From assembly GCA_023264995.1 (NCBI GenBank), contig JAHFUR010000028.1, forward strand, positions 1-55,277: 55,277 nucleotides of DNA. Direction: 5' to 3'. Both the position numbers and the translations under genes were made by a program. Shown here piece by piece: positions 1 through 55,277 of this stretch. Position 1 is the stretch's first letter. Each line of letters opens with the position of its first letter. The notes beneath the pieces were generated by a model. That model was not told the DNA's origin and made no database searches. It was given only the letters and a program-made list of their open reading frames with translations. This stretch comes from Acidimicrobiia bacterium. GTDB taxonomy: Bacteria > Actinomycetota > Acidimicrobiia > Acidimicrobiales > AC-14.

Positions 1-1
1 C

Positions 2-628
2 TTCATCCGGGTGTTCGAGGAGGTGGCGGCCGACTTCGAGGACGCCCGGTTCCTCGTCCAGGGCACGCTGTACCCGGACATCATCGAGTCGGGCACCAAG
101 GACGCGGCCCGCATCAAGTCGCACCACAACGTCGGCGGTCTCCCTGACGACATGCAGTTCGAGCTGGTCGAGCCCCTCCGCAACCTGTTCAAGGACGAGG
201 TCCGCCTCGTCGGCGAGGAGCTGGGCCTGCCCGAGGAGATCGTGTGGCGCCAGCCGTTCCCGGGGCCGGGGCTGGCCGTGCGCATCGTGGGCACGGTCAC
301 CCCCGAGCGGTTGGAGATCCTCCGCCAGGCCGACGCCATTGTGATCGAGGAGATCAAGCGGGCCGGCGTCTACGCCGAGCTGTGGCAGAGCTTCGCCGTC
401 CTGCTGGCCATCCGCACGGTGGGCGTGATGGGTGACGAACGGACCTACGCGTACCCGATCATCATCCGGGCGGTCGTAAGCGACGACGCCATGACCGCCG
501 ATTGGGCCCGCCTCCCCCACGAGCTGCTCGAATGCCTGTCGAGCCGCATCATCGCCGAGGTGCCGGGTGTGAACCGGGTGGCCCTCGACATCACGTCGAA
601 GCCTCCGGGGACGATCGAGTGGGAGTAG
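2..628 (+). CDS. guaA: GMP synthase (glutamine-hydrolysing), C-terminal part, 5' truncated by window edge
   Basis: This is the last ~208 residues of GMP synthase, which aminates XMP to GMP using glutamine and ATP in the final step of guanine nucleotide synthesis. The frame is already open at base 2, so the glutaminase domain and the ATP-pyrophosphatase P-loop lie outside the window. Visible family signatures are [22 protein letters not shown], the [14 protein letters not shown] dimerisation segment and the C-terminal KPPGTIEWE, which binds XMP in this family. The last 38 bases overlap the convergent membrane-protein gene. The identification is secure; only the N-terminus is unknown. Confidence 0.97.
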
Positions 629-1658
629 GGGGCAGGGTCATGAGCACGCCCAGGGCCAGGCCGGCGAGGGCGGCCATGACGGTGATGCCGGCCCACAGCT
701 CGACCGACCAGCCCACGGTGTAGAACGCGCCCAGCACCCCGAAATAGGTCAGCCACGTGGCCAGCGGCACGACGAAGCCGACGGTGCGGAGCACGACCGC
801 CGGCGACGCCGACAGTTGCAACCGCTGGGCCAGCGCGTCGGCGACCACGCCCCCGGCCAAGCCGGCCAGCATCGTCATGGCCCATGGGAAGCCTTCGAGG
901 GCCGAGACCAGGACGGCGACGACGCTGAACAGGAGGGTGAGGCTGCCCGGTGGCACCCGCCAACGCCGGAGCAGCATGAGCGTCGGCGCCACCAGGACCA
1001 GGGTGGTGATGAGGATGGCGGCGAACCCTTCGAGCTGGAGCTCGTCGGTGAGCCAGCCGCCGAGCCCCGGGCCGGGCCGGTCGGCGAGGAACCGGTACGG
1101 GCTGTCGGTCATGGCGTTGGTGAGGAACGGCGAGAACTGCATCAGGAAGAAGGCGACGGTTGCCGTGGCGATGGTCGTCGACAGCAGCGCCGGCAGGAAC
1201 CGGCGCAACGACGGCGATGGGTCGCCGGCGTCTGACCACGCGGCCCGCAGGGGACTGGACACGATCAGGAGGCCGCTGGCGAACAGGAGTAGGTGAGTGG
1301 GGCTGAGCAGGGCCTCCACGCCGACCTCGACGCCGAAGGCCAGGTGCCAGGCCATGTCGGCCACGCCGCCGGCCGCGAACAGGGCCAGCCCGGCGAAGCC
1401 CAGCCCGTACCCCTCGGGCACGCCGCCGTGGCGTTGACGGCGCGACCACATCCAGCCCGCCGTCGCCCCGAACCCGGAGTAGAAGATGGCGTGCCAGGGC
1501 GTGAAGAACGACTCCGGTTTGGCGTTGTTGTGGGCCCACCCGTCGATGAACAGGCCGAGGATCAGCCACGCACTGAAGGCGACGGTGAGCAGGTTCTCCC
1601 GGTCCGAGAGCCGGGGCCGGACGCCTGAGGAACGCGGGACGCCTGTCGAAGTCGCCAC
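591..1658 (-). CDS. Polytopic membrane protein of unknown function
   Basis: The 355-residue protein has a short polar N-terminus followed by about eight or nine hydrophobic segments, the first near residues 23-41. Conserved-looking polar motifs sit at membrane edges, including GWAHNN and [13 protein letters not shown] near residues 40-65, and a later [11 protein letters not shown] stretch. I do not recognise a named family; histidines at membrane boundaries could bind metal or heme, but that is speculation. The GTG start at 1658 is favoured because TAGGCT lies six bases upstream, matching the leaderless pattern seen throughout this window. The 3' end overlaps guaA tail to tail, and the start is 48 bases from divergent pcrA. 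Confidence 0.75.
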
Positions 1659-1664
1659 CCCGCC

Positions 1665-1670
1665 AGCCTA
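1665..1670 (-). promoter_or_regulatory. Putative leaderless -10 element for the membrane protein
   Basis: On the minus strand TAGGCT is followed by six bases and then the GTG start at 1658. This would place transcription initiation at or next to the start codon. No convincing -35 is visible. Confidence 0.5.
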
Positions 1671-1690
1671 GGTACGGCGCGGCGCGTCGG

Positions 1691-1696
1691 TACGCT
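1691..1696 (+). promoter_or_regulatory. Putative -10 element for pcrA
   Basis: TACGCT is followed by ten bases and the pcrA ATG, and no Shine-Dalgarno sequence lies between them. It faces the divergent element at 1665-1670, so the two genes would share a short bidirectional promoter. Confidence 0.4.
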
Positions 1697-1706
1697 GGGC
1701 ACGCCC

Positions 1707-3932
1707 ATGCCGTCGTCCGACCTGCTCGCCAACCTCAACCCGGTGCAGCGGGAGGCCGTCACCCACCCCGGTGGGCCGCTGCTGATCGTGGCCGGGGCCG
1801 GCTCCGGCAAGACCCGGGTGCTGACGTCGCGGGTGGCGTGGCTGGTCCGCGACCAGGGCGTGTCGCCGTTCGAGATCCTGGCCATCACGTTCACCAACAA
1901 GGCGGCCGACGAGATGAAGAACCGCGTCGCCTCGTTGGTCGGGCCAGTGGCCCGCAAGATGTGGGTGTCGACCTTCCACTCGGCGTGCGTGCGCATCCTT
2001 CGGCGCGACGGCCACCACCTCGGGTACACCTCGTCGTTCACGATCTACGACCAGGCCGACGCCGAGCGCCTGACCGGGTACGTCATCCGCGACCAGAACC
2101 TGGACAGCAAGCGCTTCCCGCCTCGCTCGGTGCACGCCACCATCAGCGCGGCCAAGAACGACCTGGTCAGCGTGGACGCCTACGCCGACCGGGCGCGGGG
2201 GCCGTTCGAGAAGCGCATCGCCCAGGTGTACGCCGACTACCAGCGCCGGCTGGCCGGCGCCAACGCCATGGACTTCGACGACCTGCTGGTCCGCGCCGTC
2301 GAACTGCTGCGGGCCCACCCCCACGTGCTGTCCTACTACCAGGGCCGCTTCCAGCACGTCCTGGTCGACGAGTTCCAGGACACCAACCGGGCCCAGAACG
2401 AGCTGGTCGTCCAACTGGCTCGTACCCACCGCAACATCTGCGTGGTCGGTGACAGCGACCAGAGCGTCTACCGCTTCCGGGGCGCCGACATCCGCAACAT
2501 CCTGGAGTTCGAGACCCAGTTCCCCGACGCCACGGTGATCGTCCTGGAGCAGAACTACCGGTCGACCTCCACCATCCTCGACGCCGCCAACTCGGTCATC
2601 GCCAACAACGCCATGCGCCGGCCGAAGGCGCTGTGGACCGAGCAGGTGGGTGGCGAGCTGATCCGGCGGTACTTCGCCGAGGACGAGCACGAAGAGGCGC
2701 TCTGGGTGGCCCGGGAGATGGACCGGCTGCACGAGTCGGAGAACGAACGGTGGGGCGACATGGCCGTCTTCTACCGGACGAACGCCATGAGCCGGGTCCT
2801 CGAGGAGCAGCTGGTCCGGCGCAAGATCCCCTACCGGGTCGTGGGCGGCACCCGCTTCTACGACCGCCGGGAGGTCAAGGACGCCCTGGCCTACCTGCGG
2901 GCCGTGGTGAACCCGACCGACGAGGTGTCGGTGCGCCGGGTCATCAATGTGCCCAAGCGGGGCGTTGGCGACACCAGCCTGGCCCGCCTGGAGAACTGGG
3001 CCACCAGCCACGGCCGGCCCTTCGTCGACGCCCTGGCCAAGGCCGAGGAGGCCGGGGTGGGCGGTCGGGCGCTGGTCGGTGTCACCCAGCTCGCGGGGCT
3101 GCTCGACGAGCTTCGGACCATGGGAGGCTCGCCCTCGGGCTTGCTCGAAGCGGTCCTCGCTCGCACGGGGTACGTCGACGAGCTCCAAGCCGACGGGTCG
3201 ATCGAGGCCCAGGGCCGGCTGGAAAACCTGGCCGAGCTGGTCGGCGTGGCCCGGGAGTTCGAGGACAACGCCCGGGCCGAGGGCCGTGATGCCGGCGTGG
3301 CCGAGTTCCTGGAAACGGTCAGCCTGGTGGCCGACGCCGACCAGATCCCCGAGGACGGCTCGAGCGTCGTGCTCATGACGCTGCACACGGCCAAGGGGCT
3401 GGAGTTCCCCTCGGTGTTCCTGGTGGGCATGGAGGACGGGGTGTTCCCCCACCTGCGGTCGATGGGCGAGCCCGGAGAGCTCGAAGAGGAGCGCCGGCTC
3501 TGTTACGTGGGCATCACCCGGGCGCGCGAGCGCCTGTACCTGTCGCACGCGTGGAGCCGGTCGCTGTTCGGGACGACCCAGTACAACCCGCCCAGCCGAT
3601 TCTTGAAGGAGATCCCCGAGCAGCTCACCGAGCTGGTGGCGGGCAGTCACCGGGCCCGTTCCTCGGCGGCGTCGGGATCATGGGGCTCGTCGGGCCGGGA
3701 CCGGATCGTGGAGGCGGCGTCGCGGCCGGCGTCGGCCACCCGGCCGGTGCGCTCGACCGGTGCCGAGACGCTCGGGATCCGAGTGGGCGACGACGTCGTC
3801 CACGGGAAGTGGGGCGAGGGGGTGGTGCTGGAGATGATCGGCGGGGGCGACGCCGCGGAGGTCATCATCCGGTTCCCGAGCGTCGGCGAGAAGCGCCTGC
3901 TGCTGGCCTGGTCGCCCCTCAAGAAGGCGTGA
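1707..3932 (+). CDS. pcrA: ATP-dependent DNA helicase UvrD/PcrA
   Basis: This superfamily 1A 3'-5' helicase of 741 residues acts in nucleotide excision repair, replication restart and clearing of recombinase filaments. All core motifs are present in order: Walker A AGAGSGKTR (about residues 30-38), Walker B VLVDEFQDT, GDSDQSVYRFRGAD, EQNYRST, the LHTAKGLEFP segment and RLCYVGITRARERLYL. The C-terminal ~55 residues form the Tudor-like tail of PcrA proteins (VGDDVVHGKWGEGVVLE), which contacts RNA polymerase in homologues. A Ser/Arg-rich linker precedes the tail. The length matches the family. The last 14 bases overlap the convergent gene. Confidence 0.96.
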   Translation: MPSSDLLANLNPVQREAVTHPGGPLLIVAGAGSGKTRVLTSRVAWLVRDQGVSPFEILAITFTNKAADEMKNRVASLVGPVARKMWVSTFHSACVRILRRDGHHLGYTSSFTIYDQADAERLTGYVIRDQNLDSKRFPPRSVHATISAAKNDLVSVDAYADRARGPFEKRIAQVYADYQRRLAGANAMDFDDLLVRAVELLRAHPHVLSYYQGRFQHVLVDEFQDTNRAQNELVVQLARTHRNICVVGDSDQSVYRFRGADIRNILEFETQFPDATVIVLEQNYRSTSTILDAANSVIANNAMRRPKALWTEQVGGELIRRYFAEDEHEEALWVAREMDRLHESENERWGDMAVFYRTNAMSRVLEEQLVRRKIPYRVVGGTRFYDRREVKDALAYLRAVVNPTDEVSVRRVINVPKRGVGDTSLARLENWATSHGRPFVDALAKAEEAGVGGRALVGVTQLAGLLDELRTMGGSPSGLLEAVLARTGYVDELQADGSIEAQGRLENLAELVGVAREFEDNARAEGRDAGVAEFLETVSLVADADQIPEDGSSVVLMTLHTAKGLEFPSVFLVGMEDGVFPHLRSMGEPGELEEERRLCYVGITRARERLYLSHAWSRSLFGTTQYNPPSRFLKEIPEQLTELVAGSHRARSSAASGSWGSSGRDRIVEAASRPASATRPVRSTGAETLGIRVGDDVVHGKWGEGVVLEMIGGGDAAEVIIRFPSVGEKRLLLAWSPLKKA

Positions 3933-4440
3933 CCGCCTTGAGGTAGGAGGCGGTGGCCGCCGCCGTGGCGGCCAGCCGCCGCATCGGGCGCCGGCGGGCC
4001 GGGCGGGACGCGCCGGCGGGCTGGGTGGCGCCGGACAGGTCCGGCGCGGGGCGGAGGCCGAACCAGGCCAGCTGGTCCACGTGGCCCTGGGCATCGATGG
4101 CGGCCAGCTCCGCCCATCCCTGGGCGGCCGGGTGGGCCTGGCGCAGCTCCAGGAACGCGGCCCACGCCGGCTCCTCGGCGTCGAAGGTGGCCACCAGGTC
4201 GCGGAGGCCGCCCTCGGGCCGGCGGTAGGAGCCGGCGAAGAGGAGGAAGAGGAGCGGGGCCCCGATGTCGCGCGGGCTGATGCCGAGGCGAGGGCACAGC
4301 TGGTCGACCGGGAACTCGACTGGGGTGATGGGCCCGCCGGCCGACCAACCGAGGAGCCGGACGACCCGGCGGGCCCGCACGTACTCGATGGCCAGCCCAG
4401 AACCCCCGCTGCCGCCGCTCAGCCGTTTGGGTCGTCCCAT
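3919..4440 (-). CDS. Conserved hypothetical protein
   Basis: This soluble-looking protein of 173 residues has a Gly/Ser-rich N-terminus and an Ala/Arg-rich tail, with a more ordered centre (about residues 20-130) rich in Trp, Leu and acidic residues. I recognise no domain. The ATG at 4440 is well supported: on the minus strand a GGAGGAG Shine-Dalgarno sequence lies about seven bases upstream, making this one of the clearly leadered genes here. It runs convergently into the end of pcrA by 14 bases. It could be a lineage-specific protein; no function can be assigned. Confidence 0.6.
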   Translation of the reverse strand: MGRPKRLSGGSGGSGLAIEYVRARRVVRLLGWSAGGPITPVEFPVDQLCPRLGISPRDIGAPLLFLLFAGSYRRPEGGLRDLVATFDAEEPAWAAFLELRQAHPAAQGWAELAAIDAQGHVDQLAWFGLRPAPDLSGATQPAGASRPARRRPMRRLAATAAATASYLKAVTPS

Positions 4441-4562
4441 CGCAACACTCCTCCTCAGCCGTGAGGCCTATTCCCCCACATCTCCGACGCCGGCGACATG
4501 GTGGTGGCCCGCCTCTTGGAGGGGCGTGGTAGCACGCCTGATACGCCGAGGCCGGTCGGTGA

Positions 4563-4568
4563 GGGAGG
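4563..4568 (+). promoter_or_regulatory. Shine-Dalgarno sequence fixing the response-regulator start
   Basis: GGGAGG sits seven bases before GTG 4576, which supports this start over the upstream in-frame GTG at 4498. Confidence 0.6.
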
Positions 4569-4575
4569 ATGGGGT

Positions 4576-5250
4576 GTGCCGGGGCCGCTGCGGGTGGTGA
4601 TCGCCGACGACGAGTACCTGGTGCGCGAAGGGGCGCGCAGCGTGCTGTCCTCGGTAGGGGGCATCGAGGTGGTGGGGCTGGCCGGCGACCCGGCGGAGCT
4701 GATGGCCCTGATCGAAGCGACGTCGCCGGACGCCGTGGTGCTCGATATCAAGATGCCGCCCACCCACCGGGCTGAGGGCATCGACGCCGCTCACCACATC
4801 CGCCGGACGTACCCGTCGATCGGGGTGGTGATCCTGTCCCAGTACGCCGACCCCGAGTACGCCATCGAGCTGCTCCGGGACGGGTCGAACTCCTTGGCCT
4901 ACCTGCTCAAGGAGCGGCTCGGCCGGCCGGCGCAGCTCGCCGAAGCCATCCGCGAGGTGGCCCAGGGTGGCTCGATCCTCGATCCCAAGGTGGTCGATGC
5001 CCTGATGGAGGCCCAGCGCCGGCGGTCCCGCTCCAAGCTGCACGGGCTGACCGAGCGCGAGCACGAGGTGCTGACCATGATGGCCAGTGGCCGGACCAAC
5101 GCGGCCATCGCCGCCTCGCTCTTCCTGTCCGAGCGGGCCGTCGAGAAGCACATCAACGCCATCTTCCGGAAGCTGGGCCTGTCCGAGGAGCTCGACATCA
5201 ACCACCGCGTGGCCGCCGTCCTCTTCTTCCTGCAACGGAACGTGGAGTAG
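4576..5250 (+). CDS. NarL/FixJ-family two-component response regulator
   Basis: This 224-residue DNA-binding response regulator has an N-terminal receiver domain (about 5-125) with the acidic pair D11-D12, phospho-acceptor D57 in VVLDIKMPP and the conserved lysine in YLLKE. A LuxR-type helix-turn-helix follows (about 155-220; LTEREHEVLTMMASGRTN and SERAVEKHINAIFRKLGL). The GTG at 4576 is chosen because GGGAGG lies seven bases upstream and the receiver begins immediately; an upstream GTG would add 26 unrelated residues. The natural partner is the HisKA_3-type kinase at 6413-8113, but a two-gene XRE/nucleotidyltransferase module separates them. That pairing is inferred from family type and proximity. 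Confidence 0.9.
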   Translation: MPGPLRVVIADDEYLVREGARSVLSSVGGIEVVGLAGDPAELMALIEATSPDAVVLDIKMPPTHRAEGIDAAHHIRRTYPSIGVVILSQYADPEYAIELLRDGSNSLAYLLKERLGRPAQLAEAIREVAQGGSILDPKVVDALMEAQRRRSRSKLHGLTEREHEVLTMMASGRTNAAIAASLFLSERAVEKHINAIFRKLGLSEELDINHRVAAVLFFLQRNVE

Positions 5251-5261
5251 GGGGCGGTCAC

Positions 5262-5277
5262 ATAGCTGATCGGCTAT
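5262..5277. promoter_or_regulatory. 16-bp near-perfect palindrome, putative operator of the XRE/nucleotidyltransferase module
   Basis: The arms ATAGC and GCTAT flank a GATC centre, with only one mismatched pair (5267/5272). The palindrome overlaps the putative -10 TATCAT at 5275-5280 and ends nine bases before the XRE start. That is where an autorepressing XRE-type antitoxin would be expected to bind. Confidence 0.5.
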
Positions 5278-5280
5278 CAT
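5275..5280 (+). promoter_or_regulatory. Putative leaderless -10 element for the XRE gene
   Basis: TATCAT is followed by six bases and the GTG at 5287. No Shine-Dalgarno sequence is present, so a leaderless mRNA is likely. Confidence 0.5.
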
Positions 5281-5286
5281 GGCCAT

Positions 5287-5868
5287 GTGGACGCGGCCGA
5301 CGTTCTCCGTGAGGTCCGGCGGGTCACCGGGCTGACGCAGCGAGCGCTGGCGACCGCCGCCGGCACCACGCAGTCCACGATCGCCGCGTACGAGTCGGGG
5401 AGGAAGCAGCCGACGACGGGGACGCTTGACCGGATTGTGCGCGCCGCGGGCGTCGAGCTGTCGTGGGCCGTCGTGCGTCGCACCCCGTACCGCCCCATGA
5501 CCCTGGCCGACCTTGCCGCCGCCCTCCCATCCGCCGAAACTGAGACCGAGCGGCGGCTCCTGACCCTTGAGTTCCTTCAGGAGTTCGACGGCGCGTCGGC
5601 CGACACCCGCGCCACGCTGCTCGCCGAGCGCCCGGCCGGCGCCGGCGACCCTCACTGGGACGCCCTCGTCGGCGCCCTCGCCGAGCACCTGGCTTTCCAC
5701 TGCGGGATCGCCTACCCGCCGTGGGCCGAGGACGCCGACCGCTTTCTCGACGAATGGTGGTTCCCGGTTAACGCGCCAGCGGCGCGGGCCGCGGCGATTC
5801 TGCACGCCCCGGCGGCGTTCGCCCGCCGCGGGGTGTTCGTTGAGCGCCGGGATCTGGTGCGGTCCTGA
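5287..5868 (+). CDS. XRE-family helix-turn-helix protein, putative antitoxin or regulator of a nucleotidyltransferase module
   Basis: The protein has 193 residues. An XRE/Cro-type HTH occupies about residues 8-60 (LTQRALATAAGTTQSTIAAY, then ESGRKQPTTGTLDRI). The C-terminal part (about 75-190) is a helical domain with the strongly patterned segment DRFLDEWWFPVNAPAARA and APAAFARRGVF. The stop overlaps the next start as TGATG, so the two proteins are translationally coupled. HTH proteins placed directly before DUF6036-like nucleotidyltransferases are likely antitoxins or repressors; that role is inferred. The GTG start fits the leaderless -10. A sampled 60-base line in the next gene (6121-6180) has 39 G/C against 45 in 7141-7200, a mild hint of separate origin. 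Confidence 0.8.
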   Translation: MDAADVLREVRRVTGLTQRALATAAGTTQSTIAAYESGRKQPTTGTLDRIVRAAGVELSWAVVRRTPYRPMTLADLAAALPSAETETERRLLTLEFLQEFDGASADTRATLLAERPAGAGDPHWDALVGALAEHLAFHCGIAYPPWAEDADRFLDEWWFPVNAPAARAAAILHAPAAFARRGVFVERRDLVRS

Positions 5869-6416
5869 TGGTTGACCGGCTGCTCGGCCGCACAGAGATC
5901 AATGAGGCGTTCCGGCGCCTTGCCGAGCGGTTGTCGCGGCGCCATCTCATCGGCGACGTCTGTGTGTACGGCGGTGCAGCGATGATCCTGGCCTTCGACG
6001 CCCGACTGGCGACCCGAGACGTCGATGCCGTCTTTGCCCCCCATGGGCCGGTCATTGACGAGGCGCGGGCGGTCGCCCGAGAGCTCGGCCTGCCGCCGTC
6101 GTGGCTGAACGACCAGGTGTCGGTCTATGTGTCGCGAGTCGCCGACGAGGGCCAGACCTCGGTCTATGACCACCCGAACCTTCGGGTACGACGCGCGTCC
6201 GCCCGCCACCTGCTGGCCATGAAAGCGCGAGCGGCACGGGCGTTCACCGCCGACCAGGAAGACTTGGTGGTGCTCATTCGGGATCTCGGCCTGACAACGC
6301 CGGCGGAGGTGGAGCGGATCTGTTTGGAGGTGTTCCCCGACGAGCCCCTCAGCGATCGCAGCCGGCTCGCCGTCGAGGACGCCATCGCCGCGGCTCGGGG
6401 CGCCGGCGGCGACTAG
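5868..6416 (+). CDS. DUF6036-like nucleotidyltransferase, putative toxin of an XRE/NTase module
   Basis: This 182-residue protein has a minimal nucleotidyltransferase core near residues 28-52: VYGGAAMILAFDARLATRDV followed by DAVF, giving a GG signature and a D-x-D metal pair. The usual Ser/Thr after GG is Ala here. A second conserved block, ARHLLAMKARAAR followed by DQEDLVVLIRDLGL, is typical of DUF6036/AbiEii-like proteins. Such enzymes can act as toxins that nucleotidylate tRNA or proteins, or can serve in phage defence; the substrate here is unknown. The gene is coupled to the XRE gene by a one-base overlap. It shares a CTAG with the convergent kinase gene, each stop being TAG. Confidence 0.82.
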   Translation: MVDRLLGRTEINEAFRRLAERLSRRHLIGDVCVYGGAAMILAFDARLATRDVDAVFAPHGPVIDEARAVARELGLPPSWLNDQVSVYVSRVADEGQTSVYDHPNLRVRRASARHLLAMKARAARAFTADQEDLVVLIRDLGLTTPAEVERICLEVFPDEPLSDRSRLAVEDAIAAARGAGGD

Positions 6417-8113
6417 CCCGCCGGCAGTGGCTCGGCCGCCAGCCTGAGCGGGAAACGGGCGGTGACGCACGACCCGCGGCCCGGGGCAGAGGTGATCGAC
6501 AGCGCCCCGCCGAAGGACCGGACGCGGTCCTCCATGTGCAGGAGGCCGCCGCGCCGGCCCAACGTGCCGACGTCGAAGCCACAGCCGTCGTCGGCGACCG
6601 ATACCTGCAACCACCCGCCGGCCAGACCGAGCGAGAGGTCGATCGTCGACGCCCCGGAGTGCTTCAACGCGTTCGTCACCGCCTCGCCGAGGAGGAAGTA
6701 GGCGGCGCTCTCCACGTCAGAGCTGAGGCGGGGGAAGTCCTCGGGCTCGCAGCTCAGGCGGACCGACACGGGCAGGCGGCCGACGTAGCTGTGCAGCGCC
6801 GCCGTCAGCCCGCGGTCGACGAGGATCGAGGGGTACAGGTGCTGGGTGACCTCCCGGAGCGCCTCGATCACCGCATCGAGCTGCTCGCCGAGCGTACCCA
6901 GATGGTCGTCGCCGTCGAGCATGCCCACCTGCATCCGGAGCACGACGAGCTGCTGCTGGAGCCCGTCGTGGAGGTCGCGGGCCAGCCGCCGGCGCTCGCC
7001 GTCCTGAGCGGCGACGATGCGCCGGCTGCTCTCGCGGAGGTCTTCGGCCTGGGAGGCGATGACGCCGAGCCGCGCCTGGAGCTCGGTCCGCATGTGCTCG
7101 AGGGAACCGGCCAGCAGGGCGATCTCGTCGCCGCCGCCGGCGTGGAAGGAAGCGTCGCCGTCGCCCCCCGCTACCTCCCCGGCGGTCTCGGCCAGCTCGA
7201 CCAGCGGGCGGACCAGGGCTCGGAAGAGCAGCCAGCCGACGCCGAGGGCCACGAGGGCGGAAAGGAGGGCCGACGCCAGGCGGGTCTGGGCCAGCGACCG
7301 GTGGAGGGCCCCGGTGGGGTTGGTGAGGACGACGCCGAGGGCGCCACCGACGGGGTCCTCGGCCGAGCGGCTGACCGGCGTGTAGGCCACCAGGCTGCGG
7401 GTGCCGGCCAGTTCCACCACCTTCGGGGCGCGGGGCACCTCACGGGTGGCCCGGTCCTGCGCCGGCGGGGACGCCGGCGGCTCGGGGAGGGTCGAGCCCG
7501 CCATCTGGCCGCCGGCGACGAGCACGATGTGGTCAAGGCTGCCGATCTGCTTTCGCAGGCGGAAGGCGAAGGGGTCCCAGAAGTCGTACCCGGCGAGCAG
7601 GATGAGGCGGTCCGGGCCGGTCCCGAGGGCGACGGGGACGGCCTGCACGAACCGGCCGTGCGTCGTGCGGAGCAGGCGGCTGGCCGGCTCGAGCGACACG
7701 CGGTCGTCGGGCGCGGCCGTCGGCCCGGCCAGCGTGGCACCGATACCGACGGGGGGTGACAGGTCGCGCCCGCTGGCGTCGAGCACCCGCACGAGGCCGA
7801 GCTCCAGGTTGCCGGACGCCCGGCCCAGCTCGGCGATGAGATCGGGCCGCTTCGCCGGGTCGAGGAGGCCCCGGCTGACCAGGGTTTCCGCCAGGTTCCG
7901 CGTGTTGACCACAAGTGCCCGCTCTCGCTCTCCGTAGGCCTCTTGGAGGACGCTCAGGTGGCCCTGCGCTGTCCGGGTGGCCTGGTGGTCGAGGGCGGAG
8001 CTGGTCAAGCGCGACGCCACCAGCGCCGTCACGACCGTGGAGACGGTCAGGGCGACCACCAGGGCGCCGACCACCTTGACGAGGACCGACGAGCGGGCCC
8101 GGGCCGCTCTCAT
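6413..8113 (-). CDS. NarL-type sensor histidine kinase (HisKA_3)
   Basis: This 566-residue membrane kinase has TM1 at about residues 10-33, an extracytoplasmic sensor region 34-278 of dCache-like length, TM2 at 279-299 and HAMP at about 300-350. The H box ARDLHDGLQQQL carries phospho-acceptor H382. The ATPase domain shows ALKHSGAS, VADDGCGFD and GGLLHMEDRVRSFGG. The ATG at 8113 overlaps the TGA of the binding-protein gene as ATGA, so the two products are made together. No transporter genes accompany them, which suggests the lipoprotein presents a ligand to this kinase. The likely partner regulator is at 4576-5250. A much longer in-frame reading into the upstream gene is not real. Confidence 0.93.
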   Translation of the reverse strand: MRAARARSSVLVKVVGALVVALTVSTVVTALVASRLTSSALDHQATRTAQGHLSVLQEAYGERERALVVNTRNLAETLVSRGLLDPAKRPDLIAELGRASGNLELGLVRVLDASGRDLSPPVGIGATLAGPTAAPDDRVSLEPASRLLRTTHGRFVQAVPVALGTGPDRLILLAGYDFWDPFAFRLRKQIGSLDHIVLVAGGQMAGSTLPEPPASPPAQDRATREVPRAPKVVELAGTRSLVAYTPVSRSAEDPVGGALGVVLTNPTGALHRSLAQTRLASALLSALVALGVGWLLFRALVRPLVELAETAGEVAGGDGDASFHAGGGDEIALLAGSLEHMRTELQARLGVIASQAEDLRESSRRIVAAQDGERRRLARDLHDGLQQQLVVLRMQVGMLDGDDHLGTLGEQLDAVIEALREVTQHLYPSILVDRGLTAALHSYVGRLPVSVRLSCEPEDFPRLSSDVESAAYFLLGEAVTNALKHSGASTIDLSLGLAGGWLQVSVADDGCGFDVGTLGRRGGLLHMEDRVRSFGGALSITSAPGRGSCVTARFPLRLAAEPLPAG

Positions 8114-9396
8114 GGCTTCGACATCGCGAGCGACCGCACCTGGGCCTGGTGGAGCGCGGAGGTCGGGTCCGCCCCGCCGACCCGGAACACGTCGTCGAGC
8201 GCGGCGGTGAACTGCTGTGACGGCTGGTCGAACGCGCCCAGCTTGGGCGGACGGGCCGTGCGGAGCTGTTCGAGGAACACCTGCATGTCCGGGTTGGCGA
8301 AGAACGGGTCGGCGAAGACCCGCGGCCGTACCGGCAGGCGGCCTTCTTCCTTGGCCAGGCGGAGGGCGTTGGCGTCGGCGATGAGGTGGGTCATGAAGGC
8401 GAACGCCAGGTCGCGGTGCTCGGCCTTCTGGGGGACCCACATGCTGCTCCCGCCCAGGGCTGAGCCGCCGCCGGCGCCGGCCAGCCCCCGCGGGAGCAGG
8501 GCGACGCGGAAGTCGGTCTGCGGGACGAGCTGGCGCAGGGTCACGAGGTCCCACGAGCCACTGGCGTGGATGGCCGCCGCGCCGGAGGCGAAGAGGGCGA
8601 CGGCGTCGCCGGTGTGGGAGTCGGCGGCGCGGGGTGGGAAGGCGTAGCCCTTGTCGATCAGGCCGGAGAGGAACGACACCGCCTGGACCACCGCCGGCGA
8701 GTCGAGGGCCAGTGCCGGCGCTCCGTCGGCGCCCACGTCGACCGTCTCGCCGCCGTTGGCCCGGATCCAGCCATAGGTCCACCAGGTGCTGTTCGGGACG
8801 ACGAAGCCCCGGCGCTGCCCGTCGGAGGTGGTGAGCGCCCGGGTCAGGGCCTCGAACTGGGCGAAGGTCATGTCCGGCCCGGGCGGGGCCACGCCGGCCT
8901 GACGGAGCAGGTCGGCGTTGTAGAGAAGGACAAGGGCGTTGGCGTCCAGCGGCACGCCGTAGCGGTGCCCGGCCCAGGTGACGTCCTCGACCGCCCCGGG
9001 AAAGAACTCGGCCGGGTCGAGGTGGGCGGCCCAGAGGTCGTCGAGGGGCTGGGCCAGGCCCTGCCCGGCGGCGGAGTAGGCGTGGCTCTGGACGACATCG
9101 GGCGGCGCCCCGCTGCTGATGCCGGCCCGGACCGCGTCGGTGAGCAGCGAGATGGGCCCCTTCTCGATGACCACCCGGACGGTGGGATGGTCGCGCTCGA
9201 AGCTCCGGACCGCGTCCACGAAGGGGCCGGTGACCCAGTCGTCGGTCATCAGCACCCGGAGCAGGGTGGTCGACCGCTCCGGGCCGCCGGCGCTGCACGC
9301 CGCCGCCGAGGTGGCGGCCACGCACAGCAGGACGGCGACCACGAGCCTCCGCCCACCTCTCACCCGTGCAGCGAACCAGCCTCGCCGGCGGCGCAC
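8110..9396 (-). CDS. Extracellular solute-binding lipoprotein (ABC family 1-like), putative ligand presenter for the sensor kinase
   Basis: The 428-residue protein has an Arg-rich n-region, a hydrophobic core and a lipobox ending AAAC (Cys about residue 34). It then has a family 1 binding-protein fold: [60 protein letters not shown] and [20 protein letters not shown] are typical sugar-binding-protein segments. Its start is GTG 9396. The 3' end overlaps the kinase start as ATGA, and no permease or ATPase gene is nearby. A role as periplasmic sensor subunit is therefore favoured over transport, but an unlinked transporter cannot be excluded. Confidence 0.88.
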
Positions 9397-9417
9397 AAGG
9401 GTGCTACCACCACTCTG

Positions 9418-9945
9418 TCAGTAGGGCATGACCGTGGTGGTGGTGGCCGCGGTGGGGGCCTGCGGGCTGCTCAGGTCGACGATCACCCGGCCCTTGTCGT
9501 CGACCACGGTGGGGAACGACACCAGGCCGTCGCCGTTGGCCGGGTAGATGCGGCCGTCGCAGGGGTCGGTGAACCGCCGCGAGCCCTGGTCCCACTTGAG
9601 GACGCACTGGCGGCCGGCGCCGGCGGCGCGGGCTTCGAACGCCACCCAGTCGGTCCCGCCGAGGTGCTGCACGAAGATGTCCCGCGAGTGGCCCTGGGGA
9701 TCGGGGAAGAGAAGGGGGCCGTCGCGGTCGATCTTCGGCGCGTAGTCACTGGCCCGGCCGAGCTCGAACCGGGCCGCCGGGTTGCCGGCCCCGCCCCGCA
9801 CGGCGGTGGTGCTGGTGCTGGCCACCCGCGTCACCAGCGCGAAGAGCAGGCCGGCCACCAGGACAGCCCCCACGGCGGTGAACAGCACCGTCCGGCGGTC
9901 GGCGGGGACATGGCTGGCGACGGGGTCGGGGGCAGGGTCGGGCAC
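9418..9945 (-). CDS. Membrane-anchored protein with a degenerate Rieske-like C-terminal region
   Basis: The protein has about 175 residues from GTG 9945: a short cytoplasmic N-terminus, one TM segment near residues 20-40 and an extracytoplasmic domain. The segment [20 protein letters not shown] with a following [12 protein letters not shown] has the spacing and strand pattern of the second half of Rieske domains. The Cys-x-x-His ligand motif reads Cys-Asp-Gly, so it is unlikely to bind a 2Fe-2S cluster. The fold assignment is by eye. It lies 21 bases upstream of the binding-protein gene in the same direction and may belong to that operon. The start is supported by CATACT six bases upstream; starting at 9990 would overlap sucC. 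Confidence 0.6.
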
Positions 9946-9950
9946 CCTCC

Positions 9951-9957
9951 TAGTATG
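9951..9957. promoter_or_regulatory. Overlapping divergent -10 elements between the anchored protein gene and sucC
   Basis: On the plus strand TAGTAT (9951-9956) is eight bases before the sucC GTG at 9965. On the minus strand CATACT (9957-9952) is six bases before GTG 9945. Only 19 bases separate the two starts, so the two transcription events should be mutually exclusive. Confidence 0.5.
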
Positions 9958-9964
9958 CGGGGCG

Positions 9965-11110
9965 GTGGATCTCCTCGAACACGCGGGCAAGCGGGTGCTA
10001 GCCGCGCACGGGGTGGTTGTCCCCGTCGGCCACCTAGCGGTCGAGGTCGACCAGGCCGTCGCAGCCGGCGACGCGATCGGCTACCCGGTGGTCGTCAAGG
10101 CCCAGGTGCCGGTGGGCGGGCGGGGCAAGGCCGGGGGGATCAAGCTGGCCCACGACGCCGGCGAGCTGGCCGACGCGGCTGGCGCGGTGCTCGGGATGAC
10201 GATCAAGGGCCACGTGGTGCACAAGGTCTGGGTCGAGGAGGCCCTCACGGCGGCGCGGGAGCTGTACGCGTCCTTCACCTTCGACCGGGCGGCGAAGCTC
10301 CACCTGGGCATGCTCTCGGCCCGCGGCGGGGTCGACATCGAGGAGGTGGCGGCCGAGATGCCCGAGGCCATCCACCGCTTCCACGTCAACCCCCTCGACG
10401 GCCTGTCGCCGGCCGATGCCGTCGCGGCAGTCGCGGCCGCCGGGATCACCGGCGATGCTGCGGCGCAGCTGCCGGCGCTGCTCGTCAAGCTGTACGACGC
10501 CTATGTGGCCGAGGACGCCGAGCTGGTGGAGGTCAACCCGCTGGCCCTGGCGGCCGACGGGCGGGCCCTGGCCATGGACGCCAAGGTCGTCCTCGACGAC
10601 AACGCCGCCGGCCGCCACCCCGACTGGGAGGCGTGGAGAGACCTGGAGGGCCTCGATCCCCGCGAACGCTCGGCCCGGGAGAAGGGCCTGACCTACGTCG
10701 GCCTCGACGGGAGCGTGGGGATCATCGGCAACGGCGCCGGCTTGGTGATGAGCACCCTCGACGTGGTGGCCCGGGCCGGCGGCCGGGCGGCGAACTTCCT
10801 CGACGTGGGCGGCGGGGCGGCGGCCGACGTGATCACCGCCGCGCTCGACGTCGTCAACGCCGACCCCGCGGTCCGGGCCATCTTCGTGAACATCTTCGGC
10901 GGGATCACCCGGGGCGAGGAAGTGGCCAAGGGCATCGTCGAGGCGTTCAGCCGGGTCGAACTGCGCAGCCCCATCGTGGTGCGCCTCGACGGCACCAACG
11001 CCGAGGAGGGCCGTGCCATCCTGGCCGCCCACGAGTCCGACCGGCTCGTGTCCCGGCCGACGATGCTCGATGCGGCCCGTACGGCCGTCGAACTGGCCGC
11101 CGGCGCATGA
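9965..11110 (+). CDS. sucC: Succinate-CoA ligase (ADP-forming) beta subunit
   Basis: The beta subunit of succinyl-CoA synthetase catalyses the substrate-level phosphorylation step of the TCA cycle together with SucD. It has 381 residues. The N-terminal ATP-grasp domain shows [20 protein letters not shown] and later [20 protein letters not shown]. The C-terminal CoA-ligase domain shows [29 protein letters not shown] and [20 protein letters not shown]. The GTG at 9965 gives a normal length and lies eight bases after TAGTAT. The stop overlaps the sucD start as ATGA, the usual sucCD arrangement. Confidence 0.95.
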
Positions 11111-11991
11111 GCATCCTGGTCGATGCCTCGACTCGCGTCGTGGTGCAGGGGCTCACCGGGAGCCAGGGCCGTTTCCACGGGCTGCGCAACCGGGCGTACG
11201 GGACGGCGGTGGTCGCCGGCGTGACCCCGGGCAAGGGCGGGACCGACGTCGACGGCATCCCCGTCTTCGACACGGTCGCCGAGGCGGTGGCCGCCACCGG
11301 CGCCGACGCCAGCCTCGTGTTCGTGCCGGCCCGTGGGGCGGCGGCGGCGGTCATGGAGGCCGGCGACGCCGGCATCGCCCTCGTGGTGTGCATCACCGAG
11401 GGCATCCCGCTCCACGACGAGGCCCGGGCTTACCACTACCTGGCCCGGAACTGCCCTGGCACCCGGCTCCTCGGGCCGAACTGCCCGGGCGTCATCTCGC
11501 CCGGCCGGGCCAACCTGGGTATCACGCCGGGTGAGATCGCCCTTCCCGGCGGCCCGGTCGGCGTGGTGAGCCGCTCCGGCACGCTCACCTACCAGGCGTT
11601 GCACGAGCTGACCCGCCAGGGGATCGGCCAGACGACCTGTGTCGGCATCGGCGGCGACCCGGTGCCCGGTACCGGCTTCATCGACTGCCTGCGCCTCTTC
11701 CAGGCCGACCCCGAGACCCGAGCCGTCATCATGATCGGCGAGATCGGCGGGTCCGACGAGGAAGCGGCCGCCGCGTTCATCGCCGAGGAGATGGACAAGC
11801 CGGTGGTGGCCTACGTCGCCGGCGTCACCGCGCCGCCCGGTCGGCGGATGGGCCACGCCGGCGCCATCGTCTCGGGTGGGAAGGGCGGGGCGGCGGCCAA
11901 GATCGCCGCGCTGGAAGCGGCGGGGGCGCACGTCGTGCTCGACCCCACCGAGCTGGGGTCGCGCATGGCCGAGGTACTGGCCGAGCCCTAA
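11107..11991 (+). CDS. sucD: Succinate-CoA ligase alpha subunit
   Basis: The alpha subunit has 294 residues and carries the CoA-binding domain and the transiently phosphorylated histidine of succinyl-CoA synthetase. The nucleotide-binding N-terminus ([14 protein letters not shown]), [13 protein letters not shown], the [11 protein letters not shown] loop, [12 protein letters not shown] and active-site H250 in [10 protein letters not shown] are all present. It is translationally coupled to sucC by ATGA. Its stop overlaps the stop of the convergent gene by four bases. Confidence 0.96.
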
Positions 11992-12269
11992 CCCGGGCCG
12001 AGGCGCTCGGGCAGCTCGTCGTGGTACTCCGGGAAGTACCGGGGGATGATGGCCAGGGAGAACTCGGGCAGGATCGACGAGGCCGGCTCGCGCTCCATGA
12101 GGAAGGCGAAGGACTCGCGGACCACGTGCTCGGCCTCGGTTTCGGTCAGGCCCCAGCCGTCGAGCAGCGCCGGCGGGACGATCACCCGATGTGACGTTGT
12201 TTCCTCGCCCTCTGTCACTTCGACGCCGAACTCGTGCGGTCCTGCCGGGGTGACACGGATGCCGTCCAC
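11988..12269 (-). CDS. Small conserved hypothetical protein
   Basis: This 93-residue acidic soluble protein begins with a beta-rich segment ([32 protein letters not shown]). It continues with a helical part ([20 protein letters not shown]) and an aromatic Pro-rich end ([17 protein letters not shown]). I do not recognise a named domain, although the compact alternating pattern looks like a real conserved protein. The GTG at 12269 is preceded seven bases upstream by TAGCTT. The stop overlaps the sucD stop by four bases. Confidence 0.65.
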
Positions 12270-12276
12270 GGCGCCA

Positions 12277-12282
12277 AAGCTA
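12277..12282 (-). promoter_or_regulatory. Putative leaderless -10 element for the 93-residue protein
   Basis: Minus-strand TAGCTT is followed by seven bases and GTG 12269, with no Shine-Dalgarno sequence between. Confidence 0.45.
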
Positions 12283-12308
12283 CCCGCTCGGCGGTGAGCG
12301 CCACCCGT

Positions 12309-13205
12309 TCAGCCGGACGGACGGAGGTCAGCGAGGAAGCGACCGATGGTGGCCGAGGCGTCGAGCGCGCCGTTGGCCGGGCCGAGGCCGGGCGCGAACC
12401 ACACGTGGCCGCCGCCGGCGACGGTGACCAGGGTGACCGTCGAGCCGTTCCGGCACCCGGCCCACGTGTCGGTGGTCACCGGCGCGGCCACCTTCGCCGG
12501 CGCCGGCGACGGGCACCCGTCGACCTCGGCCCAACGCCGGGCCATGGCCGCCGTCGAGGTGTACGGCGGGCCGCCCTGGGCTTCGGGGGCCGACGGTTGG
12601 CCGCCGGTGTAGGGGACGAGCGGGTCCTCCGTGCCGTGGACTTCCAGGACCGACACCGGTCGCGCCGGCTGGCAGTCGCCGGTGACGACGGCCCCGGCCA
12701 CCGACGCCACCGCGCCGATCCGGTCGGCCCGCTCGCACGCCAGCCGGTACGCCATCATCGCCCCGTTGGAGACGCCGGCGGCGAAGACCCGGGCCCGGTC
12801 GACGGGGTAGTCGGCCTCGAGGCGGTCGAGGAGCTGGGTTAGGAACCCGACGTCGTCGACCTTGCGGGAGGGTGCCGACCCGCAGCAGGTGCCGGCGTTC
12901 CATTCCCGCCGGGTGCCCTCGGGGTAGGCGACGATGAAGCCGCCGTCGGCGGCCTGGCGGTCGAAGCCTGTGGTCCGCACCGTGTCCTCCACCGAGTTCC
13001 CCCCGCCGTGGAGGAACAGCACGAGCGGTGCCGGGCGGCTGCGGTCGAGCGCCGGCGGCACGAAGACCCGGTAGGTGCGGACGACCCCGTCGACGGTGAC
13101 CTGGCCGTTCTGGACCGGCGCCGGCGGGGCCGGCGCCGGCGGTCCGCTGCTCCCGCACGCGGCGGTGACGAGCAGGGCCAGGTTGACGACCACCCACCGT
13201 TTGAT
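12309..13205 (-). CDS. LpqC-like / polyhydroxybutyrate depolymerase-family esterase lipoprotein
   Basis: This secreted alpha/beta hydrolase (~298 residues) belongs to the PHB depolymerase/feruloyl-esterase-like group. It has an oxyanion segment LVLFLHGGGNSVEDT, nucleophile elbow AAGVSNGAMMAYRLAC, an aspartate region VLEVHGTEDPLVPY and a late histidine in VAGGGHVWF. A lipobox (LLVTAAC) tethers it to the membrane. The first GTG (13193) leaves a signal peptide with no positive residues. The ATC at 13205 adds Lys-Arg-Trp and lies six bases after TAGCAT, with an in-frame stop just upstream, so I propose the near-cognate ATC start. Cys pairs such as GTCCGS suggest disulfides. The substrate is unknown. 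Confidence 0.8.
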   Translation of the reverse strand: MKRWVVVNLALLVTAACGSSGPPAPAPPAPVQNGQVTVDGVVRTYRVFVPPALDRSRPAPLVLFLHGGGNSVEDTVRTTGFDRQAADGGFIVAYPEGTRREWNAGTCCGSAPSRKVDDVGFLTQLLDRLEADYPVDRARVFAAGVSNGAMMAYRLACERADRIGAVASVAGAVVTGDCQPARPVSVLEVHGTEDPLVPYTGGQPSAPEAQGGPPYTSTAAMARRWAEVDGCPSPAPAKVAAPVTTDTWAGCRNGSTVTLVTVAGGGHVWFAPGLGPANGALDASATIGRFLADLRPSG

Positions 13206-13211
13206 GGCGTC

Positions 13212-13217
13212 ATGCTA
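13212..13217 (-). promoter_or_regulatory. Putative leaderless -10 element for the esterase lipoprotein
   Basis: Minus-strand TAGCAT is six bases before the ATC at 13205. It also contains the in-frame TAG stop that limits how far the gene can extend. Confidence 0.45.
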
Positions 13218-13245
13218 CCGAGCGCTCCGGCGCGGGACACTGTCG

Positions 13246-13467
13246 ATGATGGCTGCCGAGATCGCAACCGACCTGGCCGAACCGGAAGTCGACGACGGCG
13301 ACGACGACCTGGCCCACTACGCCCGCAACGACGAGCTGGACGCGGCCCGCAAGCAGGGCCGGGCGGTGAAGGCCCTGTGCGGGACGCTGTTCCATCCCCA
13401 CGCCGACCCCAGCCGGCTCCCCGTCTGCGTCGTGTGCCGGGAACTGGCGGCGGCCTGGTCGCGCTGA
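13246..13467 (+). CDS. DUF3039 family protein
   Basis: This 73-residue actinobacterial small protein has an acidic N-terminus, a HYARNDELDAARKQGRAVKA segment and the cysteine pattern ALCGTLFHPHADPS then LPVCVVCREL. The Cys-x-x-Cys plus the upstream Cys and His suggest a zinc-binding knuckle. DUF3039 proteins are widespread in actinobacteria; their function is not established. Tandem ATG codons (13246, 13249) make the exact start uncertain by one residue. It is divergent from the esterase gene, 40 bases away. Confidence 0.85.
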   Translation: MMAAEIATDLAEPEVDDGDDDLAHYARNDELDAARKQGRAVKALCGTLFHPHADPSRLPVCVVCRELAAAWSR

Positions 13468-13471
13468 CGGG

Positions 13472-13888
13472 CTAGCGCCGGCCGGACTCCTTGGCCATGG
13501 TGAGCCCGCCGTAGGCCAAGGCGCCGGCCAGGAGGATGCCCAGGTAGGCACCGACGGAGAGGTAGGAGGTCTCGCTGGCCAGCTTCCACGCCAGCAGCCC
13601 CAGCACGGCCAGGCCGGCCGCCGGCTGGAGGCGGGCCAGCGCAGGGTTGACCTTCTGGCTGGTGTAGCGGGTCAGGACGACCTGGGCCACCATGCCCACG
13701 GTGACCAGGAAGGCCAGGGTGCCCTGGAGGGAGTTGGGCTTCTGGAGCGCCGTCCGGGTGGGGTCACCGCCGAGGAGGAGCACGAACCCGGGCAGCTTGT
13801 GCCAGGGAAAGAAGAACAGGCTGAGGAGCAGGAGGCCACCAGCCACCACCACGTACTTCTCGCCCCGACTGAGCCTGCTGAGGTCCAT
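13472..13888 (-). CDS. Small polytopic membrane protein
   Basis: The 138-residue protein has a basic N-terminus (MDLSRLSRGEKY) and about four hydrophobic segments, near residues 12-28, 56-73, 89-103 and 109-130. A long antisense extension upstream is not supported: on the minus strand GGAGGGG sits just before the ATG at 13888. No catalytic motif is seen and the family is not recognised. It is convergent with the DUF3039 gene, four bases apart, and divergent from purN. Confidence 0.7.
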   Translation of the reverse strand: MDLSRLSRGEKYVVVAGGLLLLSLFFFPWHKLPGFVLLLGGDPTRTALQKPNSLQGTLAFLVTVGMVAQVVLTRYTSQKVNPALARLQPAAGLAVLGLLAWKLASETSYLSVGAYLGILLAGALAYGGLTMAKESGRR

Positions 13889-13932
13889 CTCCCCTCCGTT
13901 GGAAGTCGCCCAACCATGCCACGAAAGGACGA

Positions 13933-13938
13933 TACGGT
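13933..13938 (+). promoter_or_regulatory. Putative leaderless -10 element for the purN operon
   Basis: TACGGT is seven bases before ATG 13946. The identical hexamer and spacing recur at 32314-32319, upstream of another gene. Confidence 0.5.
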
Positions 13939-13945
13939 GCCGGTG

Positions 13946-14494
13946 ATGCGCATCGGCGTACTCGCCTCCAGCGGAGGTACCAACCTGGAGGCCATCCTCC
14001 GAGCGGGCCTCCCGGTGGTGGCGGTCGTGGTCGACCGCCCGTGCGGGGCCACCTCGGTGGCCGAGGCCGCCGGTGTGCCGGCCGAGCTGGTCCTGCGGGA
14101 GACGTTCGGCCCTGATTTCGACCGGGCCGCCTACACCACCCGGGTGGTCGAGGCGCTGGAACGGCACCATGTCGAGCTGGTGGTCATGGCCGGCTTCGGC
14201 ACCGTGCTCGACAAGCAGATCCACGACGCCTTCCCCGGGCACATCCTCAACACCCACCCGGCGCTCCTGCCTGCTTTCCCGGGTTGGCACGCGGTCGAGG
14301 AGGCGCTGGCCGCCGGCGTCAAGGTGACCGGCTGCACCGTCCACGTGGCCACCCTCGAAGTGGACAGCGGGCCGATCCTGGCCCAGGAGGCGGTGCCCGT
14401 CCTCGACGGCGACACGGCCGAGACCCTGCACGAACGCATCAAGGAGGTGGAGCACCGCTTGTACCCCGAGACGATCCGACGGTTCCTTTCATGA
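13946..14494 (+). CDS. purN: Phosphoribosylglycinamide formyltransferase
   Basis: GAR transformylase converts GAR to formyl-GAR using 10-formyl-tetrahydrofolate, the third step of purine synthesis. It has 182 residues. Visible are the N-terminal MRIGVLASSGGTNLEAIL phosphate-binding segment, VVMAGFGTVL, the catalytic Asn and His in HILNTHPALLPAFPG, and the catalytic Asp in VDSGPIL. ATG 13946 is the canonical family start and fits the leaderless -10; a GTG nine bases upstream has an AAGGAC Shine-Dalgarno-like sequence and is the alternative. The stop overlaps the purH start as ATGA. It heads a purN-purH-folD-metF run. Confidence 0.94.
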   Translation: MRIGVLASSGGTNLEAILRAGLPVVAVVVDRPCGATSVAEAAGVPAELVLRETFGPDFDRAAYTTRVVEALERHHVELVVMAGFGTVLDKQIHDAFPGHILNTHPALLPAFPGWHAVEEALAAGVKVTGCTVHVATLEVDSGPILAQEAVPVLDGDTAETLHERIKEVEHRLYPETIRRFLS

Positions 14495-16008
14495 GGGCCC
14501 TGCTCTCCGTCTACGACAAGACCGGCCTGGTCGACCTGGCCCGCGGCCTGACCCGGCTGGGGTGGGAGCTGGTCTCCAGCGGGGGGACGGCCGCCGCCCT
14601 GACCGAGGCCGGCGTGGCCTGCACCCCGGTCGAGGTCGTCACCGGCAGCCCCGAGATGCTCGGCGGCCGGGTCAAGACCCTGCACCCGGCCATCCACGGC
14701 GGCATCCTGGCCGACCGCGACCGGCCCGAGCACGTGGCCGACCTGCTGGCCCAGAACATCGCCGCCATCGGCCTGGTCGTCTGCAACCTGTACCCGTTCC
14801 GCGCGAAGCCGTCGATCGAGATGATCGACATCGGCGGGCCGACGATGGTGCGGGCCGCGGCCAAGAACCACGCCCACGTCGGCGTCGTCGTCGACCCGGC
14901 GGAGTACGCGACGGTCCTCGAGGAGCTGGCCCGCGACGGCCTGCTCGGGCCCCAGACCCGCCGGCGCCTGGCCCGGGCCGCCTTCGCCCACACCGCGGCG
15001 TACGACGCGGCCATCGTGTCCTGGTTCGACGAAGGGGCCGACGACGGAGCCTCCGCCCTGCCCGCCACCCTCGACCTGCGCCTCGAACGGGCCGACGACC
15101 AGCTGCGCTACGGGGAGAACCCCCACCAGCAGGGGGCGCGCTACCGCCAGGCCGGCACCCACAGCTGGTGGGACGACGTCGTCCAGCACGCCGGCCTCCC
15201 GCTCTCCTACCTGAACCTGTTCGACGCCGCGGCGGCGTGGGAGCTGGTGCACGAGATCGGGGCGGCGCGGCCGGCCGTCGCCATCATCAAGCACGCCAAC
15301 CCCTGCGGGGCCGCAGTGGCCGCGGACCTGGCCACGGCCTACCGCCTGGCCTACGAGTGCGACGAGAAGTCGGCGTTCGGCGGCATCGTGGCCCTGAACC
15401 GCCCGGTCGACACCGCCACCGCCGAGGCCATGGTGGCCGCCGCCCAGGCCGACGTGGTGATCGCGCCGGGGTACGGGCCGGGCACGCTCGACGCGCTCAT
15501 CGGCCGGCGTAAGAACACCCGGCTGCTCCAGGCCCCGCCGCCGGGCCTGGAGGCGCTCCACGTCCGCCAGATCAGCGGAGGTTTTCTCGTCCAGACGCCC
15601 TATCGCTTCGCCGCTTCCCGGGCCGACTGGCGGGTCGTGACCCGGCTGGCGCCCACCGACGAGCAGTGGGCCGACACCGAGCTGGCGTGGAAGCTGGCCG
15701 GCTACACCAAGTCGAACGCGGCGGTGCTGGTGGCCGGCGGCCAGGCTGTCGGTATCGGCGCCGGCCAGCAGAGCCGGGTCGACGCCGGGGAGATCGCGGC
15801 CCGCAAGGCGGCCGGGCGGGCGAAGGGCGGGGCGTGCGCCACCGACGCCTTCTACCCCTTCCGCGACGGCCTCGACGCCGCGGTCTCGGCCGGCGCCGCT
15901 GTCGTCATCCAGCCCGGTGGGGCCATGCGCGACCAGGAGCTGATCGACGCCGCCGACGAGCAGGGACTGGCCATGGTCTTCACCGGCGAGCGGCAGTTCC
16001 GGCATTGA
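14491..16008 (+). CDS. purH: Bifunctional AICAR formyltransferase / IMP cyclohydrolase
   Basis: This 505-residue enzyme catalyses the last two steps of IMP synthesis, formylating AICAR with 10-formyl-THF and then closing the ring. The N-terminal cyclohydrolase part shows [39 protein letters not shown] and [17 protein letters not shown]. The transformylase part shows [12 protein letters not shown], the catalytic Lys-His pair in [28 protein letters not shown] and [12 protein letters not shown]. It overlaps purN by ATGA, so the two folate-dependent purine enzymes are co-translated. The length is normal. Confidence 0.96.
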
Positions 16009-16070
16009 GCGAGAACCGGAGCGCAGCGGAGGATCGCAGCGACCAGGCGAACAACGGTGGCGCGATCGTC

Positions 16071-16919
16071 ATGGCCGGGGCGCCGGTCGCGGACGCGGTC
16101 CTGGCCCAGGTGGCCGACGATGTGGCCGCCCTGGCGGCGGTCGGGCGGGCCGTCGGCCTGGGCACGATCCTCGTCGGCGACGACCCGGCCAGCGCCGGCT
16201 ATATCGCCAAGAAGCACGAGGCGTGTGCCGCGGCCGGCATCCGGTCGTTCCACCAGGAGCTGCCGGCCACGGCCAGCCAGGACGACGTCATGGCTGCCGT
16301 CGCCGCCTTCAACGCCGACCCGGCCGTTGACGCCTACCTGATCCAGAACCCGTTCCCGAAGGGCCTCGACTACAACGCCGCCATCGCCGCCGTGGACCCG
16401 GCCAAGGACGCCGACGGGCTCCACCCGACGAACCTGGGCCTGCTCGCCCTGGGCGTCACGGACGCCCCGCTGGCCTGCACGCCGGCCGGCATCATGGCCA
16501 TGCTCGCTCACTACGAGGTGCCGGTCGAGGGCCGCAATGTGGTGATCGTCGGGCGAGGCCCGACGATCGGGCGGCCACTCTCGCTCTTGCTTTCGCAGAA
16601 GCGGGCCGGGGCCAACGCCGCCGTCACCGTCGTCCACACCGGCGTGGCCAACTGGGCCGACTACACCCGCCGGGCCGACGTCGTGGTGGGCGGCGCCGGC
16701 GTGCCCAACATGATCGGGCCCGACCACGTCCGCCCTGGCGCAGCCGTGGTCGGCGCCGGCATCACATGGGAGGGCCGGCGCCTCGTGTCCGACGTCGACG
16801 AGGCGGTTGGCGAGGTGGCCGGGTGGGTCACCCCCCGCCGGGGTGGCGTGGGGCCGACCACCGTCGCCCTGCTGCTCCGGAATGCGGTGCGGGCCGCGCA
16901 ACGAAGGGCGCAGGCATGA
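16071..16919 (+). CDS. folD: Methylenetetrahydrofolate dehydrogenase/cyclohydrolase
   Basis: The bifunctional enzyme interconverts 5,10-methylene-THF and 10-formyl-THF, supplying the cofactor used by PurN and PurH upstream. It has 282 residues from ATG 16071. Family segments are [20 protein letters not shown] (with the catalytic Tyr and Lys), [21 protein letters not shown], the NADP-binding [18 protein letters not shown] and the [12 protein letters not shown] end. A TTG at 16005, overlapping the purH stop, would add 22 residues and is the alternative start. The stop overlaps metF by ATGA. Confidence 0.93.
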
Positions 16920-17788
16920 CCCAGGTCATCCAGCTCCTCGACGCGGGGACCACCTTCTCCTTCGAGTTCTTCCCGCCCAAGAACGACGCCGAGCAGGCCA
17001 CCCTGGTGCGCACCCTGCGGGAGCTGGAACCGTTGGAGCCGGCGTTCGTGTCGGTGACCTACCGGGGCGGCCGGGTCTCCCGGCAGCGGACCCATGACCT
17101 GGTGGCCGGTATGATCCAGACCACCACGCTGAACCCGATGGCCCACCTGACCTGCGTGGTGCACAGCCGGCTGGAGCTGGCCGAGATCCTTGTCGAGCTG
17201 CGCAAGGCCGGGGTCGACAACGTCCTGGCCCTGGGCGGCGATATCCCGCCCGACGCCCAGGAGCTGGGCCACGGCGAGCTGACCCACGCCATCGAGCTGG
17301 TGGACCTGGCCCGGGCCATCGGCGGGTTCTCGATCGGCGTGGCCGCCCACCCCGAGCTGCACCCGAGCTCGGGCGGGGACCGTGACCTGGACCGCCGGCA
17401 CCTCGTGGCCAAGATGGAGCTGGCCGACTTCGCCATCACCCAGTTCTTCTTCCGCACCGGCGACTACCTGGGCCTGGTGGACGACCTGGCCAAGCGGGGC
17501 ATGCACAAGCCGGTGATCGCCGGCATCATGCCGATCACCAGCCTGTCGGGTGTTCGTCGGATGGCCGAGCTGTCGGGCTGCGAGGTGCCGCCCGAGGTGG
17601 TGGCGAGGGTTGAGGCGGTGGCCGACGACCCCGACGACGTGCGCCGGGTCGGCGTCGAGCTGGCCACCGAGCTGTGCCGCGACCTGCTCGACAACGGGGT
17701 GCCTGGCCTGCACTTCTACACGCTGAACCGGTCGACCGCGACCCGCGACATCTACGCCAACCTCGGGCTGGTGCCCTCCTCAGGCTGA
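16916..17788 (+). CDS. metF: 5,10-methylenetetrahydrofolate reductase
   Basis: This flavoprotein of 290 residues reduces 5,10-methylene-THF to 5-methyl-THF for methionine synthesis. Its TIM-barrel markers are [14 protein letters not shown] (with the catalytic Glu), [42 protein letters not shown] and [10 protein letters not shown], with LHFYTLNRS at the C-terminus. It closes a one-carbon operon, overlapping folD by ATGA. The last nine bases overlap the convergent winged-helix gene. Confidence 0.95.
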
Positions 17789-18943
17789 GAGCTGGCGCTG
17801 CAACGGGGTGGCGAACCGGGGCGTGATGCGGACGGCGCCCAGCCAGCTCGTCAGGCGAGCGGCCTCGGCGTCGACGGCGCCGGCCACCTCGGCACCGACG
17901 TCCTCCAGCAACCGCACGACGACCTCGCCGCCGGCCCGCTGCGCCCAACCGCCGACGATCCGACCGTCGCTCCACACCGTGGGGCCGGCGTTGCCGTTGG
18001 TGTCGAACAGCGCCTTGCCGTGCTGGCCCAGGTACCAGTCGCGCTGCTTCCAGCCCATTGTCGTCGGGTCGAGCGCGGGCAGGAGGGCGACCCAGGGCGC
18101 GGGCGCCGGCGTGGCCTCCAGGTCGTCGGCCAGGACGATGCCGGCCGCGCCGTCGAGGTCGACCTCGGCGACGTCCAGCGCCCCGAGCGCGGTGCGGACT
18201 TGGCCCAGGGTCAGGCCGGTCCACCACTTCAGGTCGGCAATGCTGGCCGGCCCGAAGGCCTGCAGCCAGCGCCGGGTCAGCTCGACGCGGGCGTCTTCCG
18301 CAGTCGGCGGCGGGCCGGCCTCGGGGAGCCACGACGACATCGGCGACCACCGGTACTGGCTGCTCGTCCACCCGCCCCGCGGCCGGCCCCGCACCACCTT
18401 CTGCTCGGTGGAGAGGAGGAACAGGACACGCGTCGTCAGCCCGACGGTGCCCGCCCACTTGGTGCCGGCGCCGACGACCAGCTGCTGACCGAGACCGGGC
18501 ACGAGCTTGGACAGCTCGGCGCCCGTGATCTCGCCGTGCTCCTCGATGGCGGCCAGGGTGGCCGCCTCGAGGGCGCGCAGGTGGGCGTCGGCATTGGCAA
18601 TGCCGCCCTCCTCCATCAGGGCCAGCGTGCGCCGGCGTTCGGCGGGGACCAGGGCGGCGGTGCATGCGGCCTGTACCACCGGGACCATCGGCACGGGGAC
18701 GACGAACATCGTCCGGCGCATGCACAGCGTCCGGACCAGCAAACGGTCGTCGTAGAGGGCGCGCTCCAACCGCGCCGCGCTTGGCTCGGCCATGCGGGCC
18801 GCCGCCGAGAGGAACACCGTCGACGGGTCGGTGCCGTGCAGACCGACCATGGAAGCGGCGATGGCCACGGCGTCGTCGACCCGGCTGGCCGAGGCCAGGA
18901 GGTGGCGCCGGCCCAGGCGGGCCCGCCGCTCCTCGACCGTCAT
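17780..18943 (-). CDS. Winged-helix DNA-binding domain protein (AlkZ/DUF1006-like)
   Basis: The 387-residue protein looks like the HTH_42 winged-helix family, whose AlkZ/YcaQ members are DNA glycosylases acting on cross-links or bulky adducts. Recognised stretches are VGLHGTDPSTVFLSAAARM, ALYDDRLLVRTLCMRRTMF, LKWWTGLTLGQVRTAL, LLPALDPTTMGWKQRDWYLG and the terminal ITPRFATPLQRQL. The position holding the glycosylase QxQ/HxQ motif in characterised members reads HGTD here, so catalytic activity is uncertain. ATG 18943 is preferred; ATG 18970 would overlap the divergent DUF3291 start. Confidence 0.83.
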   Translation of the reverse strand: MTVEERRARLGRRHLLASASRVDDAVAIAASMVGLHGTDPSTVFLSAAARMAEPSAARLERALYDDRLLVRTLCMRRTMFVVPVPMVPVVQAACTAALVPAERRRTLALMEEGGIANADAHLRALEAATLAAIEEHGEITGAELSKLVPGLGQQLVVGAGTKWAGTVGLTTRVLFLLSTEQKVVRGRPRGGWTSSQYRWSPMSSWLPEAGPPPTAEDARVELTRRWLQAFGPASIADLKWWTGLTLGQVRTALGALDVAEVDLDGAAGIVLADDLEATPAPAPWVALLPALDPTTMGWKQRDWYLGQHGKALFDTNGNAGPTVWSDGRIVGGWAQRAGGEVVVRLLEDVGAEVAGAVDAEAARLTSWLGAVRITPRFATPLQRQLSA

Positions 18944-18968
18944 CCGGCGCACATCGCACTCTGCCACC

Positions 18969-19448
18969 ATGGGGGCGGTGGTGGAGGTCGAGGGCCCGTG
19001 GGAGCTGGCCGAGTGCAACGTCGCCCTGCCGGCGGCGCCCCTCGACGCGCCGGCGATGGCCGGCTTCCTGAAGGCCATCGACGACGTGAACTGGCTGGCC
19101 GACAAGAGCGACGGCCTCCGGTGGCGGCTGGCACCGCAGGAGGGCCCGGTGACGTTCGGGCTACTGGGCGATGACCGGGTGATTGTCACTTTGTCGGTGT
19201 GGGCCCACTTCGAGGCCCTGCAGCAGTACGTCTACCGGACGGGCCACGCCCTGTTCATGCAGCGCCGGCAGCGATGGTTCGTGCCCCTCGGTGGGTTCAC
19301 CACGGCCATGTGGTGGGTCCCTGAAGGCGAGCGGCCGACGGTGGAGGACGGCCTGGGCCGGGTCGAGCACCTGCGCCGGCACGGCCCGACGGCCCACGCC
19401 TTCTCGCTCCGCCGCCAGTTCGACCCCGCGGGTGTGGTCGTTCGTTAG
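18969..19448 (+). CDS. DUF3291 family protein
   Basis: This 159-residue dimeric ferredoxin-like-fold protein is related to putative monooxygenases of the ABM type. It shows WELAECNVALPAAPLDAPAM, FLKAIDDVNWLADKSDGLRW, LSVWAHFEALQQYVYRTGH, RRQRWFVPLGG and MWWVPEGERPTVEDGLGRVE, all matching the DUF3291 pattern. The function is not established for the family. It is divergent from the winged-helix gene, 25 bases apart, so they may share control. The stop lies inside the -10 region of the next gene. Confidence 0.88.
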   Translation: MGAVVEVEGPWELAECNVALPAAPLDAPAMAGFLKAIDDVNWLADKSDGLRWRLAPQEGPVTFGLLGDDRVIVTLSVWAHFEALQQYVYRTGHALFMQRRQRWFVPLGGFTTAMWWVPEGERPTVEDGLGRVEHLRRHGPTAHAFSLRRQFDPAGVVVR

Positions 19449-19451
19449 GTT
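19446..19451 (+). promoter_or_regulatory. Putative leaderless -10 element for the DUF885 gene
   Basis: TAGGTT overlaps the TAG stop of the DUF3291 gene and is six bases before GTG 19458. Confidence 0.5.
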
Positions 19452-19457
19452 GGCCCG

Positions 19458-21143
19458 GTGCTTCCCGAACGACTGCCCCACGAACCGCTGAACGAACTGG
19501 CCGAGGAGTACTGGGAGACGGTGCTGGAGGCCAGCCCGAGCACCGCCACCCTCCTCGGCGACCACCGCTACGACGACCGGCTCGAGGATCTCTCGCCGGA
19601 GGCGGAACAGGCCCTGCGGGGCCGGTGGGCGGCGCTGCGGGCCCGGTTGGCGGCGATCGGGCGCGACGGGCTCGACACGAACGACGCCGTGACCCACGGC
19701 CTGCTGGGTGCCGAGCTCGATGACGCCCTGGCCGCGATCGACCACCGCCTGGTCGAGCTGCAGTCCGACCAGATGACCGGGTTCCACGTGGACCTGCTGC
19801 AGGCCGTGCCGGTGATGGCCGCCCCCGACCACCAATCGGCCACCATGCTGGCGGCGCGGTTCGGGCAGATCCCCCGGGCCCTGGAGCAGGCGGCCGGGCG
19901 CTTCCTCGATGGGGCCGCCGCCGGCCGCACGCCGGCGGCGGTCTGCGTCGCCCGGTCCATCAACATGATCGAGGGCTACCTGGCGTCGGCCCTCGACACC
20001 GACGTGTTCGCCACCGTCGGCGCCCCCGAGGACCACGACCGCACCGAGCTGCGCCGCGTCGTCGAGGAGGAGGTGCGGCCGGCGTACCGCCGCATGGCCG
20101 ACACCCTGCGCGACCGCCTCCTGCCCGTCGCTCGCGACGATGAGCACTGTGGCCTGTCGTGGTTGGGCGACGACGGCGCGGCCATCTACGCCACGCTCGT
20201 CTCCCACCACACCACCCTCGACTTGGCCCCCGAGGAGATCCACGCCGTCGGTCTGCAGGAGGTCACCGAGAAGCTCCCCGCCGAGTACGCGGAGGTGGGC
20301 GGCCGCCTGTTCGGGCTGACCGACCCGGCCGCGGTGCTCGAGCGGCTGCGCACCGACCCGGCGCTGCGGTACGCCACCGGTGAGGAGATCATGGCCGACG
20401 CCCGGGAGGCGTTCGAAGCCGGCCGGGCGGCCATGGGGGACTGGTTCGGCCGGCTGCCGCAGTCGGCGTGCGCAATCGAGGAGGTACCGGCGTTCCTGGC
20501 CGCCGACTCGCCCAGCGCCTACTACTTCCCGCCGGCGGGCGACGGCTCCCGAGGCGGCACCTACTACGTCAACACCCACACGCCGGAGGACAAGGCCCGC
20601 TACGAGACGGCGGCGATCGCGTTCCACGAGGCCATCCCCGGTCACCACCTCCAGCTCGCCATTGCCACCGAGCTGACCGGCGTGCCGCGGTTCCGCCGGT
20701 TCTCCCTGGCCAACACCGCGTACGTCGAGGGCTGGGGCCTCTATGCCGAGCGCCTGGCCGAGGACATGGGGCTGTACCGCAACGACATGGAGCGCATCGG
20801 GATGCTGGCCGCCGACTCCCTCCGGGCTTGCCGCCTGGTGGTCGACACCGGCCTGCACGCCCTGGGCTGGAGCCGCCGGCGGGCCATCGACTTCATGGCC
20901 GCCAACAGCCCGATCTCCGTCGAGGAGGTCACCGTGGAGATCGACAGGTACATCGGCATGCCCGGCCAGGCCCTGGCCTACAAGCTCGGTCAGCGTGAGA
21001 TCCTGCGGCTGCGGTCGTGGGCGCAGGCCCAGCTGGGCGACCGGTTCGACTTCCGCGGGTTCCACGACGCGGTGCTCACGTCGGGCGCCGTGCGCCTCCC
21101 GGTGCTGGCCGAGCTGGTCGACGCCTGGGTGGGTGGCCATTGA
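19458..21143 (+). CDS. DUF885 family putative zinc peptidase
   Basis: This 561-residue soluble protein has the DUF885 signature AFHEAIPGHHLQLA (H390-E391, with H396-H397), RRFSLANTAYVEGWGLYAER and the late segment MPGQALAYKLGQREILRLR. These residues resemble the metal-binding core of gluzincin-like peptidases, so peptidase activity is likely but unproved. No signal peptide is present. The N-terminal half is helical and acidic (LAEEYWETVLEASPSTATLL is typical of the family). The GTG start fits the leaderless hexamer overlapping the previous stop. Confidence 0.9.
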   Translation: MLPERLPHEPLNELAEEYWETVLEASPSTATLLGDHRYDDRLEDLSPEAEQALRGRWAALRARLAAIGRDGLDTNDAVTHGLLGAELDDALAAIDHRLVELQSDQMTGFHVDLLQAVPVMAAPDHQSATMLAARFGQIPRALEQAAGRFLDGAAAGRTPAAVCVARSINMIEGYLASALDTDVFATVGAPEDHDRTELRRVVEEEVRPAYRRMADTLRDRLLPVARDDEHCGLSWLGDDGAAIYATLVSHHTTLDLAPEEIHAVGLQEVTEKLPAEYAEVGGRLFGLTDPAAVLERLRTDPALRYATGEEIMADAREAFEAGRAAMGDWFGRLPQSACAIEEVPAFLAADSPSAYYFPPAGDGSRGGTYYVNTHTPEDKARYETAAIAFHEAIPGHHLQLAIATELTGVPRFRRFSLANTAYVEGWGLYAERLAEDMGLYRNDMERIGMLAADSLRACRLVVDTGLHALGWSRRRAIDFMAANSPISVEEVTVEIDRYIGMPGQALAYKLGQREILRLRSWAQAQLGDRFDFRGFHDAVLTSGAVRLPVLAELVDAWVGGH

Positions 21144-21213
21144 ACTGAGCGAACTGGTGACGGAAGTGGGGGCGCCAGCCGTCGCTCGTGTCACCGGTCC
21201 GGAGGGGGGTCGG

Positions 21214-21219
21214 TAGGCT
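21214..21219 (+). promoter_or_regulatory. Putative leaderless -10 element for icd
   Basis: TAGGCT is six bases before the icd ATG. A GGAGGGGGG stretch at 21201-21209 lies too far upstream to be the ribosome binding site for this start. Confidence 0.5.
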
Positions 21220-21225
21220 GCGCCG

Positions 21226-22422
21226 ATGCCCGAGAAGATCACAGCGGCACCTGACGGAACGCTGAACGTGCCCGACGAGCCGATCATCCCGTTCATCCGG
21301 GGCGACGGCACGGGGGTCGACATCTGGCCGGCCACCCAGCTCGTCCTCGACGCGGCCGTGGCCAAGCGGGGCAAGACGATCGCGTGGGTGGAGGTGCTGG
21401 CCGGGCAGAAGGCGTTCGACGAGACCGGGTCGTGGCTGCCCGAGGAGACGGTCGCCTCCTTCAAGGAGCATGTCGTCGGCATCAAAGGCCCCCTGACCAC
21501 CCCGGTCGGCGGCGGGATCCGCAGCCTCAATGTCGCCCTGCGCCAGCTGCTCGACCTGTACGTGTGCCTGCGCCCGGTGCGGTGGTTCACGGGCGTGCCG
21601 TCGCCGGTGAAGCACCCCGAGAAGGTCGACATGGTGATCTTCCGGGAGAACACCGAGGACGTCTACGCCGGCCTGGAGCTGGAGCAGGGCACGCCCGAGG
21701 CGGCCCACCTGATCGAGTTCTGCAAGGGCATGTTCGGCTGGGACATCCGCGCCGACTCAGGCATCGGTATCAAGCCCATCTCGGTGACCGGCTCGAAGCG
21801 CCTGGTGCGGGCGGCCATCGAGTACGCCGTCCGGAAGGGGCGGACGTCGGTCACCCTCGTGCACAAGGGCAACATCCAGAAGTTCACCGAGGGCGCGTTC
21901 CGAGGCTGGGGCTACGACCTCGTGCGCGAGGAGTTCGCCGACGTGGCCGTGGGCTGGGACGACTGCAACGGCAAGCCCGGCGACCGCATCCTGGTCAAGG
22001 ACACCATCGCCGACATCTTCCTCCAGCAGGTGCTGACCCGGCCCGAGGAGTTCGATGTCATCGCCACCACCAACCTCAACGGCGACTACGCGTCCGACGC
22101 GCTGGCGGCCCAGGTGGGCGGGATCGGCATCGCGCCCGGCGCCAACATCAACTACGTGACCGGTCACGGCATCTTCGAGGCCACCCACGGCACGGCGCCC
22201 AAGTACGCCGGCCTCGACAAGGTGAACCCGGGCTCGCTCCTGCTCTCCGGCGTGCTGATGCTGGAGCACCTGGGCTGGGACGACGCCGCGGCCGATGTGG
22301 TCCGGGCCCTGGAGGCCACCATCGCCGACCGCATCGTCACCTACGACTTCGCCCGCCTTACCGAGGGCGCCACCGAGGTCAAGACGTCGGAGTTCGCGGC
22401 GGCGATCGTCGAGCGCCTGTGA
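21226..22422 (+). CDS. icd: NADP-dependent isocitrate dehydrogenase
   Basis: This 398-residue homodimeric type I enzyme oxidatively decarboxylates isocitrate to 2-oxoglutarate. It shows [15 protein letters not shown], the substrate loop [37 protein letters not shown] and [20 protein letters not shown]. The metal and substrate aspartates are in [19 protein letters not shown]. The nucleotide site HGTAPKYAG carries the Lys-Tyr pair seen in NADP-specific bacterial enzymes. It is followed by a large hairpin and then mdh, so two TCA dehydrogenases are neighbours. Confidence 0.96.
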
Positions 22423-22432
22423 CCCCCTCCCG

Positions 22433-22480
22433 AGCTGGTGACGATCGGACACGCCCTGGCGTGTCCGATCGTCACCAGCT
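22433..22480. repeat. Perfect 21-bp inverted repeat between icd and mdh
   Basis: The left arm (22433-22453) and right arm (22460-22480) are exact reverse complements around a six-base loop CCCTGG, whose own ends can pair. C-rich and G-rich flanks (22423-22431 and 22484-22494) extend it imperfectly. It lies 10 bases after the icd stop and ends 15 bases before the mdh GTG. No T-run follows, so a classical intrinsic terminator is not clear. It could be an attenuating or stabilising RNA hairpin, or a protein-binding palindrome. Confidence 0.85.
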
Positions 22481-22495
22481 GGCGGGGGTGGGGGC

Positions 22496-23428
22496 GTGAA
22501 GGTCAGCATCGCCGGCGCCGGCTTCTACGGGTCGACGTTGGCCCTGCGGGTGGCCGAGGCCGGGTACGCCGACGAGGTGGTCCTCACCGACATCGTCGAG
22601 GGCAAGCCCCAGGGCCTGGCCCTCGACCTCATGCAGAGCCGGCCCCTCGCCGGTTTCGAGACGCGCGTCACCGGCACGAACGGCTACGACGAGACCGCCG
22701 GCTCCGACATCTGCGTGATCACCGCCGGCCTGCCCCGCAAGCCGGGCATGAGCCGCATGGACCTGCTGGAGACCAACGCCCGCATCGTGGCCGACGTCAC
22801 CCGGCGGCTGGTCGACGCGTCACCGGGCATGGTCCTCATCGTCGTGTCGAACCCGCTCGACGAGATGACGGCGCTGGCCGCCGCCGCGTCCGAGCTTCCG
22901 AAGGGCCGGGTCATGGGCCAGGCCGGCCTGCTCGACTCGGCCCGGTTCCGCCACTTCGTGGCCGAGCGCCTCGGCGTGGCCACCAGTGAGGTCGAGGCCA
23001 TCACCCTGGGCTCGCACGGCGAGACGATGGTGCCGGTCCCGTCGCTGGCCACCGTCGGCGGCCGGCCGCTGGCCGACCTCCTCGACGCCGCGGCCATCGA
23101 GGACGTCGTGCAGCGGACGCGCGACGGCGGGGCTGAGATCGTCGCCCTCCTGAGGACCGGCTCGGCCTATTTCGCTCCGGCGGCCGCGGCCGAGACCATG
23201 GTGCGCGCCGTCGCCCGGGACACCCACGAGGTGCAGCCGGTGAGCGCGTGGGTCGACGGCCCGTTCGGGATCGAGGGGGTCTTCGTCGGCGTCCCGGCCC
23301 GCATCGGGCGGGCCGGCGTGGAAGAGGTCGTGGAGCTCGACCTGGCCGCCGGCGAGCTGGCCGCCCTGCGCACCGCGGCCGCCGCCGTGCGAGGCAAGCA
23401 GGACGAGGCGGTCGGCCTACTGGCCTGA
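22496..23428 (+). CDS. mdh: Malate dehydrogenase (LDH-like type)
   Basis: This NAD-dependent enzyme of 310 residues oxidises malate to oxaloacetate. The Rossmann start VSIAGAGFYGSTLALR, the mobile loop ITAGLPRKPGMSRMDLL (whose arginines favour malate over lactate) and VVSNPLDEMTAL are clear. The catalytic His is in GSHGETMVPVPS, where most homologues have HGD; the Glu is a conservative oddity. The GTG start at 22496 follows a G-rich stretch that can act as ribosome binding site and forms the flank of the giant hairpin, so hairpin formation could affect mdh translation. Confidence 0.92.
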   Translation: MKVSIAGAGFYGSTLALRVAEAGYADEVVLTDIVEGKPQGLALDLMQSRPLAGFETRVTGTNGYDETAGSDICVITAGLPRKPGMSRMDLLETNARIVADVTRRLVDASPGMVLIVVSNPLDEMTALAAAASELPKGRVMGQAGLLDSARFRHFVAERLGVATSEVEAITLGSHGETMVPVPSLATVGGRPLADLLDAAAIEDVVQRTRDGGAEIVALLRTGSAYFAPAAAAETMVRAVARDTHEVQPVSAWVDGPFGIEGVFVGVPARIGRAGVEEVVELDLAAGELAALRTAAAAVRGKQDEAVGLLA

Positions 23429-23437
23429 GCGGCTTCG

Positions 23438-23466
23438 CCTCTGAACGGCTACTCCTCTGAACGGCT
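23438..23466. repeat. Short direct repeat at the mdh / J-domain gene junction
   Basis: CCTCTGAACGGCT occurs at 23438-23450 and again at 23454-23466. The second copy covers the last codons of the J-domain gene. A small tandem duplication is the simplest reading. Confidence 0.6.
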
Positions 23467-23973
23467 GCGCGACCGGAGCATCACGAAGAGCGGGGCCATC
23501 ACGAACCCGATCCCGGCCAGGGGCACAAGCAGCATGGCGAACTTCCGCAGCCCGTCGGAGCTGGACATGACGCTGAAGAAGAACAGGCCGGCGGCGCCGA
23601 GGACCAGCAGGACAGGCGTCATGACCAGCAGGTCGGCCGGCCGGGGTTCAACCGGGGCATAGGGCTCGTCGCTCAGATCCTCGGGGTCAGGGTCGTCCTC
23701 GTCGTCGTCCAGCGGCCGCCAGCCCGTCCCGGGCGCCGGCGCCGGCGGGGCCTGAGGCCGGGGCTCGGGCCGGCCCAGCTGGAAGTCGTAGGCGCGCCGG
23801 CGGGCCGGGTCGCCCAGGACGGACCAGGCCGCGTTGATGGCGGCCATGGTGGCCGGGTCGGCATCGGGCACCACGTCGGGGTGGTGGCGCAGGGCCAGGA
23901 GCCGGTAGGCCCGCTGGATGTCCTCGGCGTCGGCGGTGGGGGCGACGCCCAGCACGTCGTAGTGCGTACCCAC
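23449..23973 (-). CDS. J-domain (DnaJ-like) membrane protein
   Basis: The 174-residue protein has an N-terminal J domain (about residues 3-65; HYDVLGVAPTADAEDIQRAY, HPD at 31-33, and DPARRRAYDFQLG). An acidic Pro-rich linker and two TM segments (about 116-135 and 145-165) follow, ending in a basic tail. It should stimulate a DnaK-type ATPase at the membrane; it lacks the zinc-finger and client-binding domains of classical DnaJ. The GTG start lies two bases after the upstream SCP2 gene's stop, so they form an operon. Confidence 0.88.
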   Translation of the reverse strand: MGTHYDVLGVAPTADAEDIQRAYRLLALRHHPDVVPDADPATMAAINAAWSVLGDPARRRAYDFQLGRPEPRPQAPPAPAPGTGWRPLDDDEDDPDPEDLSDEPYAPVEPRPADLLVMTPVLLVLGAAGLFFFSVMSSSDGLRKFAMLLVPLAGIGFVMAPLFVMLRSRSRSEE

Positions 23974-23975
23974 CG

Positions 23976-24341
23976 TCAGTACTCGGTGGCCGCCGGCACC
24001 GACGCCAACCGCTCGCCGATTCGGGCTACCGCCTCCTGGTGGGCGGCGAGGGCGGCGACGGACCCTCCGGCCCGGAGCCGACCGGCGGCGAACGCCGCGG
24101 CCGGGCTCAGCCGGCCCTGGCTGATGGCCGCCGCGGTCGCGTAGTCCAGGGTCAGTTCGACATCGGCCGGGCCGGGCCCCGGTGTGTAGGTGACGGTCCC
24201 GTCGGCCACCCGCATGGTGTACTCGACGTCACCGTCGGGCCCGCCCGTCACCCGTTGGTGGACGCGGAGGGCCCCGCCGGGCGACGCGCCGGTGGCCAAG
24301 GCGCCCACCTCGGCCAGCCACTCCGGGCTCAGGAACTTCAT
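23976..24341 (-). CDS. SCP2 sterol-binding-domain protein
   Basis: This 121-residue protein has an SCP2-like fold: MKFLSPEWLAEVGAL at the start, VEYTMRVADGTVTYTPG, ELTLDYATAAAISQGRLSPA and GRLRAGGSVAALAAHQEAV. SCP2 domains bind lipids or acyl-CoA; the ligand here is unknown. ATG 24341 gives the usual family start, and ATG 24359 would add six residues. It is co-directional with the J-domain gene two bases downstream. The start is divergent from the gene at 24374. Confidence 0.85.
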   Translation of the reverse strand: MKFLSPEWLAEVGALATGASPGGALRVHQRVTGGPDGDVEYTMRVADGTVTYTPGPGPADVELTLDYATAAAISQGRLSPAAAFAAGRLRAGGSVAALAAHQEAVARIGERLASVPAATEY

Positions 24342-24359
24342 CGGCCCATTCTCGCCCAT

Positions 24360-24365
24360 TACCGT
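24360..24365 (+). promoter_or_regulatory. Putative leaderless -10 element for the 279-residue protein
   Basis: TACCGT is eight bases before ATG 24374, in the short divergent gap with the SCP2 gene. Confidence 0.4.
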
Positions 24366-24373
24366 CGACCGGG

Positions 24374-25213
24374 ATGGGGGCCGAGATCACGCCGGCGGAC
24401 GAGCGCCGGCACCAACCCGGTCCCGGCCGCGAGTGGGAGGAGTCGTGGTACCTCGACTTCGTCTCCGCCGACGGGGGCCTGGCCGGGTTCGTGCGCCTCA
24501 CGCTCCGGCCGGGCGAGGGCACGGCGTGGTTCTGGGCCGGGGTGGTCGGCGGCGGGCCGAACCTGGTGGCCGTACGGGACCACGAGGTGCCAACGCCGAA
24601 GGCCCCGGGCCTGGAGGTCCGGGCGTCGGGCCTCTGGACCGAGCTGGTGTGCGAAACGGCGCTGGACCACTGGAGCGTGGGCCTCGAAGCATTCGGCGTC
24701 GCCCTCGACGACCCGCTCGAAGCCTGGGGCCAGGAGCGGGGTGACCCGTGGGCGCTGGGGCTCGACGTCGAATGGGAGGCGGTGGCGCCGCCGACGCCGT
24801 GGCCGGCCGGCGTTGCCGGCTACTGGCAGGGGTGCGCCGTGTCGGGCGACGTGCTGGTCGGTGCCGAGCGCTTCACCCTCGACGGCGCCGGCACCCGCGT
24901 CCACCTGTGGGGCGACCCCGGCCGGACCGTGCCCTCGGGGTGGGCGTCGGGCCGTCTGGACGACGGGACGGCGTTCGTCGTGTGCGACCCGAGCCCCGAG
25001 CTCGACGAGCAGGGCCGGCTCCGCGCCGTGGCGTTCGACGGGTGGGGCGGGGAGGTGGCCGGCATGGCCGGCATCCACGCCCAGGCGCCCGTGCTGCTGC
25101 ACGGCGCCGGCCGGCTGGCCCGGGCGGTGTGCAGGTACACGGTGGCCGACGGGCGGTCGGGGGCGGGGTGGGCCGAGTGGTTCTCGCCCGGCGCCACGTC
25201 AGCTCTGCCGTAG
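24374..25213 (+). CDS. Conserved hypothetical protein, hydroxyneurosporene-synthase/lipocalin-like (DUF7064-type pattern)
   Basis: This 279-residue soluble, Trp-rich protein shows SWYLDFVSADGGLAGFVRLT, GTAWFWAGVV, EVRASGLWTELVCE, LDHWSVGLEAFGVALDDPLE and LGLDVEWEA. It ends in a second beta-rich half with CRYTVADGRSGAGWAEWF. The pattern resembles actinobacterial proteins related to the CrtC/hydroxyneurosporene synthase lipocalin-like superfamily. I infer this from recurring WYLDF and DHWSVGLEAF motifs, not from a search. No signal peptide or catalytic motif is apparent. The stop overlaps the convergent gene by 15 bases. Confidence 0.7.
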   Translation: MGAEITPADERRHQPGPGREWEESWYLDFVSADGGLAGFVRLTLRPGEGTAWFWAGVVGGGPNLVAVRDHEVPTPKAPGLEVRASGLWTELVCETALDHWSVGLEAFGVALDDPLEAWGQERGDPWALGLDVEWEAVAPPTPWPAGVAGYWQGCAVSGDVLVGAERFTLDGAGTRVHLWGDPGRTVPSGWASGRLDDGTAFVVCDPSPELDEQGRLRAVAFDGWGGEVAGMAGIHAQAPVLLHGAGRLARAVCRYTVADGRSGAGWAEWFSPGATSALP

Positions 25214-26416
25214 CCCGGCGGCAATCCCCTTCAGGTCGGCCGGGGAGATCGAGCCGGCGACGTGCACGAACGCCGTCGATCCCGGGTGGGCGATCAGCGT
25301 CGGTCCGACCGTCCGCAGCAGCGTCTGCCCCGCCCCCAGGGGGCCGAGGTCGGTGTCGCGGCCCGGCCCGGAGTCGCTGAGGTCGGGCTCGGCGCCCGGG
25401 TCGCCCTGGCGGACGGTGACGACGTCGACGCCCCGCACGTAGACGTCGATGTAGCTCGAACCCTCGCCGGCGGCGATCAGGTAGCGGCCCATCTGGGTGA
25501 ACCCTGCCGGCGGCGCCGGGAGGGCCCAGTACCCGGCCTTGGGCGCCACGCTGCGGTCGACTTCGGTGACGTCGGCACCGCCGGCGTCGGTGCCGAGGCG
25601 GGGCCCGTCGATGGCGAACAGCGACGGGTCGATGGTGGCGTCGAGCTCGAGCTTGGTGGCGGTGAGGCGCTGGGCCGGCTTGCCGGCGGTGATCGCCACC
25701 TCCTCGATGATCAGGCCGGAGGCGTCGAGGCAGACGTCGACGAAGTCGGTGGCCGTGGGGGCGGTGATCTTGAGGCTCTGGATGGGCGAGCCGGTGCGGT
25801 AGGTCTGGCACTCCACGCCGAGGGCCTTGCGCCGGGCGCCGGGCACGAACAGGCCGTCGTCGACCAGCTCGTCGAGGGAGGCGGCCACCCGGACGTCGCC
25901 GAGGGCGACGGTGGGCGCGTCACCGGCGATCTGGGTGGCGCCGGCGTCGGTCAGGTTGGCGTACACGGCGAAGGCCGACCGGCCTTCGAACTGGGCCTTG
26001 TTCCCGGGCGGCTCGCCCTCACGGATGGCGACCCGGCCCTGGAAGGGCCGGTTGACGGAGACGTCCTCGGTGGAGACGGTGGTCTTGGTGCCGGAGTAGC
26101 TCTCGGCCCGGTAGACGCCGTGGTAGGACGCCGGCGCCGGGATGATGGCCAGCCGGCCGGTGGCGCCGGCCACCTTCTTGGCCTTCAGGGTGGCGGAGGG
26201 CCCGGAGCCACCGCGGCGCAGGAACAGGGTGACCCCGCCGGCGGTCAGGGCGCCCAGCACGATGAAGGCCGCCACCCCCTTGATCGCCCGCTTGCGCCGG
26301 GCCACCCGCCGAGCAGCGGCGGTCCGGGCCGTGGCCTGCTGGCGGCGGCGGTGGACGGCGGCCCGCCGGCGCTCGGTGCGGCTGAGCGTGCGGTGGGACG
26401 AGGTCTTGGGCGCCAT
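25199..26416 (-). CDS. Membrane-anchored extracytoplasmic protein of unknown function
   Basis: The 405-residue protein has a very basic cytoplasmic N-terminus (about residues 1-46, many Arg), a single TM segment at about 47-66 and a long exterior domain. The exterior part is beta-rich with repeated VDVCLDASGLIIEEVAITAG-like strands, loosely reminiscent of LolA/RseB-type lipid- or sigma-factor-regulator folds. The last 70 residues (IDVYVRGVDVVTVRQGD onward) form a separate small domain. I do not recognise it confidently. The Arg-rich tail could contact nucleic acid or phospholipid. No clear -10 or Shine-Dalgarno sequence marks the ATG 26416 start. Confidence 0.65.
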   Translation of the reverse strand: MAPKTSSHRTLSRTERRRAAVHRRRQQATARTAAARRVARRKRAIKGVAAFIVLGALTAGGVTLFLRRGGSGPSATLKAKKVAGATGRLAIIPAPASYHGVYRAESYSGTKTTVSTEDVSVNRPFQGRVAIREGEPPGNKAQFEGRSAFAVYANLTDAGATQIAGDAPTVALGDVRVAASLDELVDDGLFVPGARRKALGVECQTYRTGSPIQSLKITAPTATDFVDVCLDASGLIIEEVAITAGKPAQRLTATKLELDATIDPSLFAIDGPRLGTDAGGADVTEVDRSVAPKAGYWALPAPPAGFTQMGRYLIAAGEGSSYIDVYVRGVDVVTVRQGDPGAEPDLSDSGPGRDTDLGPLGAGQTLLRTVGPTLIAHPGSTAFVHVAGSISPADLKGIAAGLRQS

Positions 26417-26470
26417 TGGCCGGATCCTGGCACTCCATCCTGTGAATTCCCGGTGAGTGGCCTGGGAGCC

Positions 26471-27181
26471 CTACGGGTGCGGGTCGTGGCCGGGCCGCAG
26501 AATGGCCCGCTTCACGTCCTGGATGGCCTCGGTGACCTTGATGCCGCGCGGGCAGGCGTCGGTGCAGTTGAAGGCGGTGCGGCATTTCCAGACGCCGGAG
26601 GTCTCGTCGAGGATGTGGAGGCGCTCGGCGCCGGCCTCGTCGCGGGAGTCGAAGATGAAGCGGTGGGCGTTGACGATGGCGGCCGGGCCGACGTAGGTGT
26701 CGTTGGCCCAGTAGACCGGGCACGAGGTGGTGCACGCCGCGCACAGGATGCACTTGGTGGTGTCGTCGAAGCGGGCCCGCTGCTCGGGCGACTGGAGGCG
26801 CTCACTGTCGCCCGGGTCGGTCTCGTTGTGCAGCCAGGGCAGGACGCTGCGGTACTGGGCGAAGAAGGCGTCCATGTCGACCACGAGGTCCTTGAGCACG
26901 GGCAGGCCGCGGAGGGGTTCGACGGTGATGCGGGTGCCGACGTCGTGGACCAGCAGGACGCACGCCAGCCGGTTGGCCCCGTTGATGACCATGGCGTCGG
27001 AGCCGCACACGCCGTGGGCGCACGACCGGCGGAACGCCAGGCTGCCGTCCTGGTACCAGCGCACCTGGTGGAGGGCGTCGAGCACCCGGTCGCCGGCGTC
27101 GACGGTGACCCGGTACTCCTCCCAGTGGGGCCGCTCGTCGCGCTCGGGGTCGAAGCGCTTGATCCTCAGTTCCACGTCCAC
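26471..27181 (-). CDS. sdhB: Succinate dehydrogenase / fumarate reductase iron-sulfur subunit
   Basis: The 236-residue electron-transfer subunit of complex II carries the 2Fe-2S loop CAHGVCGSDAMVINGANRLA, in which the third ligand is Asp, as known in actinobacterial SdhB. The 4Fe-4S motif is CILCAACTTSCP, and the 3Fe-4S region is WKCRTAFNCTDACPRGI. It starts three bases after the sdhA stop. No sdhC or sdhD membrane-anchor genes are adjacent, so quinone coupling must use anchors encoded elsewhere, or this is a soluble or atypical SdhAB. Confidence 0.94.
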   Translation of the reverse strand: MDVELRIKRFDPERDERPHWEEYRVTVDAGDRVLDALHQVRWYQDGSLAFRRSCAHGVCGSDAMVINGANRLACVLLVHDVGTRITVEPLRGLPVLKDLVVDMDAFFAQYRSVLPWLHNETDPGDSERLQSPEQRARFDDTTKCILCAACTTSCPVYWANDTYVGPAAIVNAHRFIFDSRDEAGAERLHILDETSGVWKCRTAFNCTDACPRGIKVTEAIQDVKRAILRPGHDPHP

Positions 27182-27184
27182 GAG

Positions 27185-28936
27185 TCAGTACTTCCGTTCC
27201 ATGGGGACGTACGGCCCGCCGACGACCGGCTTGTAGTCGAGGCGCACGCCGCCGTCGGGCCGGCGGAAGGCCAGGCTGTGGCGCATCCAGTTGGCGTCGT
27301 CGCGCAGGGGGTGGTCGTCGCGGAAGTGGCCGCCGCGGCTTTCGGTGCGGGCCAGGGCCGCGACCACCAGGGTCTCGGCCACGTCGAGCAGGTAGCCGAG
27401 CTCCAGTGTTTCGGACAGCTCGTAGTTGAACCGCCGGCCCTGGTCGGTGACGGCGACGCTCCGGTAGCGCTCGCGCAACCCGTCGATGGTGGCCGAGACC
27501 GACCGGAGGCTCTCGTCGGTGCGGAACACCGATGCGTTGAGGGTCATCTCGGCCTGCAGCTCGCTGCGGATGGCGGCGACGCTCTCGGTGCCGGTCGACC
27601 CGAGCAGGCCGGTGATGGTCGACGCGATGGCCGTCTCGAAGCCGGCGGGCATGCTGGGCGGCTGGCGGCCCTGGACGTAGGCGGCCATGGCTGCCCCACC
27701 CCGCCGGCCGAAGACCACGATGTCGAGCAGGGAGTTGGTGCCCAGCCGGTTGGCGCCGTGCACCGACACGCAGGCGCACTCGCCGGCGGCGTACAGGCCG
27801 GGGGCCACCGTGCCGGCGGCGTCGAGGACGACCTCGGCGTCGACGTTGGTGGGGATCCCGCCCATGGCGTAGTGGGCCGTCGGCTGGATGGGGATGAGGT
27901 CGGTCTTGGGTTCGATGCCCTGGTAGGTGCGCACGAACTCGGCGATGTCGGGCAGTTTCTCGTCGATCTGGGCTGCGGGCAGGTGGGTGAGGTCGAGGTA
28001 GAGGTAGTCCTTGTCGGGGCCGGCCCCCCGTCCCTGGCGGATCTCGGTGAGCATGGCCCGGCTCACCATGTCGCGCGGGGCCAGGTCCTTGACCGTGGGG
28101 GCGTAGCGCTCCATGAAGCGCTCGCCGGCCTCGTTGCGGAGGATGCCGCCCTCGCCCCGGGCCGCCTCCGAGAGCAGGATGCCGAGCTTGTTGATGCCCG
28201 TCGGGTGGAACTGGAAGAACTCCATGTCCTCCAGGGGCACGCCACGGCGCCACAGCAGGCCGGGCCCGTCACCGGTGAGGGTGTGGGCGTTGGAGGAGAC
28301 CTTGAAGATGCGCCCGAACCCGCCCGTGGCGAACAGGGCGGCCGCGCACTCGAACACGTGGAGGTCACCGGTGGACAGCTCGTGGGCCACCACGCCGGCG
28401 ACCCCTCGGCGCGGGTCGCCGTCGACGAAGGCCACGTCGAGGACCTGGAACTCGTCGAAGAAGGCCACGCCCCGGGCCACGCACTGCTGGTAGAGGGTCT
28501 GGAGGATCATGTGACCGGTGCGGTCGGCGGCGTAGCAGGCCCGTTTCACCGGGGCCTCGCCGTGGTTGCGGGTGTGGCCGCCGAAGCGGCGCTGGTCGAT
28601 CTTGCCCTCGGGGGTGCGGTTGAACGGCAACCCGAAGTGCTCGAGCTCGCGGACCGCGTCCACGGCTTCGCGGCACATGATCTCCGCGGCCGGCTGGTCG
28701 ACGAGGTAGTCGCCCCCCTTGACCGTGTCGAAGGTGTGCCACTCCCAGGAGTCCTCCTCCACGTTGGCCAGAGCCGCGCACATGCCGCCCTGGGCCGCGC
28801 CCGTGTGGGAGCGCGTGGGGTAGAGCTTGGAGATCACCGCGGTGCGGCACTTGCCGGCGGTCTCGATGGCGGCCCGCAGGCCGGCCCCGCCGGCGCCGAC
28901 GATCACCGCGTCGAAGCTGTGCCGGTGGATCTCCAT
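27185..28936 (-). CDS. sdhA: Succinate dehydrogenase / fumarate reductase flavoprotein subunit
   Basis: The catalytic subunit of complex II, 583 residues, oxidises succinate to fumarate. It shows the FAD-binding [16 protein letters not shown], the flavinylation segment [31 protein letters not shown], the active-site [32 protein letters not shown] and [21 protein letters not shown] 28936 is the true start; the open frame continues upstream only as a shadow of neighbouring genes. The gene follows a nitroreductase-like gene by 20 bases on the same strand, so it appears to sit inside a four-gene operon with the PaaK/CapK-like gene first. Confidence 0.95.
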
Positions 28937-28956
28937 CGTGCCATCCTGCCCCACGG

Positions 28957-29913
28957 TCAGGCCCGCAGCGTCTCCTGCAGCGGCCGGCGGTTGGAGCGGG
29001 GGACGGAGGCGGTGGGATGGCCGATGCGGTAGACGGCCACCGGGACGGCCACGCCGGCGAGGGCGGCCACCTGGGGTGCCGTCTCCGGCCGGTCGACGGC
29101 GATGGAGATCGGGTGGCTGGCCCACCCGGCGCCGCCGATCGTGACCCAGGAGCGGAGCAGCCGGCGGCCGGCGTCGAACAGGTCGGCCGGGCTCAGGCTG
29201 GGCGCGCCGAGGACGCAGACGCCGACGCTCTGGCGCAGGAGGCGCACGTCGCGCGAGGCGTAGGCCCGGGCCACCGAGGCGGGGAGGTGCCCGGCGCGGA
29301 AGGCCACCCGGAGGGCGGCCCACTCGGTACGGGTGAGGGCCAGGCCTTCCGGCGTCATGCCGGCGGGAGTGGCGGGGTCGGCGTGGGTCCAGCGCCGGAG
29401 GTCGGTCACGAAACGGCGGTCCTGCCAGGACAGGACGCTGGCCTGGGCGACGAGGCGGGCGATGGCCCGCGGCTCGACCAGCACGTTGCCGAGCCCGGTC
29501 AGGTCGGCGGCGAGGGCGGCCGGCACCGGCGAGCGGTCGTAGCGCAGGCGGTTGGTGTGCCGGTCGGTGGCCGGGCCGGCAAGCGGGTCGGCGGGACCGT
29601 CGGCGGCGGTTGCCGGGCGGACCGAGATGTCGCCCACGTGGAGGTCGGACCCCGACCTGGTGAAGCGGAGCGAGATGTGGCTGCGACGACCGTGCCGCTG
29701 GGCCGCCAACGAGAGCGTCTCGTAGTAGGCGCCGAGGGCCAGGTAGGCGTCGCGGTCGTCGGGGTCGAAGGGCAGGTAGTCGAGGTGGTCGTAGTGCAGC
29801 TCGACGGTGTCGTCCCCCAGGGCCACGAGCCGCCAGGGTTGGGCGTTGTGGGCCGAGGGGGCCCGTTGGGCCTCGGCGAGGACGGCGGCGACGGTGGGGT
29901 CGATCGCGCTCAT
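28957..29913 (-). CDS. Acg-like nitroreductase-family protein
   Basis: This 318-residue protein of the nitroreductase superfamily is closest to the Acg/Rv2032 type. It has an N-terminal [18 protein letters not shown] motif, [18 protein letters not shown], and C-terminal [20 protein letters not shown] and [20 protein letters not shown]. Acg proteins retain flavin but can lack reductase activity and may store it. The start overlaps the stop of the upstream ligase-like gene as ATGA, and sdhA follows after 20 bases. This suggests a link to redox or respiratory adaptation. Confidence 0.85.
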
Positions 29914-31427
29914 CGGGCGGCCGCCGGCACGACGTGGCGGTGCTTGATCCGGCCGGCGTTGGCGGCGAACGGCCCGGTGCCCGGCTCCCAGAGCCGCACC
30001 CGTAGGTCGCCGGCCGCCGGCGACTCCAGAAGGGCGGCGCGGTAGTCGGCCGATGCCGCGGCCAGGCGCCGGCGGATGGCGGCGGCCAGCTCGTCGGGGT
30101 CGATGCCGTCGGGTGCTTCGACGTGGATGACCGGCCGGACGTCGTCATCCACCTCGGCAAGTTCCATGCAGAACGTGCCCAGGAGGTCGGCACGGGGATG
30201 GTCGCCGATGCCGGCCGCGACGTCTTCGGGGTAGAGGTTGGCGCCCATGAACGACAGCGTCTGGTCCGACCGGCCATGGACGAACAGGAAGGGCAGCTGG
30301 AAGGGCCGGGGCTCGCCCTGGGCCGGGTCGAGGCCGAGCGCTCGGCACGCGGCCATCGCCGCGGCAAAGCCCACCGTGCCGCCCTCGTCGCCGACGTTGT
30401 AACGGATGCGGGGCGACAGCATCGGCCGGGTCACGGTGATCACCAGCTCGTTGGCGCCGCCGGCGCCCCGGACGGTCTCGACGTGGTAGTCGCAGGGGTC
30501 GTACTGGAAGACCATGGGCAGCCGGTCGCGGCGCCCGAACAGGGCCAGGGCCAGCTCGGGGTTGGCGGCGGCCTGCTGGCGGAGCCAGACCGACACCGGC
30601 GTCTCGGAGGCGACCCCGATGTCGAGATCGGATGCCCCGTAGGCCGACCACACGGCGACGAAGGTGCGCGTGAGCCGGGCGCGGGCGGCCTCCGTCATGC
30701 CCTCGCCGCCCACGAAGCCGTACAGGGTGAAGCTGGAAAGGTCGGCAGCGTCGAGAAGGGCCCGCAGGAAGGGCGGGTAGCCGCACACGATGTAGAGGGG
30801 GCCCGTGCCCAGAAGGGCCATGGTGCCGAGCACCTTCTCGATGTCGGGACCACAGGACTTCACGGTGCCGATGGCTCGCAGGGCGACGGCGACATTGGTG
30901 CCCGTGGCCCACGCGCCCATGGAGAAGGCGTTGAGGACCACGACGGGGCGCCCCTCGCGAGGGAGGAGATGGCGGGCCAGCAGGGCCAGGCTGCGGTGGA
31001 CGTCGGCCAGCTCCGGCTGGCTGCGGATCCACGTGTAGGGCGCGCCGCTCGACCCGGCCGACTCGTCGAGCTCGCATCCCGCCGCCGGGATCCGCCCGCC
31101 GGCGCAACGAGCGGCCAGCGGCCACCCGTCGATGTACGAGCGCTTGGTCGTGACCGGGAGCTGGGCCAGCCATGCCTCGGCGGTGCGCGCCGGTCGTACC
31201 GGGGCGCTCCTGCCCACCAGCTCCCGGTACGCCGGGACCGACCGCAGGGCCTTGCGGGCCGCCGTTGCCGCCGCCGGCGCCGACAGCCGGCCGGCGGCGG
31301 CGCCGGCCCGGCGGGCCCCCAGCTCGAAGGCCCGGAGGTTGCTCCGGGATACCCGGTGGGCGGCTCGGGCGCCGGCGGCCGTCACCGACCACCGGGCGAA
31401 GCGGAAGCGCATCGGCAATGAGGTCAT
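29910..31427 (-). CDS. PaaK/CapK-like AMP-binding protein (putative acyl-CoA ligase)
   Basis: This protein of ~505 residues resembles phenylacetate-CoA ligase/CapK adenylating enzymes. The phosphate loop is [15 protein letters not shown], followed by [15 protein letters not shown], the AMP-site segment [27 protein letters not shown] and the C-terminal-domain hinge [20 protein letters not shown]. The substrate acid is unknown. ATG 31427 is chosen as the first strong start; an upstream TTG (31493) gives 22 unconvincing residues, and no clear Shine-Dalgarno sequence or -10 is seen. It is the first gene of the run to sdhB and is coupled to the nitroreductase by ATGA. Confidence 0.82.
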
Positions 31428-31512
31428 GGCCCGACTGTCCGCCCGGGCCGGCTCAGGTTCAATGGTGGTGACCCCCCATTTCGCTCTGGGCAACCCCGGT
31501 GACCCATTCGGC

Positions 31513-32301
31513 TCAGGACCGGGTGAGCGGCCCCTGAAGGATGGCGTCGACCTGGACGCGGGCCCCGGCGGGGACGAGGGTCACGGTGTACGGGCCCTCG
31601 CCGAACTGGATGCCGGCGGCGGGCTTGGTGGAGGTGGCGTCCCGGATCTGGAGCTGCCCGGTGGCCGTCACCTTGCCGGGGCCGGTCAGTTCGAGGCGGG
31701 CCGGGGCCGCCTTGATGACCACGCCCCCGTGGGCGGTGACCATGGTGCGGGCGTCGGCGGTGAAGGCCACCGCGTCGCGGGGGGTGGCCAGGCCGCCGAC
31801 GCCGACGGCCACCGAGGCGCCGGCCCGGTAGGCGCCGGGCTTGAGGGGCCGGGCGGCCCCGTCGACGGTCCAGGTGGCGGCGCCGGTGGCGTCGACCTCG
31901 ACCTTCGACCCACCCAGGTCGATGGTGCCGCCATCGCCGGTGATGGGCAGCGGGGTCCCCCCGGGCCAGGCGATCGAGGTTCGCTTCCCGTCGACCAGGG
32001 CGTTCTCGATCGTGGCCTTGCCGACGCCCCGTTCAAGGGCGATCAGCGTGAACGGAGCCGCCAGCGGGGCCGCCTGGGCGCCCTCGGCGGTGAGCTTGTC
32101 GACCGTGCCCTTCACGAACGCCTGGCCGGGAGCCGGCACCGGCCCGGGGTCGATCGTCGTGGTCGTGGTCGCGCTGGCCCGGGCCGTGGCGGCTTTGAAC
32201 CGATCGAGGGCGCTGGTGTTGTCGGCGGTGTAGCGGACCCCGAGGGCGACGGCCGTCACCGAGACGACGAGCGCGGCGAAGTAGGCGATGACTCTCTGCA
32301 T
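31513..32301 (-). CDS. Exported or membrane-anchored hypothetical protein
   Basis: The 262-residue protein has an N-terminal hydrophobic segment (VIAYFAALVVSVTAVALGV) that serves as signal or anchor, then a Thr-rich linker (ATTTTTIDPGP) and a beta-rich exterior domain with Gly/Val repeats. No recognised domain or catalytic motif was found. ATG 32301 fits a TACCCT element eight bases upstream; an upstream open stretch is antisense shadow of the ATPase gene. It is divergent from the MoxR-like ATPase gene with 25 bases between starts. Confidence 0.7.
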   Translation of the reverse strand: MQRVIAYFAALVVSVTAVALGVRYTADNTSALDRFKAATARASATTTTTIDPGPVPAPGQAFVKGTVDKLTAEGAQAAPLAAPFTLIALERGVGKATIENALVDGKRTSIAWPGGTPLPITGDGGTIDLGGSKVEVDATGAATWTVDGAARPLKPGAYRAGASVAVGVGGLATPRDAVAFTADARTMVTAHGGVVIKAAPARLELTGPGKVTATGQLQIRDATSTKPAAGIQFGEGPYTVTLVPAGARVQVDAILQGPLTRS

Positions 32302-32309
32302 TGGGGCCA

Positions 32310-32319
32310 AGGGTACGGT
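32310..32319. promoter_or_regulatory. Interlocked divergent -10 elements
   Basis: Minus-strand TACCCT (32315-32310) lies eight bases before ATG 32301. Plus-strand TACGGT (32314-32319) lies seven bases before ATG 32327. The two hexamers share two base pairs, so only one polymerase can bind at a time. Confidence 0.5.
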
Positions 32320-32326
32320 GGGCGGG

Positions 32327-33742
32327 ATGTCCAGGCCTGCCACCCTCGGCCAGCTGCGTGAGTCGGGCTGGGAGTCCCTGCCGGTCAAGGAGGAGGTGCG
32401 CCGCAACGTTGCCGCCCGCATCGCTGCCGGCACACCGATCGTCGACGGTGTCGTCGGCTACGACGACACGGTGCTGCCGCAGCTCGAGAACGCCCTGCTC
32501 GCCGGCCACGACACGATCTTCCTGGGCGAGAGAGGCCAGGCCAAGACCCGCATCATCCGGTCGCTCGTCGCCCTGCTCGACGAGTGGATGCCCATTGTCG
32601 CCGGCTCCGAGATCAACGACGACCCCTACCACCCCGTGTCGCGCCACGCCCGCGACCTGGTGCGCGACCACGGGGAGGACACGCCGGTCGAGTGGGTGCA
32701 CCGCTCGACCCGGTTCGGCGAGAAGCTGGCCACCCCCGACACGTCGATCGCCGACCTGATCGGTGAGGTCGACCCCATCAAGGTGGCCGAGGGCCGCTAC
32801 CTCTCCGACGAGCTGACCCTGCACTACGGGCTCGTCCCCCGCACCAACCGGGGCATCTTCGCCATCAACGAGCTGCCCGACCTGTCCGAGCGCATCCAGG
32901 TCGGCCTGCTCAACGTGCTCGAGGAGCGCGACATCCAGGTGCGGGGCTACAAGATCCGCCTCCCCCTCGACCTGATGCTGGTGGCCTCGGCCAACCCCGA
33001 GGACTACACCAACCGGGGCCGGATCATCACCCCGCTCAAGGACCGCTTCGGCGCCCAGATCCGCACCCACTACCCGCTCGACATCGAGCTGGAGCTCGAC
33101 GTCGTGCGCCAGGAGGCCCGCCCGCTCGACGCCGCGGCCGTCGGCATTCCCGGGCTGCGGGTGGAGGTGCCCGACCACATGGCCGACATCGTGGCCACGG
33201 TCAGCCACGAGGCCCGCCGCAGCCCGCACGTGAACCAGCGCTCCGGTGTCTCGGTGCGGCTCACCATCGCCAACTACGAGACCATGGTGGCCAACGCCAC
33301 CCGCCGCGCCCTCCGCTTGGGCGAAACGCTGGTGGTGCCCCGGGTCAGCGACCTCGACGCCCTGCCGGCGTCGATGGCCGGCAAGGTCGAGATCGAGACC
33401 GTCGATGAGGGTGACGACGGCGCGGTCCTGGAGCGGATCCTCAAGGCGTCGGTCCTGGCCGTGTTCCGCCAGCGCTGCCCCATGGAGCGCTTCCGCGACG
33501 CCCTGGCCGAGTTCGATGGGGGGACGGTCCTCCACACCGGCGACGACGTGCCCTCGGCCGACTACGTGGCTGCCCTGGCCACGCTGCCGGCGCTGCGCGA
33601 AGCCGTGTTGCCGCTGGCTGGCAGCGAGGGCCCGGCGGCCCTTGCCAGCGCCGTCGAGCTGGTCCTGGAGGGGCTGCACCTGTCCCGCCGGCTCAACAAG
33701 GACGCAGCCGGGAGCCGGGCCACCTACCGGGGCCGGGGGTAG
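32327..33742 (+). CDS. MoxR/magnesium-chelatase-like AAA+ ATPase
   Basis: This 471-residue AAA+ protein has Walker A GERGQAKTR at about residues 67-75. It then has FAINELPDLSERIQVGLLNV (Walker B region), VASANPEDYTNRGRI (sensor 1) and ITPLKDRFGAQIRTHYP with an arginine-finger region. The C-terminal helical lid resembles the BchI/ChlI group. Its stop lies five bases before the VWA-domain gene, matching the MoxR-VWA chaperone pairs that load metals or remodel complexes. The target is unknown. It should form hexamers and act with the VWA partner. Confidence 0.88.
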   Translation: MSRPATLGQLRESGWESLPVKEEVRRNVAARIAAGTPIVDGVVGYDDTVLPQLENALLAGHDTIFLGERGQAKTRIIRSLVALLDEWMPIVAGSEINDDPYHPVSRHARDLVRDHGEDTPVEWVHRSTRFGEKLATPDTSIADLIGEVDPIKVAEGRYLSDELTLHYGLVPRTNRGIFAINELPDLSERIQVGLLNVLEERDIQVRGYKIRLPLDLMLVASANPEDYTNRGRIITPLKDRFGAQIRTHYPLDIELELDVVRQEARPLDAAAVGIPGLRVEVPDHMADIVATVSHEARRSPHVNQRSGVSVRLTIANYETMVANATRRALRLGETLVVPRVSDLDALPASMAGKVEIETVDEGDDGAVLERILKASVLAVFRQRCPMERFRDALAEFDGGTVLHTGDDVPSADYVAALATLPALREAVLPLAGSEGPAALASAVELVLEGLHLSRRLNKDAAGSRATYRGRG

Positions 33743-33747
33743 GTCCC

Positions 33748-35763
33748 ATTCCTTCCCGGTTCAGGTACTCGCGCTGGGACGGGACCCAGACCGGCTTCGA
33801 GCTGACGGCCGACGAGGTGCTGGCCCAGGCCACTGACGACCTGGTGTACCACGGCGACGTGCACGCCGCGCTGCGCCGGATGCTCCAGGAGGGCCTGAAA
33901 GACCGCATGGGCGAGCGGATCGCCGGCCTCCGGGAGCTCCTCGAGCGCCTGCGGGAGCGCCGGCGCCAGGAGCTGGCCAACCACGACCTGGGCGGCGTGT
34001 ACGACGACATCGCCAACGAGCTGCGCGAGGTGGTCAGCCAGGAGCGGTCCGCCCTCGACGGCCTCGAGGACGCGGCCCGCCAGTCGGGCGACCGACGCCG
34101 CGAGGACGTGGTCAGTGCGGCCATGGCCGAGCGGCGCATGCAGCTCGACCTCCTCCCGCCCGACCTGGCCGGTCAGGTCCGGTCGTTGCAGGAGTACGAC
34201 TTCGCCTCCGAGCCGGCCCGCCAGCGGTTCGAGGAGCTGCTCGACAAGCTGCGCCAGGAGCTGCTCAAAGGCCAGTTCAACCAGCTCTCCGAAGCCATGG
34301 CCAACACCAGCCCCGAGCAGGTGGCCCGCACCAAGGACATGCTGTCGGCCCTCAACGGGATGCTCGACCAGCAGGCGCGCGGCGAGGAGCCCGATTTCGC
34401 CGGGTTCATGGAGCAGTACGGCGACATGTTCCCCGGCAACCCCCAGACGCTCGACGAGCTCCTGGAGCAGATGGCCCGGCAGATGGCCGCCATGCAGCAG
34501 TTCCTCAACTCCCTGTCGCCCGAGCAACGGGCGCAGCTCAAGGCCCTGTCCGACCAGCTCATGGAGGACATGGACCTGCGCTGGCAGATGGACCAGCTCG
34601 CGCAGCACCTCCGGGAGGCCCGTCCTGACGCCGGGTGGGGGAACAGCTACCAGACCGGGGGGTCGGGGCCCATGGGTATGGGCGAGGCGACGCAGCTCAT
34701 GGACCGGCTCGGCAACATCGACCAGCTCGAGAACCTGCTGCGCTCCGCCGGTGCGCCTGGTGCGCTGGCCGAGGCCGACCTCGAGGTGGCCGCCGAGCTG
34801 CTCGGCCCTGACGGCGCCCGGAGCCTGGAGCGGCTGGCCGAGCTGTCACGGATGCTGCAGGACGCCGGCCTGATCGAGACCAAGGAGGGCCGCCTCGAGC
34901 TGACCCCCCGGGGGCTGCGGGTCGTCGGCCAACGGGCGCTGTCCGACCTCTTCGCCCGGTTGTCGAAGGACCGCCTCGGCCGCCACCAGGCCGAGCGCGA
35001 AGGTCCCGGCCACGAGCGCACCTTCGACTCCAAGCCCTACGAGTTCGGCGACCCCTTCCACCTCGATATCGAGCGCACCATCCGCAACGCCATCGGCCGG
35101 GCCGGCGGCGGCACGCCCGTCCGCCTCGACCCCGAGGACTTCGCGGTGGAGCGCACCGAGGTCCTGACCCGGACCAGCACCGTCCTACTCCTCGACCTGT
35201 CGCTCTCCATGCCCATGCGCGACAACTTCCTGGCTGCCAAGAAGGTGGCCCTGGCCCTTCACGCCCTCATCACCAGCCGCTACCCCCGCGACTACCTGGG
35301 CATCGTGGGGTTCAGCCAGGTGGCCCGACCCCTGCGGCCCGAGCAGCTCCCCGAGGTCTCCTGGGACTTCGTGATGGGCACCAACATGCAGCACGCCCTG
35401 CTCCTGGCTCGCAGGCAGCTGGCCCGCCAGTCGGGCACCAAGCAGGTCATCATGATCACCGACGGTGAGCCCACCGCCCACCTCGAGGCCGACGGCGGCG
35501 TGTTCGTGCAGTACCCGCCGGTGCGGGAGACGGTCCGGGCCACGCTGGCCGAGGTGGCCCGGTGCACGGCGGAGGGCATCCGTATCAACACGTTCATGCT
35601 CGACGCCACCGACCACCTGCAGGCGTTCGTCGAGCGAATGACCCGCATGAACCGCGGCCGGGCCTTCTTCACCACGCCCGAGACGCTCGGCAGCTACGTC
35701 CTGGTCGACTTCCTGGAGCACAAGCGGGCCCAGCGGACCGAGCAGGGCCGGCGCCCGGCCTGA
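33748..35763 (+). CDS. VWA-domain protein paired with MoxR-like ATPase; apparent ATT start
   Basis: The protein has ~671 residues, with a long helical N-terminal region, a helical middle with EADLEVAAELLGPDGARSLE, and a C-terminal VWA domain. The MIDAS residues are in LLLDLSLSMPM (DxSxS), MGTNMQHAL and MITDGEP. A conserved-looking N-terminus, SRFRYSRWDGTQTGFELTAD, lies upstream of the first GTG (33817), and no ATG, GTG or TTG precedes it in frame. ATT 33748, five bases after the ATPase stop and behind a G-rich stretch, is the best start candidate. VWA proteins of this kind act as adaptors for MoxR ATPases. Confidence 0.85.
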   Translation: MPSRFRYSRWDGTQTGFELTADEVLAQATDDLVYHGDVHAALRRMLQEGLKDRMGERIAGLRELLERLRERRRQELANHDLGGVYDDIANELREVVSQERSALDGLEDAARQSGDRRREDVVSAAMAERRMQLDLLPPDLAGQVRSLQEYDFASEPARQRFEELLDKLRQELLKGQFNQLSEAMANTSPEQVARTKDMLSALNGMLDQQARGEEPDFAGFMEQYGDMFPGNPQTLDELLEQMARQMAAMQQFLNSLSPEQRAQLKALSDQLMEDMDLRWQMDQLAQHLREARPDAGWGNSYQTGGSGPMGMGEATQLMDRLGNIDQLENLLRSAGAPGALAEADLEVAAELLGPDGARSLERLAELSRMLQDAGLIETKEGRLELTPRGLRVVGQRALSDLFARLSKDRLGRHQAEREGPGHERTFDSKPYEFGDPFHLDIERTIRNAIGRAGGGTPVRLDPEDFAVERTEVLTRTSTVLLLDLSLSMPMRDNFLAAKKVALALHALITSRYPRDYLGIVGFSQVARPLRPEQLPEVSWDFVMGTNMQHALLLARRQLARQSGTKQVIMITDGEPTAHLEADGGVFVQYPPVRETVRATLAEVARCTAEGIRINTFMLDATDHLQAFVERMTRMNRGRAFFTTPETLGSYVLVDFLEHKRAQRTEQGRRPA

Positions 35764-35764
35764 G

Positions 35765-36262
<498 letters not shown>

Positions 36263-36271
36263 GTGTGGGGG

Positions 36272-36277
36272 ATGGTA
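36272..36277 (-). promoter_or_regulatory. Putative -10 element for the macrodomain gene
   Basis: Minus-strand TACCAT is nine bases before ATG 36262. Confidence 0.4.
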
Positions 36278-36325
36278 CCGGCCCGGCCTTGCGCTCGGGC
36301 CGGATAGGCGCAATGATCACAGAGT

Positions 36326-36335
36326 TGTAATTACA
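36326..36335. promoter_or_regulatory. AT-rich perfect palindrome upstream of whiB
   Basis: TGTAATTACA is a perfect 10-bp palindrome in an AT-rich patch (about 36311-36336) of otherwise very GC-rich DNA. It lies between the divergent macrodomain and whiB starts, about 90 bases upstream of whiB. It is probably a regulator site or promoter core. Confidence 0.45.
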
Positions 36336-36364
36336 TCCGTGGCAGCGACCAGCACTGACCGTTC

Positions 36365-36392
36365 CAGAAGTACTGGCAGTTGCAGAAGCACT
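36365..36392. repeat. Direct repeat pair in the whiB 5' region
   Basis: CAGAAGTACT (36365-36374) and CAGAAGCACT (36383-36392) repeat with an 18-base period in the presumed leader of whiB. They may be a two-site operator or chance. Confidence 0.4.
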
Positions 36393-36427
36393 AGCCGCAC
36401 GACGAGCACGTTGAGGGGAGGCGGCCA

Positions 36428-36718
36428 ATGATGGAGCAGAGGCGGGGACACCGTTTCGACCTCGGGGACCGCAGCTGGCAGGGCCAGGCCAACTGCCTCG
36501 GTGTCGATCCCGACCTGTTCTTCCCGGAGCGGGGCGCATCGACGCGCGAGGCGAAAGGGGTGTGCCGGGGGTGTGTGGTCCGTGAGGACTGCCTCGAGTA
36601 CGCGCTGATCAACGGCGAGAAGTTCGGCATCTGGGGCGGGCTGAGCGAGCGGGAGCGCCGGCGCATCCGCCGCCAGCGCACCGTCGCCCTCCGGCCCGAC
36701 GGAGTGGCGACGGCCTAG
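36428..36718 (+). CDS. WhiB-family transcriptional regulator
   Basis: This 96-residue Fe-S cluster-binding regulator has the four cysteines in the family arrangement (QANC, then VCRGC and REDCLEYAL), the GIWGGLSERERR turn and a basic C-terminal tail. WhiB proteins bind 4Fe-4S and act with the housekeeping sigma factor. The ATG pair at 36428/36431 follows GGGGAGG (36415-36421) at six bases, so this gene is leadered, unlike many neighbours. The long 5' region contains an AT-rich palindrome and a direct-repeat pair. It is the first of two WhiB genes within 4 kb. Confidence 0.94.
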   Translation: MMEQRRGHRFDLGDRSWQGQANCLGVDPDLFFPERGASTREAKGVCRGCVVREDCLEYALINGEKFGIWGGLSERERRRIRRQRTVALRPDGVATA

Positions 36719-36727
36719 TCCCCCTCC

Positions 36728-36746
36728 GGGCCGGCCTCGCCGGCCC
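36728..36746. terminator. Hairpin between convergent whiB and formiminotransferase genes
   Basis: GGGCCGGC and GCCGGCCC form a perfect 8-bp stem with a three-base loop, ten bases after the whiB stop. No T-run follows. A second imperfect hairpin (36773-36806) lies next to it, as expected for a bidirectional stop region in a GC-rich genome. Confidence 0.5.
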
Positions 36747-36772
36747 CGCAGGCTTCCCTGCCTTCCTGGCGG

Positions 36773-36806
36773 CGTCCGAGAGCGAACCACGATCCGCTCC
36801 CGGACG
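36773..36806. terminator. Second hairpin in the convergent gap
   Basis: CGTCCG (36773-36778) pairs with CGGACG (36801-36806), and AGCG (36781-36784) with CGCT (36795-36798), across a two-base internal loop. It ends at the stop of the formiminotransferase gene. Confidence 0.4.
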
Positions 36807-37610
36807 TCAGCCTGGAGGGCTGCCGCCGGCCGGCAGCGCCTTGGCCAGGCTGAGGCCCAGCTCGGCCCACCGCCGGCGCGGCGCCGCATCGAGCACCGCG
36901 GCGGGTACCAGCCCGACCAGCTCGGCCCCCGCCACCGGCGCCCGGGCCGCGACCGCGTCGTAGGCGTCGGCGGGGCCGATCCGGCCGGGGTCCACCAGGT
37001 TCATGGACACCTGGGCCCGCCCGCCCACGTCGAGCCCGAGGGCCCGCAGCGCCGGCCCCCGGATCTCCCGGGCCACCCGGCGGGCGGACGCCACGTCGAC
37101 CCCGTCGGTCAGCCACACGTTGTAGGCCACGAGAACCGGCCGGGCCCCGACGCAGATGGCGCCGGCGGTCGGGTGGGCGACCGGCGGCCCGGTGTCGGGC
37201 GCCAACGCGGTGAACGCCTGCCGGCGTAGGTCAGGGAGGGCCCGCTCCGGCCCGTACAGGAAGCACGGGACGCCCAGCTCGGCCGCGGCCCAGGCGGCGA
37301 AGCGGTCCCGGGCGGCGACGGCATCGGCCATCGAGGCGCCGGCCAGGGGCACGAACGGCACCACGTCGACCGCGCCCATCCGGGGGTGGACGCCCGCATG
37401 GAGGCGCAGGTCGATACGGCGCACGCCCACGCGGGCCACGGCGCGGGCCGCCTGCTCGACGCCGTGGCCTGGGCCGGCCAACGTGAGCACGGACCGGTGG
37501 TGGTGGGGGTCGGTGTGCACGTCGAGGAGCCAGGCGCCGCCCGCCGCCGCGATGGCGTCGATCACCGCACGGTCGCGTCCCTCGCTCACGTTCACCACGC
37601 ACTCCAACAC
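36807..37610 (-). CDS. Glutamate formiminotransferase-like protein
   Basis: This 267-residue protein matches the N-terminal plus C-terminal formiminotransferase subdomains that move the formimino group from formiminoglutamate to tetrahydrofolate. It has the start VVNVSEGRDRAVIDAI, DVHTDPHHHRSVLTLAG, LHAGVHPRMGAVDVVPFVPL with the catalytic His region, CVGARPVLVAYNVWL and RAQVSMNLVDPGRIG. The cyclodeaminase domain found in fused enzymes is absent. No histidine-degradation genes are nearby, so a role in general one-carbon supply is possible. GTG 37610, followed at once by TTG, is the likely start; it is divergent from the LLM gene. Confidence 0.88.
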   Translation of the reverse strand: MLECVVNVSEGRDRAVIDAIAAAGGAWLLDVHTDPHHHRSVLTLAGPGHGVEQAARAVARVGVRRIDLRLHAGVHPRMGAVDVVPFVPLAGASMADAVAARDRFAAWAAAELGVPCFLYGPERALPDLRRQAFTALAPDTGPPVAHPTAGAICVGARPVLVAYNVWLTDGVDVASARRVAREIRGPALRALGLDVGGRAQVSMNLVDPGRIGPADAYDAVAARAPVAGAELVGLVPAAVLDAAPRRRWAELGLSLAKALPAGGSPPG

Positions 37611-37618
37611 GTCCCCCG

Positions 37619-37624
37619 TAATCT
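37619..37624 (+). promoter_or_regulatory. Putative -10 element for the LLM oxidoreductase gene
   Basis: TAATCT is nine bases before ATG 37634, in a 23-base divergent gap. Confidence 0.4.
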
Positions 37625-37633
37625 CGCGCGGGC

Positions 37634-38623
37634 ATGGACATCGGGCTGGCGCTGCCGCACTACGACTTCTCGGTGCCCGGGGAGTCGCCCTTGCGGTGGG
37701 AGACGTTGGTGGGGTGGGCCGAGCGGGCCGAAAGGCTTGGTTTCGGTTCGGTCTGGATGTCCGACCACCTGTTCCTCGACGTCAGCCGGTACGGCGCCCC
37801 GGCCGGCGACCACGGGTGCTTCGACCCATTGCCGGCGCTGGCGGCCATCGCCCGGCGGACCAGCCGGGTGCGCCTCGGGACGCTGACCCTGTGCGGCCCG
37901 CTGCGCCCGGCCGCCATCCTGGCCAAGGCCCTCGCCACCCTCGACGTGGTGTCCGGCGGTCGCCTGACCGCCGGCCTCGGCGCCGGCTGGTACGAACCGG
38001 AGCTGGCCGCCGCCGGGCTGCACCTCGAACCCCCGGCCGTGCGGTTGGCCCGGCTGGCCGAAGCGGTGCAAGTGGTGCGGGGCATGTTCGGCGGGGGCCC
38101 GTTCACCTTCGACGGCCGCTACGAGCGGGCCGACAAGGCTCGCTGCCAGCCCCGGCCCGTGCAGCGCCCGGCACCGCCGGTGTGGGTGGGGGGTAAGGGC
38201 GACCGCTTGATCGACCTGGCCGGGCGCCACGCCGACGGCTGGAACACGGCCTGGATCTGGACGCCTGAGGCGTGGGCCGAGCGGGGGGCCCGGCTCGACC
38301 GGGCCTGCGAGGCGGCCGGGCGGGACCCGGCATCGGTGGCCCGCTCCGTGGGGCTCTACGCCCTGGCCGGCGAGAACGAGGCCGACCTGGCCCGCCGGTA
38401 CCGGCGCCTCCAGGAACAGTCTCCCCCGGGTGTGCTCGACGGCGTCGAGCTGGCCGAGTGGCGCACCGGGCGTCTCGTCGGGACCGTCGACGAAGTGACC
38501 GACCAGGTCCGGCGCTGGGAGGCCCTGGGGGTGTCCAGCCTGGTCCTGACGGTGGGTGCTCTTCCCTTCGCGGTGACGAGTGCCGACGACGTGGAGTTGC
38601 TGGCCGATGCCTGTAGGCTGTGA
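37634..38623 (+). CDS. LLM-class (F420-type) oxidoreductase
   Basis: This 329-residue luciferase-like TIM-barrel protein shows MDIGLALPHYDFSVPG, LGFGSVWMSDHLFLDV, RTSRVRLGTLTLCGPLRPAA, ATLDVVSGGRLTAGLGAGWY, PVWVGGKGDRLIDLAGRHAD and GWNTAWIW. These match the F420-dependent branch common in actinobacteria; FMN use cannot be excluded. The substrate is unknown. The gene is followed by tatA after three bases, with the tatA -10 inside the last codons, so tatA can be transcribed both from its own promoter and by read-through. Confidence 0.88.
   Translation: MDIGLALPHYDFSVPGESPLRWETLVGWAERAERLGFGSVWMSDHLFLDVSRYGAPAGDHGCFDPLPALAAIARRTSRVRLGTLTLCGPLRPAAILAKALATLDVVSGGRLTAGLGAGWYEPELAAAGLHLEPPAVRLARLAEAVQVVRGMFGGGPFTFDGRYERADKARCQPRPVQRPAPPVWVGGKGDRLIDLAGRHADGWNTAWIWTPEAWAERGARLDRACEAAGRDPASVARSVGLYALAGENEADLARRYRRLQEQSPPGVLDGVELAEWRTGRLVGTVDEVTDQVRRWEALGVSSLVLTVGALPFAVTSADDVELLADACRL
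38614..38619 (+). promoter_or_regulatory. Putative leaderless -10 element for tatA
   Basis: TAGGCT lies within the last codons of the LLM gene and is seven bases before ATG 38627. Confidence 0.5.
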
Positions 38624-38626
38624 GCC

Positions 38627-38884
38627 ATGGGTGGTATCGGAGCACCAGAGCTCATCATCTTCCTGCTGGTCATCCTCCTGCTGTTCGGATCCACCAAGCT
38701 GCCGAAGCTGGCCAAGTCGCTCGGTGAGGCCCAGAAGGAGTTCAAGAAGGGCATCGCCGAGGCCGAGGCGGAGCCCGTGAAGCCGGCGGGCGAGGAGAAG
38801 GTCACGATGACCAAGGCCGAGCTCGACGCCATGCTGGCCGAGCGTGAGGCCCAGGCCCGCAGAAACAACCCTCCTTCCGTCTAA
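38627..38884 (+). CDS. tatA: Twin-arginine translocase subunit TatA
   Basis: This 85-residue protein has one N-terminal TM helix (ELIIFLLVILLLF), the hinge FGSTKLPKLAKSLGEAQKEF and an amphipathic helix, followed by an acidic charged tail. It is the pore-forming component for export of folded proteins. The short tail and FG-x-x-KLP signature fit TatA/TatE better than TatB. The sigma factor gene follows after 33 bases. In mycobacteria the sigE-rseA-htrA-tatB genes cluster, which this locus recalls. Confidence 0.92.
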   Translation: MGGIGAPELIIFLLVILLLFGSTKLPKLAKSLGEAQKEFKKGIAEAEAEPVKPAGEEKVTMTKAELDAMLAEREAQARRNNPPSV

Positions 38885-38895
38885 TCAGGGAACCC

Positions 38896-38911
38896 GACGG
38901 CTGCGGCCGTC
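38896..38911 (+). terminator. Hairpin between tatA and the ECF sigma gene
   Basis: GACGGC and GCCGTC form a perfect 6-bp stem with a TGCG loop, followed by GTTCTC. It may end tatA transcripts. GGAAC at 38889-38893 followed by CGTT 17 bases later (38911-38914) could instead be an ECF-type promoter overlapping the hairpin, but that would start transcription at or just inside the sigma gene. Confidence 0.4.
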
Positions 38912-38917
38912 GTTCTC

Positions 38918-39418
38918 GTGTCGGGTAGTGGGATCCCCACCTGGGAGGAAGTCGCTCGCGAGAACGGGCGCTTCCTATACACGGTGGCCTACCGCCTGAC
39001 CGGCAATTCCGACGACGCGCAGGATCTGGTGCAGGAAGTGCTTCTCAAGGTGCGAAAAGGCCTGGAGACCTACCGGCCGGGCTCATTGGAGGGGTGGTTG
39101 AGCCGCATCACCACCAACACGTTCCTCGACGAGGCTCGGCGCCGCCAGCGCCGGCCGGTCGACCTGCTCCCGGAGGAGCCCGACCGCGTCGTGCCGCCCA
39201 GCCCGGGCGCCGACGTGGCCCTCGCGGCCGAGGCCCTCCCCGACGACGTCCAGGGCGCGTTGCGCGGCCTGCCCGAGGAGTACCGGGCGGCGGTGGTGAT
39301 GTGCGACGTGGTCGGGCTGTCCTACCAGGAGATCAGCGATTCTCTCGAGGTGCCCGTCGGCACCGTGCGCAGCCGCATCCATCGCGGGCGCGCCCTGCTC
39401 CGCAAGGCACTGGCATGA
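38918..39418 (+). CDS. ECF RNA polymerase sigma factor (SigE/RpoE-like)
   Basis: This 166-residue sigma-70 family protein has region 2 at about residues 15-85 (FLYTVAYRLTGNSDDAQDLV, QEVLLKVRKGLETYRPG, WLSRITTNTFLDEARRR). Region 4 follows at about 110-160 (ALRGLPEEYRAAVVMCDVVG, LSYQEISDSLEVPVGTVRSR). The downstream anti-sigma factor overlaps it by ATGA, the classic arrangement for an envelope-stress ECF pair. The GTG start is the only reasonable one. Neighbouring tatA, and an htrA-type gene 5 kb away, suggest a SigE-like regulon. Confidence 0.94.
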   Translation: MSGSGIPTWEEVARENGRFLYTVAYRLTGNSDDAQDLVQEVLLKVRKGLETYRPGSLEGWLSRITTNTFLDEARRRQRRPVDLLPEEPDRVVPPSPGADVALAAEALPDDVQGALRGLPEEYRAAVVMCDVVGLSYQEISDSLEVPVGTVRSRIHRGRALLRKALA

Positions 39419-39915
39419 GCACCCGGTTCGGGGCCAACGGCCCCGGCGGTCCCGCCCATCTGGGCGACGCGCTGAGCGGGCTGCTCGACGGGGAGCTGCC
39501 CGGCCACCAGGAGGACTGGGCCCGGGCCCACCTGGCCGTGTGCACGGACTGCACCAGGGAGCTGGCCGCCGTCGGGCAGGCCCGGGCGTGGGTCCGAGCC
39601 CTGCCGCCGGTCGACCCCCCGTTCGGCTTCTACGAGCGGATGCTGCGCGACCCCTCGCTGGCCTCCCGGCCACCGGCCATCGGCAGCGCACCGTTCGGTG
39701 CCAGCCGGGCCACGTTGCGCCGCCGAGCGGGGTGGGCCGCCCTGGGGGCGGCGGCGGCCGCGGTCACCGTGCTCGGCGTGGGGTCGCCCACCGAGCCGCC
39801 GCTCAACCCGGCCGTCCCCCGCCTGGTCCAGGCCCGCGCCGCCCGCACCACGGTGGGCGCCGACCTGATGAGCAAGCTGGCGCCCGTGGCCGTACCCGTC
39901 TCCTTCGGCCGGTAG
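39415..39915 (+). CDS. Anti-sigma factor with zinc-finger domain (RseA-like)
   Basis: This 166-residue protein has an N-terminal ZAS-type zinc finger (about residues 15-50) with His-x3-Cys-x2-Cys in RAHLAVCTDCTREL. A cytoplasmic linker and one possible TM segment (about 104-124, GWAALGAAAAAVTVLGVG) follow, with a short exterior tail. It should sequester the upstream ECF factor until stress. It is translationally coupled to the sigma gene, ensuring matched amounts. The overall size and plan fit mycobacterial RseA/RsrA-type proteins. Confidence 0.9.
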   Translation: MSTRFGANGPGGPAHLGDALSGLLDGELPGHQEDWARAHLAVCTDCTRELAAVGQARAWVRALPPVDPPFGFYERMLRDPSLASRPPAIGSAPFGASRATLRRRAGWAALGAAAAAVTVLGVGSPTEPPLNPAVPRLVQARAARTTVGADLMSKLAPVAVPVSFGR

Positions 39916-39931
39916 AACGGGGCGGCCCGGC

Positions 39932-40183
39932 CTACCGGCCGGCGGCTGCGGCGACGCGCTCCAGGCGCCGGCGGCGGGCGATGCGCCGGCGTTCGCGCTC
40001 GGAGGCGCCGCCCCAGACACCGTGGTCGATGCCGTTGCGCAGGGCGTACTCGAGGCAGGGATCCTTCACGGGGCACGTCGCGCAGATGCGACGGGCGACC
40101 TCGACGCCCACGCCGTCGCTCGGGAAGAACACTGACGGTGCTTCGCTCCGGCAGTTGCCTTCCGCCATCCACTCGTTGTCCAT
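39932..40183 (-). CDS. WhiB-family transcriptional regulator (second copy)
   Basis: This 83-residue WhiB protein shows GNCRSEAPSVFFPSDGVGVE, ICATCPVKDPCLEYALRNG with the Cys-x2-Cys-x5-Cys arrangement, DHGVWGGASERERRRIARRR and a basic tail. ATG 40183 is supported by GGAGGG just upstream on the minus strand. It is convergent with the anti-sigma gene, 16 bases apart. It is clearly diverged from the WhiB at 36428, so this is not a recent duplication. Ligand Cys count and spacing look intact. Confidence 0.93.
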   Translation of the reverse strand: MDNEWMAEGNCRSEAPSVFFPSDGVGVEVARRICATCPVKDPCLEYALRNGIDHGVWGGASERERRRIARRRRLERVAAAAGR

Positions 40184-40322
40184 TGGCCCTCCTCGTCGGG
40201 CTTCCGCTCTGAACAACGGGGTGCGCCCAGAAGTGGTTCCCTCACTCTTTCCTACGGAGGAGAAGACGTCCGTGGATCGGCGAAAGTTTCAGCGTGCACC
40301 GGGGGGGCCGACCGGGGGGCGG

Positions 40323-40328
40323 TAGCCT
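40323..40328 (+). promoter_or_regulatory. Putative leaderless -10 element for the 96-residue protein
   Basis: TAGCCT is six bases before ATG 40335. Confidence 0.5.
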
Positions 40329-40334
40329 GGCCTC

Positions 40335-40625
40335 ATGGCCCAGGCACCCGAAGAACTCGAGGCACCCCAACCGCCGCGCGGGCACGTGCGGGTCGTGTAC
40401 CTCGGCCCCGTCGCGCCGCATTGGCAGGTGGTCTCCGACTTCGGCGACCGCAACACGATCGACGAGCTCAGCCAGCGCATCCTGGCCCGGCTGCTCCTGC
40501 TCCCGCCCCACGACCCCCAGTTCCGCCGCAACCGTGAGCGCGTCGTGCGGGACGCCGAGCGGGAGAACATCCTGCTCGACTGGGACCTCGGGCTTCCCGA
40601 AGAGGAAAGTTCCGAGCCGACCTAG
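40335..40625 (+). CDS. Small conserved hypothetical protein
   Basis: This 96-residue soluble protein has a Pro-rich start, a beta strand HVRVVYLGPVAPHWQVVSDF and a helical part IDELSQRILARLLLLPPHDP. A charged C-terminal segment (RNRERVVRDAERENILLDWD) follows. I do not recognise a domain, but the regular alternation and leaderless -10 argue for a real gene. It sits between whiB and the SenX3-like kinase, 50 bases upstream of the latter. Confidence 0.65.
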   Translation: MAQAPEELEAPQPPRGHVRVVYLGPVAPHWQVVSDFGDRNTIDELSQRILARLLLLPPHDPQFRRNRERVVRDAERENILLDWDLGLPEEESSEPT

Positions 40626-40662
40626 CCGGGCGACCAACCACCACCGGCCGTTGGCCGCCACC

Positions 40663-40668
40663 TATGGT
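40663..40668 (+). promoter_or_regulatory. Putative leaderless -10 element for the SenX3-like gene
   Basis: TATGGT is seven bases before ATG 40676. GGGGGAG between them could alternatively act as a Shine-Dalgarno sequence, but it would be very close. Confidence 0.4.
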
Positions 40669-40675
40669 GGGGGAG

Positions 40676-41989
40676 ATGCCACTGTCGAACACTGACGCCG
40701 TGGTCGTCGCGGTGGCGGCGGGTGTGGTGCTGGTGGCGGTCCTCTGGGTCCTTCTGTCCCGGCGGGGGACGGCCCGGAGGCTGGCCGCCCTCACCGCCCG
40801 GATGGGCGAGTCCGACCTGCAGTTCGGTGGCCGCGCCGGCCTGGAAACGGGCCTGGCCAAGCTCGAGCGGGTCGTCGACAGCACCGTCGCCGTGGCCAGT
40901 GAGGCCCGTTCGGCCCAGTCGCTCCTCGAGGAGGCGCTGGCTGCGGTCCCGCAGGGTGTGGTCGTCGGCAACGACCAGGGCGAGGTGGTCTTCCAGAACG
41001 CGGCCGCCGCCACGCTCCTTCGGGGCGGCGCCAACAGCGCCCGGGCCCGGGACACGGTGCTCAGCCTGCTTGCCGCCGCGGCCGAGGGCCGGGCCAACGC
41101 CGCGCCGGTCGAGGTCGACGGGCCGCCGCCCCGCACGCTGCACTTGCAGGCCTCGGCCTTGCACGACGAGCACCGGACCCTCGGCGGCATCGTCGTGATC
41201 GACGACCGTTCCCAACTCGACCGCCAGGACACGGCGCGCCGGGAGTTCGTCGAGAACATCGGCCAGGAGCTCAAGCGCCCGGTGGGCGCCCTCGGCCTGC
41301 TGGCGGAGACACTGGCGGCGGAGAAGGACCCGGCGGTGGCGGCCCGACTGTCCCGCCGCCTGCAGAACGAGGCCCAGCGGGTCGGGCGGGTGGTCGACGA
41401 CCTCATGCTGCTGTCCCGGATGGACGCCGAGGAGCACGCCGCGGCCGAGGCGGTGCCCGTCCACCTGATCGTGGCCCAGGCCGCCGAACGGGTCCGGGCC
41501 GCGGCCCTCGACAAGGACATGACGGTGAACTTCGGCGAGCCGGCCCAGCGCCTGTCGGTGATGGGGGACCGCCGCCAGCTCGTGGCCGCGGTGTACAACC
41601 TGCTCGACAACGCGGTGAAGTACTCGCCGGCCCGGTCGGTGGTGGAGGTGCGGGGCCGCCAGGGCGGGGCGTGGGTCGAGCTCAGCGTGAAGGACCAGGG
41701 CATCGGCATCCCCGAGACGGACCGGGAGCACATCTTCGAGCGCTTCTACCGGGTCGAGGGAGCGCGGGCCCGTCACCTCGGTGGCACCGGGCTGGGCCTG
41801 GCCATCGTCCGCCACGTCGTCGGGAGCCACGGCGGTGCCGTACGGGTGGAGTCCGAGGAGGGCCGCGGGTCCACGTTCGTCGTCCGTCTTCCCGCCGGAC
41901 CGCCTCTCGCCGCCCCGGCGCGTGCCGAGCCGGCGCCTCCGGGGCGGGGCCCGGCGACGGTCCCGGCCCGAGCGAGCCGAGTGGGCTGA
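40676..41989 (+). CDS. SenX3-like sensor kinase homologue lacking the phospho-acceptor histidine
   Basis: This 437-residue protein has one TM at about residues 7-27, a PAS-like region (about 85-185), and a dimerisation and H-box region reading RREFVENIGQELKRPVGALG. Related kinases have His at the position that is Gln197 here (codon CAG, 41264-41266). The ATPase domain looks intact: N box YNLLDNAVKYSP, DQGIGIP, FERFYRVEG and GGTGLGLAIV. It may be a pseudokinase or a phosphatase-only partner. No regX3-like response regulator lies next to it; an MFS gene follows instead. ATG 40676 fits the leaderless -10. Confidence 0.88.
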   Translation: MPLSNTDAVVVAVAAGVVLVAVLWVLLSRRGTARRLAALTARMGESDLQFGGRAGLETGLAKLERVVDSTVAVASEARSAQSLLEEALAAVPQGVVVGNDQGEVVFQNAAAATLLRGGANSARARDTVLSLLAAAAEGRANAAPVEVDGPPPRTLHLQASALHDEHRTLGGIVVIDDRSQLDRQDTARREFVENIGQELKRPVGALGLLAETLAAEKDPAVAARLSRRLQNEAQRVGRVVDDLMLLSRMDAEEHAAAEAVPVHLIVAQAAERVRAAALDKDMTVNFGEPAQRLSVMGDRRQLVAAVYNLLDNAVKYSPARSVVEVRGRQGGAWVELSVKDQGIGIPETDREHIFERFYRVEGARARHLGGTGLGLAIVRHVVGSHGGAVRVESEEGRGSTFVVRLPAGPPLAAPARAEPAPPGRGPATVPARASRVG

Positions 41990-41999
41990 GCCAAGCTCC

Positions 42000-42005
42000 T
42001 ACGAT
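42000..42005 (+). promoter_or_regulatory. Putative leaderless -10 element for the MFS gene
   Basis: TACGAT is six bases before GTG 42012. The same hexamer and spacing precede the DUF2342 gene at 44494. Confidence 0.5.
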
Positions 42006-42011
42006 GGCCCG

Positions 42012-43325
42012 GTGGCGCCCCCTCCCACGGACGCCGGGTGGCAGCCGCTGCGCCGGCCACCCCGGACCGGAGGCCCCCTCGGGCTGAGCCGGTCGGCCTT
42101 TTCCCGGCTGGCCGTGGTCCACATCCTGGCCATCGCCGGCGACACGCTGGTGACAATGGCCCTGGCCGGGTCGCTGTTCTTCTCCATCTCCCCCGGCGCG
42201 GCCCGTGGCCGAGTGGCCCTCTACCTGCTCCTCACGGTGGCCCCGTTCGCGGTGGTGGCCCCGCTGCTCTCGCCGGTGATCGACCGCAGCCGGGGCGGCC
42301 GGCGGGCGCTCGTGATCGCCAGCGCGGCCAGCCGGGCCATCGTCTGCCTGTCGATGGCCACCCACCTCGACGGTCTCATGCTCTTCCCCGAGGCCTTCGC
42401 CGTGCTGGTGCTGTCGAAGACCCACATGATCACCAAGAGCGCCCTGGTACCCGGCACCGTCGCCGGCGAGGGCGAGCTGGTGGCGGCCAACTCGCGCCTG
42501 GCCGTGCTGTCGGTGCTGGCCGGGTTCGCGGCCGCCGTCCCCGGGGTCATCGTCCTGAAGCTCGGTTTCCTGGGCGCACCCTGGGTCGTGCGCCTGGCCG
42601 CACTGACCTTTGCCGCCACCGCGCTGGCCGGGTTCCGCCTGGTCCGACCGGTTGCCGGCGACGATCAGCTGGCCCCGATCGCCGTCGCCGAGGCCGAGTT
42701 GCACACCGCGTCGGTGCGGATGGCCGCATCAGCCATGGGCGTGCTGCGGGCCGTGGTCGGGTTCCTCACCTTCCTGGTGGCCTTCGCCTTCCGCCACGAC
42801 AACGCCCCGGCGTGGTGGTTCGGCATCGTGCTGGCCACCAGCATGGCCGGTTCGTTCGTGGGCGCGGCCGTCGCGCCCCGGCTCCGCCGGGGCCGCGTCG
42901 AGGAGCGGATCCTGCAGGGGTCGCTGGCCCTCGTGGTCGCGGCGGGGCTGGGTGCGGTCTGGCTCGGCGGCCGGCCGGCGGCGGCCCTACTGGCCGGCGC
43001 GGTCGGGGTGGCCGCCGGCGCCGGCAAGCTGGCGTTCGACAGCATCGTGCAGCGTGACGCGCCCGATGCCCTGCAGGGCCGGATCTTCGCCCGCTTCGAG
43101 ACCCGGTTCCAGCTGGCATGGGTGGTGGGAGCGGCCCTCCCCGTGGCCGTCCGCATCCCGAGCGGCGCCGGCATGGGCCTGCTGGCCCTGACCGCGGCCG
43201 TCGCCCTCTCGTCGTACCTGGCCGGGCTCCGGGCCCTCGACCACCACCGCGTCCTGCCGCCGCCCGTGGCCGGCGCCCGTGCCCGTGCCCGGCGCTGGGG
43301 CCGGGGAGCGCCGCCCCCGGGCTAG
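42012..43325 (+). CDS. Major facilitator superfamily transporter
   Basis: This 437-residue polytopic membrane protein has about twelve hydrophobic segments, a soluble Pro-rich N-terminus of about 30 residues, a charged loop after helix 2 (SPVIDRSRGGRRALVIASA) and a central loop near residues 215-240. It resembles drug or metabolite exporters of the MFS; the substrate is unknown. GTG 42012 is chosen because it fits TACGAT six bases upstream and avoids overlapping the kinase gene. The stop TAG shares CTAG with the convergent DUF2342 gene. Confidence 0.82.
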   Translation: MAPPPTDAGWQPLRRPPRTGGPLGLSRSAFSRLAVVHILAIAGDTLVTMALAGSLFFSISPGAARGRVALYLLLTVAPFAVVAPLLSPVIDRSRGGRRALVIASAASRAIVCLSMATHLDGLMLFPEAFAVLVLSKTHMITKSALVPGTVAGEGELVAANSRLAVLSVLAGFAAAVPGVIVLKLGFLGAPWVVRLAALTFAATALAGFRLVRPVAGDDQLAPIAVAEAELHTASVRMAASAMGVLRAVVGFLTFLVAFAFRHDNAPAWWFGIVLATSMAGSFVGAAVAPRLRRGRVEERILQGSLALVVAAGLGAVWLGGRPAAALLAGAVGVAAGAGKLAFDSIVQRDAPDALQGRIFARFETRFQLAWVVGAALPVAVRIPSGAGMGLLALTAAVALSSYLAGLRALDHHRVLPPPVAGARARARRWGRGAPPPG

Positions 43326-44494
43326 ATGTCGGGCAGGTCGATCCGGGCCAGCCAGAGCCCCGGGGCGTCGAGCTCGGCCGGGGTGGGGAGCTCCCGCTCG
43401 GTGGCCCAGAGCCGGGCCAGCCCGTCGTCGCCGGCGCGTTCGACCACCCCGCGCACGAAGGTCGCGCCCCGCTCGTACTGGCCCCGGCCCAGCTCGAGGC
43501 CCAGCAGGCGGGCGGCGAAGCGCTCGCCGTCGGTGGCCTCGACGCGGCGCCGGCGCAGGGCCTCGGCCAGCTGGCCGTAGGAGCCGATCAGGCCCCGGCC
43601 GGTGGTGTCCATGACATAGTCGACGTACCCCTCGATCACCGCGGTGAGGGTCTCGATGCGGGTGAGCGTCTCCTGTTGGCCGGGCGAGCGCATGGCGCCG
43701 AGGAGCGTCTCGGGGTTGCCGAGCACGGCTTGGAGCCCGGCCGCGTCGGTGGGGTCGAGGTTGCCCAGGCTGGCTTCGAGGGCCTCGGGGTCGACTTCGA
43801 AGCGGCTGACGTACTCGTTGATCAGCGCCTCGAGCCGGGCCCGCACGTGGGGCCGGCCGAGGATGGCGTGATGGGTGACCTCCTGCAGGCACACCCACAT
43901 CCGGAAGTCGTCGGGGACCAGGCTCCACTCGGCGGCGAAGGCGTCGAGGTTGGCCGGGACGACCAGGAGCTGGTCGGCCGGGAGGCGGGGGAGGGGCAGG
44001 TCGTACTGGCCGAGGGCCCGGCGGGCCAGGTGGCCCATCATGAAGCCCGACTGCATGCCGAGCAGGACCGGGCCGAGCATCTTGCCCAGGTCGCCCAGAA
44101 GCTGGGTGGCGGCGTCGGCCGGGCCGCCGTCGTCGCCGGCGGCGGAGAGCGACGTGGCCAGGCGCTCAAGGAACGGCCGGTAGGCCTCGATGCTGTGCAG
44201 GGCCCAGTCGCCCCGGCTGACGGGCAGGATGCTGAGGATCCCGCCGGCGATCGACGTGTTCAGGCCCGTGGTGGCGCTGACCTGGAGGTCGGCCACCCGG
44301 ACCAGCTCCTCGAGGCGGATGCGCTCGAGCGGGTCGACGTTGGGTTCGGGCTGGCCGTCGGTGGCCAGCCAGGTGGCCGTCTGGCGGGCAACGTCCCAGT
44401 TCACCGGCCCCTGCTTGCTGAACATACGGGCCAGATCGCCGAACATCGGCAGGCCCTCGAACGGATTGCCGCCTTCGGGGCCGATGCTGCTCAC
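43322..44494 (-). CDS. DUF2342 / zinc-dependent metalloprotease-like protein with altered HExxH
   Basis: This 390-residue actinobacterial DUF2342 family protein, sometimes listed as coenzyme F420 biosynthesis-associated or metalloprotease-like, has LVRVADLQVSATTGLN, QSGFMMGHLARRALGQYDLP, DFRMWVCLQEVTHHAIL and LTAVIEGYVDYVMD. Relatives as I know them carry HEVTH; here the first His is Gln204 (CAG), leaving QEVTHH. The second His and the distal Glu in EGYVD are present. Either metal binding is lost or a shifted His is used. GTG 44494 has TACGAT six bases upstream. Confidence 0.85.
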   Translation of the reverse strand: MSSIGPEGGNPFEGLPMFGDLARMFSKQGPVNWDVARQTATWLATDGQPEPNVDPLERIRLEELVRVADLQVSATTGLNTSIAGGILSILPVSRGDWALHSIEAYRPFLERLATSLSAAGDDGGPADAATQLLGDLGKMLGPVLLGMQSGFMMGHLARRALGQYDLPLPRLPADQLLVVPANLDAFAAEWSLVPDDFRMWVCLQEVTHHAILGRPHVRARLEALINEYVSRFEVDPEALEASLGNLDPTDAAGLQAVLGNPETLLGAMRSPGQQETLTRIETLTAVIEGYVDYVMDTTGRGLIGSYGQLAEALRRRRVEATDGERFAARLLGLELGRGQYERGATFVRGVVERAGDDGLARLWATERELPTPAELDAPGLWLARIDLPDI

Positions 44495-44500
44495 CGGCTC

Positions 44501-44506
44501 ATCGTA
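44501..44506 (-). promoter_or_regulatory. Putative leaderless -10 element for the DUF2342 gene
   Basis: Minus-strand TACGAT is six bases before GTG 44494. Confidence 0.5.
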
Positions 44507-44521
44507 GGCCGCAGTGGCACG

Positions 44522-45700
44522 CTACGAACCCGGCGGGCGCTCGGCGATGGTGACCTTCATGGCGTGGCGTTGGTCGTCGCGGACGACCTCGATTGTGCAC
44601 ACGTCACCGGGCCGGTGGGACCGCACGGCCACGACGAGCATCCCCATCGACGTCACCGGGGCCCCGTTCATGCTCACGATGACGTCGCGAGCCGTCATGC
44701 CGGCCCGTTCGGCCGGGCTGTCGGTCTTCACCCGCTCGACCAGCGCCCCGCCGTCGACGTGGAGGGTCTGGGCGGTGGCGCCGTCGAGATCGCTGCCTTC
44801 GACCCCGAGCCACACGGTGACGACCTTGCCCGTGGCGATCAGCTGTTCGGCCGCCGACTTGGCTGCCTCGACCGGCGTGGCGAAGCCGAAGCCCTCGGCC
44901 CCCGTGTCGGTCATGGCCACCGCGGTGGTGATGCCGATCACCCGGCCGCCGGCGTCGAGCAGGGCGCCTCCCGAGGACCCGGGCGCGATGGGGGCGTCGG
45001 TCTGCACCATGTCCATCAGGCTCTGGCCCGTGCGGGTGCGGACCCAGCGGTGGAGGGCGCTGACCACGCCGACGGTGACCGACGGCCCGCCGCTGAGCCC
45101 GAGCGGCGACCCGATGGCGATCGCTTCCTGGCCCACCTTCAGGTCGGTGGTCGAGCCCAGCTCGATGGCCGGGTACGGGCCACCCTCGATCTTGACCACG
45201 GCGATGTCGGAGTCGGTGTCCGACCCGAGGATGCGAGCCGCCACCTCCCGACCGGTGGCCAGGACGGCGGTGACCGACGTGGCGCCCTCGACGACGTGGG
45301 CATTGGTGAGCACATGCCCGTCGCTGCGGAAGATCACGCCCGAGCCGCTGACGCCGCGACCCTTGTCCACCTTGAGCTGCACCGTTGCCGGCCGGGCCCG
45401 GTCGGCGATGGAGACGATGTCGGCCCGGGCGCCGGCGAGGCTCGGGACCGGGAGCACGCCGCTGGTGCTGGCCCCCCGGCCGTTCCCGTCGCCGGCGTGG
45501 AGCAGGTTGCCGGCGAGCACGGCCAGGCCGGTCGACAGCAGGCTGGCGGCGAGGGCGGAGGCCAGGCCGACGGCCCAGAGCTGGCGCCGGCCCGATGGCC
45601 GCGGCAGGCCGATCTCGGAGGGGTGCCGCCACACGCGGTCGTCGGGAGCGGGCAGCTCACGGTACCGGTGCGGTTCGTCATCCGGCTCGACGAACTCCAT
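44522..45700 (-). CDS. HtrA-like serine protease with PDZ domain
   Basis: This 392-residue membrane-anchored protease of the S1C family has a cytoplasmic tail (about 1-40), one TM (about 41-63) and a trypsin-like domain with the triad H135 (TNAHVV), D165 (SDIAVV) and S243 (GSSGGAL). A C-terminal PDZ domain follows (about 290-385; LVERVKTDSPAERAGM and DVIVSMNGAPV). It degrades or refolds envelope proteins. In mycobacteria such a protein is encoded with sigE-rseA; here those are about 5 kb away. ATG 45700 is the true start. It is divergent from moaE, with TAAGGT eight bases upstream. Confidence 0.92.
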   Translation of the reverse strand: MEFVEPDDEPHRYRELPAPDDRVWRHPSEIGLPRPSGRRQLWAVGLASALAASLLSTGLAVLAGNLLHAGDGNGRGASTSGVLPVPSLAGARADIVSIADRARPATVQLKVDKGRGVSGSGVIFRSDGHVLTNAHVVEGATSVTAVLATGREVAARILGSDTDSDIAVVKIEGGPYPAIELGSTTDLKVGQEAIAIGSPLGLSGGPSVTVGVVSALHRWVRTRTGQSLMDMVQTDAPIAPGSSGGALLDAGGRVIGITTAVAMTDTGAEGFGFATPVEAAKSAAEQLIATGKVVTVWLGVEGSDLDGATAQTLHVDGGALVERVKTDSPAERAGMTARDVIVSMNGAPVTSMGMLVVAVRSHRPGDVCTIEVVRDDQRHAMKVTIAERPPGS

Positions 45701-45708
45701 CGAGATCC

Positions 45709-45714
45709 ACCTTA
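45709..45714 (-). promoter_or_regulatory. Putative leaderless -10 element for the HtrA gene
   Basis: Minus-strand TAAGGT is eight bases before ATG 45700. Confidence 0.45.
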
Positions 45715-45750
45715 CGTGGCTGGTCCCACCGGCGGACTTCGCCCCGCCGG

Positions 45751-45756
45751 TAGGAT
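45751..45756 (+). promoter_or_regulatory. Putative leaderless -10 element for moaE
   Basis: TAGGAT is eight bases before GTG 45765. It is divergent to the element at 45709-45714. Confidence 0.45.
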
Positions 45757-45764
45757 CCCCCCCC

Positions 45765-46238
45765 GTGGGCCTCGACCCCCCGTACGGCCGGGACGACTGG
45801 GTGGGCGTCACCGCCGACACCCTGCCTGCCGTCGCGGCCCTGGCCTTCGTCGAGCGCCCGGGCTGCGGGGCGTCGGTCATGTTCACCGGGATGGTGCGCG
45901 ACCACTCCGAGGGCCGGCCCGGCGTCAGTTCCCTCGAGTACGAGGCGTTCGACGAGGAAGTCACGCCCCGGCTGGCCGCCATCGCCGCCGAGGCCCGGTC
46001 GCGGTGGCCGGTGCTGGGCCGCCTGGTCCTCCTGCACCGCACCGGCGCTCTGGCCGTGGGCGACGCCTCGGTGGTGGTGGCCGCGTCGGCCCCGCACCGG
46101 GCCGAGGCATTCGACGCGGCCCGCTTCTGCATTGACACCCTGAAGGCCACCGTGCCGATCTGGAAGCGCGAGTCGTGGGAAGGTGGCGAGGACTGGTCGG
46201 CGTGCGCCCACCCTGTCGGTGAGGTGCCTCGGTCATGA
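45765..46238 (+). CDS. moaE: Molybdopterin synthase catalytic subunit
   Basis: MoaE, 157 residues, transfers sulfur from MoaD to precursor Z to make molybdopterin. It shows VERPGCGASVMFTGMVRDHS, SLEYEAFDEEVTPRLAAIA, VLLHRTGALAVGDASVVVAA, PHRAEAFDAARFCIDTLKAT and VPIWKRESWEGGEDW, including the catalytic lysines. No moaD or other molybdopterin genes are visible nearby. GTG 45765 agrees with the -10 element; an open frame further upstream is antisense to htrA. The stop overlaps the next gene as ATGA. Confidence 0.94.
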   Translation: MGLDPPYGRDDWVGVTADTLPAVAALAFVERPGCGASVMFTGMVRDHSEGRPGVSSLEYEAFDEEVTPRLAAIAAEARSRWPVLGRLVLLHRTGALAVGDASVVVAASAPHRAEAFDAARFCIDTLKATVPIWKRESWEGGEDWSACAHPVGEVPRS

Positions 46239-46537
46239 ACGCCCTGCTCTTCCTCGGGATCGCTGCGGGTCTCAGCGCGGTCGGGTGCCTGGTCCTCTGG
46301 CTGCGCAGCCGCCAGCCGGGGTCGATGGAGGCCCACATCCGGGACTTCGCCCGCGAGCTGGACGCGCTGGCGCCAGGACCGCCGCTCGACCGCTTGCGCG
46401 GCCGGGGCGGGTCGCGCGACGAGGGCGACGCGGCGCCGGCGCCCCGCAGGCCCCCGGCCCGGCCGGCCCGGCCGCCGGCGGAGGGCACCGGGCCCGGCGG
46501 GCCCTCCGAGCGCGGAACGGGGCGCCACCCTGGCTAG
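46235..46537 (+). CDS. Small single-TM protein of unknown function
   Basis: The 100-residue protein has one N-terminal hydrophobic helix (ALLFLGIAAGLSAVGCLVLW), a short charged helix (MEAHIRDFARELDAL) and a disordered Pro/Arg/Gly-rich C-terminal half. It is coupled to moaE by ATGA, and its last eight bases overlap the start of the mreB-like gene. The topology resembles small membrane adaptors; position suggests a link with the actin-like protein that follows. No family is recognised. Confidence 0.7.
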   Translation: MNALLFLGIAAGLSAVGCLVLWLRSRQPGSMEAHIRDFARELDALAPGPPLDRLRGRGGSRDEGDAAPAPRRPPARPARPPAEGTGPGGPSERGTGRHPG

Positions 46538-47534
46538 GGACCTCGCCATCGACCTCGGGACGGCGAACACCCTCGTCTACGCCAAGGGCAAGGGCATCGT
46601 GCTCAACGAGCCCACGGTCATCGCCCTCAACGTCGAGACCCACGACGTGCTGGCCATGGGCCACCAGGCCTGGCAGATGATCGGTCGCACGCCCGGCTAC
46701 ATCCAGGCCGTGCGGCCCCTGCGCCAAGGGGCCATCACCGACTTCGAGATCACCCAGCGCATGATCCGCCTCCTGCTCCAGCGGGCCGGCCTGTCGCGCT
46801 TCCAGCGACCGCGGGTGCTCCTGTGCGTGCCGTCGGCGATCACCGAGGTGGAGCGCCGGGCGGTGAAGGAGGCGGCCCGCCAGGCTGGCGCCATGGACGC
46901 CCAGCTCGTGGCCCAGCCCATGGCCGCGGCCATCGGCGCCGGCCTGCCCATCCACGAGCCACTGGGCAACCTCATCGTCGACATCGGCGGCGGCACGTCG
47001 GAGACGGCCATGATTTCCCTGGGCGGCATCGTCGCCCTGGAAGCCATCCGAGTGGGCTCCTTCGACATCGACGCCTCCATCCAGGCCTTCGTCCGCCGGG
47101 AGTACGGCATGGCCATCGGCGAGCGCACCGCCGAGGAGATCAAGCTGGCCATCGGCTCGGCGGCGCCGGTGGCCGATGACGTGAAGGCCGAGGTCCGCGG
47201 CCGCGACCTCATGAGCGGCCTCCCGAAGACGGCGATCCTGTCGCCGGAGGAAGTCCGCGAGGCCATCGACGAGAACGTTCGCGCCATCGTCGAGTCGGTC
47301 ATCAAGTGCCTGGGCCACGCCCCGCCCGAGCTGGCCCAGGACCTGATCCAGCAGGGGATCCACCTGGTCGGAGGCGGGGCCATGCTGCGGGGCTTCGACC
47401 AGCGCCTGGCCGAGGAGACCGAGCTCCCGGTGCACCTGGTGGAGGCGCCGCTGGAGTGCGTCGTGCTCGGCGCCGGCAAGTGCCTCGAGGCCTTCGACTC
47501 GCTCAAGGTCCTGTTCATGGGGGCCGAGCGGTAG
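46530..47534 (+). CDS. mreB: MreB-like actin homologue; apparent CTG start
   Basis: This 334-residue bacterial actin organises peptidoglycan synthesis or a related cytoskeletal task. Phosphate-1 motif ARDLAIDLGTANTLVYAKG begins right at the CTG (46530). Phosphate-2 LIVDIGGGTSETAMISLGG and the adenosine motif LVGGGAMLRGFDQRL are present. The first GTG in frame (46599) would delete the ATP-binding loop, and no ATG, GTG or TTG exists upstream, so a CTG start with a G-rich stretch seven bases ahead is proposed. mreC, mreD and rodA are absent nearby. Length is normal from CTG. Confidence 0.9.
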   Translation: MARDLAIDLGTANTLVYAKGKGIVLNEPTVIALNVETHDVLAMGHQAWQMIGRTPGYIQAVRPLRQGAITDFEITQRMIRLLLQRAGLSRFQRPRVLLCVPSAITEVERRAVKEAARQAGAMDAQLVAQPMAAAIGAGLPIHEPLGNLIVDIGGGTSETAMISLGGIVALEAIRVGSFDIDASIQAFVRREYGMAIGERTAEEIKLAIGSAAPVADDVKAEVRGRDLMSGLPKTAILSPEEVREAIDENVRAIVESVIKCLGHAPPELAQDLIQQGIHLVGGGAMLRGFDQRLAEETELPVHLVEAPLECVVLGAGKCLEAFDSLKVLFMGAER

Positions 47535-47653
47535 CAGGCCGTATCACGGGGCCCTGAATGGTGCTCGTTACCCATGCCAGGGACACCTGGGGGCGGCACC
47601 CGACCATCGGTCATCGCCCCGACGGAGCGCACAGACGAGAACAGGAGAAGACA

Positions 47654-48082
47654 GTGGCGGAGCACCCCAACGTCGCCCGGATCCGGCGCGGCTATGAGAT
47701 CCGTGGTGAGTCGACTGATTTCAGCGACAGTGACCGGGCCGAGATCGAAGACCTCTTCGACCCCGACCTCGTCTACCACGGGCAGGGCACGAGCAAGTTC
47801 GCCCAGGACTTCCGGGGCCGTGACCAGTTCTTTGCCGTCGAGCGGCAGTTCGCCCGGTTGACCGGGATGCGCCAGGAAGTCCGGCAGATCTTCGCCGACG
47901 ACGTCCACGCCATCGTGATCGCCGAGGTCCATGCCGAGCACGAGGGCAAGGTGACCCGCTGGAGCGAGGCCGAGGTCTTCCACTTCGGCGCCGACGGGCG
48001 GGTTACCGATACCTGGGGCATCCCGGTCGACCAGGTCGTCGTCGACGACTTCTGGTCGAGCGTTATCCCCGCCAACGCGTAG
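47654..48082 (+). CDS. SnoaL-like / NTF2-fold protein
   Basis: This 142-residue cone-shaped alpha+beta barrel protein is of the SnoaL/NTF2 type: VARIRRGYEIRGESTDFSDS, IEDLFDPDLVYHGQGTSKFA, RDQFFAVERQFARL, AIVIAEVHAEHEGKVTRWSE and VFHFGADGRVTDTWGIPVDQ. The fold binds small hydrophobic molecules or acts as an isomerase or cyclase; the ligand is unknown. GTG 47654 is preferred because AGGAG lies six bases upstream; an upstream ATG would add 32 unconvincing residues. The 119-base gap before it holds no other gene. Confidence 0.8.
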   Translation: MAEHPNVARIRRGYEIRGESTDFSDSDRAEIEDLFDPDLVYHGQGTSKFAQDFRGRDQFFAVERQFARLTGMRQEVRQIFADDVHAIVIAEVHAEHEGKVTRWSEAEVFHFGADGRVTDTWGIPVDQVVVDDFWSSVIPANA

Positions 48083-48091
48083 CGGGCCGGG

Positions 48092-48730
48092 TTAGCTCGG
48101 GGCGGGGTGCCCCGGCGCCGGCTCGTCGGCCGCCCCGAGATCCTCGGCGGCCTGGCGGACCTGCCAGTCGCGGTCGTCGAGGGCGGCCGCCAGCGCTGCG
48201 TCCACCTCGGGCCCCGAGAAGGGGGCCAGGGCGATGACCGCCCGCCGGCGGACGGCCGGGCGATCGTGGGTGCCGGCCAGGATGGCGGGCAGGCCCCTCT
48301 CGTCGCCGATGGCCCCCAGAGCGGCGACGGCTGCCTCGCGGCAGAGCGCGTCCTCGTGGCCGGTCGCCACCGCCGAGAGGCGGGCCACGGCGTCGCCCCC
48401 GGCCCCGGCCCGTTCACCCAGGGCCCAGGCCGCCACCTCCACGACGCGCGCATCGGCGTCGGCGAGCATGGGCACGAGGTCGACCCCGGCGACACCGATG
48501 CCGACCTGGCAGGCGCGCGCCCGGACCTCGGGCGCCGGGTCGGCCAGGGCGGCGAGCAGGTCGCCGGCGCCGGCCTGGCCGAGGCGCCCGAGGGCGCCCA
48601 GGGCGGTGGCCCGGACGCCGGCATCGGCGTCGGCGAGCAGGGTGCGGGCGGCGCGCACGTCGCCCGTATGGCCGGCCAAGGCGGCCCGCCGACGGTTGGC
48701 GGCCCCGCTGGGCGCGCTAGGCGGTGGCAC
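48092..48730 (-). CDS. HEAT-repeat protein
   Basis: This 212-residue helical-repeat protein shows at least five HEAT/PBS-lyase-like units, for example LLADADAGVRATALGALGRL, LADADARVVEVAAWALGERA, CREAAVAALGAIGDERGLPA and RAVIALAPFSGPEVDAALAA. Such repeats are protein-binding scaffolds. GTG 48730 is chosen; it overlaps the stop region of the upstream co-directional gene by 14 bases, suggesting an operon. No enzyme motif is visible. Confidence 0.8.
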   Translation of the reverse strand: MPPPSAPSGAANRRRAALAGHTGDVRAARTLLADADAGVRATALGALGRLGQAGAGDLLAALADPAPEVRARACQVGIGVAGVDLVPMLADADARVVEVAAWALGERAGAGGDAVARLSAVATGHEDALCREAAVAALGAIGDERGLPAILAGTHDRPAVRRRAVIALAPFSGPEVDAALAAALDDRDWQVRQAAEDLGAADEPAPGHPAPS

Positions 48731-49130
48731 TGCGGATGAGGAAGGCCACACCGAGGAGGATGGCCCCGATGGCCACCGCCAGGAGGGCGCCGAGGACGGC
48801 AACCAGCACGACGAGGGCGAAGCTCGACCGGATCCGCACCCAGATCGTCGTGCGGCGGGCGGGCATGACCTGCAAGCGCATCACGTCGGAGTCGGGCAGG
48901 GCAAGAGTGGGCCCGCCGACGGCGGCGACCATGGGCCTCGGCGCCGGCGCCGGCGCCGGCGTCACGACCCGTCGGGCCGCTTGCTCGGCCGCCCGCCGGC
49001 TGCGGCGGCGCTGGGCGCGGGACGGTTGTCGGCGGATCGTGGCAGGCTGGTCTGGGCCGCTGAGGACGACGTAGACCACCGCGGCGATCGTCGCCGCCAC
49101 CACTCCAAGGCTCACGAGGAACGTGGACAC
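48717..49130 (-). CDS. Two-TM membrane protein of unknown function
   Basis: The 137-residue protein has TM1 near residues 3-22, a basic cytoplasmic or external middle (RRQPSRAQRRRSRRAAEQAA), an Ala-Pro repeat encoded by a GGCGCC run near 48940-48960, and TM2 near 112-131. GTG 49130 is selected; a start at 49199 would run deep into the divergent protease gene. Minus-strand TAGACT lies ten bases upstream. The gene overlaps the plus-strand protease start by eight bases. Confidence 0.6.
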   Translation of the reverse strand: MSTFLVSLGVVAATIAAVVYVVLSGPDQPATIRRQPSRAQRRRSRRAAEQAARRVVTPAPAPAPRPMVAAVGGPTLALPDSDVMRLQVMPARRTTIWVRIRSSFALVVLVAVLGALLAVAIGAILLGVAFLIRSATA

Positions 49131-50220
49131 GACCGAAGGCAGTCTAACGTCGGACCATGCCGAGGAGCCGGGTGCTCCTCGGGTCGTTTCGCGGTCCACG
49201 CGCCGCTGGACGGTCGCCCTCGTGGTGGTCAGCCTGGTCCTCGGCGGGCTCGGCGTGATCGCCCGCTACGTTCGGCTCCCCTACGACACGCTGGCCCCCG
49301 GGTCGGCGCGCGCCGTGAACTCGGTCATCGAGGTGAAGGGCCATCCGTCCTACCCGCCGCAGGGCAAGGTGTTCTACACGACCGTGTCGGTGCGGGAACG
49401 GGTCAACCCCTACGAGGCCCTGGCCGGCTGGCTCGACCCGTCGGTGGAGCTGCTGCCGGAGACCAAGGTGCGGGGCACGGTGCCGGCCGACCAGTTCCAG
49501 CGCATGAACGTCGAGGCCATGGCCGACTCGAAGACGACCGCCGAGGTCCTCGCCCTGCGCGAGCTGGGGTTCACCAACCTGGGCGCCGGCGCCGAGGTGG
49601 TCGAGGTGCAGGCGGGCACGCCGGCGGCGTCGGTCCTGAAGGCCAACGACATCCTGGTTGCCATCGACGGCAAGCCGGTGACCACGAGCGGTGACGCGGT
49701 GAACGCCATCCGCGCCCGGGCTGCCGGTGACACCTTGCGAATGCGGGTCAAACGGGGCGACGGGCCGGCGATCGACCTCGAGGCCGTCCTGGGCGCCGGC
49801 GACGGGCGACCCCTGTTGGGGGTGCGCCTCTCCACGAAGATCCAGCTCCCGTTCGACATCAACATCGACTCCGGTCGGGTCGTCGGCCCGTCGGCCGGCC
49901 TGGCCTACGCCCTGGAGCTCCTCGACCTGCTCACCCCCGGGGAGCTCACCGGGGGGTCGTCGGTGGCGGCCACGGGCGAGCTCCTGACCGACGGCACCGT
50001 GGGGCCGATCGGCGGCGTGGCCCAGAAGGCGGTGACGGTGCGCCGGGCCGGGATCAAGGTCTTCCTGGTGCCCAAGGAGAACGAGGCCGAGGCCCGGGCC
50101 CACGCGGGGAGCGGCCTCGAGATCCGGGGTGTCGCCACCTTCGCCGACGCCCTCAAGGCGCTGTCGACGCTGAACGGCAGCAACGCGCTGGCCCTGGGGA
50201 AGCCCGGCGCCGGCGCGTAG
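49123..50220 (+). CDS. PDZ-domain S16 (Lon-type) membrane protease, YlbL-like
   Basis: The 365-residue protein has one TM near residues 30-48, an extracytoplasmic domain, a PDZ domain (about 160-225; LGAGAEVVEVQAGTPAASVL and DILVAIDGKPV) and a Lon-like protease domain. The catalytic Ser257 is in VGPSAGLAYALELLD and Lys302 in GGVAQKAVTVRRAG. Homologues are the YlbL family, which trim membrane-linked proteins. The GTG start at 49123 is uncertain: no Shine-Dalgarno or leaderless -10 is visible, and it overlaps the divergent gene start. A start downstream would cut the TM. Confidence 0.88.
   Translation: MDTTEGSLTSDHAEEPGAPRVVSRSTRRWTVALVVVSLVLGGLGVIARYVRLPYDTLAPGSARAVNSVIEVKGHPSYPPQGKVFYTTVSVRERVNPYEALAGWLDPSVELLPETKVRGTVPADQFQRMNVEAMADSKTTAEVLALRELGFTNLGAGAEVVEVQAGTPAASVLKANDILVAIDGKPVTTSGDAVNAIRARAAGDTLRMRVKRGDGPAIDLEAVLGAGDGRPLLGVRLSTKIQLPFDINIDSGRVVGPSAGLAYALELLDLLTPGELTGGSSVAATGELLTDGTVGPIGGVAQKAVTVRRAGIKVFLVPKENEAEARAHAGSGLEIRGVATFADALKALSTLNGSNALALGKPGAGA
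49141..49146 (-). promoter_or_regulatory. Putative -10 element for the two-TM protein
   Basis: Minus-strand TAGACT is ten bases before GTG 49130, inside the divergent protease gene. Confidence 0.35.
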
Positions 50221-50459
50221 CGGCGGCTGGCGAGCCGGCCGTCTCCGCACCAACTGGTCACGCGGGCGAACGCCCAGCGGTCCCAGCTGGGGCACGGGCT
50301 GGGACGAACGGCGTGATCTTGTGAACGGGTCACCACGCAGGGTGAGGAGATGGGCGGTAGCATGGGGCGCACCGTCCATCGCTGGGCTCCGAGGTTGCCG
50401 ATGACTGCATCTCCGCGCATGGCCCACCGGCGCTCGGCCGCGGCCGCCCGGCCCTGAGC
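50221..50459. other. Longest intergenic region, 239 bases
   Basis: After the hairpins the region holds a possible -10 TAGCAT at 50358-50363 without a clear -35. It also holds an 18-codon open frame (50401-50457, beginning ATG ACT GCA) whose stop lies two bases before the kinase GTG. I see no tRNA or other RNA gene. The rest shows no feature. Confidence 0.4.
50264..50305. terminator. Pair of hairpins after the PDZ-Lon protease gene
   Basis: GGGCG-AA-CGCCC (50264-50275) and the 8-bp inverted repeat GTCCCAGC/GCTGGGAC (50280-50287 with 50298-50305, 10-base loop) follow the stop by 43 and 59 bases. No T-run is present, but stacked GC hairpins after a gene suggest a transcription stop or RNA-stability element. 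Confidence 0.45.
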
Positions 50460-53078
50460 GTGTCGCCGGAGGCCGCCCAGCTGCGGTTCGCCGTCGAGTT
50501 CGCCACCTTCCTGGTGGCCGTCGCCGGCGCCACGATCGTGGTGCTGCGCCCCCAGCTGGTGGGGGCCAACCGCCGGTCGCGCCTGGTCCTGGCCCTGGGG
50601 TTCGCCGGGGTGGCCGGCGCCGCCTTCCTGCACGGCTCCCTCCTCACCGGCACGCGGGAGATCGCCGTCATCGGCCTTCGGGGCGCCGGCATCGTGCTGC
50701 TGGCCCTGGGCACCCTCGGGTGGGCGGAGGACCGCGCCCCTCGGCTGGCGCTGTGGATCTCCCTGGTCCTCATGGCCGTGGCCGAAGGAGCGTCGGTCAC
50801 CGACGCCGGGACGCTGGCCGACTGGGCCCGAGGGTCGGCGGCCCTGGCTTTGGGCGCGGTGCTGATCATCTCGGCCCGCCGGTCCGTGCCGGCCCGCATT
50901 GCCGTCAGCGCGGTGGCGACCCTGCTCGTGGTGGTCCTGGCCGTCTCGCTGGCCCTGTCGATCGTGATCTCGGGCAACGTGGAGCGCGAGGCCCTTCGGC
51001 GCGTCGACGGCCGGGCGCGGGCCGAAGCCGAAGAGGTCCAGCTCAGCGCCGGCAAGGACGCCCGCAACAGCGCCAAGCTCGTGGCCCTGACCATCCAGGG
51101 CCGGCCGGCGGAGTTCCTCGTCGGGCTGTCGAACCGCCCGGTCGCCGATTCCAGCGTGTTGGGGAACCTTCAGGACTTCGTGAGCGAGGGCCTTCTCTCG
51201 GCCACGGGCCCGCTCATGTACGCCACCGACAAGCGCCGGGTCATTGCCGCGATTGGGCTCGACCCGGCGGGGGTCGACGCCCTCGTGGGGTCGCGTGCCG
51301 TGTCCGAGCTGGTCCAACAACGGACCGACGAGACCGGCTCGATCGAGGTGCTGGGTGGCCGGGTCCTCGCCGTCGGCGTCCATGTCGTGCAGGCCCAGGC
51401 GCCCGAAGGGGTCCGCTCGGTCGGCCTGGTCATCGCCTCGGCCGACCTCACCCGCGACTACCTGGGCGACCGGTCTCGCAACGACCCCGCGGTCACGCTG
51501 GCCCTGGTCGACCGTGACCGGGTGCTGGTCAGCTACGGCCAGCCCTTGGTGACCGGGGCTGTGCTCGGCGTGGCCAACAAGGCCCTCCGGGAGGCCGACG
51601 GGAGCGCCACCCTGGCCGCGGGCGGCACCTTCCTGGCCTCGCGGGCCGTGGTGGCGTCCGACGGCTCCCGGGTCCTCGCCGTGGTCGCCACCCTGCCAAC
51701 CACGGTGGTCGACGACACCCGCAACTCCCTGTTCCGGAACCTGTTCCTCGTCGGCCTGCTCACGTCGCTGGCCGCGTTCTTCGTCGCCGTGTTCGTCGGG
51801 GAGCGCATCGGTGTCGGCCTCCGCCGCCTCACCCGGGCTGCGGAGGCCATCCAGGCCGGCGACCTCTCGGTGCGGACCAACGTGGTGAGCCCCGACGAAG
51901 TGGGCGTGCTGAGCCGGGCGTTCGACTCCATGGCCCAGTCCATCGAGACCGGGGCCGTGGAGCTGCGCAACACGGCCGACGAGGAGGCCAGGACCCGCGC
52001 CCGCCTCGAGACCGTCGTCGCCGGCATGGGCGAGGCCCTCGTGGCTGTCGACGCCGGCGGGCTGATCACCACGTTCAACGCCGCGGCCGAGGAGCTCTTC
52101 GGCGTCCGGGCGCGGGACGCGTTGGGCCGGCCGGTACCAGCCGTGGCCAGCCTGACCGCGGAGGACGGCAGCGAACTGACGGCCCGGCTGGCCGAGCCCC
52201 CGGCCGGCCCGTGGAGCGCGGCTGCCTTGGTGGTGCGCGACGAGGACGAACGCATCCCGGTCGCCCTCTCCGCCGGGAGCCTGGGCCAACCGGGCGGTCC
52301 GGTGGTGGGCGGCGTGTACGTATTGCGTGACATGCGCCGCGAGCGGGAGGCCCAACGGGCCAAGAGCGAGCTCCTCGCCAACATCAGCCACGAGCTGCGT
52401 ACGCCCCTCGTGCCGATCAAGGGCTATGCCGAGCTACTGCTGCGCCGGAAGGTGCCCGAAGCCAAGGCTCGCCAGTCGCTGGCCGAGATCGTGGACGCCG
52501 CCGACCGGCTGGAGCTCGTCGTCCAGCGGCTGCTCGACGTGGCCGCCCAGGAGACCACGTCCGTCAACGTCCGCAAAGAGCCCGTCCCGGTGCGGCCGAT
52601 GGTGGAGTCCGTCGTCAGCCGGTGGAAGGCCAGGGTCGACGACCGCCACCCCATCACCAGGCGCACGTCGCGCGACCTGCCCGAGGTCAGCGGCGACCGG
52701 CGGCTGCTGGAGCGGTGCCTCGATGAGCTGGTCGACAATGCCGTCAAGTTCTCACCCGCCGGAGGCCCCGTTTCCGTGACCGCATCCCTGTCCACCAACG
52801 GCGACGGGGGGTCGCCCGGCGTACGGATCTCCGTGCGCGACCGCGGCATCGGTATCGCCGAGGACCGGCTCGACCTCATCTTCGAGGACTTCTCGCAGGC
52901 CGACGGCTCGGCGACCCGCCAGTTCGGCGGGCTCGGCCTGGGGTTGGCGCTGGTGCGCCGCATCGTCCACGCCCATCAGGGCGAGCTGGTCTGTGAGACC
53001 GTCGTCGGCGAGGGTTCCACATTCTCGATGTTCCTGCCGGCCCGCTCCGGTCCCATGGGCAAGGGCGGCGCCCGATGA
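50460..53078 (+). CDS. Large membrane sensor histidine kinase with PAS domain
   Basis: This 872-residue kinase begins with five or six TM helices (about residues 1-150). Another helix (about 152-175) precedes an extracytoplasmic sensor domain (about 176-425) and TM (about 430-450). HAMP (about 450-505), PAS (about 520-625), HisKA with H644 in LLANISHELRTPLVPIKGYA, and an ATPase domain (VDNAVKFSP, DRGIGIAEDR, QFGGLGLGLALVRRI) follow. The coupled downstream gene is a FecR-like lipoprotein (ATGA overlap); no response regulator is adjacent. The combined multi-helix N-terminus and exterior sensor is unusual. GTG 50460 is the likely start. Confidence 0.9.
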   Translation: MSPEAAQLRFAVEFATFLVAVAGATIVVLRPQLVGANRRSRLVLALGFAGVAGAAFLHGSLLTGTREIAVIGLRGAGIVLLALGTLGWAEDRAPRLALWISLVLMAVAEGASVTDAGTLADWARGSAALALGAVLIISARRSVPARIAVSAVATLLVVVLAVSLALSIVISGNVEREALRRVDGRARAEAEEVQLSAGKDARNSAKLVALTIQGRPAEFLVGLSNRPVADSSVLGNLQDFVSEGLLSATGPLMYATDKRRVIAAIGLDPAGVDALVGSRAVSELVQQRTDETGSIEVLGGRVLAVGVHVVQAQAPEGVRSVGLVIASADLTRDYLGDRSRNDPAVTLALVDRDRVLVSYGQPLVTGAVLGVANKALREADGSATLAAGGTFLASRAVVASDGSRVLAVVATLPTTVVDDTRNSLFRNLFLVGLLTSLAAFFVAVFVGERIGVGLRRLTRAAEAIQAGDLSVRTNVVSPDEVGVLSRAFDSMAQSIETGAVELRNTADEEARTRARLETVVAGMGEALVAVDAGGLITTFNAAAEELFGVRARDALGRPVPAVASLTAEDGSELTARLAEPPAGPWSAAALVVRDEDERIPVALSAGSLGQPGGPVVGGVYVLRDMRREREAQRAKSELLANISHELRTPLVPIKGYAELLLRRKVPEAKARQSLAEIVDAADRLELVVQRLLDVAAQETTSVNVRKEPVPVRPMVESVVSRWKARVDDRHPITRRTSRDLPEVSGDRRLLERCLDELVDNAVKFSPAGGPVSVTASLSTNGDGGSPGVRISVRDRGIGIAEDRLDLIFEDFSQADGSATRQFGGLGLGLALVRRIVHAHQGELVCETVVGEGSTFSMFLPARSGPMGKGGAR

Positions 53079-54307
53079 GCGGCCAGGCCGACCGCCGGCG
53101 CCCGGTCTGGGCGATGGCTGTGCTCCTGTCGTTGCTGGCCGTCGGGTTGACGTCCTGTAGCCGTTCGTCGGAGCCGGCGGCCGGCCGCCTCGTGGTTGAC
53201 GGGCGGGCTGAGGTCAACCGGCCCGGTCAGGACCGTCGGGAAGTGACGGGATCGCGGAACCTGACCTTCGGCGACCGTGTCCGGGTGCTCCAGGGCACGG
53301 CCGTCGTCCGCCTGCCGGAAGGCCGGCGGCTGGAGCTGCGGGTCGGCACCGATGTGGAGCTCCAGGCCGGTGTGAGGGGGACGGTGGCCCAGCCCACGCT
53401 CCACGCCGGCGACCTCCTCGTGACCGCCGGCGCCGGCCCGCTGGTGGTGGCGGTGACCGGTGCCGACGTGGCCGTCCAGGGCGACGCCCGCCTCTCCCGC
53501 GGTCTGGCGATGCTGGTGGGCGCCTACAAGGGCACCGTCCAGATGAGCTCCAACGGTTCGACCCTGACCGTGCCGGCGCTCCGCCAGGCGGCGATCCCGG
53601 CCGCCGGCCCGTTCCCGACCAAGGCGGCGCCCCTGGAGGCTTTGGCCACCGACCCGTGGGACCTCCGCTACCTGTCCGACGCCATCCAGCTCTCCAACCA
53701 GCTGGCGGCGCGCAGCGACGGCTTCACCGCCCAGCTCGGCCCGACCGAGGGCCGCTCGTTCAACTACTTCCGGGAGCTGCTCCCGAGACTGGCGGCCGAG
53801 CCCGGCTTCACCCCACAACTGCTCAACCCGGCCCGGCCCCCGGGCGAGACGCTCGTGGGGGCGGCCATCACGCTCGAAGGGTCCTTGGGCGCGTTCGCCG
53901 AGCGGTGGGCCGCCGTGTTCGGCTTCCGCGACCTGGGCGCGGCGTGGGGCCTGGTGGCCGCCGACCAGGGTGTCGCCGCCGGGCCGCTGATGGCGGCCAT
54001 CGAGAGCGCCATCGCCCGCGGGCCCGCCGAGTTCGCCGTCGGGCCTCCGGGCAAGCCGCCGAGCTCTCTCGCCCCGCCCAGCAGCGGGTCGGCAACCACC
54101 AGCGCGCCGACCACCACCTCGACCACGGCACCGGCCCGGCCCCGCCCGGGGGCCACGACCACCACGGCCACGCCTGGTGCGAGCTCCACCACCACGAGCA
54201 CGCTGGTGGGCCCGCTCAACACGGGCTCCCCGCTGATCGACGACACCATCAACTCGCTGGTGAACACGTTGACCGGGCTGCTCCGGAGCCTCGGCGGGCA
54301 GCAGTAG
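53075..54307 (+). CDS. FecR-domain lipoprotein
   Basis: This 410-residue exported protein has a signal peptide with lipobox LTSC (Cys about residue 28). A FecR-like beta-sandwich (about 40-170) follows, showing NLTFGDRVRVLQGTAVVRLP, EGRRLELRVGTDVELQAG and HAGDLLVTAGAGPLVVAV. A helical region and a Thr/Ser/Pro-rich linker (about 335-385) end in a short hydrophobic C-terminus. FecR domains relay surface signals to regulators. Coupling to the kinase by ATGA suggests it is an accessory sensor for it. The Thr-rich stretch is probably a wall-spanning or glycosylated linker. Confidence 0.85.
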   Translation: MSGQADRRRPVWAMAVLLSLLAVGLTSCSRSSEPAAGRLVVDGRAEVNRPGQDRREVTGSRNLTFGDRVRVLQGTAVVRLPEGRRLELRVGTDVELQAGVRGTVAQPTLHAGDLLVTAGAGPLVVAVTGADVAVQGDARLSRGLAMLVGAYKGTVQMSSNGSTLTVPALRQAAIPAAGPFPTKAAPLEALATDPWDLRYLSDAIQLSNQLAARSDGFTAQLGPTEGRSFNYFRELLPRLAAEPGFTPQLLNPARPPGETLVGAAITLEGSLGAFAERWAAVFGFRDLGAAWGLVAADQGVAAGPLMAAIESAIARGPAEFAVGPPGKPPSSLAPPSSGSATTSAPTTTSTTAPARPRPGATTTTATPGASSTTTSTLVGPLNTGSPLIDDTINSLVNTLTGLLRSLGGQQ

Positions 54308-54343
54308 CCGCCGACGGTCCGCGTCCCGACGGTCACTGCGACG

Positions 54344-54349
54344 TACGCT
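54344..54349 (+). promoter_or_regulatory. Putative leaderless -10 element for the DivIVA-like gene
   Basis: TACGCT is six bases before ATG 54356. Confidence 0.5.
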
Positions 54350-54355
54350 CGCCGC

Positions 54356-55277
54356 ATGGGGGACGACCAGATCGTCAGCTCCAGCGGCCCGGTCCTCACG
54401 CCGGAATCGGTGGTGGGCCAGAGCTTCAGCTCGGCCTTCCGCGGCTACCACCCCGTCGAGGTCAAGCAGTTCCTGAAGCGGGTCAGCGACGAGCTGGCTG
54501 CCGGCGCCAGCCGGGAAGCGGGGCTACACCGCGCCCTGCAGGAAGCATTGGAGCGGGCCGAGCAGCCCGACCTCGACGAGGCCGCCCTCACGGCGCGGCT
54601 CGGCGAGCATGCCGCTCGCGTGCTCGCCGACGCCAGAGGGGCGGCAGCGTCGATCACCGACGAGGCCCACGCCCGGCGCGACGAGGTGCTGCGTGACGCC
54701 GAAGGGCGGGTGGCCCGGATGCGTGAGGAGGTCGACGGGCTCCTGGCCCGCCGGGTCGCCGAAGCGGATGCCTCCGCCGCCTCCATCCGGCATGCCGCTG
54801 AAGCCCAGGCCGAGGCCCACATCGAGGAGGCCAAGGAGCGGGGCAAGGAGATGGTGGCCGAGGCTCGGGCCGTCCGGGAACGGATGCTGGCTGACCTGGC
54901 CCGGCGCCGGCGGGCGGCGCAGGTGCAGATCGAGCAGCTCCGGGCGGCCCGTGAGCGGCTCGTCGCCGCGTTCGACGTGGTCAGGGCCACGGTTGACGAC
55001 GCCACCGCCGAGCTCGATGCCGCCGAGCCCGAGGCCCGCCTGGCTGCCGAGGCCGTGGCCCGGCGGGCCGAGGACCTCGACCTGCACGTCGGCCCGGCCG
55101 ACGACGCCAAGCCGGTTGTCGGCCCCGCGCCGCCGGCGCCGGCGGCGGCCCGGCCGCGCCCGGAGGCGGGCAGCGGGGCGAGCCCCGTCGAGCCGGCCGA
55201 GAGGTCGTTGCTCCGGCGCATGGAGGTCACCGCTCCGTCGCCGCCCGAGCGGCCCCACCTCCGCCCCCAGACCGTCG
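54356..55277 (+). CDS. DivIVA-like coiled-coil protein, 3' truncated by window edge
   Basis: At least 307 residues are in the window and the frame is open to its end. The N-terminus has the DivIVA-type motif SSAFRGYHPVEVKQFLKRVS, which lets such proteins sense membrane curvature. A long Ala/Glu/Arg-rich coiled coil (about residues 45-235; for example EAHARRDEVLRDAEGRVARM) follows, then a Pro/Ala-rich disordered part. It resembles actinobacterial Wag31/DivIVA-like polar or septal proteins, though a SepF/GvpG-type scaffold cannot be excluded. The ATG is supported by TACGCT six bases upstream. Confidence 0.88.
   Translation, partial: MGDDQIVSSSGPVLTPESVVGQSFSSAFRGYHPVEVKQFLKRVSDELAAGASREAGLHRALQEALERAEQPDLDEAALTARLGEHAARVLADARGAAASITDEAHARRDEVLRDAEGRVARMREEVDGLLARRVAEADASAASIRHAAEAQAEAHIEEAKERGKEMVAEARAVRERMLADLARRRRAAQVQIEQLRAARERLVAAFDVVRATVDDATAELDAAEPEARLAAEAVARRAEDLDLHVGPADDAKPVVGPAPPAPAAARPRPEAGSGASPVEPAERSLLRRMEVTAPSPPERPHLRPQTV

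Follow-up and report, generated by a model that had tools for sequence, protein, structure and literature searches.

A gene related to senX3 at positions 40676..41989 (+) of the stretch of DNA analysed here (55,277 nucleotides, referred to as the window) reads CAG, for glutamine, at the codon where related histidine kinases encode the phospho-acceptor histidine. This raises the question of what such a protein may do once its acceptor is gone. The closest relative with a name (L042, 84% identity) places the window in the Acidimicrobiales. The codon, at 41264..41266 (+), lies within an H-box of NIGQELKRP, as a preliminary description of the locus had stated and as was confirmed from the sequence, and is followed at 41276..41278 (+) by CGC, which places arginine four residues after the acceptor position (H+4). 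Glutamine was found at the acceptor site in all three genomes of the genus (own included), and arginine at H+4 was likewise common to the three, with threonine being the rule at this position elsewhere. An identical NIGQELKRP occurs in the other two genomes of the genus, in proteins that are 81 and 84% identical to the window copy; thus, a sequencing error was rejected as the source of the CAG. Histidine was present in all 10 of the other kinase H-boxes read in the own genome, these 10 being taken from 39 other kinase matches, one of which is a fragment devoid of an H-box. The longest open frame spans 40664..41989 (+) and encodes 441 residues. The ATG at 40676 is probably the true start, since aligned relatives mostly open with MxL, like the MPLSN of this protein, and GGGGGAG is found upstream of that ATG; the start given in the preliminary description is thus probably right. 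Residues are numbered from 40664 throughout, which makes the glutamine residue 201 (197 if counted from 40676).

Apart from the H-box, the product was found to have the parts of a sensor kinase. HisKA (PF00512) was matched at residues 191-256 with 40.9 bits (gathering score 26.9) and HATPase_c (PF02518) at residues 301-411 with 109.4 bits (gathering score 26.4). Based on these profiles and a predicted model, the DHp helices were assigned to residues 183-255 (41210..41428, +) and the CA domain to residues 262-411 (41447..41896, +), the latter with its ATP-site motifs present, as the preliminary description had reported. They read NLLDNAVKYS (N box), KDQGIGIP (G1), IFERFYR (F), and GGTGLGLAIV (G2). 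A putative membrane helix at residues 9-31 (40688..40756, +) was supported by a hydropathy of 3.1 over 19 residues and by a helix in the model. A PAS-like domain at residues 98-181 (40955..41206, +) was assigned from the succession of strands and helices that the model shows; the Pfam profile search gave no PAS match in the protein. The model had a mean pLDDT of 74.6 and a pTM of 0.57, with pLDDT below 50 for the membrane helix and for some of the ATP lid, and over its DHp-CA part it matched solved kinases as well as DivL. Of the 77 distant matches (L045-L121), 30 were used, solely in the structure alignment. Scores fell short of the NCBIfam equivalog cut-offs of PnpS (235.6 of 400 bits), PhoR (234.4 of 334.2 bits), and WalK (218.4 of 725 bits).

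The surroundings of the gene were compared with those of its relatives. In the relatives' locus, regX3 lies directly behind senX3, phoU is often in front, and genes for an MFS-like protein and a zincin-like metallopeptidase follow further on; in one case (L127) a surE-like gene, named by eye, is located between phoU and senX3. Some relatives additionally have, on the left of senX3, a WhiB-family gene and a 96-aa open reading frame. The window locus has (i) on its left, the WhiB-family gene (39932..40216, -; PF02467) and the 96-aa frame (40335..40625, +), for which the Pfam and NCBIfam searches gave no match; and (ii) on its right, the MFS-like gene (42012..43325, +) and the zincin-like metallopeptidase gene (43322..44494, -; PF10103). 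Where present in relatives, the product of the 96-aa frame is 67-89% identical. Both regX3 and phoU are absent from the window locus, and no RegX3 match was detected in window positions 33001-50000 (tblastn, E up to 1e-8), in agreement with the earlier remark that no response regulator is adjacent. These shared neighbours, together with the tree described below, identify the window gene as orthologous to the senX3 of the relatives' locus, and the spread of the fuller locus (regX3 and phoU present) among relatives suggests that it is the ancestral arrangement. The preliminary description had also placed an MFS transporter behind the kinase and proposed that the kinase might control it. A gene is indeed found there, though its MFS assignment is weak (PF07690 at 23.1 bits against a cut-off of 33.4). 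The proposed control is unsupported: since many relatives have this MFS-like gene and the zincin gene behind a histidine-bearing senX3-regX3, the adjacency represents an inherited neighbourhood. Elsewhere in the window, the sole tRNA call was a tRNA-Thr with anticodon agt (27837-27932, +), perhaps a false call; this anticodon is unusual for tRNA-Thr in bacteria.

Loss of the histidine was found to extend beyond the genus and to coincide with loss of the adjacent regX3. Among 149 loci in a first table, 148 could be scored at the acceptor position (138 H, 4 Q, 4 A, 1 Y, and 1 D), and a further copy without the histidine, with residue E, was detected in genome G098. The related copies were then tabulated for an adjacent RegX3, defined as a match above 150 bits located from 100 bases before to 600 bases behind the kinase end on either strand; only in L167 was the adjacent RegX3 on the opposite strand. 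This table of 152 copies comprised the best-scoring places among the matches listed and those from targeted searches (families with histidine-less copies and chosen genomes), excluded L253 (G076), which a contig end truncates, and is a non-random sample in which 11 of 152 is not to be read as a frequency. The histidine was kept in 129 of 129 copies with an adjacent regX3 and lost, to Q, A, Y, D, or E, in 11 of 16 copies without one; the remaining 7 had less than 0.8 kb of downstream sequence, were unscorable for RegX3, and all have the histidine. Fisher's exact P-value for this association was 4e-13, a calculation that takes no account of relatedness. In L165 and L347, the D and the E, respectively, occur in strongly diverged H-boxes. 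An MFS-like gene was detected within about 4 kb behind 10 of the 11 histidine-less copies, and none in the stretch of the G098 copy. Five copies, in G087, G000, G002, G055, and G130, keep the histidine and lack an adjacent regX3. The orphan of G087, which is the only SenX3 match of its genome, retains both the histidine and the H+4 threonine and differs at just 1 of the 82 conserved positions; the RegX3 of that genome is located elsewhere, within a pst cluster. The orphans of G055 (L168) and G130 (L345) keep the histidine and have lost both the H+4 threonine and D365, a residue behind the F box; these two are candidate kinase-only intermediates by their residues.

All 11 genomes with a histidine-less copy were found to encode a second copy that bears the histidine. 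In the own genome this second senX3 is located on contig C31 with an H-box of SHELRTP, followed by phoU, pstS, pstC, a pstA-like gene, pstB, and a RegX3 gene whose product is 82% identical to the query; for the histidine-bearing copies of G000 and G002, the RegX3 belongs to the same cluster, about 6-7 kb further along. The genus histidine-bearing copies have no N-terminal hydrophobic helix, in contrast to the Q copy, and the helix is absent from 10 of 11 histidine-bearing copies of one clade (L160, L156, L159, and others). The active SenX3 is presumably soluble in several families. In the f10/f30 clade, all six copies have the N-terminal helix. Contig C4 carries another pst cluster, which includes phoU and a different RegX3 (76%); the only SenX3 match nearby is a 3′ fragment. 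This fragment of a third senX3 (G000:C4, locus L218, 13144-13410, -) covers the CA part only and is at most 89% identical to the other copies; reading three frames upstream revealed no DHp half. Besides L218 (G000), second pst clusters that have phoU and RegX3 and no complete SenX3 alongside in the stretches fetched were observed at L219 (G002), L220 (G001), and L221 (G005). We considered the C4 RegX3 as a relocated partner of the window kinase and found this to be unsupported, as G005 has that RegX3 type beside an intact senX3-regX3.

Phylogenetic trees were used to estimate how often the histidine had been lost. In a tree of 51 chosen rows, from which the H-box columns were removed, the histidine-less label required 4 changes, with the starred branches forcing at least 3. 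None of 200 bootstrap trees reduced the label to 1 change, although the bootstrap had not settled. An earlier tree of 62 rows with 7 histidine-less copies needed 2 changes, and its starred branches forced only 1. The genus Q copies grouped with the histidine-bearing L124/L125 (support 99/97). A single clade of all 11 histidine-less copies was rejected (p-AU 0.008), which rules out a single ancient histidine-less paralogue and implies at least two independent losses. Two losses are thus firm on the basis of these trees, and three or four are likely; the count above two rests on branch support, since one clade of the 10 copies other than G098 was not rejected (p-AU 0.107). Retention of the Q copy by selection, described below, together with more than one loss of the histidine among related bacteria, suggests that the protein acts as a non-phosphorylating regulator, possibly of the active sister kinase.

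By its substitution rates, the Q copy is kept by purifying selection in the genus. Its dN/dS was 0.18-0.20 at a dS near 0.6, the frames are open in the three genomes, and the corresponding dN/dS values were 0.15-0.29 for the genus histidine-bearing copy and 0.09-0.12 for RegX3. By region, pN/pS was 0.14-0.18 in DHp and 0.15-0.25 in CA, with the PAS region evolving fastest (0.34-0.47). In family f10, the histidine-less copies are somewhat less constrained (dN/dS 0.26-0.45) than the histidine-bearing ones (0.14-0.35). Residues N316, D344, G346, G348, F358, G374, G376, and G378 were kept in all 11 histidine-less copies, and the ATP site is complete in the genus, N312, N316, and K319 included. N312 was replaced in 7 of the 11, being kept only in the genus and G098, while D365 was changed in all 10 that have a residue there (genus included) and the H+4 threonine was lost in 9 of 11 (kept in L146 and L229). 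Over 82 conserved positions, in a comparison that excludes L179 and L253, the window protein departed at 11 and the 137 histidine-bearing copies at a mean of 1.7 and a maximum of 12; among the histidine-less copies, L165 (31/82) and L347 (23/82) were strongly diverged. Some constraint has thus been lost, given the changes at D365 and the 11 departures of the window protein. The residues at H+7, +11, and +12, positions that set partner choice, are G, L, and L in the window protein. These are the commonest residues of histidine-bearing copies and were kept in 8 of 11 histidine-less copies (absent in 3).

From these data we conclude that the gene product is, as predicted from its sequence, a membrane-anchored pseudo-histidine-kinase. 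The preliminary description had named a pseudokinase, a phosphatase, or an allosteric sensor as candidates; the first and the last are supported as candidates, and the feature is conserved in related genomes. HisKA phosphatases need threonine four residues after the histidine, and with arginine at this position in all three genus genomes the phosphatase role is unsupported. That interpretation therefore held in part, and it had missed the pst-linked SenX3, the loss of regX3 and phoU, and the histidine loss in other families. Our best explanation, which we hold with slightly better than even confidence, is that the window gene is the orphaned senX3 of the locus and that its product tunes the phosphate response as a pseudokinase through the pst-linked SenX3 or through RegX3. 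An old phosphate-sensing locus would have lost regX3 and phoU with senX3 left behind, and phosphotransfer would be carried by the second, histidine-bearing senX3 linked to the pst cluster. The Q protein presumably still dimerises via DHp and still offers a RegX3-type docking face. It may (i) heterodimerise with the soluble pst-linked SenX3, which would recruit that kinase to the membrane and alter the balance between its kinase and phosphatase activities; or (ii) dock RegX3~P without dephosphorylating it. The input would be supplied by its diverged PAS-like domain. The choice of SenX3/RegX3 as the partner is suggested by ancestry and gene content. In Mycobacterium smegmatis, SenX3 is reported to respond to phosphate via PhoU and its PAS domain, with membrane localisation dispensable (PMC12301784), which fits a soluble active copy. 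Points against this explanation are the membrane helix of the f10 histidine-bearing partner, the somewhat faster evolution of the f10 histidine-less copies, the changes at D365 and the 11 departures of the window protein, the 3 histidine-less copies without G, L, and L, and the H+4 threonine kept in L146 and L229. It is less likely than not that the explanation extends to the order, with loss of the adjacent RegX3 in the presence of a second SenX3 repeatedly converting the older, membrane-bound SenX3 into a partner that cannot be phosphorylated and that serves the active SenX3 when the cell responds to phosphate; this regulatory layout would have evolved several times.

Other explanations were weighed against this one. 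The complete ATP site of the genus would be expected if the Q copy used its CA domain to phosphorylate the histidine of the pst-linked SenX3 within a heterodimer, making it a working kinase devoid of its own acceptor, and for the FasB/FasC heterodimer one member's kinase domain has been proposed to phosphorylate the histidine of the other (PMC12675982). Replacement of N312 in 7 of 11 and of D365 in 10 of 10 histidine-less copies speaks against such trans-phosphorylation, which we regard as unlikely. The same ATP site might instead serve a normal kinase phosphorylated at another residue. This is very improbable, as the first DHp helix has no other histidine near the site and the H+4 threonine and the residue preceding the acceptor have also changed.

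The protein may alternatively have left the phosphate system for an unrelated partner, such as a different kinase, the MFS-like protein, or the product of some other neighbouring gene. The absence of RegX3 and PhoU nearby and the divergence of the PAS-like domain are in line with this, and the MFS-like frame could begin at 42012, only 22 bases past the kinase stop, so that a shared transcript is possible. However, the histidine-bearing senX3-regX3 of relatives has the same MFS-like and zincin genes behind it, the histidine-less copy of G098 had no MFS match in 12.5 kb, and G, L, and L were retained in 8 of 11 histidine-less copies; a change of partner of this kind is accordingly judged improbable. 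A relic, in which the gene decays after loss of its partner with Q among the first faults, would agree with the greater departure of histidine-less copies at conserved positions, as in L165 and L347. We consider this quite unlikely and the pseudogene reading disfavoured by the sequence comparisons, given the low dN/dS, the open frames in three genomes, the constraint on parts that include DHp and CA, and the eight ATP-site residues shared by all 11 copies, which span several families. Tuning of the phosphate response by an orphaned pseudokinase thus remains our preferred reading.

To our knowledge, few pseudo-histidine-kinases are known, and their origin is seldom visible. The present case is of interest mainly because orphaned copies lost the histidine repeatedly and because intermediates and a control can be seen alongside them. 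One order shows the apparent stages, from a paired kinase to an intact orphan (G087), to copies with the histidine but not the H+4 threonine (G055 and G130), and to histidine-less copies with the ATP site kept; the losses arose independently at least twice, a natural control exists, and what selection keeps once phosphotransfer is gone becomes testable. Should the proposed partner be correct, phosphate sensing in the order would gain an added layer. No description of a SenX3/PhoR pseudokinase or of an Acidimicrobi SenX3/RegX3/PhoU case was found among the titles and abstracts listed from an open-licence library.

When compared with known systems, the window protein shares with SenX3 of the mycobacterial SenX3-RegX3 pair the order of membrane helix, PAS-like domain, HisKA, and HATPase_c, and the relatives' copies of its locus are senX3-regX3, often with phoU. 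It differs in having no acceptor histidine, H+4 threonine, or adjacent regX3 or phoU. We base the name SenX3 on the RegX3/PhoU context, the trees containing no mycobacterial SenX3. DivL of Caulobacter, with tyrosine for histidine, likewise combines the HisKA kinase fold with a substituted acceptor, and the solved DivL (4q20) was among both the sequence and the structure matches. Its sequence match is the more distant one (2e-22) and ranks after those of other kinases, and the trees contain no DivL. DivL is described as having neither kinase nor phosphatase activity and as binding and sensing DivK~P (PMC4211667); the window protein belongs to another lineage and circuit. FasB and FasC of group A Streptococcus form a kinase-like heterodimer in which one member is a proposed pseudokinase, yet FasC keeps its histidine and has a dispensable kinase domain, the window protein being the reverse (PMC12675982). 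In Corynebacterium glutamicum, a ChrS pseudokinase is reported to raise output via its paralogue HrrS, and native, but not truncated, ChrS to heterodimerise with HrrS in a two-hybrid test. As proposed here, one of two paralogous kinases is inactive and the other drives phosphotransfer (PMC9491836). The inactive ChrS arose from a laboratory-evolved frameshift in CA with the histidine kept, whereas the window protein displays a natural loss of the histidine with CA kept.
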